In this document: positions 1 through 64,000 of the stretch, one piece after another | How the letters are laid out: every line of letters begins with the position of its first letter | How positions within the stretch are numbered: the first letter of the stretch is position 1 | Assembly: GCF_958298935.1 (NCBI RefSeq) | Contig: NC_084940.1 | Coordinates: 15,929,146-15,993,145, forward strand | Source: Phragmites australis | Lineage: Eukaryota > Streptophyta > Magnoliopsida > Poales > Poaceae | Length of the DNA stretch: 64,000 nt | Direction of reading: 5' to 3' | Made by a program: the position numbers and the translations under genes | Notes under the pieces: model-generated | The model's database searches: none | What the model saw: the letters and a program-made list of their open reading frames with translations, nothing else | What the model was told of the DNA's origin: nothing

Positions 1-1599
1 GACACAACTAAATGATTCACCAATTGGTTTTCTCATTGATAGATGTAGCTATTTATACATGGTGAACAGATGTCTATTGCCCAATGGGCATGAGTAACTA
101 TCGGGCGCTAATCACTTTGGTTCATAACAGAAATCTCTCCCCCGACTCGATTGTTTATGTACTCCAGTAGCCTTATATAAAGTAATCTCTATCTCTAACA
201 GACTTGGTTATGATAACTAAAAATTAATCTCTATCTCTTAAAATTTTTGGTACTTACCTAACAAATAATATTGCTATTGCTATACAATCGGATGGATTGG
301 TACTGTTACCGATCCAGCAACTGGTTGATGCACGCTAGCGTATATTCATTCTTTAACACTCAACACTTAAAAGATTTTGTTAGCTCATGAGACAAAATTG
401 GAATCAAAGCTTCAGTTCAAGTCATTCTCCAGCGAGGTCAATGTGAAACCAAGTGGAAATATGGCTTTGTTTATATGTGATGAGTGATTGATAAGTGTGT
501 TGATTTGGTTTGATGATTTTGAATTGCATGAGCTTGTATATGTACAGCAGTTATGATCATGACTAACCAAAGTTGTAAAAAAATGGTTTTGGCATTTTTG
601 TGACCGAGGTCAGGAAAATTATACACGCTGGATGATCCGATGCTGAAGAAAATGAACTCACTGGATGACCTGGCGTTCATATGCAGTACACACCGGAGTT
701 TCAATGTAGAAGCAAACATTGAAGTACAAGTTGCATAGTTCGGTGTTGGGCATCAGTGAACGCCAGAGATTTTCTTGTAGAGAGGTTGCAAATTGGCTCT
801 GGTGGACTTGTACCCATCGAATGGTCCGACGCTCAAAGGGATGAGAGTCGGATGCTTCACTGGACAAATTCTTCTAGAGAGGTTGCAAACTGGGCTGACT
901 GATGAGTTGAACACTCTGGATGGTCCGGTGCTCACAAGGAGTGTATACCGGATCATCCAGCATTCACGTTTTCACTAAGATGTGCTTTCAATTGAGAATT
1001 TTTTTCTTGACTAATCTATAATGGGTTTGGAGATGCATGTATGCTTGTCTCATGGTGTGCAGGTGATGGATGCAACTTGACAGGCGACACAGGATGATCG
1101 GGGCCAAGCATGGTGTTTAGTGCTAGATGATCGAGGAAGCCAAGCGGAGTCAAGGGTGATCCTAGCTAGGCACATGAAGGTCAAGCAAAGCACGAGAAGA
1201 TGGCGTGTTGACAAAGTCAAGTGAAGGGGATGTTGGTGCAAGTGACAAGGCAGCCTGAGAGATCGGGTGCAGAAGAGACTTACTGGTGGTCAAGATCACA
1301 AGACGGAGTACACGCGTCAACATCGGGATGCATTCTTGGGGTCAGAGCAAGTGATAGTGAGTCACACTTTGAGAAGCGTGCGAGGTGGTTTGGCATCAAA
1401 ACCGTGAAAGGATAGAGTCCATCTGGCATCATCACGAAGCTAGCTTCGAGGTGAAGCTATGTCCTGAAGAAGCCATGACCGTTTGATGAATGGAGTGAAA
1501 AATAAACCAGAATGCTCCAATGGTAGGTAGCAGGCCATTGGAAGAGAGGGGTATTTTGGGAACAAGAAAACTAAAGGCCAATGCTGCCTCACAAGGCCT
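1..1599. other. Unassigned repetitive flank, no gene recognised
   Basis: No reading frame here resembles a protein I know. An imperfect internal repeat is visible: the string AGAGAGGTTGCAAA occurs near 780 and again near 875, about 96 bases apart, and GGATGATCC-like strings recur between 630 and 960. The stretch 1020-1560, with its purine-rich style, resembles degenerate grass LTR sequence, but I could not find paired ends. Left unassigned. Confidence 0.4.
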
Positions 1600-1811
1600 C
1601 ACTATTGTAGAAACCCCCTTCACTGTCGGCTCCAAAACCACATTCACTGCGGGTTTTGGAGCCGGCAGTGGGCAACGGGCAGTGATAGTCGTGACTATCA
1701 CTGCCAGCTCGGTGGACAGCAGTGAAGGGCCTTATCACTGCCGGCTCAAGGATTCAGCTGGCAGTGATAAACCTGAAATCACTATTGGCTGAAGGATTCA
1801 GCCGGCAGTAT
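1600..1811. repeat. CACTA terminal and subterminal inverted repeats
   Basis: After the CACTA end, a CACTGCCGGCTC-type motif recurs in both orientations. Clear hairpin arms are 1621-1639 with 1652-1670 (CTCCAAAACC against GGTTTTGGAG), 1681-1690 with 1693-1702 (AGTGATAGTC against GACTATCACT), and 1732-1746 with 1756-1770 (TTATCACTGCC against GGCAGTGATAA). Such subterminal motif arrays are the transposase-accessory binding sites of En/Spm elements; binding here is inferred. Confidence 0.7.
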
Positions 1812-2021
1812 TTTGCCTCTCCTCCCTCCCCTCCTCCCTCTCTCTGTCCTCTTTGTACTCCCTCTCACTCCTCGATCTCTCCGTCTCTCTCTCAATACAT
1901 GCATACAATGATACATATATTTAATGTAAGTCGATAATAAATGCACCTCATTAATACATAGTAATGAACACATATTTCAAGTCATAGACATTGAAAAACA
2001 CACATATGTACATAATAGTTC

Positions 2022-2507
2022 TCACATGTCACCCCCTGAAAAGTCGGTTGAGTTCAGCCAGTCCAGTATCCCTCTACCTGTACCTCTACTTCCTCTTCCA
2101 TGATGAGGACCGCGTCTCCGCACTATCGACTGTTGGCGTGTGTACATCCGGAGACGCGGGGAGGGGGGCGATGGTGGTGGAGCATTGGACCCGGGCACGC
2201 CTGATCGACCACAACGTCGTTTAAGCTCCAGGCTCACTGGCGTATCGAAGACATCGAAGTCTAACACTTGAACGCCTCTACAATTTGAGCCTTCAGCCTC
2301 CTCTGCAACACACTGATGGGCCACCCTCTCGTCCTCCTCCTCTTGGGCACGCTTACAGGACACAGCTTCTTGCTCCTCCACAGCGCACAGCTGACGGGCC
2401 AGCCTCTCATCCTTGTCCTGGGCATGCTTCCTGGCCACTGCTTCTTGCTCCTCCTTCGCATCATTATTGGAAGGCCATCCCGTCGATACCAACTTCGCAT
2501 CATACAT
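2022..2507 (-). CDS. Hypothetical Glu/Arg-rich ORF at the 3' side of the CACTA
   Basis: An open frame of 161 codons follows the protease stop codon on the same strand. The first half is charged and repetitive: two related blocks contain EEQEAV followed by a basic or charged run and RLARQ or RVAHQ, which suggests a short internal duplication with helical propensity. The second half is proline- and arginine-rich (APPPSPPSPRLR). I do not recognise a family. It may be a leftover exon of the element (a TnpA-like or ORF2 tail) or simply non-coding sequence. Its only support is the length of the open frame and the repeated block. Confidence 0.25.
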   Translation of the reverse strand: MYDAKLVSTGWPSNNDAKEEQEAVARKHAQDKDERLARQLCAVEEQEAVSCKRAQEEEDERVAHQCVAEEAEGSNCRGVQVLDFDVFDTPVSLELKRRCGRSGVPGSNAPPPSPPSPRLRMYTRQQSIVRRRGPHHGRGSRGTGRGILDWLNSTDFSGGDM

Positions 2508-2572
2508 AGTAATTCATATCATTCATTAATAATAGTAATGAATGACATACATTAATATCGTGTCATTTGGCA

Positions 2573-3610
2573 AAATATAATACGTTGTCAAGCCCCTTGG
2601 TAGCCTTCCTCCTTATCGCATACTCTCTACTAGAAGGAATGGTGTCATCTGAAGATCTATGACGCGTGGACAGCACGATCCGTTCATGAAACTCGCCGTT
2701 TGGGTTGATAATATGTTCTAATAAGAACCTGGTGATCTATTCTTGAAGGGCATGTATTTCTGTAGGTTGTAACGCATTTGTGCATAGTTTCGAGTGTTGT
2801 GTTTGAAGAATCGAAAGAAATAGTCCTTGAACACATATAGAAATTGAAAAGAAGGTATCAATATGTTTTTAATTTCATACCTCAAGATCATTGAAACTAA
2901 CAACGTCTCCGTCAGGGCTGAATGCGTGCATATTAGTAACAACATAAAACGTGCAGAGATTGTTGCCGGCTGGCTGCCTCATACACTTTAAGAGGGAAGG
3001 ATTCATCAGTGGAATGAATTGAACCTTTTTATTCAGTAGGAAATGCAAGACATGAATATTCCTTGCGTACCGAAAAGTCGATTTTTACATCATATTGCTT
3101 CCTGAATGGAAAGTAGATGATACTCTTTTTCAGTATTTTGTGTATGCCCTGTACGTGAATATGAATACCAATTAAACTTAGATGCAATCGTCGAGAAGAT
3201 TAAATGATCGAGTTAACCTGTTTAGCATGTTGATGTGGTGTTGGTAAGTCATATGATCTCTCTTTTGTGAGTGACAATGATCTTGCTCAAGTCTGGGTGG
3301 ATGACAAGGAGGATCCAATGAAAACTGCAGAATATGTCACCATAGCAAATTAGTACTAGAATCGAGTTGCCCATAAAATGAGGATGCCCTGGCGTGCAAA
3401 CACGTACTCATAATTGTAGGGTAACAGTATGAATTTCTTGTATTGGTGGTGAAGTAGACACTTCAATAAGTAGTCCTCGGTGAAGTCTGGATTCTCACTT
3501 ATAAGTTTCTGGTTCACAAGCCCAGGATCGATGAATCCTACTTTCTTATCTAAGTCTTGTCCGCATGCTTGGATCTCCATTCTACGAAAGAGAGAAGTTA
3601 GCTATGCAAT
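2573..3610 (-). pseudogene. C48/Ulp1-like cysteine protease domain of the CACTA ORF2 protein
   Basis: The minus strand encodes a domain resembling the SUMO-protease (Ulp1, peptidase C48) module fused to grass CACTA proteins. Landmarks are VGFIDPGLVNQ and KCLLHHQYKKFILLPYN (3400-3560), the catalytic histidine context FHWILLVIHPD (His codon 3318-3320), the catalytic cysteine context GNNLCTFYVV (Cys codon 2953-2955), and a tail with NPNGEFHER and DDTIPSSREYA ending at a stop near 2573. The segments lie in different frames, so frameshifts or unremoved introns separate them. Both catalytic residues remain readable. In this family the protease is an accessory ORF of unknown target; no function is claimed for this copy. 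Confidence 0.6.
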
Positions 3611-4312
3611 TTCAAGGTACAAGATCATAGAACGTGAATTATATGCATAAGTCACTTACGAAGTCCACACTCTGACTATAGCCACGTCGAGGGCATTTGC
3701 CTTATACAATTCATACAAGTTCTTGAAATACACCCAGAAGGAGCCATCCCCGTTGAGGAAATAATCATCTTTATATCTTACGGGGAACGCCTGAAAACCC
3801 TGTCTAGAATGCTCCAAGTACCATTGATGTAATCAGCGCATTTGAGTTGTAAGGTTTCTTTCTATATTTAGTTTGACCAAAGGTTTGGTTAACTCAAACG
3901 GCCATGTAATATCCATCTTTTGGATATCCGCTCCCACAGTAAGCCGTGCTAGTTCCTCTGCTGTTATTCTTGATTCAGCTAGGAAGTCTGCAATGCTTGG
4001 AGTATCCTTAATGATTGGGTCTGACTTGCTCTTGGCCTGTTTCTTACTGATGTGTTCATAGTTAGTCGGTGGCTTTCTTGAAGTTGCCCCCGTCTGTTTA
4101 ACTTTGGCATTTTCGTGAAAAATTTAACGGCATCTTCAGGCACAACAGGCTTCGGTGGAGGTGGTGGTATGGAAATGAGACGTGACACTGGCATCCACAA
4201 TCTTTTTGGTTTCCTTAGCAGTGAGTGAATAGACATCCTTGGGTTCCACCAACTTCATAGATGCCACCGACTTTTTAGATGATGTCGTCTGTTTGGATGC
4301 TGTGGAACCTGA

Positions 4313-4888
4313 TCATGTTTTCTGAGTTGATGGTTGGGTTCTTGATGGTGATGGCTTCTTGAGCAGTGGACTTCTTTGAGGCGATAGCTGAGGAGGTGGA
4401 CTTCTTCTAGGAGATGGGTGAGGAGAGCGAGATCTAAGAGGTGACGACAGCCCGAGGTATGCTGGAGAGTAGAGGTTCTCGGGAGTTGTCCCTAGTGGAA
4501 ATACTATGTAGGCTTTCTCCCACGCAATGAATGTGTGCTCGTTCTCTCCTATAGTGTTTGCCCCCTCCTCTGCGGGGTAGTCCACCTTAACATGGCGGTA
4601 CTGGTCAACTGCCTCGTCTACTTTGACAACAGCATAGCCCTCCGGTATCGGACGTCCGTGCAATTATTCATAGGAGCCACAGGGATAACCCACGCCGGAA
4701 GCCACCTTGATGGTAATGTTCCTAGCACCAATGTATAGTTCACACGGTGTCCGTGCTGTGATGAGGTCCACAGGATAACTAATGGATTCAACTCTTGGAA
4801 CTCCCGTAGATGCACAGCTACTCCTACGACCACTGGGGCTAGAGCGCGCACCATCAGGAGACACTTTCGGTCGTTCCTGTTCGCTCAC
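4313..4888 (-). pseudogene. DUF8039 domain of the CACTA ORF2 protein
   Basis: The block from about 4830 down to 4490 reads YPVDLITARTPCELYIGARN, then HGRPIPEGYAVVKVDEA, then GENEHTFIAWEKAYIVFP. This is the pattern I associate with DUF8039, found between Transposase_24 and the C48 protease in grass CACTA proteins. The frame carries a stop near 4664 between GSYE and HGRP. Downstream (4313-4480) it turns Ser/Pro-rich (RSRSPHPSPRRSPPP), a disordered linker before the protease. Upstream is SPDGARSSPSGRR, also low complexity. Confidence 0.6.
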
Positions 4889-5039
4889 AATGGCACCCTG
4901 TTGTCACATGAGGGCTTCGGACACTGCTTGTGCTATTTTTTCTTCTGTATGTTCTCTCTCCTTTTTTAGTGCTTATTCAAGCATTTCCATCATCCTAGCT
5001 TGTTCTGCAGCTCGTTCTGCATCTCGCGCTGGTCGGGAT

Positions 5040-5967
5040 CTCTTTAGACTCTTGTAACTGTTGATGTTGCCTGGAAATCCAAATTTCCAACCCATCACCC
5101 CAATGCCTCATGTGTGACATCGTGCTCCTTGTTTCCCAAGGCCAAAGTGAGCTCGTCCCTATCCCTGTCTAGCTTGAAAGAGCCTTTTGAAGACTGCTTG
5201 TGGGCTTCTGCAAGCTTTTTTGCAATATCTTGCGTCGCTTCCAGGTCTTTGGAGGTCGTAAAGGATAAGCTTCCATCAGACGAGTAAGAAGCACGCCTCC
5301 CAAGAAGGAAGTGTGTCGATCGTTCGCTCCAGCCCTCCGTCTCAGGTGTGACACCTCTCTCTCGCAGTTCATCTAGCTGTTGTTACCATTGCCTTTCTTT
5401 CCTCATGTACCCACGACTGCCGACTCTGTGGGGGTACAGGTTCTTCTTCGAGTTTGGTTTGTTCACCTCACTCAACCTCTGTGCTTCTTCCGACAACTTG
5501 TACTCTGTAAAGGCTTGCCAATGATCTTCCAGTTGTGGCCATTTGTGGAAATCTAGCGTTGTACCTTTCTGCACATACGTTCTGTTTAGTATCCCCTTCT
5601 AGTTCTTAAAGGAAAGGCCCATGATCATTAGCGTCTTATGCTTAACTACTTCCATATCTGTCTCTTCAGGAAAGTCGAACTGCTCTAATATCTTGGGCCA
5701 CAAGATGTTATTCTTGATTGAATCAGGAACCACGTGCGGATCACCTCGTTCACCAATCCACAATCTGTAGCTGATGGGCACGTGATCCTTAACAACAATC
5801 CCACAGACTGACTTGTATGGTCCCAGAACTCTCTCTGGTGCAGTTGGCTCCTTTGCTGGTGAGACCTCTGGGATCACAAATCGTCCCGTAGGCATCTTCG
5901 AGGGACCTCGGACATAATGCCACTCCTGGGATTGCTCATTGTCATGACCCTCCAGAGCGTCAAGCAT
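5040..5967 (-). pseudogene. Transposase_24 (Ptta/En/Spm family) domain of the CACTA ORF2 protein
   Basis: Minus-strand segments give, in order, VCGIVVKDHVPISYRLWIG and WPKILEQFDFPEE (5599-5967), WQAFTEYKLSEEAQRLSE with HRVGSRGYMRK (5383-5574), and GSFKLDRDRDELTLALGN (about 5120-5210). These are characteristic blocks of the plant Transposase_24 family (PF03004). A stop at 5599-5601 and frame changes break the gene. Upstream sequence to 6131 includes an acidic piece (DQTDTCGGDE) that may belong to the first exon before the Tekay insertion. It lies head-first in the same gene as the DUF8039 and C48 segments. Confidence 0.65.
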
Positions 5968-6668
5968 CTGCGCATAAGTGAAAAACTATTGGGAACCTAT
6001 ACGATAATATGTACAGCAGATGCATTCATCTACTTATGAATTATCTCATCGCCTCCACATGTGTCTGTTTGGTCCAGGTTGAGGTAGTGGCTTGGGCTAC
6101 CTTCTTCAATATTTGATGATGGCACTACATGTGTCACACCCGATTTTAACGGACAAAACCAAGTGCGGCTTATGTGTGCTCAGGAAGTTAACACACATAA
6201 GGATATCATAGGTGAAGTAGCAAAAGTAATACTTTTATTAAATAAACGTTCACTTCTTAAAGAATAAAGATTTCACCTAAACAACCTCAAAAATTAAACT
6301 AAATGACAGCATCTAAATGACGGCAGCAGGACGAAAGTATTGGCGACCAAGCACTCCACAGGCACCGACTGGAAGACACGCCCCTAGAACACCAGGTCAT
6401 CATCTTGGAAATCTTCAAAATCTTCCATTGAGCAACATACATTTTTGTAGGAGAAAGCAATGGTGAGCACATAGAGTACTCAGCAAGTGTGGGAAAGTAA
6501 TGATATGCAGGCTTATATCAAAAATAGGCTAACACATGGTATTTTGCGTAAATGTGAGTATTGAAAATACATTTGGACTCAAAAACATTACGCACTTATT
6601 AAATGAATGTAACCCAAACAGTTCAGCATCCAACATACAAGGCTTCCCACCTTGTACACCATAACTGT

Positions 6669-6761
6669 CTAGTACTCCCTGTACTATAACCAAAACCATC
6701 TAGTACTCCCTGTACCAGAACCATCGCCAACTAGTACTCCCTGTACTAAAACATAACCAAC
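6669..6761. repeat. 31-bp tandem repeat, three copies, inside the LTR
   Basis: The string CTAGTACTCCCTGTAC occurs at 6669, 6700 and 6731, so the period is 31 bases. The rest of each unit (ATAACCAAAACCAT and variants) is less conserved. It falls in the long U5/leader part of the LTR. Confidence 0.8.
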
Positions 6762-8590
6762 ACCCTCTAATCATGTGAGGATCCAAGTCTCTCATATCCG
6801 TGAGCACGGCTGTTATAACAGTTTTACACTCTGCAGAGATTGTCCATCTTTCCCCACGAGTTAGTGAATTCCATGTTGCCGCGTTTGCAAGACACTTAAC
6901 ACACGCCAGTGGTGTGCCACCAAGAATCACTGTATGACACTTTCCACTAACTAGAGACTAACCCAGTATGTGTCTGCGCACTAGGTTTCATCGCCAGGCT
7001 TTACGCGAGTTCAACTCCTACCCAGAAGCCCCCTTTTGAGCTAACCCAACACACACTGGATAGACTCTAATCAGTATGTCACGCCTTACCCATATCAGCC
7101 TCGTGGTTGATACGTTACTTCTTGGGTTATCGCTCCACGAACTGGTCCTTACTTAGGCTACTTGAGCCAACACTAAACCAACATCATAACCATGATAACC
7201 ATCAAATGCTAGACCATTAACAAATTAACCATCAATGTTGTATATGTTCATTAGTCAAGATTATAACACTTCTCAATATCCCAAAAGCATGGCTAAGCAA
7301 TCTACCCACAAAAGACACCTAACAATAAACCATCTAGGTTCCAAGGAATGATAAGGGAAAATCTAGGGAAAACCCTAACATAGGTAACTACCCATCATAT
7401 TGACAGACATTGCATGCAGTTTTATGAACAAAATATTTAAAAACATAGGTTCAATATGATCAAGGACACTTACCTTCTCCTTGCTGCTGCTCAGTGTATT
7501 CTTGCTCCTGGTCTTGATGTTCCTCAAATTGATCTGGGGCGTTGTCGGCTAATCGCACAATAACCGGCAAACAAACAAACAAGATACAGTAAGAACAGAG
7601 CACAAAACAAAAGAACAACAAGATAAAATCTATCTAGGAAAAAAGAGCACTGAAAAACGAATCTATCGGCGCAAGAATCGCTTAAAACGGAGCTACGACG
7701 AAAAAGTTAGGGCTAAAACAAATCTAGGGTTTAATCTGAAAAAGAAAAGGGCTTATTTAGAATAAAATAGAAAGTTCAGGGACCTTTTTGTAAAAATAGG
7801 GGACCTAATTATAATTATGAAAAGGTCAGGGACTAATATGTAAAAAGGTAGGTGCTTTTTGCTAAAAATAGAGAAGTTTAGGGGCTTTCTTGCAAAATTA
7901 CCAATTAAAAGGATTATCTGAAATTATTTTTAGATTGAAAAACCTCTTTTATTACGTGGCTGCTGACTGGTTTGACACATAGGCAAGAGGGTTGAGATGG
8001 CAGTTGAGGTGGCAAGATGACGTGGCAAAACGACTGACTGGGTTCAAGCATAAACACGTGGCGCTACGCTATTGGTTGTTGAAGGGGTATGTTCGGATCT
8101 AATCTCGGCCGTGCAAAACAGATCCGGCAACTCAGAGGAGCTCGGCTATCGGGGAAAGAAGTCACGATGACGCTGAGGGGGTTTGCGGCGGCGCACGGCC
8201 GGGAAACTCGCCGGAATCGGTTCCAGCTCGCCAGTGGCAACGACGAGCGGTGAAATCCGAAGAGGGAAGCATGACGGATCCGTTTTAGGATTTACCTTGG
8301 GCAGGGCGGTACTGGATGGGCTCGGCGACGGAAGGAGCAGCGGAGGACCTCGGGATGTCATCAGGAAGGGGTCTCCAATGGCGCAGGAGCCAAGGCGACG
8401 GCGGGGAGTGCTTCGGTTGATGGCCGCGGTTCTGCTAGGCTGCTCGGGTGAAGCTCAACTGTGCTAGGGTGGCTCGGCGGCGTGCTCAACCGAGAGGTGG
8501 CGACAATGGTGGCGGTGGGGCTCGAGATCGGCGAAATTGGCTTGTGACTCGGTGGGTTTGGGACGAGATGAGATCAGGGGAGGGGTCCTA

Positions 8591-8600
8591 GTTATATAGG
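8591..8600 (-). promoter_or_regulatory. TATA box of the Tekay-type LTR
   Basis: The minus strand reads GCCTATATAACTAGG, a good TATA box, followed by a pyrimidine-rich stretch (CCCCTCCCCTGATC) where transcription of LTR elements usually starts. The distance to the LTR 5' end is about 510 bases, a normal U3 length. The matching position in the 5' LTR is missing, so this TATA box can only drive transcription out of the 3' LTR, toward the CACTA at lower coordinates. Confidence 0.55.
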
Positions 8601-9107
8601 CGGGGTCTCGTGCAGAAAAAGGGAACGCGGCGGCTCGTACTCCACTCAGACTCAGTCGATGGCGCGGCGGGCAGACTCCGGGTCGGAGACGACGGCACAG
8701 CGAAGGCGGCTTCTGCGTGGGCGTCTTCGGCACGTTGCTGGTGGGTGCTGGGCCGGACCGAGGCCCAGGCGGAGGAAGAGTAAGGCCGGCCGGCTGGGCT
8801 GAGGCCGAAAGAAAAGAGAGAGAGATTTGGGCCGGAGGGAAAAAGGCAGCCCGAGAAGGTTTATTCTTTTTCTTTTTTTCTAAATTCAAATTCAAAACAA
8901 ATCCACTTCAAACAAAATCCATCAAAAGCCAAATAAAAATCCTATTTGCCTAATTCAGCATGAATGCATAATAATCAATTATATCCTAGTCAAATATATC
9001 TTTCTTTTATATAAAATAGGATTTTTACCCTTTTTAATTATTTAAACTCATATTAAATTCTAGCAAATTTAAGAAATTTCTAAAGGTGGAAAAATTAGGG
9101 TGTTACA

Positions 9108-9121
9108 AACCTACCCCCCTT
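9108..9121 (-). other. Polypurine tract of the Tekay-type element
   Basis: In sense the bases just before the 3' LTR read AAGGGGGGTAGGTT, followed directly by TGTAACACCC. This is the plus-strand primer site expected at this place and fixes the inner edge of the 3' LTR at 9107. Confidence 0.75.
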
Positions 9122-12100
9122 GGAATGAATCTCGCCCTCGAGATTCACATGGAGCAGAGAAGAGATGAGGAAACTCCGCCTTCAGATCTTCTTCTCTTTT
9201 CCAAGTTGCTTCATCTTCCGAGTGGTGACCCCATTGCACTTTGCACATTGGTATTACCTTGGTTCTGGTTACTCTTTCTGATCTCTCAAGAATCTTCTCA
9301 GGATACTCTGTATAGGAGAGATCTTCCTGAACATCCAGTTCCTCCATTGGTAATTGTTCCTCCGGCACTCGAGGACACTTCTTCAATTGGGAAACATAGA
9401 AGACATCGTGCACATCTGACAGTTGATGCGGTAACTCCAACTGATAAGCTACTTCTCCTCTCTTATCCAATATCTTGAAGGGTCCAATGAATCTTGGTGA
9501 CAACTTTCCTTTAACCTTAAACCTACGAAGACCTCTTATAGGCAAAACCTTAAGATAGACGAAATCTCTAATTTTGAAAACTAATTCTCTTCACCTGTTA
9601 TCAACATAACTTTTTTGTCTGGATTGTGCAATCCTCATATTGTCTCGAATTATCTGAACTTGCTTTTTTGCATCTCGTAGAACTTCTGGACCAAAGACCT
9701 GACTTTCTCCTGTCTCATTCCAAAATAGCGGTGTTCTACATTTCCTTCCATACAAGGCTTCAAATGGAGATATTTGGAGACTTGTCTGATAACTGTTGTT
9801 ATACGAAAACTCTGCATATGGCAAACTTTTATCCCAACTCTTACCATACTTCAGAGCACACGCTCTTAGCATATCCTCAAGTATCTGATTTACCCTTTCT
9901 GTCTGACCATCTGTTTGAGGGTGATAGGCAGAACTAAAATTCAACTTCGTGTCCATAGACTCATATAGCTTCTGCCAAAACTTGGAGGTAAACTGAGTTC
10001 CTCTATCCGAAACAATCTGCTAGTCTAGCTCCACTATATGTAGTCTTAACCGGAATAAAATGGGCGACCTTAGTTAAATGATCAATTACAACCCATATAG
10101 AATCATATCCATTCTGGGTACGGGGCAATCCGACAATGAAATCCATACCAATCTCCTCCCATTTCCATTCAGGTATCTTCAAAGGTTGCAGTAACCCTGC
10201 TGGTCTCTGATGTTCTGCTTTGACTTTCTGGCAAGTATCACACAGGGCTATGTATTCTGCAACTTCTCTTTTCATTCCATACCACCAATAACGATCCTTA
10301 AGATCCTGATACATCTTTGTACTTCCAGGGTGAATAGAATATGCTGATTCATGAGCTTCTCTCAGAATCATCCTTTTAATATCCTCCCGGTTATGCACAC
10401 AAATTCTCTTTTTGAACCACACAGTACCTTGACTGTCTTCCGTAAATCCTGGAGCTTTATCTTTCTTAATAAGCTGTCTAATTTATTTGAGCTTCTCGTC
10501 TTCTAGTTGACTTTTCCGAATTTGTTATTCAAGAGTGCAATCTATTTCCATGGTGGTTATTTCCATATCTGCTACAAATCCAAGGTTGAGCTTCTCAAAC
10601 TCTTTCCATAACCCAGGTTGACTATCTTGAACCATCACCGAATTACTGTAACCCTTCCGGCTCAAAGCATTGGCTACAACATTTGCTTTTCCTCGATGAT
10701 AGTGAATCCCCACATCATAGTCCTTTATTAACTCCAACCATCTACGCTGACGAAAGTTTAGATCCGGTTGAGTGAAAATATACTTTAAACTCTTATGATC
10801 CGTGTATATTTCACAGCATTTTCCGATGAGATAATGCCTCCAAATCTTGAATGCATGAACCACAGCTGCTAATTCTAAATCATGTGTAGGGTAGTGTTCT
10901 TCACACTTCCTTAACTGTCTTGACGCATAGGCCACGACCCAACCTTCTTGCATGCGAACACATCCAAGTCCTTGTCGCGAAGCATCACAGTAGATATCGA
11001 AATTCTTGCTAATGTCTGGTAGAACTAGCACTGGAGCCGTAGTCAATCTCTTCTTCAATTCTTCAAAACTTGCTTGACAAGCAGGGCTCCACTTAAAAAC
11101 CACATTTTTCTGAAGCAAAGAGGTAAGAGGTCGGGCTATCCTAGAGAACCCTTCTATAGAGCGGCGATAGTATCTTGCTAGTCCAAGAAAACTCCTGATC
11201 TCTGACACGTTGGTAGGTGGTAACCAATTCAATACATCATTTACTTTACTGGAATCTACTGCTACACCTCCATCGGTTAAGATATGGCTAAGAAATGCGA
11301 CTTGATCTAACCAAAAATCACACTTGCTAAGCTTGGCATGCAGCTGATGTTCTCTGAGTGTCTACAGCACAATTCTCAAATGTTCTTCATGTTCTTCCTC
11401 ACTTCTAGAGAAAATTAGAATGTCATCAATGAACACCACTATAAACTTGTCCAGATAATCCATAAATACCTTGTTCATGAGATTCCTGAAGTAGGCTGGG
11501 GCATTGGTTAATCCGAATGACATAACAGTATACTCATATAGCCCATATCGAGTACTGAAGGCAGTCTTTAGTACATCTGACGGTTGAATCTTCAGCTGAT
11601 AGTATCCAGACCTTAGATCAATCTTGGAGAACACTCGGGCTCCTCTCATCTGATCAAACAAATCCTCAATCTGGGGCAACGGATACTTGTTCTTAATGGT
11701 TACCTCATTGAGCGCTCTGTAATCTACACACATTCTTCGACTACCATCCTTCTTATCCACGAAAAGAACTAGGGCTCCCCAAGGTGAGGCACTTGGTCTA
11801 ATGAAACCTCTGCTTAATTGTTCTTGGATTTGCTTCTTTAACTCAACTAGGTCGTTAGCCGACATTCTATATGGCCTTTTTGTTATAGGGGCCGTACCAG
11901 GTATCAACTCAATGACAAACTTGACTTCTCGATCAGGTGGCATACCTGGCAATTCATCGGGGAAGACATCGGGAAACTCACAAACTACCTTGATCTGATC
12001 AATGGTTGTTCCTTCAAGCGAATTGAGAGATCGATCCTCTACTGCTGGTACAGCAGCCATGAACTCAACTTTGGTACCTTCTCCATTGGTTAGGTGAACT

Positions 12101-12549
12101 GCCCTTCTGGCACATTCTATAATTCCGTTGAACTTGGCTAACCAATCCATTCCAAGGATAACATCTATACCCTTGGTTTCCAAGGCTATGAGATTCGCTG
12201 GGAAGTCTACCCCCCTTATGCTAAGTCTTATCCTAAGACATATATATTTTGCCTTCAATTCCCCTCCAGGAGAGCTAATAAACATATTATTCTTCATCAT
12301 AACCATAGGCAACCCATGTTTTGCAACATACTGAATGGTTATAAAGGAATGCGAAGCTCCAGAATCAAACAAAATAGACGCAGGTCGGGAGTTAACGAGG
12401 AACATACCGTACACCACATCCTGAGCATCAATAGCTTTCTCTGCTGTGACATGGTTGACTTTCCCATGAACATAATTCTGTTGTCCACGATTGTTCTGAC
12501 CGGGGTTCTGACTCCCACTGCATGAGTGGGCTGAGGCTGGAGTTGACAT
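9111..12549 (-). pseudogene. pol of the Tekay-type element: protease, RT, RNase H, integrase, chromodomain
   Basis: One reading frame runs from 12549 to about 10003 with in-frame stops. It contains the protease motif [10 protein letters not shown] (about 12360), RT blocks [24 protein letters not shown] and the catalytic [10 protein letters not shown] (about 11430), RNase H blocks [13 protein letters not shown] and [11 protein letters not shown], the integrase zinc-binding region (HPGSTKMYQDLK...CDTCQK), and the first catalytic Asp (GMDFIVGLP). A TAG at 11362-11364 replaces a conserved Gln codon, and a TAA lies at 10525-10527. Near 10003 a deletion removes roughly 15 residues before IVSDRGTQF and shifts the frame. 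The rest of integrase ([14 protein letters not shown]) resumes, with a TGA near 9591, into the GPFKIL module and chromodomain. Confidence 0.85.
9159..9311 (-). other. Chromodomain-like segment at the integrase C-terminus
   Basis: After the GPFKIL...VFYVSQLKK module the frame reads TEYPEKILERSERV, then MCKVQWGHHSEDEATWKREE, then LKAEFPHLF. The order (EK-ILE, K-x-QW, DEATW-x-x-EE) is that of chromodomains in Tekay-type integrases, proposed in the literature to guide insertion toward methylated histone H3. One tryptophan (KVQW) corresponds to a cage position of HP1; the third cage position is His here. Whether it binds methyl-lysine cannot be told from sequence. Confidence 0.7.
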
Positions 12550-12576
12550 TGGTGTGTTGTTGGTTCTGGCCAGATC

Positions 12577-13569
12577 CTACACCTTTTTAGGGCATTTATT
12601 CACATAGTGCCTTTCCTCTTCACAATAAAAACATCCTTTGTTTGGGCCAGGAGTAGCTGGACTGTTCTTGGCTTGAGGAGTAGCTGGTGGGGTTGATCGG
12701 GGCGTCTGATAGTTGGAGCGCTGAACAGGGATTTGCGACTGAGTCCGGTACTGAATGTTAGAACAAAACATAGGGCCTTGCAGAGACATCTGTGTTGCTC
12801 CACGGGATCGTGTGTTGCTTCCTTGTCCTTGAAAAGACATCTTCCTCTTCTTCTCATCCAGCTGACGATGCTTGTGCTCAACCATCAGAGCTTTGTTTAC
12901 CATTGCTTGAAAATTGGGAAACTCTTGTAGAAGTAGAGCATATTCTATGGCATCATTCAGACCTTCCAGAAAACATTCCTGCTTCTTTTCTTCTGTGCCC
13001 ACTTCATTGGGAGCATACCTGGACAACTGAGTAAACTTGGTCACGTACTCCCTTACAGTCATTGATCTTTGTTTCAGGCTCATAAACTCCTTCTTGAGAC
13101 GGACATCTCCAGACGATAGGTGATGAGTGCGGAAACTGGATTTAAACTCCATCCATGTGATAGCTACTGGATTTTCATGTGCAGCGCAGTATGCTTCCCA
13201 CCAGTCTAGGGCTTGACCCGCGAGTTGATGTGAGGCATAGAGAACCATCTCCCTATCGTTGCACTGAGCAACATGTAGCTTCCTTTCTATATTCTTTAGC
13301 CAATCATCTGCATCCATAGGTTCCACTGCATGACTGAAGACTGGGGGTTGAGTTCTTTTAAATTCTCTAAATCTTGATGGTTGATGCAGTTGAGGAACAT
13401 GATTTGGCTATTGCTGCTGCATCTGCACCATGGTTTGAGCTAGAGCTTGCAAGATCTAAGTTTGCATAGCCATCTGTTGTTCTAAGGTTGTTGGAGGGAG
13501 CGGGGGTGGATTCTGGTTGTTGTTGTTGTTCGCTTCTTGAGTATTAATACTCCTCCTTGTGTTAACCAT
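12577..13569 (-). pseudogene. gag of the Tekay-type element
   Basis: The probable start is the ATG at 13567-13569 (MVNTRRSINTQEAN, then Asn-, Pro- and Gln-rich). The capsid-like part reads EPMDADDWLKNIERKL, WWEAYCAAH, and LSRYAPNEV with EECFLEGL-type sequence (here KKQECFLEGLND). It ends with one zinc knuckle CFYCEEERHYVNKC (CX2CX4HX4C), which has Arg where Gly is usual. Two in-frame TAG stops (13456-13458 and 13408-13410) interrupt the Gln-rich N-terminal region. Both fit loss of a CAG glutamine codon by C-to-T change. The stop at 12577 separates gag from pol. Confidence 0.85.
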
Positions 13570-13983
13570 CTGATTAGGGTTGAAGAAGGGAACAGGAGTA
13601 GATAAGCAAGTCTGAAAAAAATAATTTAACTAAAGAAACCCATCTATATTATATTATATAGGAATAAAGATGCGTCTATGGACAAGATGCCAAAGCATTC
13701 CACAACTCACATCGGCACTCAAACAAAAACTCCAACTTGCACACTTAGCACCATAACAAAGCTCACACTAACAATATTATTATCCTTAACGATTACATCG
13801 ACGCTTGGTTCTAACATTGCTAAGACTACCTATAGATGGACCATACTATTGGGACTCCTCTCTAGTGCGAGACCCTGAGGGGGAGGAATCAACTGATCCA
13901 TCTTCAAATATGGCGGGGGTGTTGTGGCAGATCCTCTTGCGCAGGGGTGAGTGGATAGATAAGCCTTCTTTGTCATCTTCAGA

Positions 13984-14637
13984 TCATTCTTGGTTGACAT
14001 CTTGTTCATCCTCAAGAAATGCGGAGACGAAGGCAAGGCGTTGGCGAACTTCTCCCAACTCCCATAAAGCGCAGTCTAGTTCATCTTCCAAGGCCACAGT
14101 GAGGGCAACTTGTTCCCGTAGCTTGGGGTTTTCTCCAAATGGGCTCTTCACGAACGGTTCATTACTTCCACGAGTTCTACGGGAACAATATGTATAAGGA
14201 GAGTTGTCCATCTTGCTGTTATATTGATCACGAACACGGGATATGGCTTGACGAGCTGCATCTCGAACACCAGCGGTGAAGGTTGCTCTTGGGACCATTG
14301 CTGAGTGAATGCCCACCACTCTTCGAATTTCCAAACCTTCATCTTGACTTCGCTCGTAATCATAGATAGTGACTTCAACCTTCCATTCCACATATCCAGA
14401 GAGTTGTTTCTTAACTCCCCTGTAGACTGGCTTCTGTGTATGTCCAAGTCCAGAAAGTATCCCCCATAGTAGGCAGGGAAGGTATCTAGCATGAAGGCCA
14501 TCGCTTTCATAGACGTCGGGAACGGGGTCCATACTCCGGAAAGTGGGGTCATCAATCTCCTCTTCAGTTGGAACACGTTGAAGAATGGATGGACGTCCTC
14601 CGGTTGATTTGCGGGCAGTAAGTAGCTGGCGAACCAT
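13984..14637 (-). CDS. Extra sense ORF upstream of gag with a histone-H3-like N-terminus
   Basis: This open frame of 217 codons lies between the primer site and gag, in the sense direction, about 150 bases after the primer site. The start ATG is 14635-14637. The N-terminus is MVRQLLTARKSTGGRPS; residues 7-14 are identical to H3 residues 6-13. Next come an acidic stretch (PTEEEIDDPTF), a middle segment predicted by eye to alternate strands and a helix (YVEWKVEVTIYDYE, LEIRRVVGIHS, GVRDAARQAISRVRDQY), and a leucine-rich coiled-coil-like tail (LEDELDCALWELGEVRQRL). The frame stays open for 45 codons beyond the TGA at 13984-13986, to a TAG at 13846-13848, so the original product may have been longer. 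It is not gag, pol or a classical env. Function unknown. Confidence 0.65.
   Translation of the reverse strand: MVRQLLTARKSTGGRPSILQRVPTEEEIDDPTFRSMDPVPDVYESDGLHARYLPCLLWGILSGLGHTQKPVYRGVKKQLSGYVEWKVEVTIYDYERSQDEGLEIRRVVGIHSAMVPRATFTAGVRDAARQAISRVRDQYNSKMDNSPYTYCSRRTRGSNEPFVKSPFGENPKLREQVALTVALEDELDCALWELGEVRQRLAFVSAFLEDEQDVNQE
14596..14637 (-). other. Histone H3 tail mimic, TARKSTGG, at the ORF N-terminus
   Basis: Codons ATG GTT CGC CAG CTA CTT, then ACT GCC CGC AAA TCA ACC GGA GGA, give MVRQLL-TARKSTGG. Numbered without Met, R2, T6, A7, R8, K9, S10, T11, G12 and G13 equal histone H3, while K4 is Leu, T3 is Gln, Q5 is Leu and K14 is Arg. K9 and its neighbours, the site of H3K9 methylation and S10 phosphorylation, are in exact register. 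Val after Met is a residue that permits Met removal. Codons are mixed rather than GC-rich as in typical grass H3 genes, so recent capture of a host H3 exon is not obvious. Confidence 0.85.
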
Positions 14638-14787
14638 CTAAAAAGGAAGAGATGGGATATAAAAAATAAACTTATAGATAGCAAGAGACAAGTATGAGAA
14701 CTATAGAAACGCTCTGATGGGTTTAGATGAACTAGGTAATTTCTTAGGATGACCATTCTATCTATGCTTATGACCCTATAGTCAGTA

Positions 14788-14801
14788 TGGCTCTGATACC
14801 A
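14788..14801 (-). other. Primer binding site, initiator tRNA-Met
   Basis: The minus strand reads TGGTATCAGAGCCA, the common plant primer site complementary to the 3' end of initiator tRNA-Met. It lies four bases inside the 5' LTR remnant, fixes the transcription direction as minus, and marks the inner edge of the 5' LTR. Confidence 0.9.
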
Positions 14802-14805
14802 TCTC

Positions 14806-15114
14806 TTTCACACCCGATTTTAATAGATAAAACCAAGTACAGCTTATATGTGACCAGAAAGTTAACACACATAAGGACGTCATAGGTGAAGTAGCAAAAG
14901 TAATACTTTTATTAAATAAATGTTCACTTTTTACAGAATAAAGACTTCACCTAAACAACCTCAAAACTTAAACTAAATGATAGCATCTAAACGACGGCAG
15001 CGGGACGAAAGTATCGGCGACCAAGCACTCCACAGACACCGACTGAAAGACACACCCATAGAACATCAAGTCGTCGTCTCGAAAATCTTCAAAATCTTCT
15101 ACTGAGCAACATAA
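14806..15114 (-). repeat. Truncated 5' LTR of the Tekay-type element (about 309 bp kept)
   Basis: It starts TTTCACACCC where the 3' LTR has TGTCACACCC, so the terminal G is changed. Homology then runs through TTTATTAAATAAA, CACCTAAACAACCTCAAAA and ACTCCACAG...GAGCAACATA, matching 6132-6436. After GAGCAACATA the two copies part company (15114 here, 6436 there). The lost portion is the outer 2.67 kb: the rest of U5, R and all of U3 with the promoter. Confidence 0.85.
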
Positions 15115-15895
15115 AGTAGAAGATTTTTAATGGAACAATATCTACACAAGATCATATTTTATACTTCTTCTTTTTCCTATCAGAGTTTTTAAAAGTATAC
15201 AATATATATCTATTATTCTCTAAACTCACTTTTAGTTTCCCTTCTACAAAAATTTCTTGTATGAGTTTGCAAAAAGATAATAATTAATATATATTGTATA
15301 ATTTTCTCCTTATTTTTACTAAATTTTAAAAAGAATTTTAACGCATATCATTATTACTCTCATCACATTTTTTTTCCCAGGTTCTTCAAAAAAAGTTCTC
15401 ATAATAATATATATATAAATCGGCATTGATAAAAAAGAGAGGGTTAAAAAACATATGATCAACTGCTATCATGATGGTTTACTCGGCCGTTGACATCAAA
15501 CACCCCTTCGAGAGGTAGGTTTACTCGCCCGTTGGCATCAGACGAGATGCCTCTCAAACAGACATCTTTGTAGTGTATATATATCCAACAATTAATCGAT
15601 GAGAAAAGATAAGAGTTCAAATCTGTTTTTGTCTGCACTACTCTTTGCAATCCAATCGTTCTTAACATCTAGAGAAAAAAGGGCATACTGGATGAGCTAG
15701 CATTGTCGAAACGACAACAAAATCATCTACCATGGGACCTTAACTTCAAGAGACTGAGTTTGCTCAACCTGCATTCTATTATAATAACGTAGTTAACATG
15801 GTACACACGGTAGGTCAGGTCAAAAGTTGCATGCCGTTGAGAACTTGAAGCTTCAGGGATCAGATACGAGGCCACCCGTCACCAGAAGAGCCAGG
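15115..15895. other. AT-rich spacer and probable EDM2 3' UTR
   Basis: 15115-15460 is AT-rich with homopolymer runs and no recognisable element. 15460-15895 probably contains the EDM2 3' untranslated region, because the EDM2 stop codon is at 15896-15898. A short repeated phrase, TTTACTCG(G/C)CCGTTG, occurs near 15480 and 15522. No clear polyadenylation site can be assigned. Confidence 0.4.
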
Positions 15896-18800
15896 TCATC
15901 CGTATGGGTACTGTTTAGGCAATACGCTCGTGGGTTTCTTGTTGTTTGTTCCGTCGAGGGAGGGAGTATATTTGTCCATAACTGAGTTTTGTGGTCCACT
16001 TGGACTCGAAAGCCCATACGCATACTTGTCCATAACCGAACCTCGTGGTGCACTGGCACCTGAGAGACCAAAAGAGTGAGTAGTAGAAGCAGGCTGGCCA
16101 AATCTAGCAGCTGAAGATCCAAGAGAGTAGTATCTTGTCTGTAGGTAATCATCAGCACTGGCTGCACCATGCATTCTTAGTTGTGCTTGCGAGTCTATGA
16201 CTGGTGGGGTCCTTCCAGTTTGTTGGTAACTATCACCAACTTGTCCACCATACCTTGTGAGGTGTCCTTGCATAATAAGCATATCAGCAACTGGACTCTC
16301 AGAAACACTAGTGACCGGTGGGGTCCTTCCAGTTTGTAGGTAACTATCACCAACTTGTCCACCATACCTTGTGAGGTGTCCTTGCATAGGCATGTCAGCA
16401 ACTGGGCTCCTCTCAGAAACACTAGTGTTCCACTCTTCTGAGTTCTGCCGCCTATAGAAACTACCATCATCTCCTCTAGGTTGCAAACTGTACATACCAC
16501 CAGTTGGAGCAGAGCCATAAATCTTGGTCATGTCTTCAATGTTGGAGCCACTCTTCCTTGTGCTATTATCAATTTCAACGTAAAAAGTAGGATCATTTTT
16601 CCTCTTAAGTGCATAGTATTCATCATTGCTTGCCAAATAACTGCCCTCATAAGTAGCTCTATCCAATGCAGAGACAAAAGGTTCTTTTGCAGGACCGCTC
16701 ATGTAGCTATCCAGGTGAGCTCTCCTCTCAAAGGTGTGTTCAGTTGGTATAAAAGGGGACTGGCTCCTGGATTTGCTTCGAGCATTGCTGTTATCAGGGG
16801 ATGAGATACTCATGTCTGAATCCCCTCCCTCCCTGAACTTGATATTTGACATCACAGCTGCTCTTTTCTCATAGTTCAGAGCACTCTTGGATTCATCCCT
16901 ATGAGCATTTCTTTCATCTTCGCGGTGAGCAAGTCTTTGTTCTTTGTGTATACTCTTTTTACTTGGGATAACTTTTGTTTCCTCGTACGCAACTTCCACT
17001 TGCTTTTCGGGAGGGAGATTGTCTACCTGATCAGGGGCCCACTTCCTGCTCCAGTTATCTGAGCTCCTGCTTTCGTCCCTGCCATTCACTTTTTCTTTTC
17101 CTGATTGAGAGGTTTTTTCCCTGGTGGATTCAGCTTTTCTCTTCACAGACAAGTTATCCCGCCTATCAGCCTCTTTCACATGGAATGCATTCTTCACTAG
17201 AGTCTCTTTCTCTTCTTCAGATCTAGCATGTTTCTTAGCAGGACGTTCATCCGACAGAATGGCCCCACTGACATTGCATACAGTTTTATCTATATTATAT
17301 CTCTCTTTCCCTGATCCAGAGTTCCATTTGCTGCCAGCCTCAGCTTGTTTCCTCGTGGGGAGATCATCTGATATATTATCCTCTTTGGGATGGCATGACA
17401 TCTTTCCTGTATTCTCTTTCTCTTTCCCTGATCTAGCATTTAGTTTGTCAGAAGATTCAGCTTCTTTCTTCAGAAGATCGTCTGATAGATTAACCTCTTC
17501 AATATGGCAAGCTCTCTTCCCTATACATGCGTGATTATGCTCTTCAGCTATTTTTTTGTGCTTCTTTGTCCAATCAGGATGACTCCACAAATAGAGAGGT
17601 GGTGCAGATGCATTCCAACCTTCAACAGTTTTATCATTCAGATCTACAGAACCAGGCAAATAAAACACCTGCAAATTGCAAGAAAGATGTTCGGAAAAAT
17701 AACTAGAGAATAGAAAGAAGCTCAATGAAGTTAAGTAAAATGTATTGAAGTTCATTACCTTCCCAGCAAGACATTCACTATCCTCCCAAACCAAATCATA
17801 TGGTGTCAATGGTGTCTTCTTTTGATCTAACCTGGTTATACCCAGAGAATGAACACAGGGAGCAAGTCACCCCCCCCCCCCCCAAAAAAAAAAAAAAAAG
17901 AGATGTCAGTATGTTAATCTAACAAATTTAACACAATATTCTACCCAAAGGAACATGCTGCATACCGTTTAGTCTCTTTGGGGACAATTAGTACAATGAG
18001 CTTAGGATTAAATGCCAATGCTTTATCAATAAATTTGTTCGCAAGAGATGCTTTGACTCCAAAAGGAGGATTAAGCCCCATAATCTAAACAAGAAACAAT
18101 CAAAGATTATAATTATTAAAATACACTAAAATGTGTCTAATGATGTCCAAATAGAACATACTAGTTGAGACCCACGAGGCAGCTCATTGGGCTGCACGGT
18201 CATCCAATCCCTCTTTTCAAAACAGAAGTGATTCTGCAAAGCAGAGAACACATACACATTACATCAAGCATGAAACATTGTGGAACTAAGCATGATCAAC
18301 AGTTAAGCCTGAATCTTTGTATGAATAGAATGATCATAAATTAAACTGATATAAATAACAGGAAACTAGAAGTCCAACAAGGGCACTTTCTGCCCATAAA
18401 ATACAAAAATATAAGCACTGGACATAATTTAGAGCATTAACTTTAAGAGATTTATTTGATGGAAAGAAAGAAATAAAATTCCATAAATCATTGAAACAAT
18501 GATTTCATATTACAGAAGAAAAATCAAACGAAGAAACAAGGGTTCAATTGTCTTCAATCTCACCTGTGGTTGGATAAGGTCATAATTCTTGAAATGGCAC
18601 TTTTTCTTAACATGGTCAAGTTTTTCTTTCATCAGTCGGCAGAAATCATTTGCACCGCAGCAGAAATCTACTATCTGCAAGATCATGGAGTTTAAGATGT
18701 TAAAAAACTAACGCAACAGACAACAATGGAGTCAGTGATTTTATGTGGTTATCCATAGAATCATAGAGAAAAAGTTAACTTCATTACACCAACAACAACA

Positions 18801-21800
18801 AAGCCTTTTAGTCCCAAGCAAGTTGGGGTAGGCTAAAAAGAGAACTTCATTATTTACAAGAAAAATCTCCATATTATACAATATTGAACACAAAGCATCT
18901 TTAGGCAATTTTACTCCTGGTTTTCTTACAAAAATATTTTATTCATATCATTTTTGCAACTGATAAGCACAGGAACCATAGTTGCAATCAACTTGTGTAA
19001 CACCTCATTTCCACTTGAATCATTCATGAGCACGGAATATATCAAACAATGGTCATGTACAAACGCATAAACCAGTACCACTAATTTTTGTTATATTTAA
19101 TGAATTTTGTAACAGCTAAAAAAAGTACTTCAAAGGAGGCCATAACCAATTGATGGTACAAAATATGTACTGCTTATTCTAGGGAAAAAAACGTACCATG
19201 TCACCAGAATCCACATACCAGTGAAGTTTATCAACAATCTGTACCAAGAAACCAGAAAGTTAATGACGTAACCAAATCGGATTATAAGAAAATTATTCAA
19301 GGGGGTAACTATGGTACACACACCCTCTTAGATACTAAAAAATTCATAAATTATCCCCATGACTTGTTCCCATACAGTTTCACATCCCTGACACTGGCAC
19401 CCTCACCTCCTGAGCTACCGCTGCCACAAAATCCTACTTCCACTCACGCTTGTTTCTCTCAGTTTACCAGCCAATAGCACCAAACCTAGAATCTACTGAC
19501 ACCTGAGCATGCTACCCCACTCTCTCGTGTGCCCACATGCACTAGCTTCCAACACCCATCCTTCACATTTATGAAGCGGACAGCAAATGATGGCTGCACC
19601 CCTGGTGGCAGCAGCAGGAGAGCAGGTCCCAATGATGAAGGTGAGCAGGTAGCAACCACAAACTGGTTCCAGAGTGGCACTGCCCTAACCATTTTTCCTT
19701 TTTTATCCAGATAAGTATATTTTTATGTTTTGATCTGTAGCATTTTTAGAGCAAGATTTCATTTCTTTTTGTTGCATTCTTTTTTTGAAGTTGCATTTTT
19801 ACGTTTCAGGATGCTACCTTTTTTCCCATGGGTTGCACTTTTCTGTGGTTGAACTTTAGACTTAAATTTTAGACGCAATTAACAAGCTACTAATTGCCCA
19901 TTAGCTGCATCTGGCTATCATTTGCACGCAACCTTCTCCGGCAGTTCTTTTGCACCACCGGCTGATGATGCCCCCCCCCCCCTCCCTCCACACCCCAACC
20001 ACCCATGCAGACCTGCCCCCGCAGCCGCCTGAGTACCAGCACCTCCCAGCACCCGCAGCCTCCTTCCCGCCCGCCCTAAACCTCTCCACACCTGCAGACG
20101 ACCACTTGCAGGCACAGCCACCACCGGCACCATCCACCATTGGACCTCCCTCCCAGCCGATTTCTAAAAGCCAGGGGTATAATCCTTCACTCGAACCCTA
20201 ATGACGTGGCCCTCGCCGTCGACGTCGTCGTCTTCATCTCTATAGTATAAAAACTTATTGTTTAATTTTAGCACATGGTTTTCTATTTTTTTAATAGGTT
20301 GCATTCTTGAGAAGTCTCAACAACTTGCTTAAGTTAGAGATGCGCATAGCCATCCCACTATTTAATCAAGAGAAACAACAGATTATAGAAACGTAGAGGT
20401 ATTCAGTAGGTAATGAATGGGAACCACTTACAAAACATTTAATTCTTCTCCCCCAGCATTTTCTCTCATTTCATATTTTCCCTCATCTGCCCACTCCTTA
20501 CTCGTATAGTGAATGGTGAAGAAACTATGTGCAAAGTGAATAAACTAACACATATACCACAGTCATATTCTTAATTCTAAAGTCTGCAGATTGTGTTATC
20601 CAGAAGAGTAGCACTTCTCAATAAATAATTTCAAGAGAAAGGACATCTTAGCACAGTCAAATGCCAAAGTGCTTACAAAGCTTTTCTCAAACATATTTTT
20701 TTAATTAATTTTTTTTCTCAAACAAAAGTGCTTACAAGTGCTTACTATACTCCTTACTCGTATAGTGAATGGTGAAGAAACTATGTGCAAAGTGAATAAA
20801 CTAACTATACCACAGTCATATTCTTAATTCTAAAGTCTGCAGATTGTGTTATCCAGAAGAGCAGCACTTCTCAATAAATAATTTCAAGAGACAGGACATC
20901 TTAGCACAGTCAAATGCCAAAGTGCTTACAAGGCTTTTCTTGAACATTTTTTTTTTCATTAATTTTTTTCTCAAACAAAAGTGCTTACAAGGCTCACAAA
21001 GCAAACCCAGGATGGTAAACACATGATAAGATGTGTTTTGAGGAGACAACACAAACAAGAAGGAGAACGGAGATTCGTTTTCAAGGGTTCTGCACATCTA
21101 ATTTTTGGCATGACATACGTTATGGGCATGGTGGCTTCTATAAAGTTGAATATCTCACCAGATGTGGAAAACTATAAAGTTGAATATCTCACCAGATGTG
21201 GAAAACTTACTGTTCAAAACACAATATAATAAACTGTTTCATAGACAACCTCCAACATTCCCATGCAATTCAACATAATATGTGAATTTCAATATACCTC
21301 AACAAGCTTTTCCACCTTCGTAAAATGTCGACCAAAAGAACTGTAGCGTGTGCCATGAATAAAAGGTGATATGTATACTCTGAGCTTACTCTGGTAGGAG
21401 AAAACAATTAGAAATTAGTAAATTGATTGGTCACTATCACATTGTGAGGTAGAAGTGAAAAGTGTTCTGTCCACTAAACATCACAATATCTTCTCAGAAG
21501 AAAATTTTTAAATCAGAGAGTACGTAAGTGCTTACTAATGCAAATAACTTGAAGAGAATCACTACAACACAGAGGAGAAATGTGAGATTGCAACATATGA
21601 TGTCCAATTATTACAACCAGGACTCAGATCCATTCAGCTATGTATCCAATTAGAAATGATATCTCCATAAGCTTATTTCCATTACTGACTTTGGGAAGAT
21701 AACATTCAGATAAAACAGGTTTCTTAATAACAACAGTATCAATGGAATATTAAGCAAGTACCAATTGGAACATAAACATGATATATCATAACATAGAATG

Positions 21801-24800
21801 ATAAAACATTTCAGAACTAGACTAATAGGAAATCTGCTACAAGTGTACTGGAAGAGTGCACACAAAAATTTCAAAGCAAGAATGGCAGCACTGCACTACA
21901 GATCAACAAAAACAGTAGTGTCAAAAGTAGGTCAATATATATTCAGTATTTACATACATGCCATCTTGCAAGCTGTCTCAAAACTTCAGGTTCACATACT
22001 GCTTTAGAATCATCAATATTGCCTCCATTTTCAAGCTTTTTTAAAGCTGCTCCTACAGCCTACAAAAGGCATCCTCAAAATGTCAAACAAAATGGCAAGG
22101 ATAAATGCTAAGTTGGCATTAATTTATGTAGGAAACATTGAAAGCACCTGAACAGAACGCTCAAGCTTGCCTTGTGCAATAATCCTGTCAATTTGCCTGC
22201 CAGAGTATACATGAGTTGATGGTACCCTGCACTTTCTTGAAACATCTTTCAGTGTCAAGGAAGAGACTTCTTTTCCCAGCAAAGCAATTACCCTGTAGAT
22301 GAAAATATTTCGTTTAACAATATGAGGACTTCAAAGATTGTTCATGCATGGCATTAAGATAAAAACAAAGAATTGTTTTATCATCTTACGATGAACCTAT
22401 AACAGGAGAGGAAGCTGTGCAAGATAGAAGAACAAAAATTTCCAGGCCCACCAACATAGTCATGTAGGGAACTCAGGCATGCTGGTAAATTTTGCACACA
22501 TAGTAACATACCATGTGAAGTGGAGACTTCGTTCCCCAAGTAGTTATACCCAAGTAACTCACCTCTTTTCAGTTTCACTGTCCACTGTAGGAAATGAACT
22601 CAGGGGTATCTTCCTTGTAGCAGATGAGGGCAAAGGTACAATCTCTTGTTCTTGCTCTTTCGCAGGTTTTGGACTACTTATAGAACCATCCTTGGCCATA
22701 TGTGTTTTCACCTGTATTTTCTCTTTCAAGAACTTGGCTTTTTTCTTTTCAGGTTTATCAACAAGGTTCTCAGACGAAATTTTTACAGGAACTTTTCTGG
22801 TGGTTTGTTCCCTTTCTTGCAAATAAACCTTGTCTGTCATCTCCGCAGGTTCTTTTGATGTTTGACCAAGAACCGATTCACTATAAGTCCTCTTTTTCTT
22901 CTTAATCAGCGACTTAGCTTTCTTCTTTATAAATTCTGCTGTTTTTTCAATCTTTTCAATCTTTGGAAACTTTATATGATCCCTGACAGGTGTATCAATC
23001 TCGCTATCAATCTCATGGTCCCTGTGACAGTTTATGAGAAATTAGTGATCTGAGCAATGCAGATAAAACATTTAATAAGTGAAGATGTTATATACATGCA
23101 GTATATTAAAATTCTTTTTGATAATTCCCAAGCCCGTGTGATGATGTCCTCATCTTCAATATCTTGAAAGGAAATTTCACTGCGAAATAATTTCAAGTAT
23201 GAGACGAATAAGTGAGACTATATCTACTAAACTTTTTAAAACAAGATAGAGAGCTCTTTACGTAGCAGCACCTTGGCAAACATTTTCTGTGATATGACTT
23301 CGGACAGCGTCTGCAAACAGCAAACTGCAAAGGTTCTTGCGTTCTGTCCTCCAAACCTTTACAATGAAAGCACCAATGAATGGGGCATGTAAATGAAAAA
23401 CCATCTGTTATCTTCTTCTCCAATTCTGAGGCTTCATTCCTGTTGTTAGGGTGAAGTTGTTGTGCAACACATTTGGGGTGGTAAAAGTGCCCACAGGTAG
23501 CATTGTTACAAAGAAATACCTAAAGAACGATGCAAGAATTAGCAAAATCACAGAAGATGTAGAAAACACACTGAAAATGGTAGAGCAATAGGTGATCTTC
23601 ATTGAAATTTTATGAGATGCACTTCCTAACTGCTAGAACAATAATGTTATTCAATTTGGAATGCTGCCACAGGAAATAAGAAATTGCTTTCCTAGTAATT
23701 AGCTATATAGTCAGATGCTACTAGTGATGGCAATCAGGCACGGTAGTTAAACAAGATCTGCTAGTACAGCCCAATAGCTGTCAGAAACGAAAGGTTGGGG
23801 GGGGGGGGGGGATGCCCTGACACTTTTGCCCAATTTGACAAGAATTATCTCTTTCAATGAATAAATATTGCAAAAAATTTGAATGATTGTTTTTTGTTCC
23901 CATAAAACATGGCTTCAACTTCTTGAACATGAAATCACACCCAGAACTCTTGAAAGCTCCTGTAATTTTCAAATAAACCAACACAAAGCCTCTCTAAGAT
24001 ACATCAAGAAAAGGGAAAAACAGAAGCAAAAAAAAAAAAAAACAGTAGCTTGGTGTGGGTAGCAAACTTGTAGGTCTTGTTGTTTTGGGCTTGTCGAGCA
24101 ATGGACTTTGGATCTTGCCGTGGGGTGCTGAAGTTATAAGAGACGATGTCCAGCTCCGAGTACTGGTCCCTCTGATGGCTACTGTTATATCAGCAACAAT
24201 AAGTGGCTGCTAGGCAGCAGCCCAGAATGGAGAGGACTGGGAATTAGGGTTTATAAATTAACAGGGCGAGGCTTCAGCCTGGGCCTGCTTAGCAGTGGCT
24301 TTGTGTGAGTTTGTGTAGCCCAAAGAATGCAGATTTGGAGACTGGTATAGTTCGAATTTTGCCCCATGTCAAGTCTTTTAAGGGGTGTATGGGCAAGATG
24401 GATGCAAATGCTACTAGAACATATTCATGCTCGTTTACCCACAGGACAAGACTTTGCACCATCGAATATGCCTGTGGGCATTAAAATAGAGACACAACCA
24501 CCTTTGTTACAGTATTTACCCATGATTAATCAACTAATTTGTAAACAAGCCATCACTAGATGCTGCCAGCACCGATATTCGTAGCTCGAACTATTTCGTT
24601 ACTTCATCAAATTTCGGAATATCAACTAGCCTTTTCACCTTTTTCAGAAACATCGCTAGCCTTGTAGTTGTAGTCATAGGTGAAAAGTTTTGGTTGTATA
24701 GCGGTTGAAACCCTAAAACTGCAACTTGAGCAGACTTTACAGCATAATAGTGTGATGGATAAATGCATAATGTGTATTCAGCAAGGAGAAATGGAGAATC

Positions 24801-27800
24801 ACGCTAATGTGAAATGGATAATGGATAGAAATTTATGAAAATCATTGGAAGTTTAGAAGATTGAAGCTCAATAGTCACAACAATCATTTTTTCCTAGAGA
24901 ATTTTGCTTAAACACCATAAATTAGGGTGTTTGTGAAAAAACAACTTAAACAGATTTTGCATCAGTGTAACGCCCACAAGTTTTAAGTAGTGGAAAAAAC
25001 TAGGCCAGGTACGCCCATCGACCATCGTATGTGATAATGACATGGCATTTCAGCACAGGATGAACAGGAAAACACAAGCAAAATTGTCCCCACACTTGCG
25101 GGTGTCAAGACTGATGAAATAATAGTTGTGGGGTGCTTTGACTAACACCCCAACTTGTGGGGCGTTTGTGCATAAATCCCTTTCTTCTCTACTTTGCAAT
25201 GCCAATATACCTTCGCTGCTGCTCCATCTGAAGGCTCCAACACTCCACAGATAAAACACTGGTGTTGCTTATACTCACAGTTCTTGCACAGAAATATTTT
25301 CATTGCCTAAAAAATAGAGACATTTCAATATAGAAAACTAAAACAAAAAAGTTCAAGTTCTTGATCTGCTCATCACGTAGAGGTTCAATAAATACCTCAA
25401 CTTCTGCCTCAGTGTATCCAAGGGTATCACAATAGGAGTCTTCACCAGTTCCTTCTTTTGCATGGAAGGATCTCATACATGGGCCATCACAGCTACAACA
25501 GAACAGCACAAAAAAGTAGACCACATAAAAGAAAAGAAAAAATTAGGATATTGACAACAGATGGCTAGTTAATTGATAAGCACAAGAAGTTCAACTTGAG
25601 AGTAATGAAATAAGAATAAACCATAACAGAGAACTGATGAAAGCAGATTATGCAAAGCGGTTTCAAGGAAAGTATGAACAGTAAGAGGAATTATAATCAT
25701 AAAACATCAGAAATTTAGTAATGTATTCAATAATTTTAACAAAGGATAAAGCATGCACAATACATTCACAACCACAGACTATAAATAAATAATATGCATC
25801 TAAGGATGTTGTGACCGAGCTTCGCTTCTAAGGTCGTATGAGCGAGTGGTCGGGCGCATGAGTCACCGGCATGCTGGTGCTGTGAAGGCAAAAGGCAGGG
25901 GCTAGGAACCTGAGAAACTCTAATTGAATTGAGATAGCAATTGGATCGGAGAACTAAACCTCTTGCTTGATTAACCAAAGCTATATGGAAAAATTTATAG
26001 ATGGATGCTGGAGCGTTGACGTCTCCTACTTCCATGAGCCTTCTTATTCCTAATACAACTCTTATTAGAGTAAATTCCAAACTTTTCAAACTGACAAACA
26101 CAGGAACATAGCTGTCACATGCTGCAGCTGGAGAATGTATAAGCTTGTGATTGTTCCACAGATGACTCTGACTAACAAAGTCTGGCACATCAGGGAAAAA
26201 TTGGAATTCAATCAGCTTGTACTCAGCTACTGAAAATAACACAGAGTTGGGGAATGCAGTCTTAACTATAAAGCAGTTCACTGCAAACTGGATGGTAGTG
26301 GCTTCTTAAGAGTGACCTACGGAATCAATGGTTTACAGTCAAGCGCCTCCACAAGCAAAACTAGTTAGGATCTCAAAAAGGAACTTCTGGAGAAGTTTAT
26401 GCATAACAGAATCCCTTGATCTATCTTATAGTTATGGTTCACGTACCACAATAGCAAATGCAATATCTGACATCTTTCTCTCTAATCATGAGAAAGTAAT
26501 AGAAATTTTAAGAGTACGGTGCACATCAATATATCAAATTTCATTCCATATCAGCGATAGCAGAGCTGGAATTTTCATCACAAAACATTTCAGATCATGG
26601 ATACTGAAAGCCTACCTAACTCAGATGATCTAATTTAATAGCAATACATAAAATTTCGAATCATGGATATTATTTTCCCTGTTAGATGCATATTTCACAT
26701 CAGTGCCTAATCCTGCATAAATCATATGCTTATTGCAGCACTTCTGTTTCAGCTCTATGGTGTTAATGTTAACTATCAGTTCACAGCCCAACATTAGGTA
26801 ATGATCTTCCTGCAGGTAGCCATGTAATATGGGCCTGCCTAAGTTTAGTATTGACAACTGCACGTAATTTCTTATATCTAACAGCAGATAAATTTCATTT
26901 GAACAATAACAACAACAAAGCCTTTGTCCCAAGCAAGTTAGGGTAGACTAGATATGAAACCCACGTGATCCAACTAAAAAGATGATAATAAAACTAAGGT
27001 AGTAGTAATAGTAAAATAGTGAAAATAATAATGGTACAAGAAGATTGATGCATAAGTTATGGTTCTAGCACGTGAATAGCTAACTTCCATGCGCTTCTAT
27101 TCATGGATAGTTCTTTGAGGATATTCCATTCCTTCAAGTCTTTCTTTACGTACTCCTCCCATGTTAGGTTTGGTCGACCCCTTCCTCTCTTCGCATTATT
27201 AGCACACCTTAGTATCCCGCTATGTATGAGTGACTCTGGAAGCCTCCGTTGGATATGTCCAAACCATCTTAGCCGATGTTGGATAAGCTTTTCTTCAATT
27301 GGCACTACCCCTACCCTATCACGTATATCATTATTTCGTGCCTAGGTATTCGGTAGGCTGCCTTGCCCCTCTGAATATGGGAAAAATCACCGTGTCTCAA
27401 AGGTCCTAGGGCATCCAGCACAGCCCATAAAAAATCCATGAGCCGGCACAGAACACCAGCACCTCCTAGCCACAGACTCCGTCCTCTTCTCCCCCGTCCT
27501 CCCCCTCCTCCCCTCATGAACTCCAGCAGCCTAGGTGACACCAAAGGCACCCTAGGTGCTAGGCAGCACCCTGCCACCCACCTAGCACATTGCAATTTTA
27601 AAAAAATTGTATTTGAATCATAGTTATGTTGTGCATGTTCAATTCAAGACATGAACAACTAAGCACTAACTAAACTTCAAGGTGACAAAAAATTTTAAAA
27701 ATTGTATTTGAATCATAGTTATGTTGTGTATGTTCAATTCAAGACATGAACAACTAAGTACTATCTAAACTTCAAGGTGCCTACATTCTCAAAGAGAATA

Positions 27801-29169
27801 TATATTTATCAATCATATAGAGGATTGTACCTACCATAACAGGTCTCCTCCATTGTCACATATGGCACAAATTGAATCAAACAAATCCTCATCCTCTTCT
27901 TCATCAGATTCATTATTATTGTCATCAGCAACCATCCCATATATTTCCTCATCATCAGCAATGAACGGCTGCTTGATCTCAATATTATCTGCACCAACCT
28001 AGTAGAAAAAATAATTAAGAGAAATAGTTAATGTGTGGTTAAATATTCTTCCAAAATTTTGAAGAAAATGCAGAACACCACACATACCTCAATGATATTT
28101 TTCCTAGACCTTGCTTCAATAAGTACTCGCAAAACCTGTCAAATAATCATTATAAGAAATCAGATCACCTTACAAATGTAACTAAAGTGAGTTAGTGAGT
28201 TAAGAGTAAGGAAGAAAAGCCCCTTAGTTGGCATTATGTGAAGATCAATCCATCAACAGGTCATTATCATCTAAGCCTCTAAGCCGTTAAGCATTAAGAA
28301 ACAAACATTGTTTTTTAAATACTGAAAAATCCAGGACAGTAGATGAAATACTACAACTCTTAAGGGAATAATGTTAGAAAAGCCCAGGCAAGCTGAGAGA
28401 GGTTTGTCGGCAAAATGAAAGAGAACAGTAAGCATAATGCAGCTTAGAAAATTTGAGTGAAGTGTGTTCAATGTAGTTAAGCTCTCAGAAATTATATATT
28501 ACTTCACACTGTTGTTAGAGGCAACATTGCTAACCACAACTGTGAATTGTCCATAACAAGAACCAGCCATGTACCTCTGACTTTGATAAGGCTGGATCCT
28601 TATCAGCAAACAGCTTAATCAGTGAGTGGTGATTCCTGAAGTCATCTTCCGAGGGCCTAACATCGAACTTGCTGTAAAACAACTACTACTCTTTAAGTCT
28701 CAGAGTTCACCACCTGACAAAAAAGAACAACAGATAGCGCACGAGGAGAGTACTCGAAAACTTTGCGAAGGTGATTCCACAAATTATTCTCAGGATCGTC
28801 AGGCTTCCTCCTGATGAAGTGAAGCATCTGCGCCGTGATCAGTACCGTCCTCACCGTCTCCTCATAGCTGTTCTTTGGCTTTACAAGGTTTATCCAGCCG
28901 CCATCTGCTGCGAGCACCGCAACCTCAGGCTGCTTCCCCTCGAGGCCCAACCTCCAGGCGACCACCTCCTTGTACACCTTGATGCCGGGGTCAGCAGTTC
29001 CCCGCAGCACCAGCCTCTTCTTGCATTCGGGAACATCGTTGTCACCGGCGTCCCCGAACAGGAGCGGCAGGGTGGAGAAGGAGACGGGCTCACCCGCCGC
29101 GTCAAGGAGGTAGTAGCTCTGCACCGTCCTGAGCTGCGGCTCCGCGTCGTCGTCGTCGGACATCATCAT
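15896..29169 (-). CDS. EDM2: EDM2-like chromatin regulator: PHD fingers plus methyltransferase-like domain, 18 exons
   Basis: Joining minus-strand exons 29169-28754, 28671-28575, 28135-28088, 27998-27835, 25492-25396, 25306-25211, 23519-23272, 23179-23096, 23021-22563, 22292-22148, 22059-21958, 21390-21298, 19238-19197, 18674-18564, 18233-18162, 18084-17966, 17831-17759 and 17668-15896 gives 1412 codons plus stop. Frame is kept throughout and every intron is GT-AG. The start MMMSDDDDAEP matches the rice relative as I remember it. Cys/His-rich PHD fingers occupy about residues 228-389 (CAICDNGGDLL, CDGPCMRSFH, CEYKQHQCFICG, CFHCKG, CRRCPKSYHRKC). A lysine-rich linker follows. A methyltransferase-like domain has VDFCCGANDF (about 698) and NPPF (763-766). 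A charged, low-complexity tail runs from about 822. In Arabidopsis EDM2 binds H3K9me2-marked intronic repeats and promotes distal polyadenylation (for example at RPP7). The gene looks intact. Confidence 0.9.
16203..16430 (-). repeat. 114-bp in-frame tandem duplication in the last EDM2 exon
   Basis: Units 16203-16316 and 16317-16430 are nearly identical. Each encodes 38 residues containing MQGHLTRYGGQVGDSY followed by QTGRTPPV. The duplication keeps the frame and lies in the disordered C-terminal region, at about residues 1235-1310. The first half of each unit (SVSE-(R)SPVADM) differs by small indels. Confidence 0.85.
17832..17965 (-). other. EDM2 intron 16 with a C14/A16 homopolymer pair
   Basis: The intron holds 14 consecutive C (17870-17883) followed by 16 consecutive A (17884-17899) on the plus strand, which is T16G14 in the transcript, about 38 bases before the acceptor. 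Homopolymer lengths in a single assembly are prone to error. Confidence 0.7.
18788..18840 (-). mobile_element. RTE-type LINE 3' tail in EDM2 intron 13
   Basis: The plus strand reads ACCAACAACAACAAAGCC then TTTTAGTCCCAAGCAAG then TTGGGGTAGGCT. In reverse this is the familiar plant RTE 3' end (CCTACCCCAACTTG... GGCTTTGTTGTTGTTG). Only the tail is present. It lies in the same orientation as EDM2, as in the longer copy in intron 4. Confidence 0.65.
20493..20995. repeat. 256-bp tandem duplication in EDM2 intron 12
   Basis: ACTCCTTACTCGTATAGTG starts at 20493 and again at 20749. Both copies continue through GTCTGCAGATTGTGTTATCC and CAAATGCCAAAGTGCTTAC to a T-rich end with CTCAAACAAAAGTGCTTACAA. 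Differences are few, including a CACATA difference near AACTAAC and variable T runs, so the duplication looks fairly recent. Confidence 0.85.
21138..21205. repeat. 34-bp tandem duplication in EDM2 intron 12
   Basis: Two adjacent copies of a 34-base unit, TATAAAGTTGAATATCTCAC followed by CAGATGTGGAAAAC, start at about 21139 and 21173 with no difference that I can see. Confidence 0.85.
23520..25210 (-). other. EDM2 intron 6 (1.69 kb), no element recognised
   Basis: Lies between PHD-coding exons 6 and 7. It contains a 13-base G run near 23797-23810 and an A run near 24030-24044. I see no transposon protein or paired inverted ends. Confidence 0.6.
26902..27345 (-). mobile_element. RTE-type LINE, 3'-end fragment in EDM2 intron 4
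   Basis: The minus strand encodes an 82-residue C-terminal piece with EKLIQHRLRWFGHIQRR, RGRGRPNLTWEEYVKKD and LKEWNILKELSMNRSAWK (27057-27305), the conserved end of plant RTE-like reverse transcriptase proteins. Toward lower coordinates comes the typical 3' end (GTCTACCCTAACTTGCTTGG then GACAAAGGCTTTGTTGTTG). The 5' part of the element is absent, as expected from truncated target-primed insertion. It is in sense with EDM2. Confidence 0.75.
27597..27776. repeat. 95-bp tandem duplication in EDM2 intron 4
   Basis: ATTGTATTTGAATCATAGTT occurs at 27606 and 27701. Each copy continues ATGTTGTG(C/T)ATGTTCAA, AAGACATGAACAACTAAG and ACTTCAAGGTG. The two copies differ at only a few bases. Confidence 0.8.
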
Positions 29170-31373
29170 GGCTGCTGGGCGGCCTCCTAGCGTCCCCAAA
29201 CTTCTTGGAGAACGAACCGCACCATGCGGGATGGATCCAGCGAAGAAATCAGCTACGACCTGGTGGAGAGAGAGAAAGGTAACGGATTTGGACTTGATTT
29301 GGGACAAAACCCTACTCTTAGAACTAGGGAATCGTCCGAGCGAGTTAGGGTTCTTCCTTACCGAGAAGAGCAACCAACCCCACTTCACGCCAATCAGGGC
29401 GGACGGGGAGGGGGGAGTGCGGCGACGAGGCGCGCGAGCCGAGAATTCCTCCGCGGCGGCGTGCGTGCGTTGTGGCCGTAGGCGGTTTCGACGGCGTGTG
29501 CACGGGCGGTGGCGAAGAGGAAGATATATTGGTGTGAGGGACGCTTCGAGTTCTTGGGCCGGGCCCGTTTTGAGCCGGGCCGGGCCGATATGGCAAGCCT
29601 ATAGCCCGAAATAATCAATGTTATCTTAGGTATTTTCAGAAGAAAGTATTACTTGCTCTCAAGAAAATAGGAAGAACGTATTACTTCCTATCGGAAAATG
29701 AGGAAAATATTAGTCCCTTTTTAGTTCCCCCCTAATGCAATATACAAATGAATTGATATCTATAATAATGCGCTCAAATAATATGTTGGGACAAGCAAGC
29801 ATGAGTTGCAAAATCAAGGCGTAGGTCAGAAAATTTCATTATGATTGAAGCTACTCACAAAGACCTCAATTTTGTCTAGACAAATGGGTAGCAAGGAGGA
29901 GGCAAGAGGAGGCTAACCCCACCAACAACCTGTTCTCATATGCTCCTATGATGTATGAGGCGGGTGCAACACACTATAGAAACTAGTGTTAGGTGTTGAA
30001 ATCCGACTCCAATTCAGGTATCTTATTCGGCAAAGAAAATTTAAATATATAAAATACAACTTAGAATCCGACACGACTGAATCAAACTAAATTTGGGATA
30101 TCCGATTCGGAAAAAAAAATTAGACATAATGTCCAATGCCAAAAACTGCTCTTAAAGCATGCTCAAGTGCCTGACCCCTGAACAGATCTCACCATGGCCA
30201 CCCAAAGTCGAGTTCAAGTGGCTGCTATGTCCCCAGATCTGGCCATGGTCGCCGGTGCAGCTCCCTTCGTGTCCGGCCCTTCCAATCCCTTGCCTGCGGC
30301 AATGGTGACATCATTGTCTTACTTATGCAAGGTTCTTCAACGATGGCAATTAGACTTTATTTGGTTCTTGCATTCCACAACATCAAAACCTTCATAGCTG
30401 TAATTTTGTGGGTTTCTCATATGCACTAGCTGTTTGTTGTAATGCCACATTGGAAATAGAAACATACAAGTTATTTTTTGGATAATTAGGAGTTTTTTTC
30501 TATTAAAGCAAATAAATGTGATGCCTCGGTTTCATGCTCTATTTAAATTTATCTATTCATGCTTCTTATGCTTAATCATTTTAGCTCAATCTCTTGCTTG
30601 GACTGTCAGTTTAGACCTAATGCACAGGCCTAGAAAGATGTAACAGTAGGGATTAACAATGAGTAGCCACAATTGTCTTTGCTCTCTGTATGGGAGCTCT
30701 GTTTCTTTAGATTACTCTTCTTCTGTAATGTGGAGCCTTGGGATATTCTGAAACTTGGGATGATCTTGATGCTTCTTGCTTTAGATCAATACACAATTTT
30801 GCATTTTTGCTGAGATTGGTGCATATTCTTGCTTCGATAGTTTGTTTATTGATTTCCGAAGGTACTAAAATATGGAGTGATCCTGATGTTGTTAGAAGCC
30901 ATGCTAAGACTGAATTCTAGGTGTGTGCAGAGGGTGATATATTGTTGTACTGCTATTTTGTGGGGTGATTTTTGGAGGTTTTGGAGGTAACAGTTAGTCA
31001 CTAAATCGCAGTGGGTGTTGTGGTGTCCTAAGGTACTGCACAAGGTAGAAGCTGAGGTCCAGGGCGATGCTGAAGACGACGCAGTGACATATGTGCAAAC
31101 TGGAGTAGACAGAAAAATGGTTGTTGAAATCTGGAAGGTGAATGCCTCTGTTCTATTCTTTATTCCATCCTGATGCTTCACTGCTTAAACTTGTTGTAGC
31201 TTTAATGTTACAAAACTACATGCTGTGTAGATGTTCAATTCAAATTTTGATCTGCATACTGTGTAGTGAGTACTGAACCAGATTTATGTGTTGTCTTTGT
31301 TTGTTCTGAAATAAACTTTCTTGAGATACTCTGATAAGTATGTATTGCAGATATGCATGTGTATCATTATTTT
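29170..31373. other. EDM2 5' flank and intergenic sequence
   Basis: 29170-29600 is the GC-rich 5' leader/promoter side of EDM2. The EDM2 frame stays open upstream to an ATG at 29388, but homologues start at the MMM cluster. The string GGGCCGGGCC near 29560-29585 is a typical grass promoter-side GC patch. From 29600 to 31373 I recognise no gene or element. A 67-codon frame at 30194-30397 has no recognisable similarity. Confidence 0.5.
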
Positions 31374-31586
31374 TTACTAGTAGTAGAAGGTTTCCTGATG
31401 GGGAGAATTACTGTCAGGAAATAGTTTTGTGATGGGTATTCCGGCTCCCATCAGCAGTACATTCTAGGGGCACCCTCTGGCCACCCGTCAGAAATTACCA
31501 TCAAGAATACATTCTTGTCGGTTTTACTACCTTTCCTGAAGGTATTTGGCCATCATGAATTTCTTGTTTTCTGTTAGTGACATCTA
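31374..31586. mobile_element. Small CACTA-like or other inverted-repeat MITE, tentative
   Basis: The right end read in reverse is CACTAACAGAAAACAAGAAA followed by TTCATGATGGCC; the left end reads ACTAGTAGTAGAAGGTTTCC then TGATGGGG. CCTGATGG and CCATCATG near the ends are opposite-orientation subterminal matches. The terminal match is imperfect and no clear 3-bp target duplication is visible. Confidence 0.35.
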
Positions 31587-31839
31587 ATTGGCCTTTTTAG
31601 CATGACAAACCCTAAAAACTCCCCACAACCCACCTCACACTTGCGAGCAGATTGGTAGTACATTGTGCAAGATTACCCGCTCTCTTTATAGGTGGCTTGC
31701 TCACTTGACCATTCTTGACGAACATGTGATATTATAACTCTTGAGTTGGATAAATCTTTGCTAATCATGCTTTAGCAATCTAGTTTGGTGTAATACAAGC
31801 AAATCATTGCAAAAGAAATGTAATCCCAAACAGTTCCAA

Positions 31840-32083
31840 AAAGGTGATCCTAGGCGGTTTCAAAAATTCACCTATAGAAATCGTTATCATAGTTGATTCT
31901 TTACTGGGGTTGTCAAATATGGCCATGCAATTAAGAACCGGCTATGATAATATAATTATCACTTTCGATACTTTGCTCGAACTGATTATGATAATGAGTA
32001 CCATAGTCAGCTCTAGACCCGACTGTAATAATCTCTATGCAAGTTGTTCCGAATCTACTTAAACTGGCCTAATTGTAGTAGTG
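31840..32083. mobile_element. CACTA-type terminus with subterminal repeats
   Basis: The right end at 32083 reads in reverse CACTACTACAATTAGGCC, a good CACTA-type end. Inside it, ACTATGATAA/TTATCATAG-like motifs and GAACCGGCT, AGACCCGACT recur in both orientations, as in subterminal repeats of grass CACTA elements. The left end is not resolved (about 31840), and no coding part is present. Confidence 0.5.
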
Positions 32084-32465
32084 AATCAATCTTTGCCAAT
32101 AATATCTAGTATTGCCATATTTTCAACTTTTATTGCAAGAGATCGCTCTATATTGCAACAGTAAAATAGTCATTGCATTAAGTAGACTATATGCTACATT
32201 TTAAAGTTGTTGCAATAGTGTTTCATTTTTGTGGCACTATCTCATTTTTACTGCCATGATTTCTTGTCATCTAGTAATAAGTATTTGTGTATTACTACGA
32301 CATACTAATATAGTAACATTTCAGAAATTGATTCCAATATAAATTTGTTACCACCACGAGTGATAAATTGTTGCAATATACAAATACTATTACAACAGTT
32401 TTTAACTATCGTCACCTTTTATAGGCATTTCCATTGTAAAGAGAGGGTAAAAAGATATTTCCAAC

Positions 32466-32748
32466 ATTCTAATCACAAAAGGCAGCTGTGTGGTGGTAAG
32501 GCACTACGCATTATGTGTGTAGTGGTGAGGTCTCATGTTTGACTGCTGTCCATTGTGGCGAAATAAAATAGTTAAAAGCTAGAATGCCTAGTACCAAATC
32601 CTCACAATTCTAATCACAAAAGGTAGCTGTGTGGTGGTAAGGCACTACGCATTATGTGTGTAGTGGTGAGGTCTCATGTTTGACTGTTGTTCATTGTGAC
32701 GAAATAAAATAGTTAAAAGCTAGAATGCCTAGTACCAAATTCTCACAA
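32466..32748. repeat. 141-bp tandem duplication, possibly SINE-related
   Basis: ATTCTAATCACAAAAGGC/T starts at 32467 and again at 32608. Both copies run through GCTGTGTGGTGGTAAGGCAC, GTAGTGGTGAGGTCTCATG and AGCTAGAATGCCTAGTACC. GTGGTGGTAAGG and CATGTTTGACTG, about 40 bases apart, look like degenerate A and B boxes of a tRNA-derived promoter, so a SINE origin is possible but unproven. Confidence 0.75.
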
Positions 32749-33821
32749 TTTTAACTTTGAATGATTTTGTTCTCAGAAACAAAAAATCATGGCAATAATG
32801 TTTTTTTTCCACCAAGTTCTCATCCTTCGTGCTATTGGACATCGAGGGCTGAGTCACCGCAAGAAAATCTACTGCATGCCATGATGCCTAGGCACACATC
32901 ATACTCAGAATGGCTAGCACGACCTAAGGGCGTGTACAATACAAAGACGATTATCCTACTACTTGCAAAGAGAGAGAAAAATGCTACAGCATCAAGCAAC
33001 TATATGAGAGCCTCAACCTACGATGGGAATAACTATTTCATAGATGCTTAAATAGCTTGTTAATTTTAATAGCTTGTTTAAGCATTCTCCGCCCACATCG
33101 CACCTGACCTACTCCAACATTGTTTTTACAACCTGTTCATGTCCCATCCACGCTTCCTTTTCTTTCCCAATCTAAGTTCCACCCTTCTCTCCCAAATCAT
33201 GACTATTGTGACTGGACCAAGAACATGATTTTAGTGCTTAGGAAACTTGTTTTGGGCAGGGGCGGTGTCAATCTAAGGAAGAGGAACTCGACTTGTGCAA
33301 GGAAGAGTTTCATTCGTCAAGAGGTTTTGGCTGCAGTCCACACTACAAGTAGATTGGTAACCATTTGGGTGGACCTCCTCGCCTAGCCACAACAATCGTG
33401 ATTTGGGAGAAGAAGATCAAGGGAGTCGCTCGACATTTTGAAGGGAAGGGATGATAGGGAGGTGGAGGCAGCATGTGTATCTGGAGTAGTTCACGTGCTC
33501 GCACGTACATGTCGCAGCTCCTCCACAGTCACCTCGTTGTCCTCATAGAGCAGTTGTGTTGGGACCGCTCTATGAAGGTTCCACCCCCATCCATCCCAAC
33601 AAAGCTATTTGCTTCTTCTTATTCTAACCGTGGCTATTTGCTTTTCTGCTTCATTCATCAATACATTATTATGGCTTGTTTTTTCTATTTTGTTCAGAAT
33701 TGCATTGTCATCGCTGGTTACTAATCAATTAGCAAATTTATGCGCATATCATCTATAAGTAGATTTATACTATCAATTCTATAGAAGTGGTTAGAGTTGG
33801 ATAGCATGCTCCAATTTGGAC
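32749..33821. other. Intergenic, nothing recognised
   Basis: No transposon ends, no conserved protein. Short open frames at 32761-33051 and 33120-33386 have no family features. Confidence 0.5.
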
Positions 33822-33826
33822 GAATG
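33822..33826. repeat. Target-site duplication GAATG, left copy
   Basis: GAATG immediately precedes the left LTR and is repeated at 41448-41452 right after the right LTR. It proves that both outer ends of this element are preserved. Confidence 0.9.
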
Positions 33827-34737
33827 TGATGAGTAATGTTGGCCTGATCTTCCGATAGGTAGCGATAAGTCGGTGGGTGAAGAACTCGACGTTGATGATT
33901 CAAAGGCTTCGACCCGAACATATCGTCTCCCTTGCGATCACTACACCACAGCTCCGTTGGTTATCAACCGTGTTACGCGATTGACCTTGCCAAGAAGGCT
34001 CAATCCCTGCAAGCGTACCGAGAACACAAGCAAGAACGTAGAAGATGCAATCTGAAATATTGCAAATAGAATTTAAGCACTCGAAGTTGGAGTTCCGCAA
34101 ACACTTGCGGCGGCCTAGTCGGTCCGGAAAAAGAGCGAAAATCTCACAATCTGTGTGTAGATCAATATCTAAGCAAAACTCAACCCTAATTAGGGTAGTG
34201 GCTACTGTATATAAAAGAATAGGGTTGGCCAAGGACCCCTGGACGCGTCCCTAATGGACTCCAACATGTTACACGGCCCAACGGGTCAAAAGATGGTGGC
34301 GCAGCACCCTGACAGATTCTGGATGTTCACTTGTTTCGACGATTCCTATTGACTCGGAAATAATTTGGACATGGGACCAGTTCCGTTAGAAAGCTTATCT
34401 TCTTAGCTTTCCAACCATGTGTAGAACGTCGAAAACGGAGTCCGTATGCGTCCTAGGCGACGATTTTAGTGTAGGCTAGTCCTGGACTCCGAAACGGACT
34501 CGAACTTGATTGGACCTCCACCTAGCTTGGGTGCCCTTGCTGTTCTTCTCCCGTGTTCCTAAGTAACAATACATCACAATTATTCAGTAGCATCCCATCC
34601 TTATTAAAATATAAAGGAACACTAAGAAACGAGCTCACCTCATGATTTAGTTGACGTGCACGAGCTCGTGTCAATGGACCTATTGTTGGAGGAATACTCG
34701 GTGTGTGTGTGTATCCGAAAGAGTGATGTCATCATCA
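33827..34737 (-). repeat. 3' LTR of the CRM-like element (911 bp)
   Basis: Begins TGATGAGTAATGTTGGCC and ends ATGTCATCATCA on the plus strand. It matches 40538-41447 almost throughout. It differs from the right LTR by one additional GT in a GT run near 34701-34712, by GAAGAACTCGAC for GGAGAACTTGAC near 33878, and by scattered substitutions. Confidence 0.9.
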
Positions 34738-37700
34738 TCCTCCCCCTCTTGAATTGGAGTCATCCTCGACGTAATGTCATCTTCTTCTCCCAAGTAAGAC
34801 TTTAAATATGAAATGTTAAATGTGGGACTAACCCCATAATCTGCAAGCAACTCAAGTTTATATGCATTATCATTGATCTTTTCCACAATTTTAAAAGGAC
34901 CATCAACTCGAGGCAACAATTTAGACTTTCTCAAATCAAGAAATCTATCTTTGCGCAAATGTAACCACACAAGATCACCAATTTCAAAAGTAATATGTTT
35001 ACGACCTTGGCTACCATAAATTCTATACTTCTCATTCATCTTTTCAATATTTTTCTTAGTCAACTCATGCATTTTCATAATCAAATCAGCATGTGTCTTA
35101 GCATCAAAATTCAATTTCTCGGATGTTGGTAAAGGAAATAAATCAATAGGGGCACGGGGTTAAAACCATACACTACCTGAAACGGACTTATCTTGGTGGT
35201 GGAGTAAACTGATCTGTTGTAAGCGAACTCAATATGGGGTAGACACTCTTCCCATATCCTCAAATTTTTCTTCAAAACAGCCCGTAACATGGTGGATAAT
35301 GTGCGATTCACAACCTCCGTTTGTCCGTCGGTTTGAGGGTGACATGTCGTCGAAAACAGCAGCTTTGTCCCAAGTTTATTCCAAAATGTCCTCCAAAAGT
35401 GGCTCAAAATTTTTGCATCACGATCCGAAACAATGGTGTTAGGCACTTCATGCAAGCGAATGATTTCCCTGAAAAACAAATCAGCTATGTTTGTAGCATC
35501 ATCGCTCTTGTGACAAGGTATAAAATGTGCCATTTTTGAAAAACGATCCACAACGACAAATATACTATCCCTCCCCCTCTTGGTCCTAGGCAATCCTAAA
35601 ACAAAATTAATAGAAATATCCTCCCAAGGCACACTAGGAACAGGAAGAGGCATATAAAGTCTATGTGGGTTCAAGCGGGACTTAGCTTTATTGCAAGTAG
35701 TGCAGCGTGCCACGTAGCGCTCGACGTCGCGCCTCATCTTAGGCCAAAAGAAGTGAGTAGCCAGTACATCCTCGGTCTTCTTCACTCCAAAATATCCCAT
35801 CAAACCACCTCCATGCGCTTCCTGCAAGAACAATAGGTAAATAGAGCTAGCTGGGATGCATAGCCTATTAGCACGATATAGTAATCCATCATTCAGCACA
35901 TATTTATTCCAAGTTCTTCCTTCTTTACAATGTTCAAAAGCATCTTTAAAGTCCAAATCAGTAGCATATAATCATTTAATTGTTTCTAAATCAAAAATCT
36001 TATGATCGAGTTGGGGCAGCATGGTATAACGTCTAGATAACGCATCTGCAATGATATTGTCTTTACCTTTCTTATGTTTAATGATATAAGGAAATGACCC
36101 TATAAATTCAACCCATTTAGCATGACGTTTGTTTAGTTTGTCTTGGCTTCTAATATGTTTTAAAGCTTCATGATCAGAATGAATAATAAACTCCTTAGGC
36201 CAAAGAAAATGTTTCCATGTTTCTAAAACTTGAACTAAAGCATACAACTCCTTATCATAAGTCGAATAATTAAGAGATGGCCCATTCAATTTCTAACTCA
36301 AAAGTCTTATCAAAGTCCGGAAGTTGGAGTAGAGGTGCATGCGTAAGCTTATCTTTCAGCGTATTAAAAGCTTATTTTTGTGCTGGCCCCCATTGGAACG
36401 GAACGCCCTTCTTTGTCAACTCATTGAGTGGGGGCAGCAATGGTGCTGAAATCTCTCACAAAACGCCGATAGAACCCTACAAGGCCATGAAAGCTTCTCA
36501 CCTGTGTGATAGTCTCAGGAGTTGGCCAGCTCTTGATGGCTTCAATTTTAGCTTCATCCACTTTAATTCCCTGTGGAGTAACAACATAGCTAAGAAAAGC
36601 AACTCTATTCGTGCAAAAGGTGCACTTGTCAAGGTTAGCAAACAAACGTGCCTCTTTCAAAGCAGTAAAAACAGCACGTAGATGATCAATGTGTTCTTCA
36701 TGTGACTTGCTATAGATCAAAATATCATCAAAGTACACCACCACAAATCTTCCTATGAAAGCACGTAAAACCTCATTCATTAGTCTCATGAAAATGCTAG
36801 GTGCATTAGTTAAACCAAAATGCATCACTAACCACTCATGTAGACCGAACTTAGTTTTGAAAGCAGTTTTCCATTCATCCCCCAATTTCATTCTTATTTG
36901 GTGGTAACCACTACGCAAGTCAATCTTCGTGAAAATAATAGAACCACTCAACTCATCAAGCATGTCGTCTAGCCTAGGAATAGGGTGACGATACCTTATT
37001 GTGATATTATTAATGGCTCTACAATCAACACACATACGCCATGTACCATCTTTCTTAGGAACCAAAAGAACAGGAACAGCACAAAGACTAAGGCTCTCTC
37101 ATACGTACCCACGATCCAAAAGGTCTTGGACTTGTCGCTGAATTTTCTTAGTCTCCTCTGGATTGGTCCTATATGCAGCGCGGTTTGGCAAAGTTGCTCC
37201 CGGGATCAAATATATTTGGTGCTCTATCCCTCTCAATGGTGGCAACCCCGGGGGTATCTCAGCTGGAAAGACATCTTTATACTCCTGCAAAAGGTTAGTG
37301 ACAGCAGCAGGCAAAGAGCTAGGTATATCATCAATTGAAAATAAAACCTCTTTGCATACCAAAGCATAGCACAAAGTATCATTATCTTGAATTTCAGCAA
37401 GGTCAGATTTAGTAGCAAGCATAACACCACCCTTTAACTTAATGCCTTCGGACCTAGGTGTGTTCTTCTCTTTCTTAGGTGGAAAAATAGATTGAGCTAC
37501 TTGCTGATTTTCAGATTCCAAAACACGTTCTTTCTTTTCTTTTTCAGCTAAAGCTTTATCACATTGCACAATTTCAGCAGGTGTCAAAGGAAGCAAAGAG
37601 ATTTTCTTTCCCTTGTGCATGAGAGAGTATTTATTACTTCTACTATGGTGTGTAGCATCGATATCAAATTCCCAAGGACGGCCTAACAAAAGTGAACATG

Positions 37701-38226
37701 CTTGCATAGGCACTACATCAAAATCAGCATAATCATGGTAGGAACCAATAAAAAAATATACTCTCGCAGATTGTGTTACCTTAACCTTACCGCTGTTATT
37801 GAACCATTGAATGTAGTATGGATGAGGATGTGCACGTGTTGACAAGGAAAGATTCTTCACAAGATCGGAGCTCAAGAGGTTGTTGCAACTCCCGCCATCA
37901 ATTATGGTATAAACACGTGCATCTTTGATAATGGGGAATGTTTGGAATAGATTATAGCATTGTAGCTGCTCTGCTTGCCCCATTTGAGAACTCAAAACTC
38001 GCTTCACAATGAAGGTGCGTGCTGCATAACTCTCCGTGGCAGCGGTACCACTAATCTCCTCCCCCTCACTATCCATGTCATGATCGGCTGCAAGATTAGC
38101 TTCAAATGCATATTCTTCCTCGACATCACTATGACTAACATATCCACCATCTGCTGTTGCGGAGTATGCTCGCTGGCTTGGGCAATCCTTCATGACGTGG
38201 TCAATACCTTGGCAGCGACGGCACAC
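34680..38226 (-). pseudogene. pol of the CRM-like element (zinc knuckle, protease, RT, RNase H, integrase)
   Basis: In order on the minus strand: zinc knuckle CRRCQGIDHVMKDC (38226 on); protease-like VYTIIDGGSCNNLL; RT with [29 protein letters not shown] and the catalytic [11 protein letters not shown] (about 36740); RNase H with [10 protein letters not shown] but lacking the segment around its first catalytic Asp near 36287; integrase with HHFW-type zinc region, [16 protein letters not shown] and [12 protein letters not shown]. The first integrase catalytic residue reads [12 protein letters not shown], where IS-x-DF is usual, so Asp is Asn. A TGA at 37099-37101 replaces a conserved Arg codon (GYV*ES). 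The C-terminal tail (LLPRVDGPFKIVEKINDNAY, FNISYLKSYLGE) continues into the LTR. Confidence 0.85.
34738..34756 (-). other. Polypurine tract of the CRM-like element
   Basis: In sense, AAGAGGGGGAGGA directly precedes the 3' LTR start TGATGATG. It overlaps the pol reading frame (codons for QEGEDDD), because pol runs on into the LTR. Confidence 0.75.
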
Positions 38227-38229
38227 AAT

Positions 38230-39291
38230 ACCCGTTGTACGACCCGTGGTAGCTGCACTGAAGAAGAGCTTGGCTTTGGATCCTGCAAAACAGTAGATTT
38301 GCTCACCTCACGTGATGATTGTGGTGCTCCTGCTGAACGCGCCCGAGTGTTGGAGGAGGGGGCAGCAGGTCGTGTAGATGTAGAAGGGAATGTTGTTGCT
38401 TGTCCCGGTGGTACTTGTGAAGTAGATGTACTCCCAAAATTGTTCCTCAATTTCTGCACCTGTTGTCAAGATAGCAAAATGGAACAACCTATTGGTAGTA
38501 TTATAATCTTTATAATCTACAAGGTCCTGAATTTTACGTCTCAACCCGGAATAAAAACGAACAATGGTATCCTCATCATCGTCTTGTATATTACAACGAA
38601 GCATAGCAATTTGAAGCTCTTGATAGCAATCATGCATAGATTTAGAACCTTGATTTAAGCGCTGCAATTTCTTTTTCAATTCACGTGTATAATCAGGAGG
38701 AATAAATCTATTGCGCATGGCACGCTTTAGTCTAGGCCATGATTCAGGTTCTAAGCCACTAGAAACTAAACCATTCCACCAAATAATAGCATAATTCATG
38801 AACTCACAAGTGGCTAGTCTTACTCTATGCATTTCAGGAACCATATGAGAACTATACTTTTGATCAACCGTCAGTTCCCAATCCAAATAAGCATCAGCAT
38901 TATATGCACCATCAAAAGGAGACATTGAAAACTTAATCTTAGAATAAGGATCATCGCGACCATTGCGACTAACATAATTACCTCCGTTACCTTGACGACG
39001 TTGTTGTTGTTCACGACGTAATTGTTCAGCAGGACGACATTGCTCAGCACGCGCATCTTGCCCAACAAAAACCTCACCATCTTCTTGGTCACCATTATTA
39101 GTATCATCATCATGTGAATGTTCATCATCCTGTGGTGGCTGTCGCAACTCAAGGTCGTTGACTCGCGTGACAAGGTTAGCAATGCTTGTTCTAATGTCTG
39201 TCAATAGTCTAGTATGATCCTGCAAGGTTTTGTTGAGTTCTTCCTTGGACACACAATCCTTAAAATCTGACGGAGAGTCATCACCTGACAT
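38230..39291 (-). pseudogene. gag of the CRM-like element
   Basis: Starts MSGDDSPSDFKD at 39291. Acidic and Gln/Arg-rich N-terminal part, then the retrotransposon gag core: KFSMSPFDGAYNADAYLDWE, WWNGLVSSG, RNRFIPPDYTREL, LQRLNQGSKSM, RFYSGLRRKIQDLV. The frame shifts near 38460. Beyond it another frame gives a Ser/Thr/Pro-rich linker (TFPSTSTRPAAPSSNTRARS), and a second shift near 38240 leads into the zinc knuckle. Gag and pol would otherwise be one reading frame, as in CRM elements. Confidence 0.8.
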
Positions 39292-40525
39292 GGTTAGTAG
39301 AAAACAAAGGACAACACAATATTATCCCTATCAACTACTAGGTGGTGGAAGGTGGAATCACACACACTCAAGCGTCTTACTACGCTCTTACAAATGTTCT
39401 TACCAACACAGCAAGGAGGAACAACCGGTGATAAGTCTGGAAGCGTGGGATGATTGCAAGAGTGAACCTGTTCGGATCAAAGGAGGTGGAGCTTGGAAAG
39501 GCACAATATGGTAGCAAGGATTAGCAATAACTGTAATCAGATGAGCAAAGCTAAATAAGTGTCTATAGTATGAATCACAGTTGCTGGTCTATCACGTGTC
39601 CCTAGTCCTAGCACAACAGCTGAAACAAAGCTAAAAAGGATGATCAGAGAAAGATACAGCAAACAGCATAATTATCTGGGTGTTCTATATGTACTCCTCT
39701 TTTTTGTCTTTTAGCACTAGTAGGAATCACGAATTTTTTTTTCGTATTTTTCTGATTTTTTTTTCTGAACTAGAAGCACACAAGCAACAGCCACAGAAAT
39801 TTTCAGCTCAAACGGATGCAAGATGTGGCCTATAGAAAATCAAGCACGTTCTCTGAAAAGCGTGCGGAAACTTTGCGGCTCGAATACTCAATCTTCCGAG
39901 CTAAATTTGGGAAAAAAATTTCGGTGGAACCCGCAAAAGTCGGGGAGCAACGGATGTAACTTTTTCTGTAGATGTCCGTGAAATTTTTTTTTGCCTAATT
40001 CCGAGTCCGTATGAGAAAGTTATGGTCGTTTTACTGATCCCCTGTCGAGTTAGGGTTTTTTTCAAAGAACCTCTTGCAGAAATTGGCCTCTTTAAGGTAT
40101 TGCAAGCAATAGGATCGCGAGATGAACAAGGAGGGCAGTGGTGGCAGGGCAATTGATACAAGGCGGCTTGCGACCTATGTAGGGTTGGCGTGGCGGAAAG
40201 TAACACAAGGCGGCTCGCGGTGGCAAATCGAGTAATGTGGTGGCTCGACTTGTTGGTGGGGATGGTGGCGATGGGATAGCGGCGTGATCAAAACAGTACG
40301 GAGTGTTGACTAAAAACCAAGAACACGACTCTAAAACCAGCAACAAGACTCGACCACGGACACAAACTCAACAACGCGCAACTGAAAACAAAAATTGCAA
40401 AGGCACAAAGGGTTCTAGGGCAGCGGAAATTGACGGAATTTTTTTGGTTTTTTCTGGACTCTAGGTAATGAAAAATAGACTAATCTAAAGGAAAAAACAA
40501 AATTACCTAACGGGCAACCTGAAAA
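39292..40525 (-). other. 5' leader of the CRM-like element, no extra ORF recognised
   Basis: The 1.2 kb between gag and the primer site contains only short frames without family features. No counterpart of the H3-like ORF of the Tekay-type element is found here. Confidence 0.6.
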
Positions 40526-40535
40526 TCTAATACCA
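40526..40535 (-). other. Primer binding site, degenerate initiator tRNA-Met type
   Basis: In sense, the 5' LTR ends CTCATCA, followed by AC and then TGGTATTAGA, one base off TGGTATCAGA. It confirms the minus orientation. Confidence 0.75.
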
Positions 40536-40537
40536 GT

Positions 40538-41447
40538 TGATGAGTAATGTTGGCCTGATCTTCCGATAGGTAGCGATAAGTCGGTGGGTGGAGAACTTGA
40601 CGTTGATGATCCAAAGGCTTCGACCCGAACAGATCGTCTCCCTTGCAATCACTACACCACAGCTCCGTTGGTCATCAACCGTGTCGCGCGATTGACCTTG
40701 CTAAGAAGGCTCAATCCCTGCAAGCGTACCGAGAACACAAGCAAGAACGTAGAAGATGCAATCTGAAATATTGCGAATATAATTCAAGCACTCAAAGTTG
40801 GAGTTCCGCAAACACTTGCGGCGGCCTAGTCGGTCCGGAACAAGAGCGAAAATCTCACAATCTGTGTGTAGATCAATATCTAAGCAAAACTCAACCCTAA
40901 TTAGGGTAGTGGTTACTGTATATAAAAGAATAGGGTTGGCCAAGGACCCCTGGACGCGTCCCTAATGGACTCCAACACGTTACACGGCCCAACGGGTCAA
41001 AAGATGGTGGCGCAGCACCCTGACAGATTCTGGACGTTCACTTGTTTCGACGATTCCTGTTGACTCAGAAAGAATTTGGATATGAGACCAGTCCCGTTGG
41101 AAAGCTTATCTCCTTAGCTTTCCAACCATGTGTAGAACGTCAAAAACGGAGTCTGTATGCGTCCTGGGTGACGATTTTAGTGTAGGCTAGTCCTAGACTC
41201 CGAAACGGACTCGAACTTGATTGGACCTCCACCTTGGCTTGGGCGCCCTTGCTGTTCTTCTCCCGTGTTCCTAAGTAACAATACATCACAATTATTCAGT
41301 AGCATCCTATCCTTATCAAAATATAAAGGAACACTAAGGAACGAGCTCACCTCATGATTTAGTTGACGTGCACGAGCTCGTGTCAATGGACCTATTGTTG
41401 GAGGAATACTCGGTGTGTGTGTATCCGAAAGAGTAATGTCCTCATCA
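40538..41447 (-). repeat. 5' LTR of the CRM-like element (910 bp) with the pol tail still readable
   Basis: Plus strand starts TGATGAGTAATG and ends TGTCCTCATCA. In sense its first codons read EDITLSDTHTPSIPPTIGPL then TRARARQLNHEVSSFLS, the expected continuation of pol through the LTR. In the 3' LTR an extra GT shifts this frame to a premature end (DTHTHRVFLQQ). A TATATA-like box lies near 40918-40928. Confidence 0.85.
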
Positions 41448-41452
41448 GAATG
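41448..41452. repeat. Target-site duplication GAATG, right copy
   Basis: Identical to 33822-33826; see the left copy. Confidence 0.9.
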
Positions 41453-41639
41453 CATTATTCACAACAACAAATTCATACAACTAAAACATAGGCTAATTTT
41501 TCTTTGTGAGTTAATAAATTAAATGGAACATATGAACACATGTGCTTTGATTGATGAAAGAAAACTAAAACATGTTTTCTAGAGTAAATTGAATCATGAA
41601 ATAAGTAGTAGATGCATAAGAAGTGGCTAATTGTTCATC

Positions 41640-42420
41640 TAACCACATCCAAATCTATCCAAAATATGCTGAACTAAGTCTTTTTTCAGCTGGATATGCT
41701 TTGATCTATTATGGATGTCACCATTTCTTTCCAAAAAATTGTTGAACCCATCAATAGATCCCTAGTGGTACTATGCTTTTTGTATAGGATGATCTCTCCC
41801 TGATTCAAGTCATACTTGTCAGTATGAGCCTATGGATCCCGCTCATCTTCAACTATTATATTATGCAATAGAATGAAAGCATATATGATTTTGCTAAGGG
41901 TTTATCAGTGCCAATAACAGGCCACACACCATAGGATGGCGAAGCGAGATTGTAAAGCTCCAAATGCCCTTTCGACATCCTTTCTCACCCCTTCTTGTTT
42001 CCTTGCAAATAATTTATCTCTAATGCTTTAAAGGGCAGTGATTGTTTTCACAAATGCTACCCATTAAGCATATATTCCATTCACCAAGTAATAACCCATC
42101 TTACACAATCTTTCATTCACAGCAAAGCTTGAATTGGAGGAGCTTGCCCTTGGAAGGTATTGGTAAACAATGGCAATTGGTTCATCAAATTAATGCCATT
42201 ATTTGATCCCATGACACAAAAGGGACATGCCATATTCAATGGTCGTGGTGACTGCTTGAAGCATGACAATAGCGACTCTGTAATCACAACAAGTGAATTG
42301 CCCTTGCCATGCAACTGGACAAATATTAATAATGACAAAAGTGCACTTTTATTCACGGATACAAGTATTAATAATGCCAATCGAAAGAAAACTTTTATTT
42401 CTAGGTGCAAACCTTAGCCA
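41640..42420 (-). pseudogene. PIF/Harbinger-type transposase (DDE_Tnp_4) remnant
   Basis: The minus strand gives MACPFCVMGSNNGINLMNQL followed by PLFTNTFQGQAPP (42130-42240), then MGYYLVNGIYA, WVAFVKTIT, RKDVERAFGALQSRFAIL and AFILLHNIIVEDER (42100-41800). These are successive blocks of the plant Harbinger nuclease (GYYL-x-DGIYP, ERAFG-x-LQ-RFAI, HNMIVEDER). Several stops and frame changes make it a pseudogene. No inverted ends or Myb-like partner gene were found. It lies between the CRM-like element and a copia fragment. Confidence 0.7.
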
Positions 42421-42739
42421 AGGAATACATAGGTACACTTACTTGTTGAATTCTAAATTGGTATGCTCATAGCATTTATTTGAACAAAACAAGAAATTGA
42501 AAGCAAAAGCACTAAGACCATTAATCAATCTTATTTACACAATTTATTTTATCACCAAAATATTGCAGTGCCCTCTTGTGCTCCATTTGCTGCAGATCAG
42601 TCATGACACTGAGGTCGGCCATTAGGTGGTATGTGCACATCATGGCCATTGATGTTCAATCTCGGCCTTGCGCTGCTTCTTGTGTACCTTGTGGATGATG
42701 TGCTAAAGACAGTTGCAGAGGTATGCATCTCCATACGCT

Positions 42740-43394
42740 AATTACTAGAAAGTGGCCGACTGTAGTGAGATGGATTCCATCATGGCTAATGAAACTTGGG
42801 ACATCTCTAATCATCCTAAAGGATGTAAACTTGTTAGCTGCAACTGGGTCTTTAAAAAGAAGCTTAGTTATGATGGTACTATTGAGAAATATAATGCGAG
42901 GCTTATGGCTAGGGATATAGCTAAAAAGAAGAAGATAACCTACACTCATGTTGCGAGATTAACCAATATTAGGGTGCTCCTTGCGCCTGCAGCTTCCCAT
43001 GGTCTACATGTTGATCAAATAGACGTAAAGACAACTTTCCTATTTAGAGAGTTGGAGGATGAAATTTATATGGAGTAACCAAATAGTTTTGTGATATCTA
43101 GACAGGAAAGAATGGTTTGCAGATTATTGAAATCATTGTATGGCCTCAATCAAGCACCTAACCAACCTCAATTCATGCACCTAAGAAATAGAACAAGAAG
43201 TTTGACAAAACTTTAACATCCGTTGGCTTTGCTATGAATGAAGCTGATAAATGCATATATTATCGCTATGGTGGGGTCAAGGTGTGATATTATGTTTGTA
43301 TGTTGATTACATACTCATATTTGGGACAAACACTATTGTGGTTGATGAGGTAAAATCATTTTCATGGTTTCAATATGAAAGACTCTGAAATAAG
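42740..43394 (+). pseudogene. Ty1/copia reverse transcriptase fragment
   Basis: Plus-strand reading gives SEMDSIMANETWDISNHPKG, then CNWVFKKKLSYDGTIEKYNA, then HVDQIDVKTTFLFRELEDEI, CRLLKSLYGLNQAP and a degenerate LCVDYILIFGTN region. This is the copia RT from its start through the catalytic motif, where the second YVDD Asp is Tyr. It has a stop near 43077, an insertion around 43150-43190 and no LTRs. It stops abruptly at about 43394, where LINE sequence on the other strand begins. Confidence 0.7.
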
Positions 43395-44300
43395 ATTGTA
43401 TCATCTACATACTGTAGGATAGACAGACCATTATCCACTAAATGAGGGATTACTCCTTTTATTTGTCCATCTTCCTTTGCTCGCTCTATTAAAATCACTA
43501 GCATATCTACTAAAATGTTAAACAAGATAGGTGAAAGTGGGTCCCCCTATCTTAATTCTTTCTTAGTTTGAAAGAATATGCTTATATCATCATTTACTCT
43601 CACTCCCGCACTCTCTTTAGTCACAAATTGTTCTATCCATCTACTCCATTGTTATGAAAATCCTTTTATTTTTAAAGTTTGTTGTAAAAAGGATCATTTT
43701 ACTTTGTCATATGCCTTTTTAAAATCTAGTTTTAGAATGACTCCATTCAATTTCTTCCTATACATTTCATGGATGGTCTCATATAAGATGACCACTCCTT
43801 CCATAATCTAACAACCTCTCATGAAGGCAGATTGAGTTGGTCTAATCACCTCTTGCGTGACTCCACTTATTCGGTTCACTGTTACCTTAGTGAAGATTTT
43901 AAAGCTCACATTAAGCAGACAAATTGGTCGAAATTGTTGGATTTGCGCTGCATCTTTGTCTTTTGGTAGCAAAGTAATAATTCTGAAATGTAGGCTATGT
44001 AGAGACAAATTTCCTTTGTAGAACTCATAAAAAAGCACCATAAGACCATCTTTTATACTTTCCCTGAATACTTGATAAACTTAGCTGGGAAACCTATTGG
44101 TCCTGGTGCCTTATTATATTTCAGCTGAAATATAGCCTCCTTAACCTCTTTCTCGGTGAACATTTTTGTTAACCTTTCATTATTAGCCTTAGATACCCGA
44201 GGGATATCATCCTTCCTATTTTGAACCATAGCGAGATCCCCATGTTCAGGAGGACCAAGTAGTCCTTTGTAATACTGGGTGATGTATGATTAAATTTGTT
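43395..44300 (-). pseudogene. LINE ORF2, reverse transcriptase part
   Basis: Minus-strand blocks: ITLLPKDKDAAQIQQFRPIC followed by LLNVSFKIFTKVTVNRI, then RPTQSAFMRGC (43808-44041); a region with KLDFKKAYDKV-type sequence (about 43690-43750); ELR*GDPLSP (stop in place of Gln); and QYVDDTI at the left edge. It ends right after the catalytic YVDD. Multiple stops. Confidence 0.7.
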
Positions 44301-44687
44301 CTTCGCCTCTAATGATTTGATCTCCATGCTCAAGTTGGAAAATCCTAGATTTCCTATATTTTCCATTTGCCACTAATCAAAAATACTTAGTGTCACAATC
44401 ATCCTCTAATAACTCTGTTGTTTTAGACCATCGTTAACATTTAATCTCCTTTTCTCTTAAGAGTTGCTCTAGTCGTTCCTTCAAACAGTGTTTGATGTCC
44501 ACTTCAAGTGGTTGTATAAAGTAGATTTTGCCTTCTTGTCCAGGTCCTCTATTTTTATTAGTAATTCTTGTTTTTCTTTTTTATATGAACCGCTAATATT
44601 TTTCGCCCATCCTCTCAAGTATTGTTGTAATCTTCTTATTTTATTTTGCCATCTTTGCAGTGGTGTACAACTCTTGTTTTCTTCCTT

Positions 44688-45338
44688 TCATACTTTTGTT
44701 ACTACATCAAAAAAACCATCACTAGTTAACCAACCAAGTTCAAATTTGAACCTATGTTGATTTTCCCCATGCAATATATTTCCAGTATTTAGCAGCAAGG
44801 GAGTATGGTCAGAAATCTCTCTCGATAGAGCTTGTACAATTGCTCTTGAAAATTTAATCTCCCATTCTATGCTAACTAATATCATATCTAATTTCTCATA
44901 AGTGGGGACCTCTCTTGAATTGGACCATGTGAACTTACGTCCAGACAATGCCAGCTCCCTTAAATCCAAGCTTTTGATAGCAACATTGAATAGGAAAGGA
45001 CATCTGTCATTGTATCTACCATTACTTTTTTCATCGGGGCTTCTAATTATGTTAAAATCCCCACCAATCATAATGGGTAACGATTTGATTCTGCAAGCAT
45101 GAACTAATTCACTTAAAAAACAATCTTTATATTCCGATTAGGCTGCACCATACACTACTACTAATATCCATTTAAAACCATCCTCCTTGTTTCTTAGTTT
45201 AAACTTAATGTAAAAGTCACCATGAAAAATAGTTCCAATATCAAACACATCTAAATTACCCCCCATAAGCAACCCTCCGGACCGTCCGCGCGGTTCTTCC
45301 CAATTCCACAAAATCCCCCCCCCCCCACATATCCACAT
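44688..45338 (-). pseudogene. LINE ORF2, AP-endonuclease part
   Basis: Contains GGDFNIIRSPDEKSNGR, SGRKFTWSNSREVPTYEKLD, then SREISDHTPLLLNTG: the GDFN and SDH motifs of the exonuclease-endonuclease-phosphatase fold in plant L1 ORF2. The upstream piece 45138-45338 (GGLLMGGNLDVFDIG, KWILVVVYGAA) fits the earlier strands of the same domain. A stop near 45138 separates the two. Confidence 0.7.
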
Positions 45339-45651
45339 ATCCGTCTAAGTTCCCCATCCTTCAAGTCTTTTCTATTGGTCTCTACAATAGCAATGGAATC
45401 TAGTTGCTACTCCAAAGTAATCTCGGAAAGAAAACAAAATTTAGGTACATCCCTCAACCCTTGACTATTCCATAAGATTCCCTTCATTTTAAAACTTGTA
45501 CTTATTTTTTAACAGACACACCCTGTTGGCGTTTTCTATTTTTGCAAAAACTGGATTTCGTTTTTGTGGGGACAACTTTAAAGTCACAGCTAAGGTGACC
45601 ACTGCCCTCATCCATAACCTCCTCGGTTAAATCACTACATAAATGACTAAC

Positions 45652-45703
45652 AACGAGGTGATCCAGTCCCTCATCCTAACGAGGTGATCCAGTCCCTCAT
45701 CCT
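45652..45703. repeat. 26-bp tandem duplication
   Basis: Two identical adjacent copies of a unit beginning AACGAGGTGATCCAGTCCC and ending TCATCCT, starting at 45652 and 45678, inside the LINE remnant. Confidence 0.85.
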
Positions 45704-46468
45704 AATCTACATCATCATCATCTGAAAAAACTATTACATCCTCAATTTCTTTTTTCTTTTTTGGAGTAATGGAAAACCTATCCAATTCAATATTCGTAAT
45801 CTTATTTACCCCTAACTTAATATCATCCTCATTTCTACCCATAGTTATTCCTATGTTATGAATGTTTCATGATATATGTTTATCTGAAAAGGAATTTTAA
45901 TTGAATTGGATTTCGTACTGTTGTCAGTCTTCTCCAAGTTATAGTGCGCCGCCACCTATGCAGCTCTTTCTAAAGAATCTTCATCTGCACTGTGTTCGCA
46001 CATTTTGCTCTTACACTGCGGCATTGGTTCAGACGTCCCACGCCAGAGCCCATACAGGAGGCCTATCGTTGCCCTATTTATTAGCGAGGTCTTGATTCCA
46101 CCAGAGCCCAGTCGAGTCAGCTAGACCAAGTTCGCCTCCAAAGATGGCTCATCTTCCTACCCAGCCTACTCGATCAGTGCATGTTCGGCCCGTGTCTTCT
46201 CATTGGCAGTTAGTCTCCCATGCAATACCATGCCGCATGTCTTCTTCCTCCATATCTTCACCAACCACTGCAATGTGTTCTATCTAGTCATTTTGAACAC
46301 CTCCAGTACTAGAGTTAACTGGATTACTCTCCGCCTTGTTCTAATCATTATTCTTCGTTCTTTTGGGCTCCCTATCTTGCATTTACTCATCCTCTTTTGT
46401 TGTGTTCCCATCGTTATCTCCCTATGTATCATCCATTTCATATTTTATGTGTTCCCATCATGAGGTCC

Positions 46469-47694
46469 CTACTCCACTTGAAGATGAATATCAAAGAACC
46501 TATCACTGATGACCACACTAATGTCATGTGGAATCAACTCTGGGTCAAAAACTACAACATGAACCCTTCCAAAGTCATTTCTGACTGCGGTGACCATATC
46601 CACAGATTGAGTAGCTCCAATAAGAGAACTAACTGCCCATAGTACAGAGAAGGATCGAAGCATCTTTGGAAGATTACAAACCCTCACCCAAACCTTAGGC
46701 AAAATTGTCAAATATCTAACTATGTGGTATATGCGCATAAGGAATATATCATATACGAACAGGGTATGTACAACACATATTAAGAAGCTTTAGATATCAC
46801 GTTACTGAATCAGCGGTACCTGATACACCCAGAATCACGGAAGTACATATTAGGAAGGTTTCGATTAGTTACCTAACTCGATGCGATTAGTACTCAAAAC
46901 AAATATATTTACTTAGACGTCAAGGAAGATAACTCCCTATCGACCATGGCTGGATAGGAGTCGGTACTCCCACCCCTATATAAGGCGAAAAGGCTAAGGG
47001 GGTGGAAGGGGGACAAAAAAAACAAGGGAGACAAGAACAACACACAAGGAAAACATAGGAAGAGAGAGCTCAAGGCAAGCATCAAGTCCCTAGCAGAGAA
47101 GGTACTCGGCGATCTTAGCTTTAGGTTAGATCAGATCTAATATACTCTCTATAATAAATTTATCCCCATTGCTTATACTCGAGATCATCAATATACGACA
47201 GCAACACCCCCACAGGACGTAGGATATCACTCCAATCGGAGGCCTGAATCTGTATACATCGATTGTCCTGTCTCGTGATTAATCCTTGCACTCGAAGGTA
47301 CCCAGTCAATTTACGGACACATTGCCAGGAACTAATCTTCGACAAAAACAAAGCCATCTTCTTGTTCATGCTACTTATCAAAGTGCAAGCAAACACCATT
47401 AGCAATGTAGCCTTACCAAAAGCTATAGTTCTCTGCAGTTCTGCCTTATTTGGAAACATCATTAAATATGTGTTATCTTCATGCAACTTTGGCTCCTAGG
47501 TCCATTTGACCGGAACAAGTCTTTGTAGCTGAGCAATAAGTTGTGGAATCTCCAATTGTCCCCCAACAATCTTAACAATAGATGTTTTGTTCTCCTTCTT
47601 TACCTCCTGAATCGGGCATGGGGAACATAATAAAATCCTAGACCATCCACAACATAGCCCATCGCTTGTGCTACTAACTTTGGAGCCTTGAGAA
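46469..47694 (-). pseudogene. LINE ORF1 (DUF4283-like), split by an insertion and truncated
   Basis: The upstream part (47694-47290) reads AMGYVVDGLGFYYVPHARF, then NTYLMMFPNKAELQRTIAFG. The downstream part (46738-46469) reads LPKVWVRVCNLPKMLRSF, IGATQSVDMVTAVRNDFGRV and DISVVISDRFFDIHLQVE. Together these are the DUF4283 module of grass LINE ORF1 proteins. The two parts are separated by about 550 bases of LTR-like DNA. The N-terminus is lost where the copia element starts at 47695. Confidence 0.65.
46739..47290 (+). mobile_element. Probable solo LTR (Ty3/gypsy Tat-like), boundaries approximate
   Basis: This stretch interrupts the DUF4283 frame. On the plus strand it has a TATA box (CCCCTATATAAGGCG near 46975), a purine-rich leader, a possible poly(A) signal AATAAATTTATCC near 47152, and CACAGGACGTAGGATATCAC followed by CCTGAATCTGTATACATCG, a pattern I know from R-U5 of grass gypsy LTRs. 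No gag or pol is attached. Exact ends and target duplication were not found. Confidence 0.5.
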
Positions 47695-49030
47695 TGTTGG
47701 GATTTGAGGGGATTTTCCCTTTAAAATTCGAATTTGAAAATGAAGTCAGATTTTGATTTAAGCAAATTCCATGGAAAATGAAAAAAAAGGAAGGGAGGAG
47801 GCCTCTGACTGGTGGGCCACTTCTAGGCCCATGAGGCCCATAAGCCCACTCAACCTGGCCATCCTCTTGTCCTCGAGAGAGGATTCCAAAGAGGGGGTGC
47901 CACCGCTCTTGGTCGCTGAGGCGCATCCACCCAAACCGATGTTCGTTCGTGCTCCCGACGGAATTGGATGGAGGCAACGTGCTCTCTCCCTTGGCTTGGG
48001 TGGTTAAAATCTAGGGTGGTTCCTCTCCCGGATTGACGAACAACGAGCTCTCCACCTTCTCCTCATGCCCATTCCTCTCTACCTTCCTCTCTGGTGTTCC
48101 CCTTCGCCTGTTCTGTGGCTGCACCCCGTTGGCTCTAGTGAGGGTGCTCGCGATGCATTGGTGCACCTCCCTTGGTCATGTGCCTCATTGTCTTGCACCC
48201 ACTGTTCCTTGTGGGCTCGGTTGTTGTGCAGTGCGGTGGAGCTTGGCCTCGGGTATGCGGTGTGCGCATGTCGTGGCCATGGTGGTGGCAATGCTGCTGC
48301 GGTGGTGATGTGTGTCGCGTCTTTGTGCGTGTTACTACAGGTGGAAATTTCATCGTGTGAATTTCGTGCATGCATGGTTGAGCCGTGTGTGCGGCCTTCC
48401 TGTGGAGCTTGCCTTGCGTGCCTAATTTGCTCATGGTGACTACGCTTCGGCATTGGTTGTCTCGGGCTGGTGTTGGACATCTACCTTCATGGCCAGGAGC
48501 TGGACCTCTCTCTGTTGTAGTGTACCCTTCTCCTTGGGTACTAGTTGTAGTGTGCCTTGCAGCTAGTACAACGATATTGTATCTCTGAGAGCACACACCC
48601 TGTAGACCTAAGCATAGAGTGGGTGTCTCTATTTTCTGGGACAACACTTTTGTGTGCCTTGCCTTCGGCCTCTTCATTGGATAGTAAGCCTGTTCCAGCC
48701 GCTTTACTTGATTTTTGTCTAGTATGCAATTGCTTGATCTCATCAGTATTGATAAATTTTGCATGCTAGTTGAGGTGGATGTGGTGCTCTGTGATGATAC
48801 CGGGCTAAGTGTGCTTAGTGTGATAGTTTTGCACATCTGCTAGATTGTAGTCGCTAGTCTATCTATTCTTTGTCTATCATTGTGAGCTTTTGTTTCCTTT
48901 CTACTCTCTGTTTAGCGATTTTGCTCTATTCTGGTGGATTGCATGATAGACATAACAGTGCCTTGGGTAGCTTAGTCTAGCATTTTCTGGTGAAAGCTGT
49001 CACAGTAATTAGTAAAACTTTGTAAGCGTT
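47695..49030 (+). repeat. 5' LTR of the copia element (right edge approximate)
   Basis: The start is fixed by the match to 53673. Homology to the truncated 3' LTR covers 47695-48515 (shared AATTCGAATTTGAAAATGAAG, GGAGGCCTCTGACTGGTGGG, GAGCTCTCCACCTTCTCCTC). The inner edge is placed near 49030 because TTGGTATCCTGCACC at about 49037 looks like a degenerate initiator-tRNA-Met primer site. The several open frames at 48030-48840 fall in this GC-rich LTR and are not genes. Confidence 0.65.
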
Positions 49031-49329
49031 GGATGGCCGTTAAGTTGGTATCCTGCACCTGAGAGCAAATATATCCTATTAACACTTGTTGAGTTTATTC
49101 ATGTGTTAATCCACCTCTTAATGTTGATTGCCTTATATGATATTCTTGTGAGCAAGAGAAGAATATGTTTTATCATATTTGCTGTTGAAATGTTCATGTT
49201 AGTCTATGTGATATTGGTTGTTGGCAATAATGCTCTTATTCATATGTTTAAATTCAAAATCAATTTAATTGAAATGTTGCTAAAATGTACTTTGAAACAA
49301 CAATCCATAAAACAGAGAGTAATGGTCAC

Positions 49330-50130
49330 TCACTCAGATGTCATTAAACCCAATGCGTTCAATGGCGTATGCTAGACACTGGCAGATTCATACAAGGATG
49401 TGGCTGACCGACCTGAAACTATTTTGGGTCGTTTCGAGTGCTCTCCATGAGGTTACGTCAGCTAATGCCAAGGCGACAACTTAGGCCACCGCTGATGCGG
49501 TAAGGCTAAATGGGAAGAAGCAAATCAAGCTTGTTTGTCTCGTCTACTAAATGTCATGTCGAACCATCTGTTTGATGTGTACTCTTGATTCATTTCGGCC
49601 AAGGACCTCTGAGAAGAGCTATAGAACAAGTTCATGGAAGTGGATATGGCAATGAGTCCTTCACCACTGTAAACTTCCTCAACTTTAAAATTTCTAAGGG
49701 AAGGTCTGTGATGGAGCAGTTGTAGGAGCTTCAGCTCATAGTTAGGGACTTAGTCTAGTACAACTGCATCCTTCCAGATAATTTTCTGGTGAACGCCATC
49801 CTAGCCAAGTTGCCATCCTCATAGCGTGACTTAGTGACATCTCGCTGGCACATGAAGAAACAAATGACACTATCTGAGTTGTTCACTGTTATCAATGTCG
49901 AGGAATGTGCAAGGGCCGTTGACAAGCCATCATCACAAGTCCAGGCTCACCTAGTAGAGAAGGGGTTGACATCGAGGTTCCAAAACCAGAAGTAGAAGAA
50001 GAATCATGCTCTACCTCCACATAACCATAACGAGAACAAGCCCAAAGGAAAGAAGAAGGTAAAGAAGAAGGATGATTTAATTTGCTACATCTACGGCACA
50101 ACTAGGCATACTACCCGTAGGTGCTTGGAC
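49330..50130 (+). pseudogene. gag of the copia element, heavily broken
   Basis: Pieces in changing frames resemble copia (UBN2-type) gag: HTRMWLTDLKLFWVVSSALH near 49400-49450, and a terminal zinc knuckle CYIYGTTRHTTRRC near 50080-50125, where the second Cys of CX2CX4HX4C is Tyr. Numerous stops and shifts lie between. Confidence 0.5.
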
Positions 50131-53100
50131 AAGAAGGGCAAAGGTCTTGCTCCTGGGCAGTGCAAGGAAGCACATGTGGTGTTGGGTCTCTCCAGTTTCA
50201 ACAGGTACTTACCACAAGCCTTTATGGCAAGTCCATTTAATGATTGGTGGATTGATTCTGGAGCTACTATACACATATGTGCTGAAGGCTCTACACTCTC
50301 TTCTTTTCAGGGCCAGCCTGTGGCCCTATCTTGATGGGTAACAGTGTATCGATAACAGTACATGGGATTGGACAGGTCTGCCTGAAGATGACTTCGGGCA
50401 AGATGATCATCTTGAAGGATGTGCTGTTTGTGCCGACAATGAACCGAAAACTAATCTCAGTGTCACAGTTGCTTCACCAAGGTCTTAAGTTAGTGTTCGA
50501 GTCCAATAAAGTCATTTTGACAAAATTTGGTAATTTTCCAAGGAAGGTGTATGAGTCTGACGATCTATTCCGTATGTCTGTAATAAACAATAATTCCTTT
50601 TCTGCTATTTATCAGTCTTGTAATAAGAAATATGATGTGTGGCATTCCCGATTGTGCCACATTAATGCGAGGGCCATTAAACGTTTTAGTAACATGAGTT
50701 TGATTCCTGAATATAATCTTGATGCGTCTAGATGTTAGATATGTGTGCAAGCGAAGCAATCTTGTCTACCTTTCAAAATAGTAGAAGAGAAAGACAACTC
50801 ACCTCTTGACCTTTGTCCACTCTGATGTATGTGAAATGAATGGCATAATTTCTAAAGGCGGTAAACGCTATTTCCTCACATTAATAGATGATGCAACTAG
50901 GTATTGCTATTTATTTAATGAGAACAAAAGATGAAGCATCAGAACATTTTATCTGAAGTAGAAAACCAATTAGAAAGGAAGATTAAACGCTTAAGGTATG
51001 ATAGAGGTGGAGAGTATCTCTCCAACCTATTTTTCGAATACTGTACAGAAAGTGGAATCATTCATGAAACCACTGCCCCATACTCACCCCAATCAAACAG
51101 GGTTGCCAAACGAAAGAACCGAACTGTCTGCGACTTGATTAATTCTTTATTGCAGAGTTCATGTATGTTGGATATATGGTGGAGCGAGGCAGTTCTCATA
51201 GTATGCTATGTCCTCAACAGGGTACCTCCACACAACCACAAGGAGACACTGAATGAAGGATTTAGAAGGAAAAGGCCGAACCTTTCGACTTGGGGTTGTC
51301 TTGCAAAGGTCAGTCTGCCTTTACTGAAGAAGAGAAAGCTAGGATCAAAGGCCCTAGACTGTGTCTTCCTATAGATTTCTAGTGGTGAAATACAAGATGA
51401 GCGAAGTTGCTGCTAATTTCATTATGGAGTCTCGTGATGTGACATTCTTTGAAGATAACTTTTCAATGAGAGGAAATGAGATAGTAGCTCTAGATGGCTC
51501 GCATAAGCCATACTCTATTTCTTTGAGTGTGTATGATCTAGCTTCAGATTTGGAGTTAAGGAGTAAGAGACAAAGGACTGAAAAGTCACTAGGTGATGAT
51601 TATGTTAGTTATTTAGTAGATGAGGAACCACGATCCCTCGCAGAGGTATACACTTCATCAAATGCGGAGCACAAGAGGGAAGCAGTCCGTAGTGAGATGG
51701 ATGCCATCATGGCTAACACAACGTGGGAGATAGTAGATCTTCTAGCTGGGTGCAAGCCAGTAGGATGTAAATGGATCTTTAAGAGGAAGTGGAGACCTAA
51801 TAGTACTATAAAAAAATACAAGGCCCGCTTAGTGGCTAAGGGTTTTACCCAGAAAGAAGGGGAGCATTACTTTGACATGTATTCCTATGGCCCAATTACC
51901 TACTATCTGAGTGCTATTGACACTCACTATTGCATGTAAACTCCATGTCTATCAGATTGACATAAAGATCGCTTTCCTTAATGGAGAGCTAGATAGGGAG
52001 ATATACATGCAATAGCTAGATGGATTTGTAGTAGAAGGTCAGGAAAACAAAGTGTGTTGCTTGATCAAATCCTTGTATGGTTTGAAGCAAGCTCCTCAAC
52101 AATGGCATGAGAAATTTGATAGCACGTTGATCACTGTCAAGTATTGTGTAAACGAGGCTAACAAGTATGTGTACTATCGATTTGTTGGGAGCAGAAGTGT
52201 CATTTTGTGTTTATACGTGGATGATATATTGCTGTTCGGGACCAACATGGAAATTATCAAGGAGGCAAATGAATTCCTCTCCAAGAATTTTGACATGAAG
52301 AATTTAGGTGAAGCTGATCTCATACTAAATATCAAGCTGTTGAAGGGAGAGAATGAGATTATGCTATCACAGTCTCATTATGTGGAGAAGGTCCTAACCC
52401 GGTTTGGGCAAATGGACTCTAAACCAATCTCCACACCTTATGATCCAAACATCAAGTTACACAAACACTTTGGCGAACCCATAGAACCTGCTGAAGTGTT
52501 TGTAGGTCATTGGATCTCTTATGTACTTGAGCCGTGCAACTAGACCAAACATCTAATATGCAATATCCAGGTTGAGTCGTTATATATCCAACCCAAGAGA
52601 TCATCATTGAGAAGCACTAATAAGAGTACTCAGGTACTTAAAAGGAATACTTAACCTCAGTATTAAATATATTGGTCATCCAGCAGTCCTAGAAGGATCC
52701 AGTGATGTTAACTGGGTCAGTGACTCAGATGAAATGAGAGCTATGAGTGGGTATGCTTACACTCTAGTTGGTGGGACTGTGTCATGGATATCATCTAAAC
52801 AGATGTTGATAATACGATCCACCATGGATGTTGAACTAGTAGCTCTATATTCAGCAACAGTGGAGGCAAAGTGGTTGAGAGACCTCTTGTCAGACATCCA
52901 TGTGTTGGAAAAACCCATTCTAGTAGTCCTAGTATACCGTGATAATCAGGCTATGATTATCAAAGTTCAGATTAGAAAGAACAACTTGAAAACCACATGA
53001 CACATTCGGAGGCGGTTAAAGTCATGTTGACATGCCAGAGAGACTGGTGTTATCGTAGTAGGATAAATTAAGTCTGAAAGGAACTTGGCTAATCCTTTCA

Positions 53101-53155
53101 CTAAGGGTTTGGTGAGGAGGCCAATCCAGGCAACGTTTGAGGGAATTGGGCTCTG
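50125..53155 (+). pseudogene. pol of the copia element
   Basis: Protease WWIDSGATIHIC (about 50250); pre-integrase YDVWHSRLCHINARAI (50630); integrase with TLIDDATRYCYLF, RYDRGGEYLSNLF and PYSPQSNRVAKRKNRT, where the usual GVAERKN glutamate, the catalytic E, is Lys; RT with CKPVGCKWIFKRKW, KYKARLVAKGFTQKEGEHYF, IKSLYGLKQAPQQWHEKFD and LCLYVDDILLFGTN; RNase H with DVELVALYSATVEAKWLRDL and YRDNQAMI. Stops near 50736, 50936, 51374 and 51939 and frame shifts break it. RT retains YVDD. Confidence 0.85.
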
Positions 53156-53657
53156 ACCCTGTTAAAGGTTTCAACAGTGGATACCTATCCCGTTTAATCG
53201 GAGATCCCGTTATTCAAGTTGTAGGAAATGAAGTTGGTTGATGCCAGAAGCACACCTTCATGGGTCCCATTAGCTGCATTGCTTCATCTGTATGGCAGGT
53301 TAAGCATAGGCTCTTAATGAGTTCTTTGCCAAATGGTGGGCAATTGTCCTACATGATTTTCTGAAGAGCTCACCTATATAAACTGATCATGTGATCATGA
53401 TCCTAGAGAGAAAAGGGATACTCTCTAGTGAGTTCATGAAAAGATACAAGGGCATGAGTTCAACTACCCTGTACTATATGTCTTTGAAATGAAAGCTCCC
53501 ACACCAAGGCACTGGATCAAGGCCTAGTCCTCTAAGCTGCCTGTGCAGGGTCGTAGTTTCTCTGACTAGGCAAGGTTCAAGCTTAATCGCACCTTCACCG
53601 AAAAATAGTATATTAAAACAGTTAAGGGGTCCATAACATTTTGTCAAATTATGAAAG

Positions 53658-53672
53658 GTCAAAGGTGGGGAT
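53658..53672 (+). other. Polypurine tract of the copia element
   Basis: GTCAAAGGTGGGGAT directly precedes TGTTGGG of the 3' LTR, as expected for copia elements, and fixes the 3' LTR start at 53673. Confidence 0.7.
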
Positions 53673-54455
53673 TGTTGGGATTTGAGGGGTCCCTTTAAAA
53701 TTCGAATTTGAAAATGAAGTTAGATTTGAATTTCAACAAATTCCATGGAGAATGAAAAAAAGAGAAAGGGAGGAGGCCTCTGACTGGTGGGCCGCTTCCA
53801 TATCCATGAGGCCTAGCAGCCCACTCGGCCTGGCCATCCTCTATGCCCTCGAGAGAGGATTCCAAAGAGAGGGGGCAGGGCGCTCTTGGTCATTGAGACG
53901 CGTCTACCCTAACCGAGGTCCGTTCGTGCTCCCGAAGGAATCGAGAGGCGCGTGCTCTCTCCCTTGACTTGGGTGGTTCAAAGCTAGGGTGGTTCCTCTC
54001 GGATTCACGAACTACGAGCTCTCCACCTTCTCCTCATGCCTACTCCTCTCCATCTTCCTCTCCGATGTTCCCCTTTGCCTATTCTGTGGCTGCGCCCTAT
54101 CGGCTCCGGTGAAGGTGCTCACGACACATTGGTGCACCTCCCTTGGTCGTGTGCCCCATCGTTTTGCACCCGCTGGTCCTTGTGGGCTCAGTTGCTGTGC
54201 GGTCCTGTGGAGCTTGGTCTCAGGTACACGGTGTGCACATGCCTTGGCTGTGGTGGTGGCAACACTGCTGCCGTGGTGATCTATGTTGCGTCTTCATGCG
54301 TGTTTCTGTAGCTGGATATCTCGCCATGAGCATTTCATGCGTGCGTGGTTGAGCTGTGTGCGTGGCCTTCCTATGGAGCTTTCCTCATGTTCCTGATTTG
54401 CTCGTGGTGACCACGCTCTAGCGTTGATTGCCTCAAGCTGGACCTCTCTCTATTT
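53673..54455 (+). repeat. Truncated 3' LTR of the copia element
   Basis: Matches 47695-48515 with many substitutions and small indels, which suggests an old insertion. Homology stops after CTGGACCTCTCTCT at 54455. The remaining roughly 500 bp of LTR and its right flank are missing. Confidence 0.8.
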
Positions 54456-56730
54456 TTGGGGTGGATAGTCTAATCTTTCCATTCCGACAGCATAACATAT
54501 TTGTCTCATGCTCGAACTTCTTTGCACCACAATATTTACAGTTTTCAATAGGCTTCAGCATGTGCGTGGTTAGGAGTATATTGCTATACACGTGGTCGTA
54601 CAGATCGAGTATGCTAGAGATAGTAGCAGAGGCATCATTAGTTTCATCGAATTCGATATCATCATCAGTGTCCGCGTCTGAAGTGATTTTTAACATGACA
54701 GAGTTAGATAAGGCTCTATGAGATATGGACGGGAGGGTGGAAACATGTCAAAAGTACCTTGACCAGCGAACATGTAGCCCTCCTCATCTTCTGAGTCCTC
54801 CTCGAATATGACGTCATCATCACTGTTGCCTCATATAGATTTGTATAAGTATATGATGGTCCTGGATGTATTTTTTTGCAATATAAAATGAATACAATAA
54901 AAAAATTACCGTCATCAATAATTGGTGTCTGTGTTGGAGGCGCTACGGCGTTGGCAATTTGAGGTGCTAGAGCGGTATTTTCGGTCAGTACAACATGAGT
55001 ACAATACATCAAGATCTATTTTGAATTGGAAATTAGGGAACCTAAATATAGGTTAGAACATTACCGTTGTTAATGACAACTGATTATGTTGGAGGCTCTA
55101 AACCATTGATGTCTTGTGAACTTGCAGTTGTTCTTTTGACGAGGCAGAAACTTTTTTGCCCTGTCTAGCTGCAAAGCTTTCGTTATGATAGGCTAGCAAT
55201 GCTTGCCTTTCTCCAGCTATTACACATTGTCTACGTGATCTTTGACTGATATTCATCTCTTGGATCTCCCTATCCAACATCTGCTCCGAAGCTGATTGGA
55301 TGTAAATAGGTGTACCTTTGATTGTAGGAATGGCCTAATCACTAGTGACTATGGATCCAACTGAACAAGATGCATCCACAGTAACGGGCTTATCCGATGG
55401 GATATACATCGGATTCTCTATGGCGATGGAATCTTGTCTCAGAGTGTTGCACCGTGCCACATAACATGCTTTTTCTTGATTTCTCTTTGACTGCTTCTCC
55501 TCGGGTGTCATATTATTCACCCTTCGATGTTCGTGCCTTGATTCAATGTGCTCCTGACTTACAGTGTTGTGTCGCAATGTGTTTTGCACATTTTGATAGT
55601 CGCGACTCTCTTTCCTTTGCTCGAGTGTCAAATTTGCATGTCGTGCCCTATCCCTCACGTTCTTAGCTTCAATTTGATCATTTGTTAACTTCTGCTTACG
55701 TGGGTTCTTAGCCGGGGAAGTAGGGGTAGCACAATCATCATTGATTATGGTCTTGATTGAATCAAGTGTACATCATGATTGCCTTTAGTCATCTAACATG
55801 ATAATATGATGTGAAGCATCACGAGCATTCTTCTTTCCTAAAATGAAATCACATGTGATCATTAGGAATGTAATAATGTGTAAGCTGATATGTGTCCCAA
55901 TACAGGTAATTAAGAGTTCATTTATGTGCTAAGTGTGTCAAATTTGTGTCATGCTTACACCAGGCAGGTTCGTGTTTATCTAATTATGCTAACACCGGAC
56001 CCAATAATTTCAATATAGTAGCATCAAATAACTGTTCAAATTACTTGGAATAGTAGTAATATCAAATAATTGTTCAAATTACCTGGAATAGGGCAGCGTG
56101 GGGTATTAGTGATGTCAATGATGCTTCTATTTCAAACAATGTCTTCATACGTAGGTGTACAATCATCTACAACGTGATCCCCTTTTTAATATAAAATTAG
56201 TTATATTGAAACAGATGCCACATTGAAATCTTGAAATCTAAATTACATCATATGATAATTATTCATAGTATATGGTAATTGAATAGAGGTATTTGTTGTT
56301 TCAGTATTGGTCACAATACACTCTTGCACCTGATATGGTAAAGGAATATTTTTGCCTCTGGTACGTATCACTTATGCACAACCAATCAGTACCATCATCT
56401 GGAGCCATGTTCTCCTTGTTGGATGCAGTTGGGAGGGGCGTGGATGTTTGATGTTGTTCGGTAGTTACAAGGATGGCTTCAACCCTTTTTTCAATGATAT
56501 GCTTCACGTTCCTTTTTCAAAAATTCATAATTTTCTTGTCAGATATTTGTGCATATCGGTCCCTTGACCTTTGTCTCTTATGTTCTTTAGGATCTGCGAG
56601 ATGTGGCTGTGTAGCGAATGTTGTGGGTACACCAACATTGATATTGCTGGCTCCATCTAGAAAGGTACAACATGTATTTAGTCGTGGAGTATGAAATGAG
56701 ACTTTAGGATAGCAGTTCTTAACATTTACC
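54456..56730 (-). mobile_element. Helitron RepHel N-terminal fragment
   Basis: The minus strand encodes, in order, APDDGTDWLCISDTYQRQ (56301-56507), a basic repeat region RDRARHANLTLEQRKESRDY with NNMTPEEKQSKRNQEKACYV (55335-55690), and NCKYCGAKKFEHETNMLCCR followed by NGKIRLSTP (54456-54696). These resemble the N-terminal part of grass Helitron helicases, ahead of the Helitron-like and helicase domains, which are absent. Introns or insertions separate the blocks. It ends exactly at the broken copia LTR, so the rest was lost at that junction. No TC or CTRR end was located. Confidence 0.55.
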
Positions 56731-57453
56731 TATGCTGGCGGTGTTGGATAGGTCTCCGAATGGAGTGCGGCCCCCGGTTCATTTCGAAGACGTCATCTGC
56801 GAGGTAAACGCTAAATAAGACCAGGTTAACCATCCCACGCATAAAAAAAACCAAATAGCAAAATTCTATGAATTTGGGTATACATCTAAAATTAGCTCAA
56901 CTCTTGATTTGAGTATTTAATCAAAGTAATAAAGTCAATAGCACTTGACCAACAAAATGACAATGTAGCAGAAGCGTAGCTGCAACAAATAGAAAGGGTA
57001 AGAGGAATGAGTATATGCGCTACAACACTACAAAGACCAGAAAGTGGGATACTGGACATGATTTTTGCAGAGAACAACATGTAACCAAGACTGAGCAACA
57101 AACCACTAGGTGGTGTCTAGATGCAAGAAGGGATCTAGTTGCAACCATCTCATATTTACCGAGATTACCTAGAGGTAGGACATATATAGGGCATGAAGAC
57201 ATAATAGGAATAGGGAATAAGAATAATCAAGTAGGAATGTGGTTTAGAAAAACTGCTAGTACCATTTATTAAGGTGTTATATAAATGGCAATATAAATTA
57301 GGATATGGATAAAGGGCTAAAAAAAGGTAAAAAGCGTTTCGCAATTTGTCACCTAATGCAATTGAACTATACAGACAACGTACTGCTCCCACCATTCCAA
57401 AACTATCAACTATACAATCAGTGACCGTCAAGTAAATATGAGACAATATTCCA

Positions 57454-57624
57454 TCACTTAACTCTCAGATCTTGGATTGAAATACCAGATACTTGCATTG
57501 TGAAAGTCCTTTGCCTCAATAATTCTTCAAGATCCATAGCACCATGGTCATCAGAATTTCTTAGAATGTCGTTTTCTCCGTCCTTGGTAGAACTTTCAAG
57601 AATTTCAGTGCACAGATTTTGCAT
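57454..57624 (-). CDS. Hypothetical 56-codon frame, possible exon fragment
   Basis: Reads MQNLCTEILESSTKDGENDI, then DHGAMDLEELLRQRTFTMQV, ending IQDLRVK and TGA. Balanced composition and an acidic, leucine-containing pattern make it look more like coding sequence than its surroundings, but I do not recognise a family and see no clear acceptor site upstream. Confidence 0.2.
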   Translation of the reverse strand: MQNLCTEILESSTKDGENDILRNSDDHGAMDLEELLRQRTFTMQVSGISIQDLRVK

Positions 57625-58719
57625 TCAAGCAAGTACATGCTTGGGAACTAAGTTATTGATGAAATAAATTGGAAGTAAAATAATTAGCATTGACACTGGT
57701 CAAGAATGCAACTTAAAATAGAAAATAAATTTTCTTGGTTTAAATGAGTCATTAGCTATTCAAAGAACTAATTCAACAATTGGGTGAAAGCAAGTTCTAC
57801 ATTGAAGGGGCTAAAAATTATGGGCTTGAAATATATTCATGAGGTGAGACCTATAGGAAACATTTAGAGTTGAATTGATAGAAAAAAGTTACAGTTATGA
57901 TAACTTACAAATTGTTTTGTCAGGCACTCAACAATAGTACAATGTGCAACGAGTACAATATGCATTGATGGAATACAATAGTTTCCTCATATCTTCTGCT
58001 TTGTGTTTAGGATTTAGCTGATGCTAGCCTCAAGTTTTCGTTCTACCCTGGTGAGAGATTGTGGAGGTCTGTCCTAATTTAGTTTTTAGTTGTTTAGGTT
58101 TCCTGAATTGGCTTTAATAATATGTTTAGTAATGGTTTTATAACAAAAACCAAGGGTATACCTTCTTATCTAAAAAACAAAGAATGCATTTATAGAATCA
58201 ACTTACGTTGGCAATCACTCCACCCTTTTCCTTACCTTTTGGAAGGTCACATCCTCTGTATATTCCAAAGGGGAAAAAAAGGAAAGTTCTTAATGAATCC
58301 TGATAAGCAGAGCCCAAGAATCAATATATGGACTCAATTCAGGAGCACCTATCATTAGAGATGACATCAGATTCTACAATTCAGAACCACACCAATGCAA
58401 TGAATGAGCTTACTGCATATTAGAGGCATGTATTGAAAGAACAAACCTATTAGAGTCATGTTTGCTTTGGTTAAAGAACAAACCTATTAGAGACATGTTT
58501 GCTTTGGTTATACCAATTCTACTCCTAGTAGTTCAATCATTATACTACTTTACTGAACAAAAATAATCGTTGAAATTGGCATCTCATTGTGCAGTACTCA
58601 CGCCATGGCACCCATGCATTTCCGCACAACATGCAATGCATCTTCAGTATAAGATCTAGCATTGGACATTAATTCTACCACATGAAAATAAAGGAGTTAA
58701 ATAACCTCCCAAAAGAAAA

Positions 58720-58944
58720 CTGTATTGGATCTCATATCTTGCTGAGAAAGATGAGGACAACAATGTTGAGCACCTTGTGGTATGCCTCTCGATGTCAGCC
58801 ATGCTATTGTCCATTGATGAGCACATGGCCCCAAGAAAAACCTCTAGTGCCTGGAACTCGAATGATAGTTCATGCTCCCAAGAACATGTCCCTCGGGACA
58901 ATTCCAAACACGCATGAGAGGGCACAGGGGAATCGCTCACCTGA
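58720..58944 (-). pseudogene. Possible exon of an MRS2/MGT magnesium transporter
   Basis: The minus strand reads ELSFEFQALEVFLGAMCSSM followed by DNSMADIERHTT. Plant MRS2 (CorA-type) proteins have LPFEF-x-ALEVALE and CS-x-LD-x-x-x-ADLER at this place, just before their coiled-coil. After about 30 matching residues the similarity fades (RCSTLLSSSFS), and no GMN-containing exon is found downstream. Likely a gene fragment, possibly carried by a transposon. Confidence 0.4.
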
Positions 58945-60044
58945 GATAGGAGGGGGAGGTTGCCACCGCGAAGGAGGGGCGTCTGATCGACGTGGAGTTG
59001 TGAAGAAATCACCACCGTGAAGGAGGGGTGTCGGATCGCCACCGCGAAGGAGGGGCGTAACATCGACGTTCGATCGTGGCGGACGATAGGTGGCCGTGGC
59101 AGCTAGCTCGGAGTTGTGTGGCATCGAGGTGGGATGGGGGTGGCGGCGCGACGAACGTGGGGGAAGGGTGTGCGGAGTGGCGGTGGCAATGGATGGGCAC
59201 AAGAGGGTGTGCACGGAGTAGAGACGACGAGGGACCTCTACTGTTTGGAAGGGCACGAGAGGGGGCACGACGGGCATGGTGGGGAAGGGCGGCCGGTTCA
59301 TCAGTTTTTTTTTCATGGGAGAGTGGAGGCGCGATTGTTTTGGTTTTTTGTTAGATGGTGGGCAGAACAAAGTTGACGATACATGGATTAGAGATTTTTT
59401 AAGTAGGAGAGAAATTCTAGAAAAAAGAAGGAAAAAAGATAATCAGCCAAGAAAAAAAAGAGAAAAATCATCACTGGCTTCCAAGAAAGATTTCAATCCT
59501 TGACCTGATCCACATGATGAAATGAAACCACCAGAACCACACCTTCCTGTTATAGGATACATTTAGGAATATCTCTTCATGATGTCTGTCCAGAATAAGT
59601 CTTCCTGTTAAAAACTTGACATATAACATATAATTGTTAATTTGTTGCACAATTTGTTAGTTATGCCAATTCCTTGATTTCTGTCGGCATGGCAGCATAC
59701 TATGGAATAGTTACGGATTTGAGATCGAATACACAGAATAAAATCATTTTCTATACATTATTTTTACTACTGATCTGATGGATTGTTGAATTTCCATATT
59801 ACAAATTATGCAAAATATCTCCACTATATACATACTACAATTACTAGGAATGTACGTAGTATCTGTAGTGTTGTTCCAGTTTCTTGGTGTCAGGAAAGAT
59901 CCCGTTACCAGTAGTGACAAATACGGTTACCTCCCTCAAAAGCGAGTTTGTATAAATATAGCATGTACATCAAATCAACTCAAGATCGAAAAATCATGTA
60001 GGACAAGAGCATAGGGTATAACTAGCAAATCATGTAGTTATAAT

Positions 60045-60560
60045 CACTATCTTAGAACAACACATTAACGATATATGATAAATATTATTAGTGATAGTTC
60101 TCATACCATTATTCCAAATGCATCACTAATGATGATACATTAGTGACGGGTTTGGACCTGTCACTAATGAATGTCACCAGTGACGGATCACAACTGAGAT
60201 ACTAACATACGTCTCCTATGGCTTGAGCAGGCCTGTGACCCGTCACTGGTGACTGTCATTAATGACGGGTAGCTTTCCTCCCATCACTAATGAGTTATTA
60301 GTGACGAGTAGGTTTCCACTCTATCATTAGGACTCGCTCATTAGTAACGGGTGGTAACCGCATCCCATCACTGGAACTCGGTCATTAATGACGGGTGGTA
60401 ACCGCATTCTCACATTGGGACTCGGTCATCAATGACGGATTGTAATCGCACCTCGTTACTAGGACTCTATCATCAGTGACGCATGAGGTTACAACCCGTC
60501 ACTGATGGCACTAACATGTGACATTTTTATCCGTCACTAATGTGTTGATCCCCTAAAGGG
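60045..60560. repeat. Subterminal repeat array of the second CACTA
   Basis: The motif ATTAGTGACGGGT and its reverse ACCCGTCACTGAT recur many times between 60110 and 60540, often paired head to head (GTGACGGGTTTGGACCTGTC then ACTAATG). GACTCGGTCAT...GACGGGTGGTAACCGCAT repeats near 60330, 60390 and 60430 with a spacing of about 60 bases. Confidence 0.75.
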
Positions 60561-61399
60561 GTTTACTTGTTTCCTGGTTGCATCTTGATGCAATGTTAGG
60601 ATTTGGCAACTGTTTTCTTCTACAAATAAGATAGTACACATCTAGATATCCACATCAAGATCACTTATAATATTCATACCATAATCACCATGTATTTCAA
60701 GATATCTATTTTGTAGGGACAAAAGTCACGAGATATCTACATATCCATAATCAAAAGGTACAACAACGCAAGTCCAAATCTAGATAATACAAATAACTAA
60801 ATCTAAAATAGAACCACAAATTACATAAGATTTAGAATGTTTGGTCCCTCCAATGGAACTCGCCTTTCTGAGAGACGACTTCGGTCATTATGAATAAGAC
60901 AATCCTTCCTCGAATGTGGAAGAGTGCAACATCCTCGATGTTGATGTCCGAGAAGCTGTATTCCTATTGAATGGAAGTAGTTATGAAAAACTATGCAATT
61001 AGCTTAACCAAAATAATTTTATCATCGGATATTAGTAATGAATGAAAGTAGTTAAGAAAAAACTATGCAATTATCTTACATTTGGGGATTTCATATCCTT
61101 TGCTGCAATGGTTAGAAGCATTTGACACACAATGTAAAAGCTTTAGACGTTGCTCAGTGGTTGTTGGTGGCAATATAGAGGGGAAAAATGTCAGTTTGAA
61201 AGGAAAAAACAATAGTAGAGTATTTGCAAATATGTCTGCTAGCACTTACCGTGAATACGGTCTTATGTGTCAGTGTGCGGGGCTCCTTCGGATTGTACTT
61301 TATATCACAACACATATACCTGTCAAAAGACCTACATGCAAAGAGGGATCCATTAGTCAATATTTGGAAAAAGTTTAAAAAGTTCAATATGTAACCTAA

Positions 61400-63710
61400 A
61401 TCATGAAGAACTTACTCATGGAGGATTTATTTGACCAAAGTAAAGTAATGTTCTCCCTATTCACCGTTAGGTCATACTACTGGTCTTGATGAACTGAGGT
61501 ACCAGACCAAGTTCCACTTGGGAGCAATGGCCAATAAGATCTAATGGCCACCTATATTGTGGACGACCATCAGGTAGTCTTTTTTCGAAAAGTGTCTCAT
61601 TTCTCTAGCCACATATCCCACAACAAATTAACTATCTTGTTCTATCATAGAAATTTTCATAATTTTGTTGTCAAGGGATCCAAAGAGCTCTTTCTTCCTC
61701 GTTTCTTGCACCAAGTGTCTACAGATAAGACGTTAGTTAGATTGGAGAATTTGTGGTAATAATTAATGAACATCTAGTTTGAAAAGACATACAATGTAAA
61801 GCACTGTAATAACCCCACGTCCATGCCATCAAGGTTGAAGATGTTGTATAAGTCGTTGAAGCCCACAATGAAATAGTCGTCCACATTCAATAAGTGACAA
61901 TTTTGTTACTGGACGACAATGAAAGTCTTCTTCACTCTATAACCTTGTATGTAGTAATTATGAAACTCGACAAAATGTTGTTCTTCCCTCCGAAGTGGAT
62001 CTACCGACAACATGGGCCTCCCAAGATGGAATTTTGGGTTAGTCTTAGTCCAAGCTGCTCCTATCTTGCGCTTCTTAGCGATTGAGTCCTTACCAGAGGA
62101 CTTGGACTTCTTTGGCAGTTTCTTCTAGGATCCTAGCTTGGACTTCTTCTTCTTTTCTAGGCTAGCCTCAGGTTTCCTATATGGAGACGACAGAGTTGGC
62201 CAAGATGACATAATTGGCTTATCTCGAGGTTGAGGTTCTGGTAGGGAACGTGGTGCACCTGAACGTCCAGCCTAATCGCTCCTAGATGGTTCTGGGTGCA
62301 CCAAGATGGCCCCCTTCTTCCATTGGATCCTTTAAAGATGAGCTTGAACCAGTTTTTGAATCTCATCATTAGGGGGAGGGGGGAGGATGGGCAAATCTGT
62401 GTCCACGGTATTGTCATGTACAAAATACACGGAGACCACAACATAGTCAGGACATACTAGGATCGTATGTAACACCTAGACCTCTAGATGCACCTGGCCA
62501 TTTGCAACCACAATTTGGTACCCACTAGGTCTTATAACCAACGAGCATGGCATGGGCCCATCGAGAAGGTCTATCACATTTGGCTCCATAGATGGACAGA
62601 TGACAAGTTGTTTGACCATCTTGGAGGCTTGACTACTCTTTAGTCTGGCAATGGGGCTATCAGCCACTAGTGCACTTGGAATTATGACTCCCTGTAACGC
62701 AAACCATTGCAAGAGGTCATGCTTAACGTTCTCTGTGATTGCATGGGTCAATGCTTTCACATCGATTGTACCTAACCTCTTCCTCTTCTTTTACATCCCC
62801 ACATGCTGGGGGAAGGCTATATACTAGTGCTACGAACTCGACACACCTCGCACGTGACCTGGGTGCTCTAGATTTCCCAATGCGATAGAGAGCTCATCAT
62901 GTTCCCTAACCCCAGTGAATGAGCTTTAGTAGATTGGGCTACTATTTCTTTCACCTTTTTAGCGACTGCTTGGGTTTTACAGCTTTTGAAGGTGATTTCT
63001 CCGCTTTCTGACAGCTGATCCCTCACTCACAAATACGATTGTAATCATCCTGGGATTGCAACCAAGGATTCTCGTGGCCTTCGTTGGCCAACTTTTCATC
63101 CTTCGCTTGCCATTTCTACCTTTTCCCCATGTACCTAATTGTGCCCAGGTTGTGGTTCTGCTTGTTCTTTACCTAAAGCTACTTCTGTTCTGAACTCTCC
63201 TTTTGCAATGCTTCTGAGCTCTTCAACACCACAAAAGCATCCCAATCCTCCCTTTTCATATATGGGTACATGCTGAAGGGCTCCAACCTTTTTGCCAGAT
63301 ACTTGTTCACAAGCTTGCTCTTGTGGCCTCTCCAAAGTTTGGCGACCATTTCATAGCTACCTTGAACCCCTTCGCTTTTATGTCCTTCGAGAACTCCATA
63401 AACGTATTGATGCCATCACTAAACAAGATGTTCTTTGATCCACAGTGAGGTCATCGAACTTTGGAAGGATCAATGACACCCTCTCCAGAGCATTAAGGCA
63501 TGCGATCTTCTACAATCTCTGTAGGGCCTTCTTTTCCATAGGCATGCTATCATCATCAATTTCTATGATGGTAATCGTGTTTGTTAGCCACTTTGCTTGT
63601 GTCCTTGGCCTTCGTACTCGAGCACCAATGGCACTTGCTTGTGTAGATGTATGATTGGGAGGTTGTCCTTTGTCAAAGGATTTTGATGAAGACTCGTTTG
63701 CAGACATCTA
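61400..63710 (-). pseudogene. ORF2-type pseudogene of the second CACTA (Transposase_24, DUF8039-like, C48-like)
   Basis: Starts MSANESSSKSFDKGQPPN at 63707. Transposase_24-like blocks at 63370-63000 include VAKLWRGHKSKLVNKYLAK, KREDWDAFVVLKSSEALQKE and NHNLGTIRYMGKR. A DUF8039-like block lies at 62476-62760 (VIDLLDGPMPCSLVIRPSGY, VVANGQVHLEV). A C48-like part at 61900-61480 reads DDYFIVGFNDLYNIFNLDGM, then KIMKISMIEQD, then GGH*ILLAIAPKWNLVWYL, where the Trp after the catalytic His is a stop (TGG to TAG). Frame changes and stops throughout. Confidence 0.6.
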
Positions 63711-64000
63711 ATATGAATGGCAGAGTAGATACAATTGACATTCAAATATTAGTAACTATATTCACTTTTATGATTTTCCAAATATGATACATATTATCTA
63801 TGGTAAAGGATCCTAATTTCTATATAGGCAAAGATAGATCATACTGCCATTCGAGGATATGTAGATCGAGTAGGTTTCTATGGTCTTGTATGGTTCTAGA
63901 GAAAATTTTGGCAGCATCTCCCCACTATTCTCCAAATACACATCTCGACAATGAGACAAAAGGGTGTGTATCCAAATAACAACAGGGAGATGCCACCAAA

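Follow-up and report, generated by a model that had tools for sequence, protein, structure and literature searches.

A histone H3-like N-terminus on the ORF0 of a Tekay/Del-type chromovirus from Phragmites australis

Why should a protein encoded by a plant retrotransposon begin like the tail of histone H3? The question is raised by a 64,000-nucleotide stretch of Phragmites australis DNA, hereafter the window, in which an initial annotation had noticed that the extra sense ORF of a Tekay-type element starts M-VRQLL-TARKSTGG-RP. It had claimed that nine of the first 13 positions equal H3, that K9 and S10 keep their H3 numbering, that such a match is very unlikely by chance and that the motif lies at a true ORF start; it had also asked whether the motif is conserved under purifying selection. 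These claims hold, and the motif is conserved under purifying selection, apart from the decay of dead copies.

The element and its extra ORF

The window element, which lies on the minus strand (Table 1), is an LTR retrotransposon that has decayed and is truncated at its 5' end. Judged from its sequence, it is a Tekay/Del-type chromovirus (Ty3/gypsy), with a gag-pol that carries a weak integrase chromodomain, with LTRs and with a primer binding site, TGGTATCAGAGC, which we take to be of the initiator tRNA-Met type. The extra ORF, called ORF0, lies between the primer site and gag and has the same sense. By eye, tryptophan is the only methyl-lysine cage residue kept in the chromodomain.

Table 1. 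Features of the window element and of its ORF0
Feature	Positions	Strand	Remarks
ORF0 (extra 5' ORF of chromovirus)	13984..14637	(-)	217 aa in window copy
H3-tail-like N-terminus of ORF0 (Met + 16 residues)	14587..14637	(-)	
TARKSTGG of ORF0 = H3 positions 6-13, K9 in register	14596..14619	(-)	
Predicted dsRBD-fold core, residues ~51-143 (alpha-beta-beta-beta-alpha)	14209..14487	(-)	AlphaFold model of relative L009, gap-free alignment there
Predicted long helix (coiled coil), residues ~171-216	13990..14127	(-)	
Primer binding site TGGTATCAGAGC	14790..14801	(-)	
5' LTR remnant, truncated	14806..15133	(-)	limits by eye
gag (Retrotrans_gag)	12577..13326	(-)	
Protease + reverse transcriptase, interrupted frame	11362..12549	(-)	
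RNase H part of pol	10525..11232	(-)	
Integrase zinc-binding part	10003..10422	(-)	
Integrase end: SH3_Tf2-1 + weak chromodomain	9111..9545	(-)	Chromo 22.4 bits, E=1.2e-4, under cut-off 25.1
3' LTR, ~3.0 kb, ends TGTAACACCC...GGGTGTGACA	6132..9107	(-)	ends by eye

The window copy of ORF0 is itself decayed. A closed ATG frame of at least 195 aa is found at 18 distinct places, 12 of which have 263 aa, whereas the window copy and one other stop early, at 217 aa. Upstream of ORF0, a survey of 38 loci left 24 rows in which the primer site is exact and the start could be recognised (23 distinct places, L004 being the same as L032). A short upstream ORF, mostly of 10 codons, begins 118-120 nt before the ORF0 start and closes ahead of it in 22 of these 24 rows (within L002-L057), three of the 22 having a further, overlapping upstream ORF as well. 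The remaining two rows are one without any upstream ATG and the window copy, in which an upstream ATG opens a 202-aa frame (14756..14148) that overlaps ORF0. The recurrent short upstream ORF could set re-initiation at the H3-like start.

The initial annotation knew of no described function for this ORF. The ORF is not undescribed, however: ORFs of this kind are in print as ORF0 or 5' aORF, and Steinbauerova et al. 2011 (Genetica 139:1543) reportedly found that some extra 5' ORFs in chromoviruses of Poaceae partly resemble a histone H3 gene, which is said to have been taken as transduction, without a K9 register, selection or mimicry argument. The H3 likeness of such ORFs is thus probably in print, although passages of other papers did not confirm it. 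The ORF0 of Retrosat2, RIRE3, RIRE8 and FRetro3, grass elements of the Tekay/Del type, was described in 2012; for the first three it is reported to be confined to grasses and to have no known function, metabolic enzymes being suggested, and the named ORF0s in general are reported to evolve faster than ORF1 (PMC3485330). The window element shares with Retrosat2, RIRE3 and RIRE8 the extra sense ORF upstream of gag-pol and LTRs of about 3 kb, and its LTR ends are close, not identical, to the TGTCACACCC...GGGCGTGACA given for RIRE8 and Retrosat2 (PMC3485330). By its layout and by the published description of the named elements, the window ORF appears to be the ORF0 of Retrosat2/RIRE3/RIRE8-type chromoviruses. 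The word 'histone' does not occur in the main text of that paper (PMC3485330), whereas in the window ORF0 a tail like that of H3 precedes the predicted dsRBD fold.

Some neighbouring features may be recorded here. A 637-aa frame at 15896..17809 (-) adjoins the element and has no Pfam match at E<=0.01; it may resemble the C-terminal part of EDM2-like chromatin proteins. Pairs of direct repeats at 33827-41422 (96-98% alike, enclosing gag-pol-like frames) and at 48025-54295 (84%) are probably other LTR elements, and a short direct repeat at 20553-20991 consists of two 186-nt copies, 94% alike, whose starts lie 253 nt apart.

An H3-like start in register

ORF0 of the window starts MVRQLLTARKSTGG (M-VRQLLTARKSTGG-RP), and in register with H3 the nine identities of the first 13 are R2 and T6 to G13; S10, like K9, holds its H3 number. 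The ATG stands at 14637 (-), with an in-frame TAG directly upstream. Of the 60 rows examined, every one except L013 likewise has an in-frame stop before its start, which for L092 is an estimate only. An alternative start was ruled out by such stops in the window, in the family copies and in a second family described below.

A DNA pattern coding for TARKSTGG, with serine coded by TCN only, has 159 matches in the 848-Mb host genome, compared with 0 for the reversed control, and the first 30 of the 159 that were examined comprise 24 ORF0s, 6 histone H3 genes and nothing else. At least six matches to H3 1-13 occur in 60 of 3105 distinct ATG-started readings of at least 30 aa from the window and the loci (57 ORF0, 3 H3), a background level and not a genome count, since the loci themselves were fetched as ORF0 or H3 matches. 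Taken alone, the window ORF0 has no phmmer match in the PDB, and the statistical case for H3 likeness therefore rests on its relatives.

In the host genome (848 Mb, 28 contigs), 150 of the 1653 candidates found with the window ORF0 were scored, all at E<1e-102, and the window copy was examined together with 60 of the 149 others (the 20 best and the 40 most diverged). The exact TARKSTGG is present in 23 of these 61 copies; by position, T6 is kept in 51, A7 in 52, R8 in 46, K9 in 60, S10 in 57, T11 in 56, G12 in 47 and G13 in 59. The changes are mostly C->T or G->A: at R8, 13 of 15 give C or H, and at G12, 11 of 14 give R or E. Most of the departures at these two positions would be transitions of the kind that methylated cytosines undergo once a copy is dead.

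More distant relatives came from two profile searches, which added 78 proteins to 4 from a first search. P0018, P0019 and P0020 entered at E 0.0019-0.0050, above the usual 0.001, and their later strong scores come from a profile containing P0018 and P0020. The tail was studied in the 40 of 83 proteins (window included) with a complete N-terminal extension, selected by a criterion that uses the core only; 37 were left out for a start too near or inside the core or for want of an initial M, and 6 had no core match. P0010 has the core and no tail, since its start lies only about 10 residues before the core. The 40 match H3 1-9 at a mean of 5.28 positions in register, compared with at most 2.0 at eight other shifts, the search profiles behind this comparison having included the ORF0 N-terminus. 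Letter-permuted H3 reached the observed mean once in 20000, which is not a true p-value because the sequences are related. A1 is kept in 37 of the 40, R2 in 26, T3 in 9, K4 in 26, Q5 in none, T6 in 33, A7 in 20, R8 in 25, K9 in 35, S10 in 7, G13 in 5 and P16 in 13. Closest to H3 is P0067, which starts MARTNRTARKSTGGRVPRGQLAPR with 16 of 21 residues equal to H3; in a phmmer search of the whole protein against all PDB chains, histone H3 comes out on top (E=3.2e-4, residues 1-24 on 1-24), and P0060 points the same way (E=0.038).

Many distant ORF0s (P0018, P0008, P0023 and their kin) keep K9 and have lost S10, in whose place there is often glutamine or a basic residue (MARTKWTARKRV, MARCKTTARKKV), a replacement that would remove the S10 phospho-switch of H3. 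A pattern search of viral contigs gives 76 matches, none of which is a relative.

With P0020 as query, the host genome yields a second ORF0 family: 131 of 897 candidates were scored and the best 30 examined, aligning at query residues ~87-295, that is, core and coil with the tail outside the alignment. All 30 start MARVKQTARKTTGG- or MARIKKTARKTTGG-like after an in-frame stop, the starts having been located by a motif pattern that 30/30 match; L109 has I for M, and the start of L103 is in another frame than its core. Among these best 30, A1 is kept in 30, R2 in 29, K4 in 29, Q5 in 20, T6 in 30, A7 in 29, R8 in 27, K9 in 29, T11 in 29, G12 in 29, G13 in 30 and P16 in 29. The replacement of K4 stated by the initial annotation is thus true of the window family and not of this one. 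The same primer site lies within 500 nt upstream in 28/30 and a gag related to that of the window lies downstream in 29/30. Comparing one ORF0 per family gives 37% identity overall, and the link of P0020 to the host ORF0s was seen anew, at E=4.3e-15 for family 2 and E=2.5e-10 for family 1. A phmmer search with a second-family ORF0 has H3 or CenH3-type chains in all 60 of the rows listed, out of 128; the best match (E=0.0041) places residues 1-42 on 1-42, so that the H3 likeness may extend further along the H3 tail. In 12 ORF0s that were picked to be diverse and to have intact starts, only five columns show no variation, namely M1, R8 and K9 (H3 numbering) and two further on.

These observations confirm that the N-terminus of ORF0 is H3-like. 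In a tree of the dsRBD core (37 sequences with midpoint rooting, 3 of the 40 being left out for a short matched core), the deepest split (supports 0.906, 0.818) has TARKSTGG on either side, and likewise ARTK. The simplest reading of this pattern would be one old capture of an H3 tail, eroded differently in each lineage, with convergence as an alternative. The capture would probably have been from a gene for cellular H3, at a time before the ORF0 families separated. Codon identity at the motif with six host H3 genes averages 1.65-4.26 of 8 codons and indicates no particular donor.

Predicted fold and constraint

Two AlphaFold models give ORF0 a low-confidence tail, a dsRBD fold and a coiled coil, and the best structural matches of the core model include DRB7.2, HYL1 and DCL4. 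The core is accordingly modelled as a dsRBD fold, and ORF0 as a whole would consist of an H3-like tail, this core, the coiled coil and a basic/acidic C-terminus; basic clusters occur near the C-terminus of other copies, for example SPSPKRPRR in L100. The initial annotation had caught the N-terminal motif and missed the core and the coiled coil, as well as the greater length of the H3-like stretch in relatives. Pfam gives nothing convincing for ORF0 and its relatives, and in particular no dsRBD family for the window ORF0 at E<=0.001 or for ten relatives at E<=1. The RNA-contact residues of dsRBDs include KKxAK at helix 2, a place where ORF0, by eye, has PRATF/VRASF. There is no histone-fold domain in ORF0: the H3 alignments cover residues 1-24 or 1-42 only, and the core is a predicted dsRBD. 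A comparable prediction was made in 2024 for the proteins of the 5' aORFs in Tekay of maize and Sb7 of sorghum, which are reported to have structural similarity to a DRBM protein (TM 0.35-0.37), a predicted nuclear localisation and a suggested role in modulating RNA silencing (PMC11728184). The window ORF0 is like them in its predicted DRBM/dsRBD-type fold; the H3-like tail is where our account differs, the main text of that paper having no occurrence of 'histone' (PMC11728184).

For an estimate of constraint, the window-family copies were divided into three main groups of 22, 18 and 17 sequences, the remaining 3 and 1 forming two small groups. Net dN/dS between groups was computed, with bootstrap ranges, after subtraction of within-group differences, which should mostly be decay after insertion (within-group pN/pS 0.22-0.59). 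For the three pairs of main groups, the ratio is 0.06, 0.01 and 0.04 at codons 1-17 and 0.11, 0.01 and 0.04 at the eight TARKSTGG codons alone; it is 0.03-0.05 at codons 18-45, 0.12-0.23 in the dsRBD part and 0.08-0.22 at codons 141-216. This summary leaves out group 5 (1 copy) and group 1 (3 copies), with which the tail has a ratio of 0.07-0.17 and the eight motif codons one of 0.18-0.47. The tail is thus under purifying selection and is among the most constrained parts of ORF0. Codons 18-45 are equally constrained, and for this reason the idea of a constraint confined to the H3-like residues was given up. Taken together with the models, ORF0 has the anatomy of an H3K9 mimic: an H3-like peptide that is in register, conserved and, as a low-confidence tail in both models, presumably exposed.

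Candidate functions

The combination of an H3-like tail with a dsRBD-type fold suggests that the element uses ORF0 to interfere with the host gene-silencing machinery. The initial annotation had already proposed that the protein could be a substrate or decoy for H3K9 writers, readers or S10 kinases and so help the element to escape or use heterochromatin, which stands as a hypothesis. Specifically, ORF0 may be a two-armed anti-silencing decoy, a proposal that we favour tentatively and hold to be not quite an even bet. The protein would act in the nucleus, in keeping with the basic clusters near the C-terminus of other copies. Host writers of H3K9 would methylate its tail at K9, or writers or readers would bind it, the candidates being KYP/SUVH-type methyltransferases and CMT or SHH1-type readers, and its dsRBD would engage dsRNA or Dicer/DRB partners; the H3-tail mimic and the dsRBD together would blunt H3K9 and small-RNA silencing of the element. 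A fuller history, in which the lineage captured an H3 tail, fused it to a Dicer-partner-like dsRBD and kept the product under selection, one protein jamming both the H3K9-methylation and the small-RNA arm, is doubtful.

A search of the literature, with most subscription journals outside its coverage, found no histone-mimic tail on a plant retrotransposon protein. Four points are apparently new: the strictness of the K9 register, its persistence from family to family, the selection, and the pairing of tail and dsRBD. Histone mimics are familiar from animal viruses, as in the tail of influenza NS1. Others have been proposed for HDV S-HDAg and, with dispute, for the ARKS of SARS-CoV-2 ORF8. ORF0 resembles all three as a foreign protein bearing a short histone-like peptide, and differs from them in that the peptide is N-terminal, stands in H3 register, equals H3 at up to 16 of 21 residues and belongs to plant retrotransposons. 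VANC, the anti-silencing protein of VANDAL transposons, is DNA-binding and differs from ORF0 in its fold and its class of element. The encoding of anti-silencing proteins by VANDAL transposons, mentioned in PMC11728184, is nevertheless a parallel in that both proteins are transposon-encoded and counter host silencing, in the case of ORF0 as a proposal.

The main rival to the decoy, which we consider unlikely, treats the captured H3 part as a start codon and a basic arm for nuclear import, RNA contact or translation, its H3 likeness being functionless. Such a relic would fit the variation of H3 likeness by family (S10 7/40 and G13 5/40 in the relatives, K4 lost in the window family), the equal constraint on the flanking codons 18-45 and the many homologues with a basic residue or glutamine after K9. 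However, T6 (33/40) and K9 (35/40) are kept across deep splits while their neighbours change, and S/T10-T11-G12-G13 are kept in most copies of both host-genome families; a generic basic arm needs no such register, which disfavours the relic. Rather improbably, the tail could instead be a tether that is methylated at K9, bound by heterochromatin readers and so brings element RNA or the integration complex to heterochromatin. The same register evidence applies, the element is a chromovirus, and the type II chromodomains of such elements, reported as being without cage residues and without a known partner (PMC6317226), would leave room for another targeting device; the dsRBD core would however be left unexplained, and Retrosat2 is described as dispersed, with no concentration in particular regions such as the centromeres (PMC3485330). 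Another reading, very improbable, is that the tail binds the chromodomain of the element's integrase and thereby guides or holds back the integration complex. One element does encode both proteins, but the chromodomain (9545..9111) keeps, by eye, the cage tryptophan only, in line with the lack of cage residues reported for type II chromodomains (PMC6317226). Chance or compositional convergence without any H3 link, for which the missing PDB match of the window ORF0 alone and a motif codon choice not clearly traceable to a host H3 gene could be cited, is strongly disfavoured and was rejected on the pattern control, on the register test with its letter permutation (of related sequences, as noted) and on relatives such as P0067.

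The finding bears on the ways in which LTR retrotransposons of plants meet RNA-directed DNA methylation and silencing through H3K9, and on a protein, ORF0, that has no accepted function. The in-register H3 tail in diverged families, together with the predicted dsRBD fold, makes its role directly testable, by K9 methylation of the tail and by the silencing proteins bound. Antibodies against H3K9 marks could cross-react with ORF0 and call for caution. If the decoy reading is true, plants would have in ORF0 an H3 mimic that is natural and made by a transposon.
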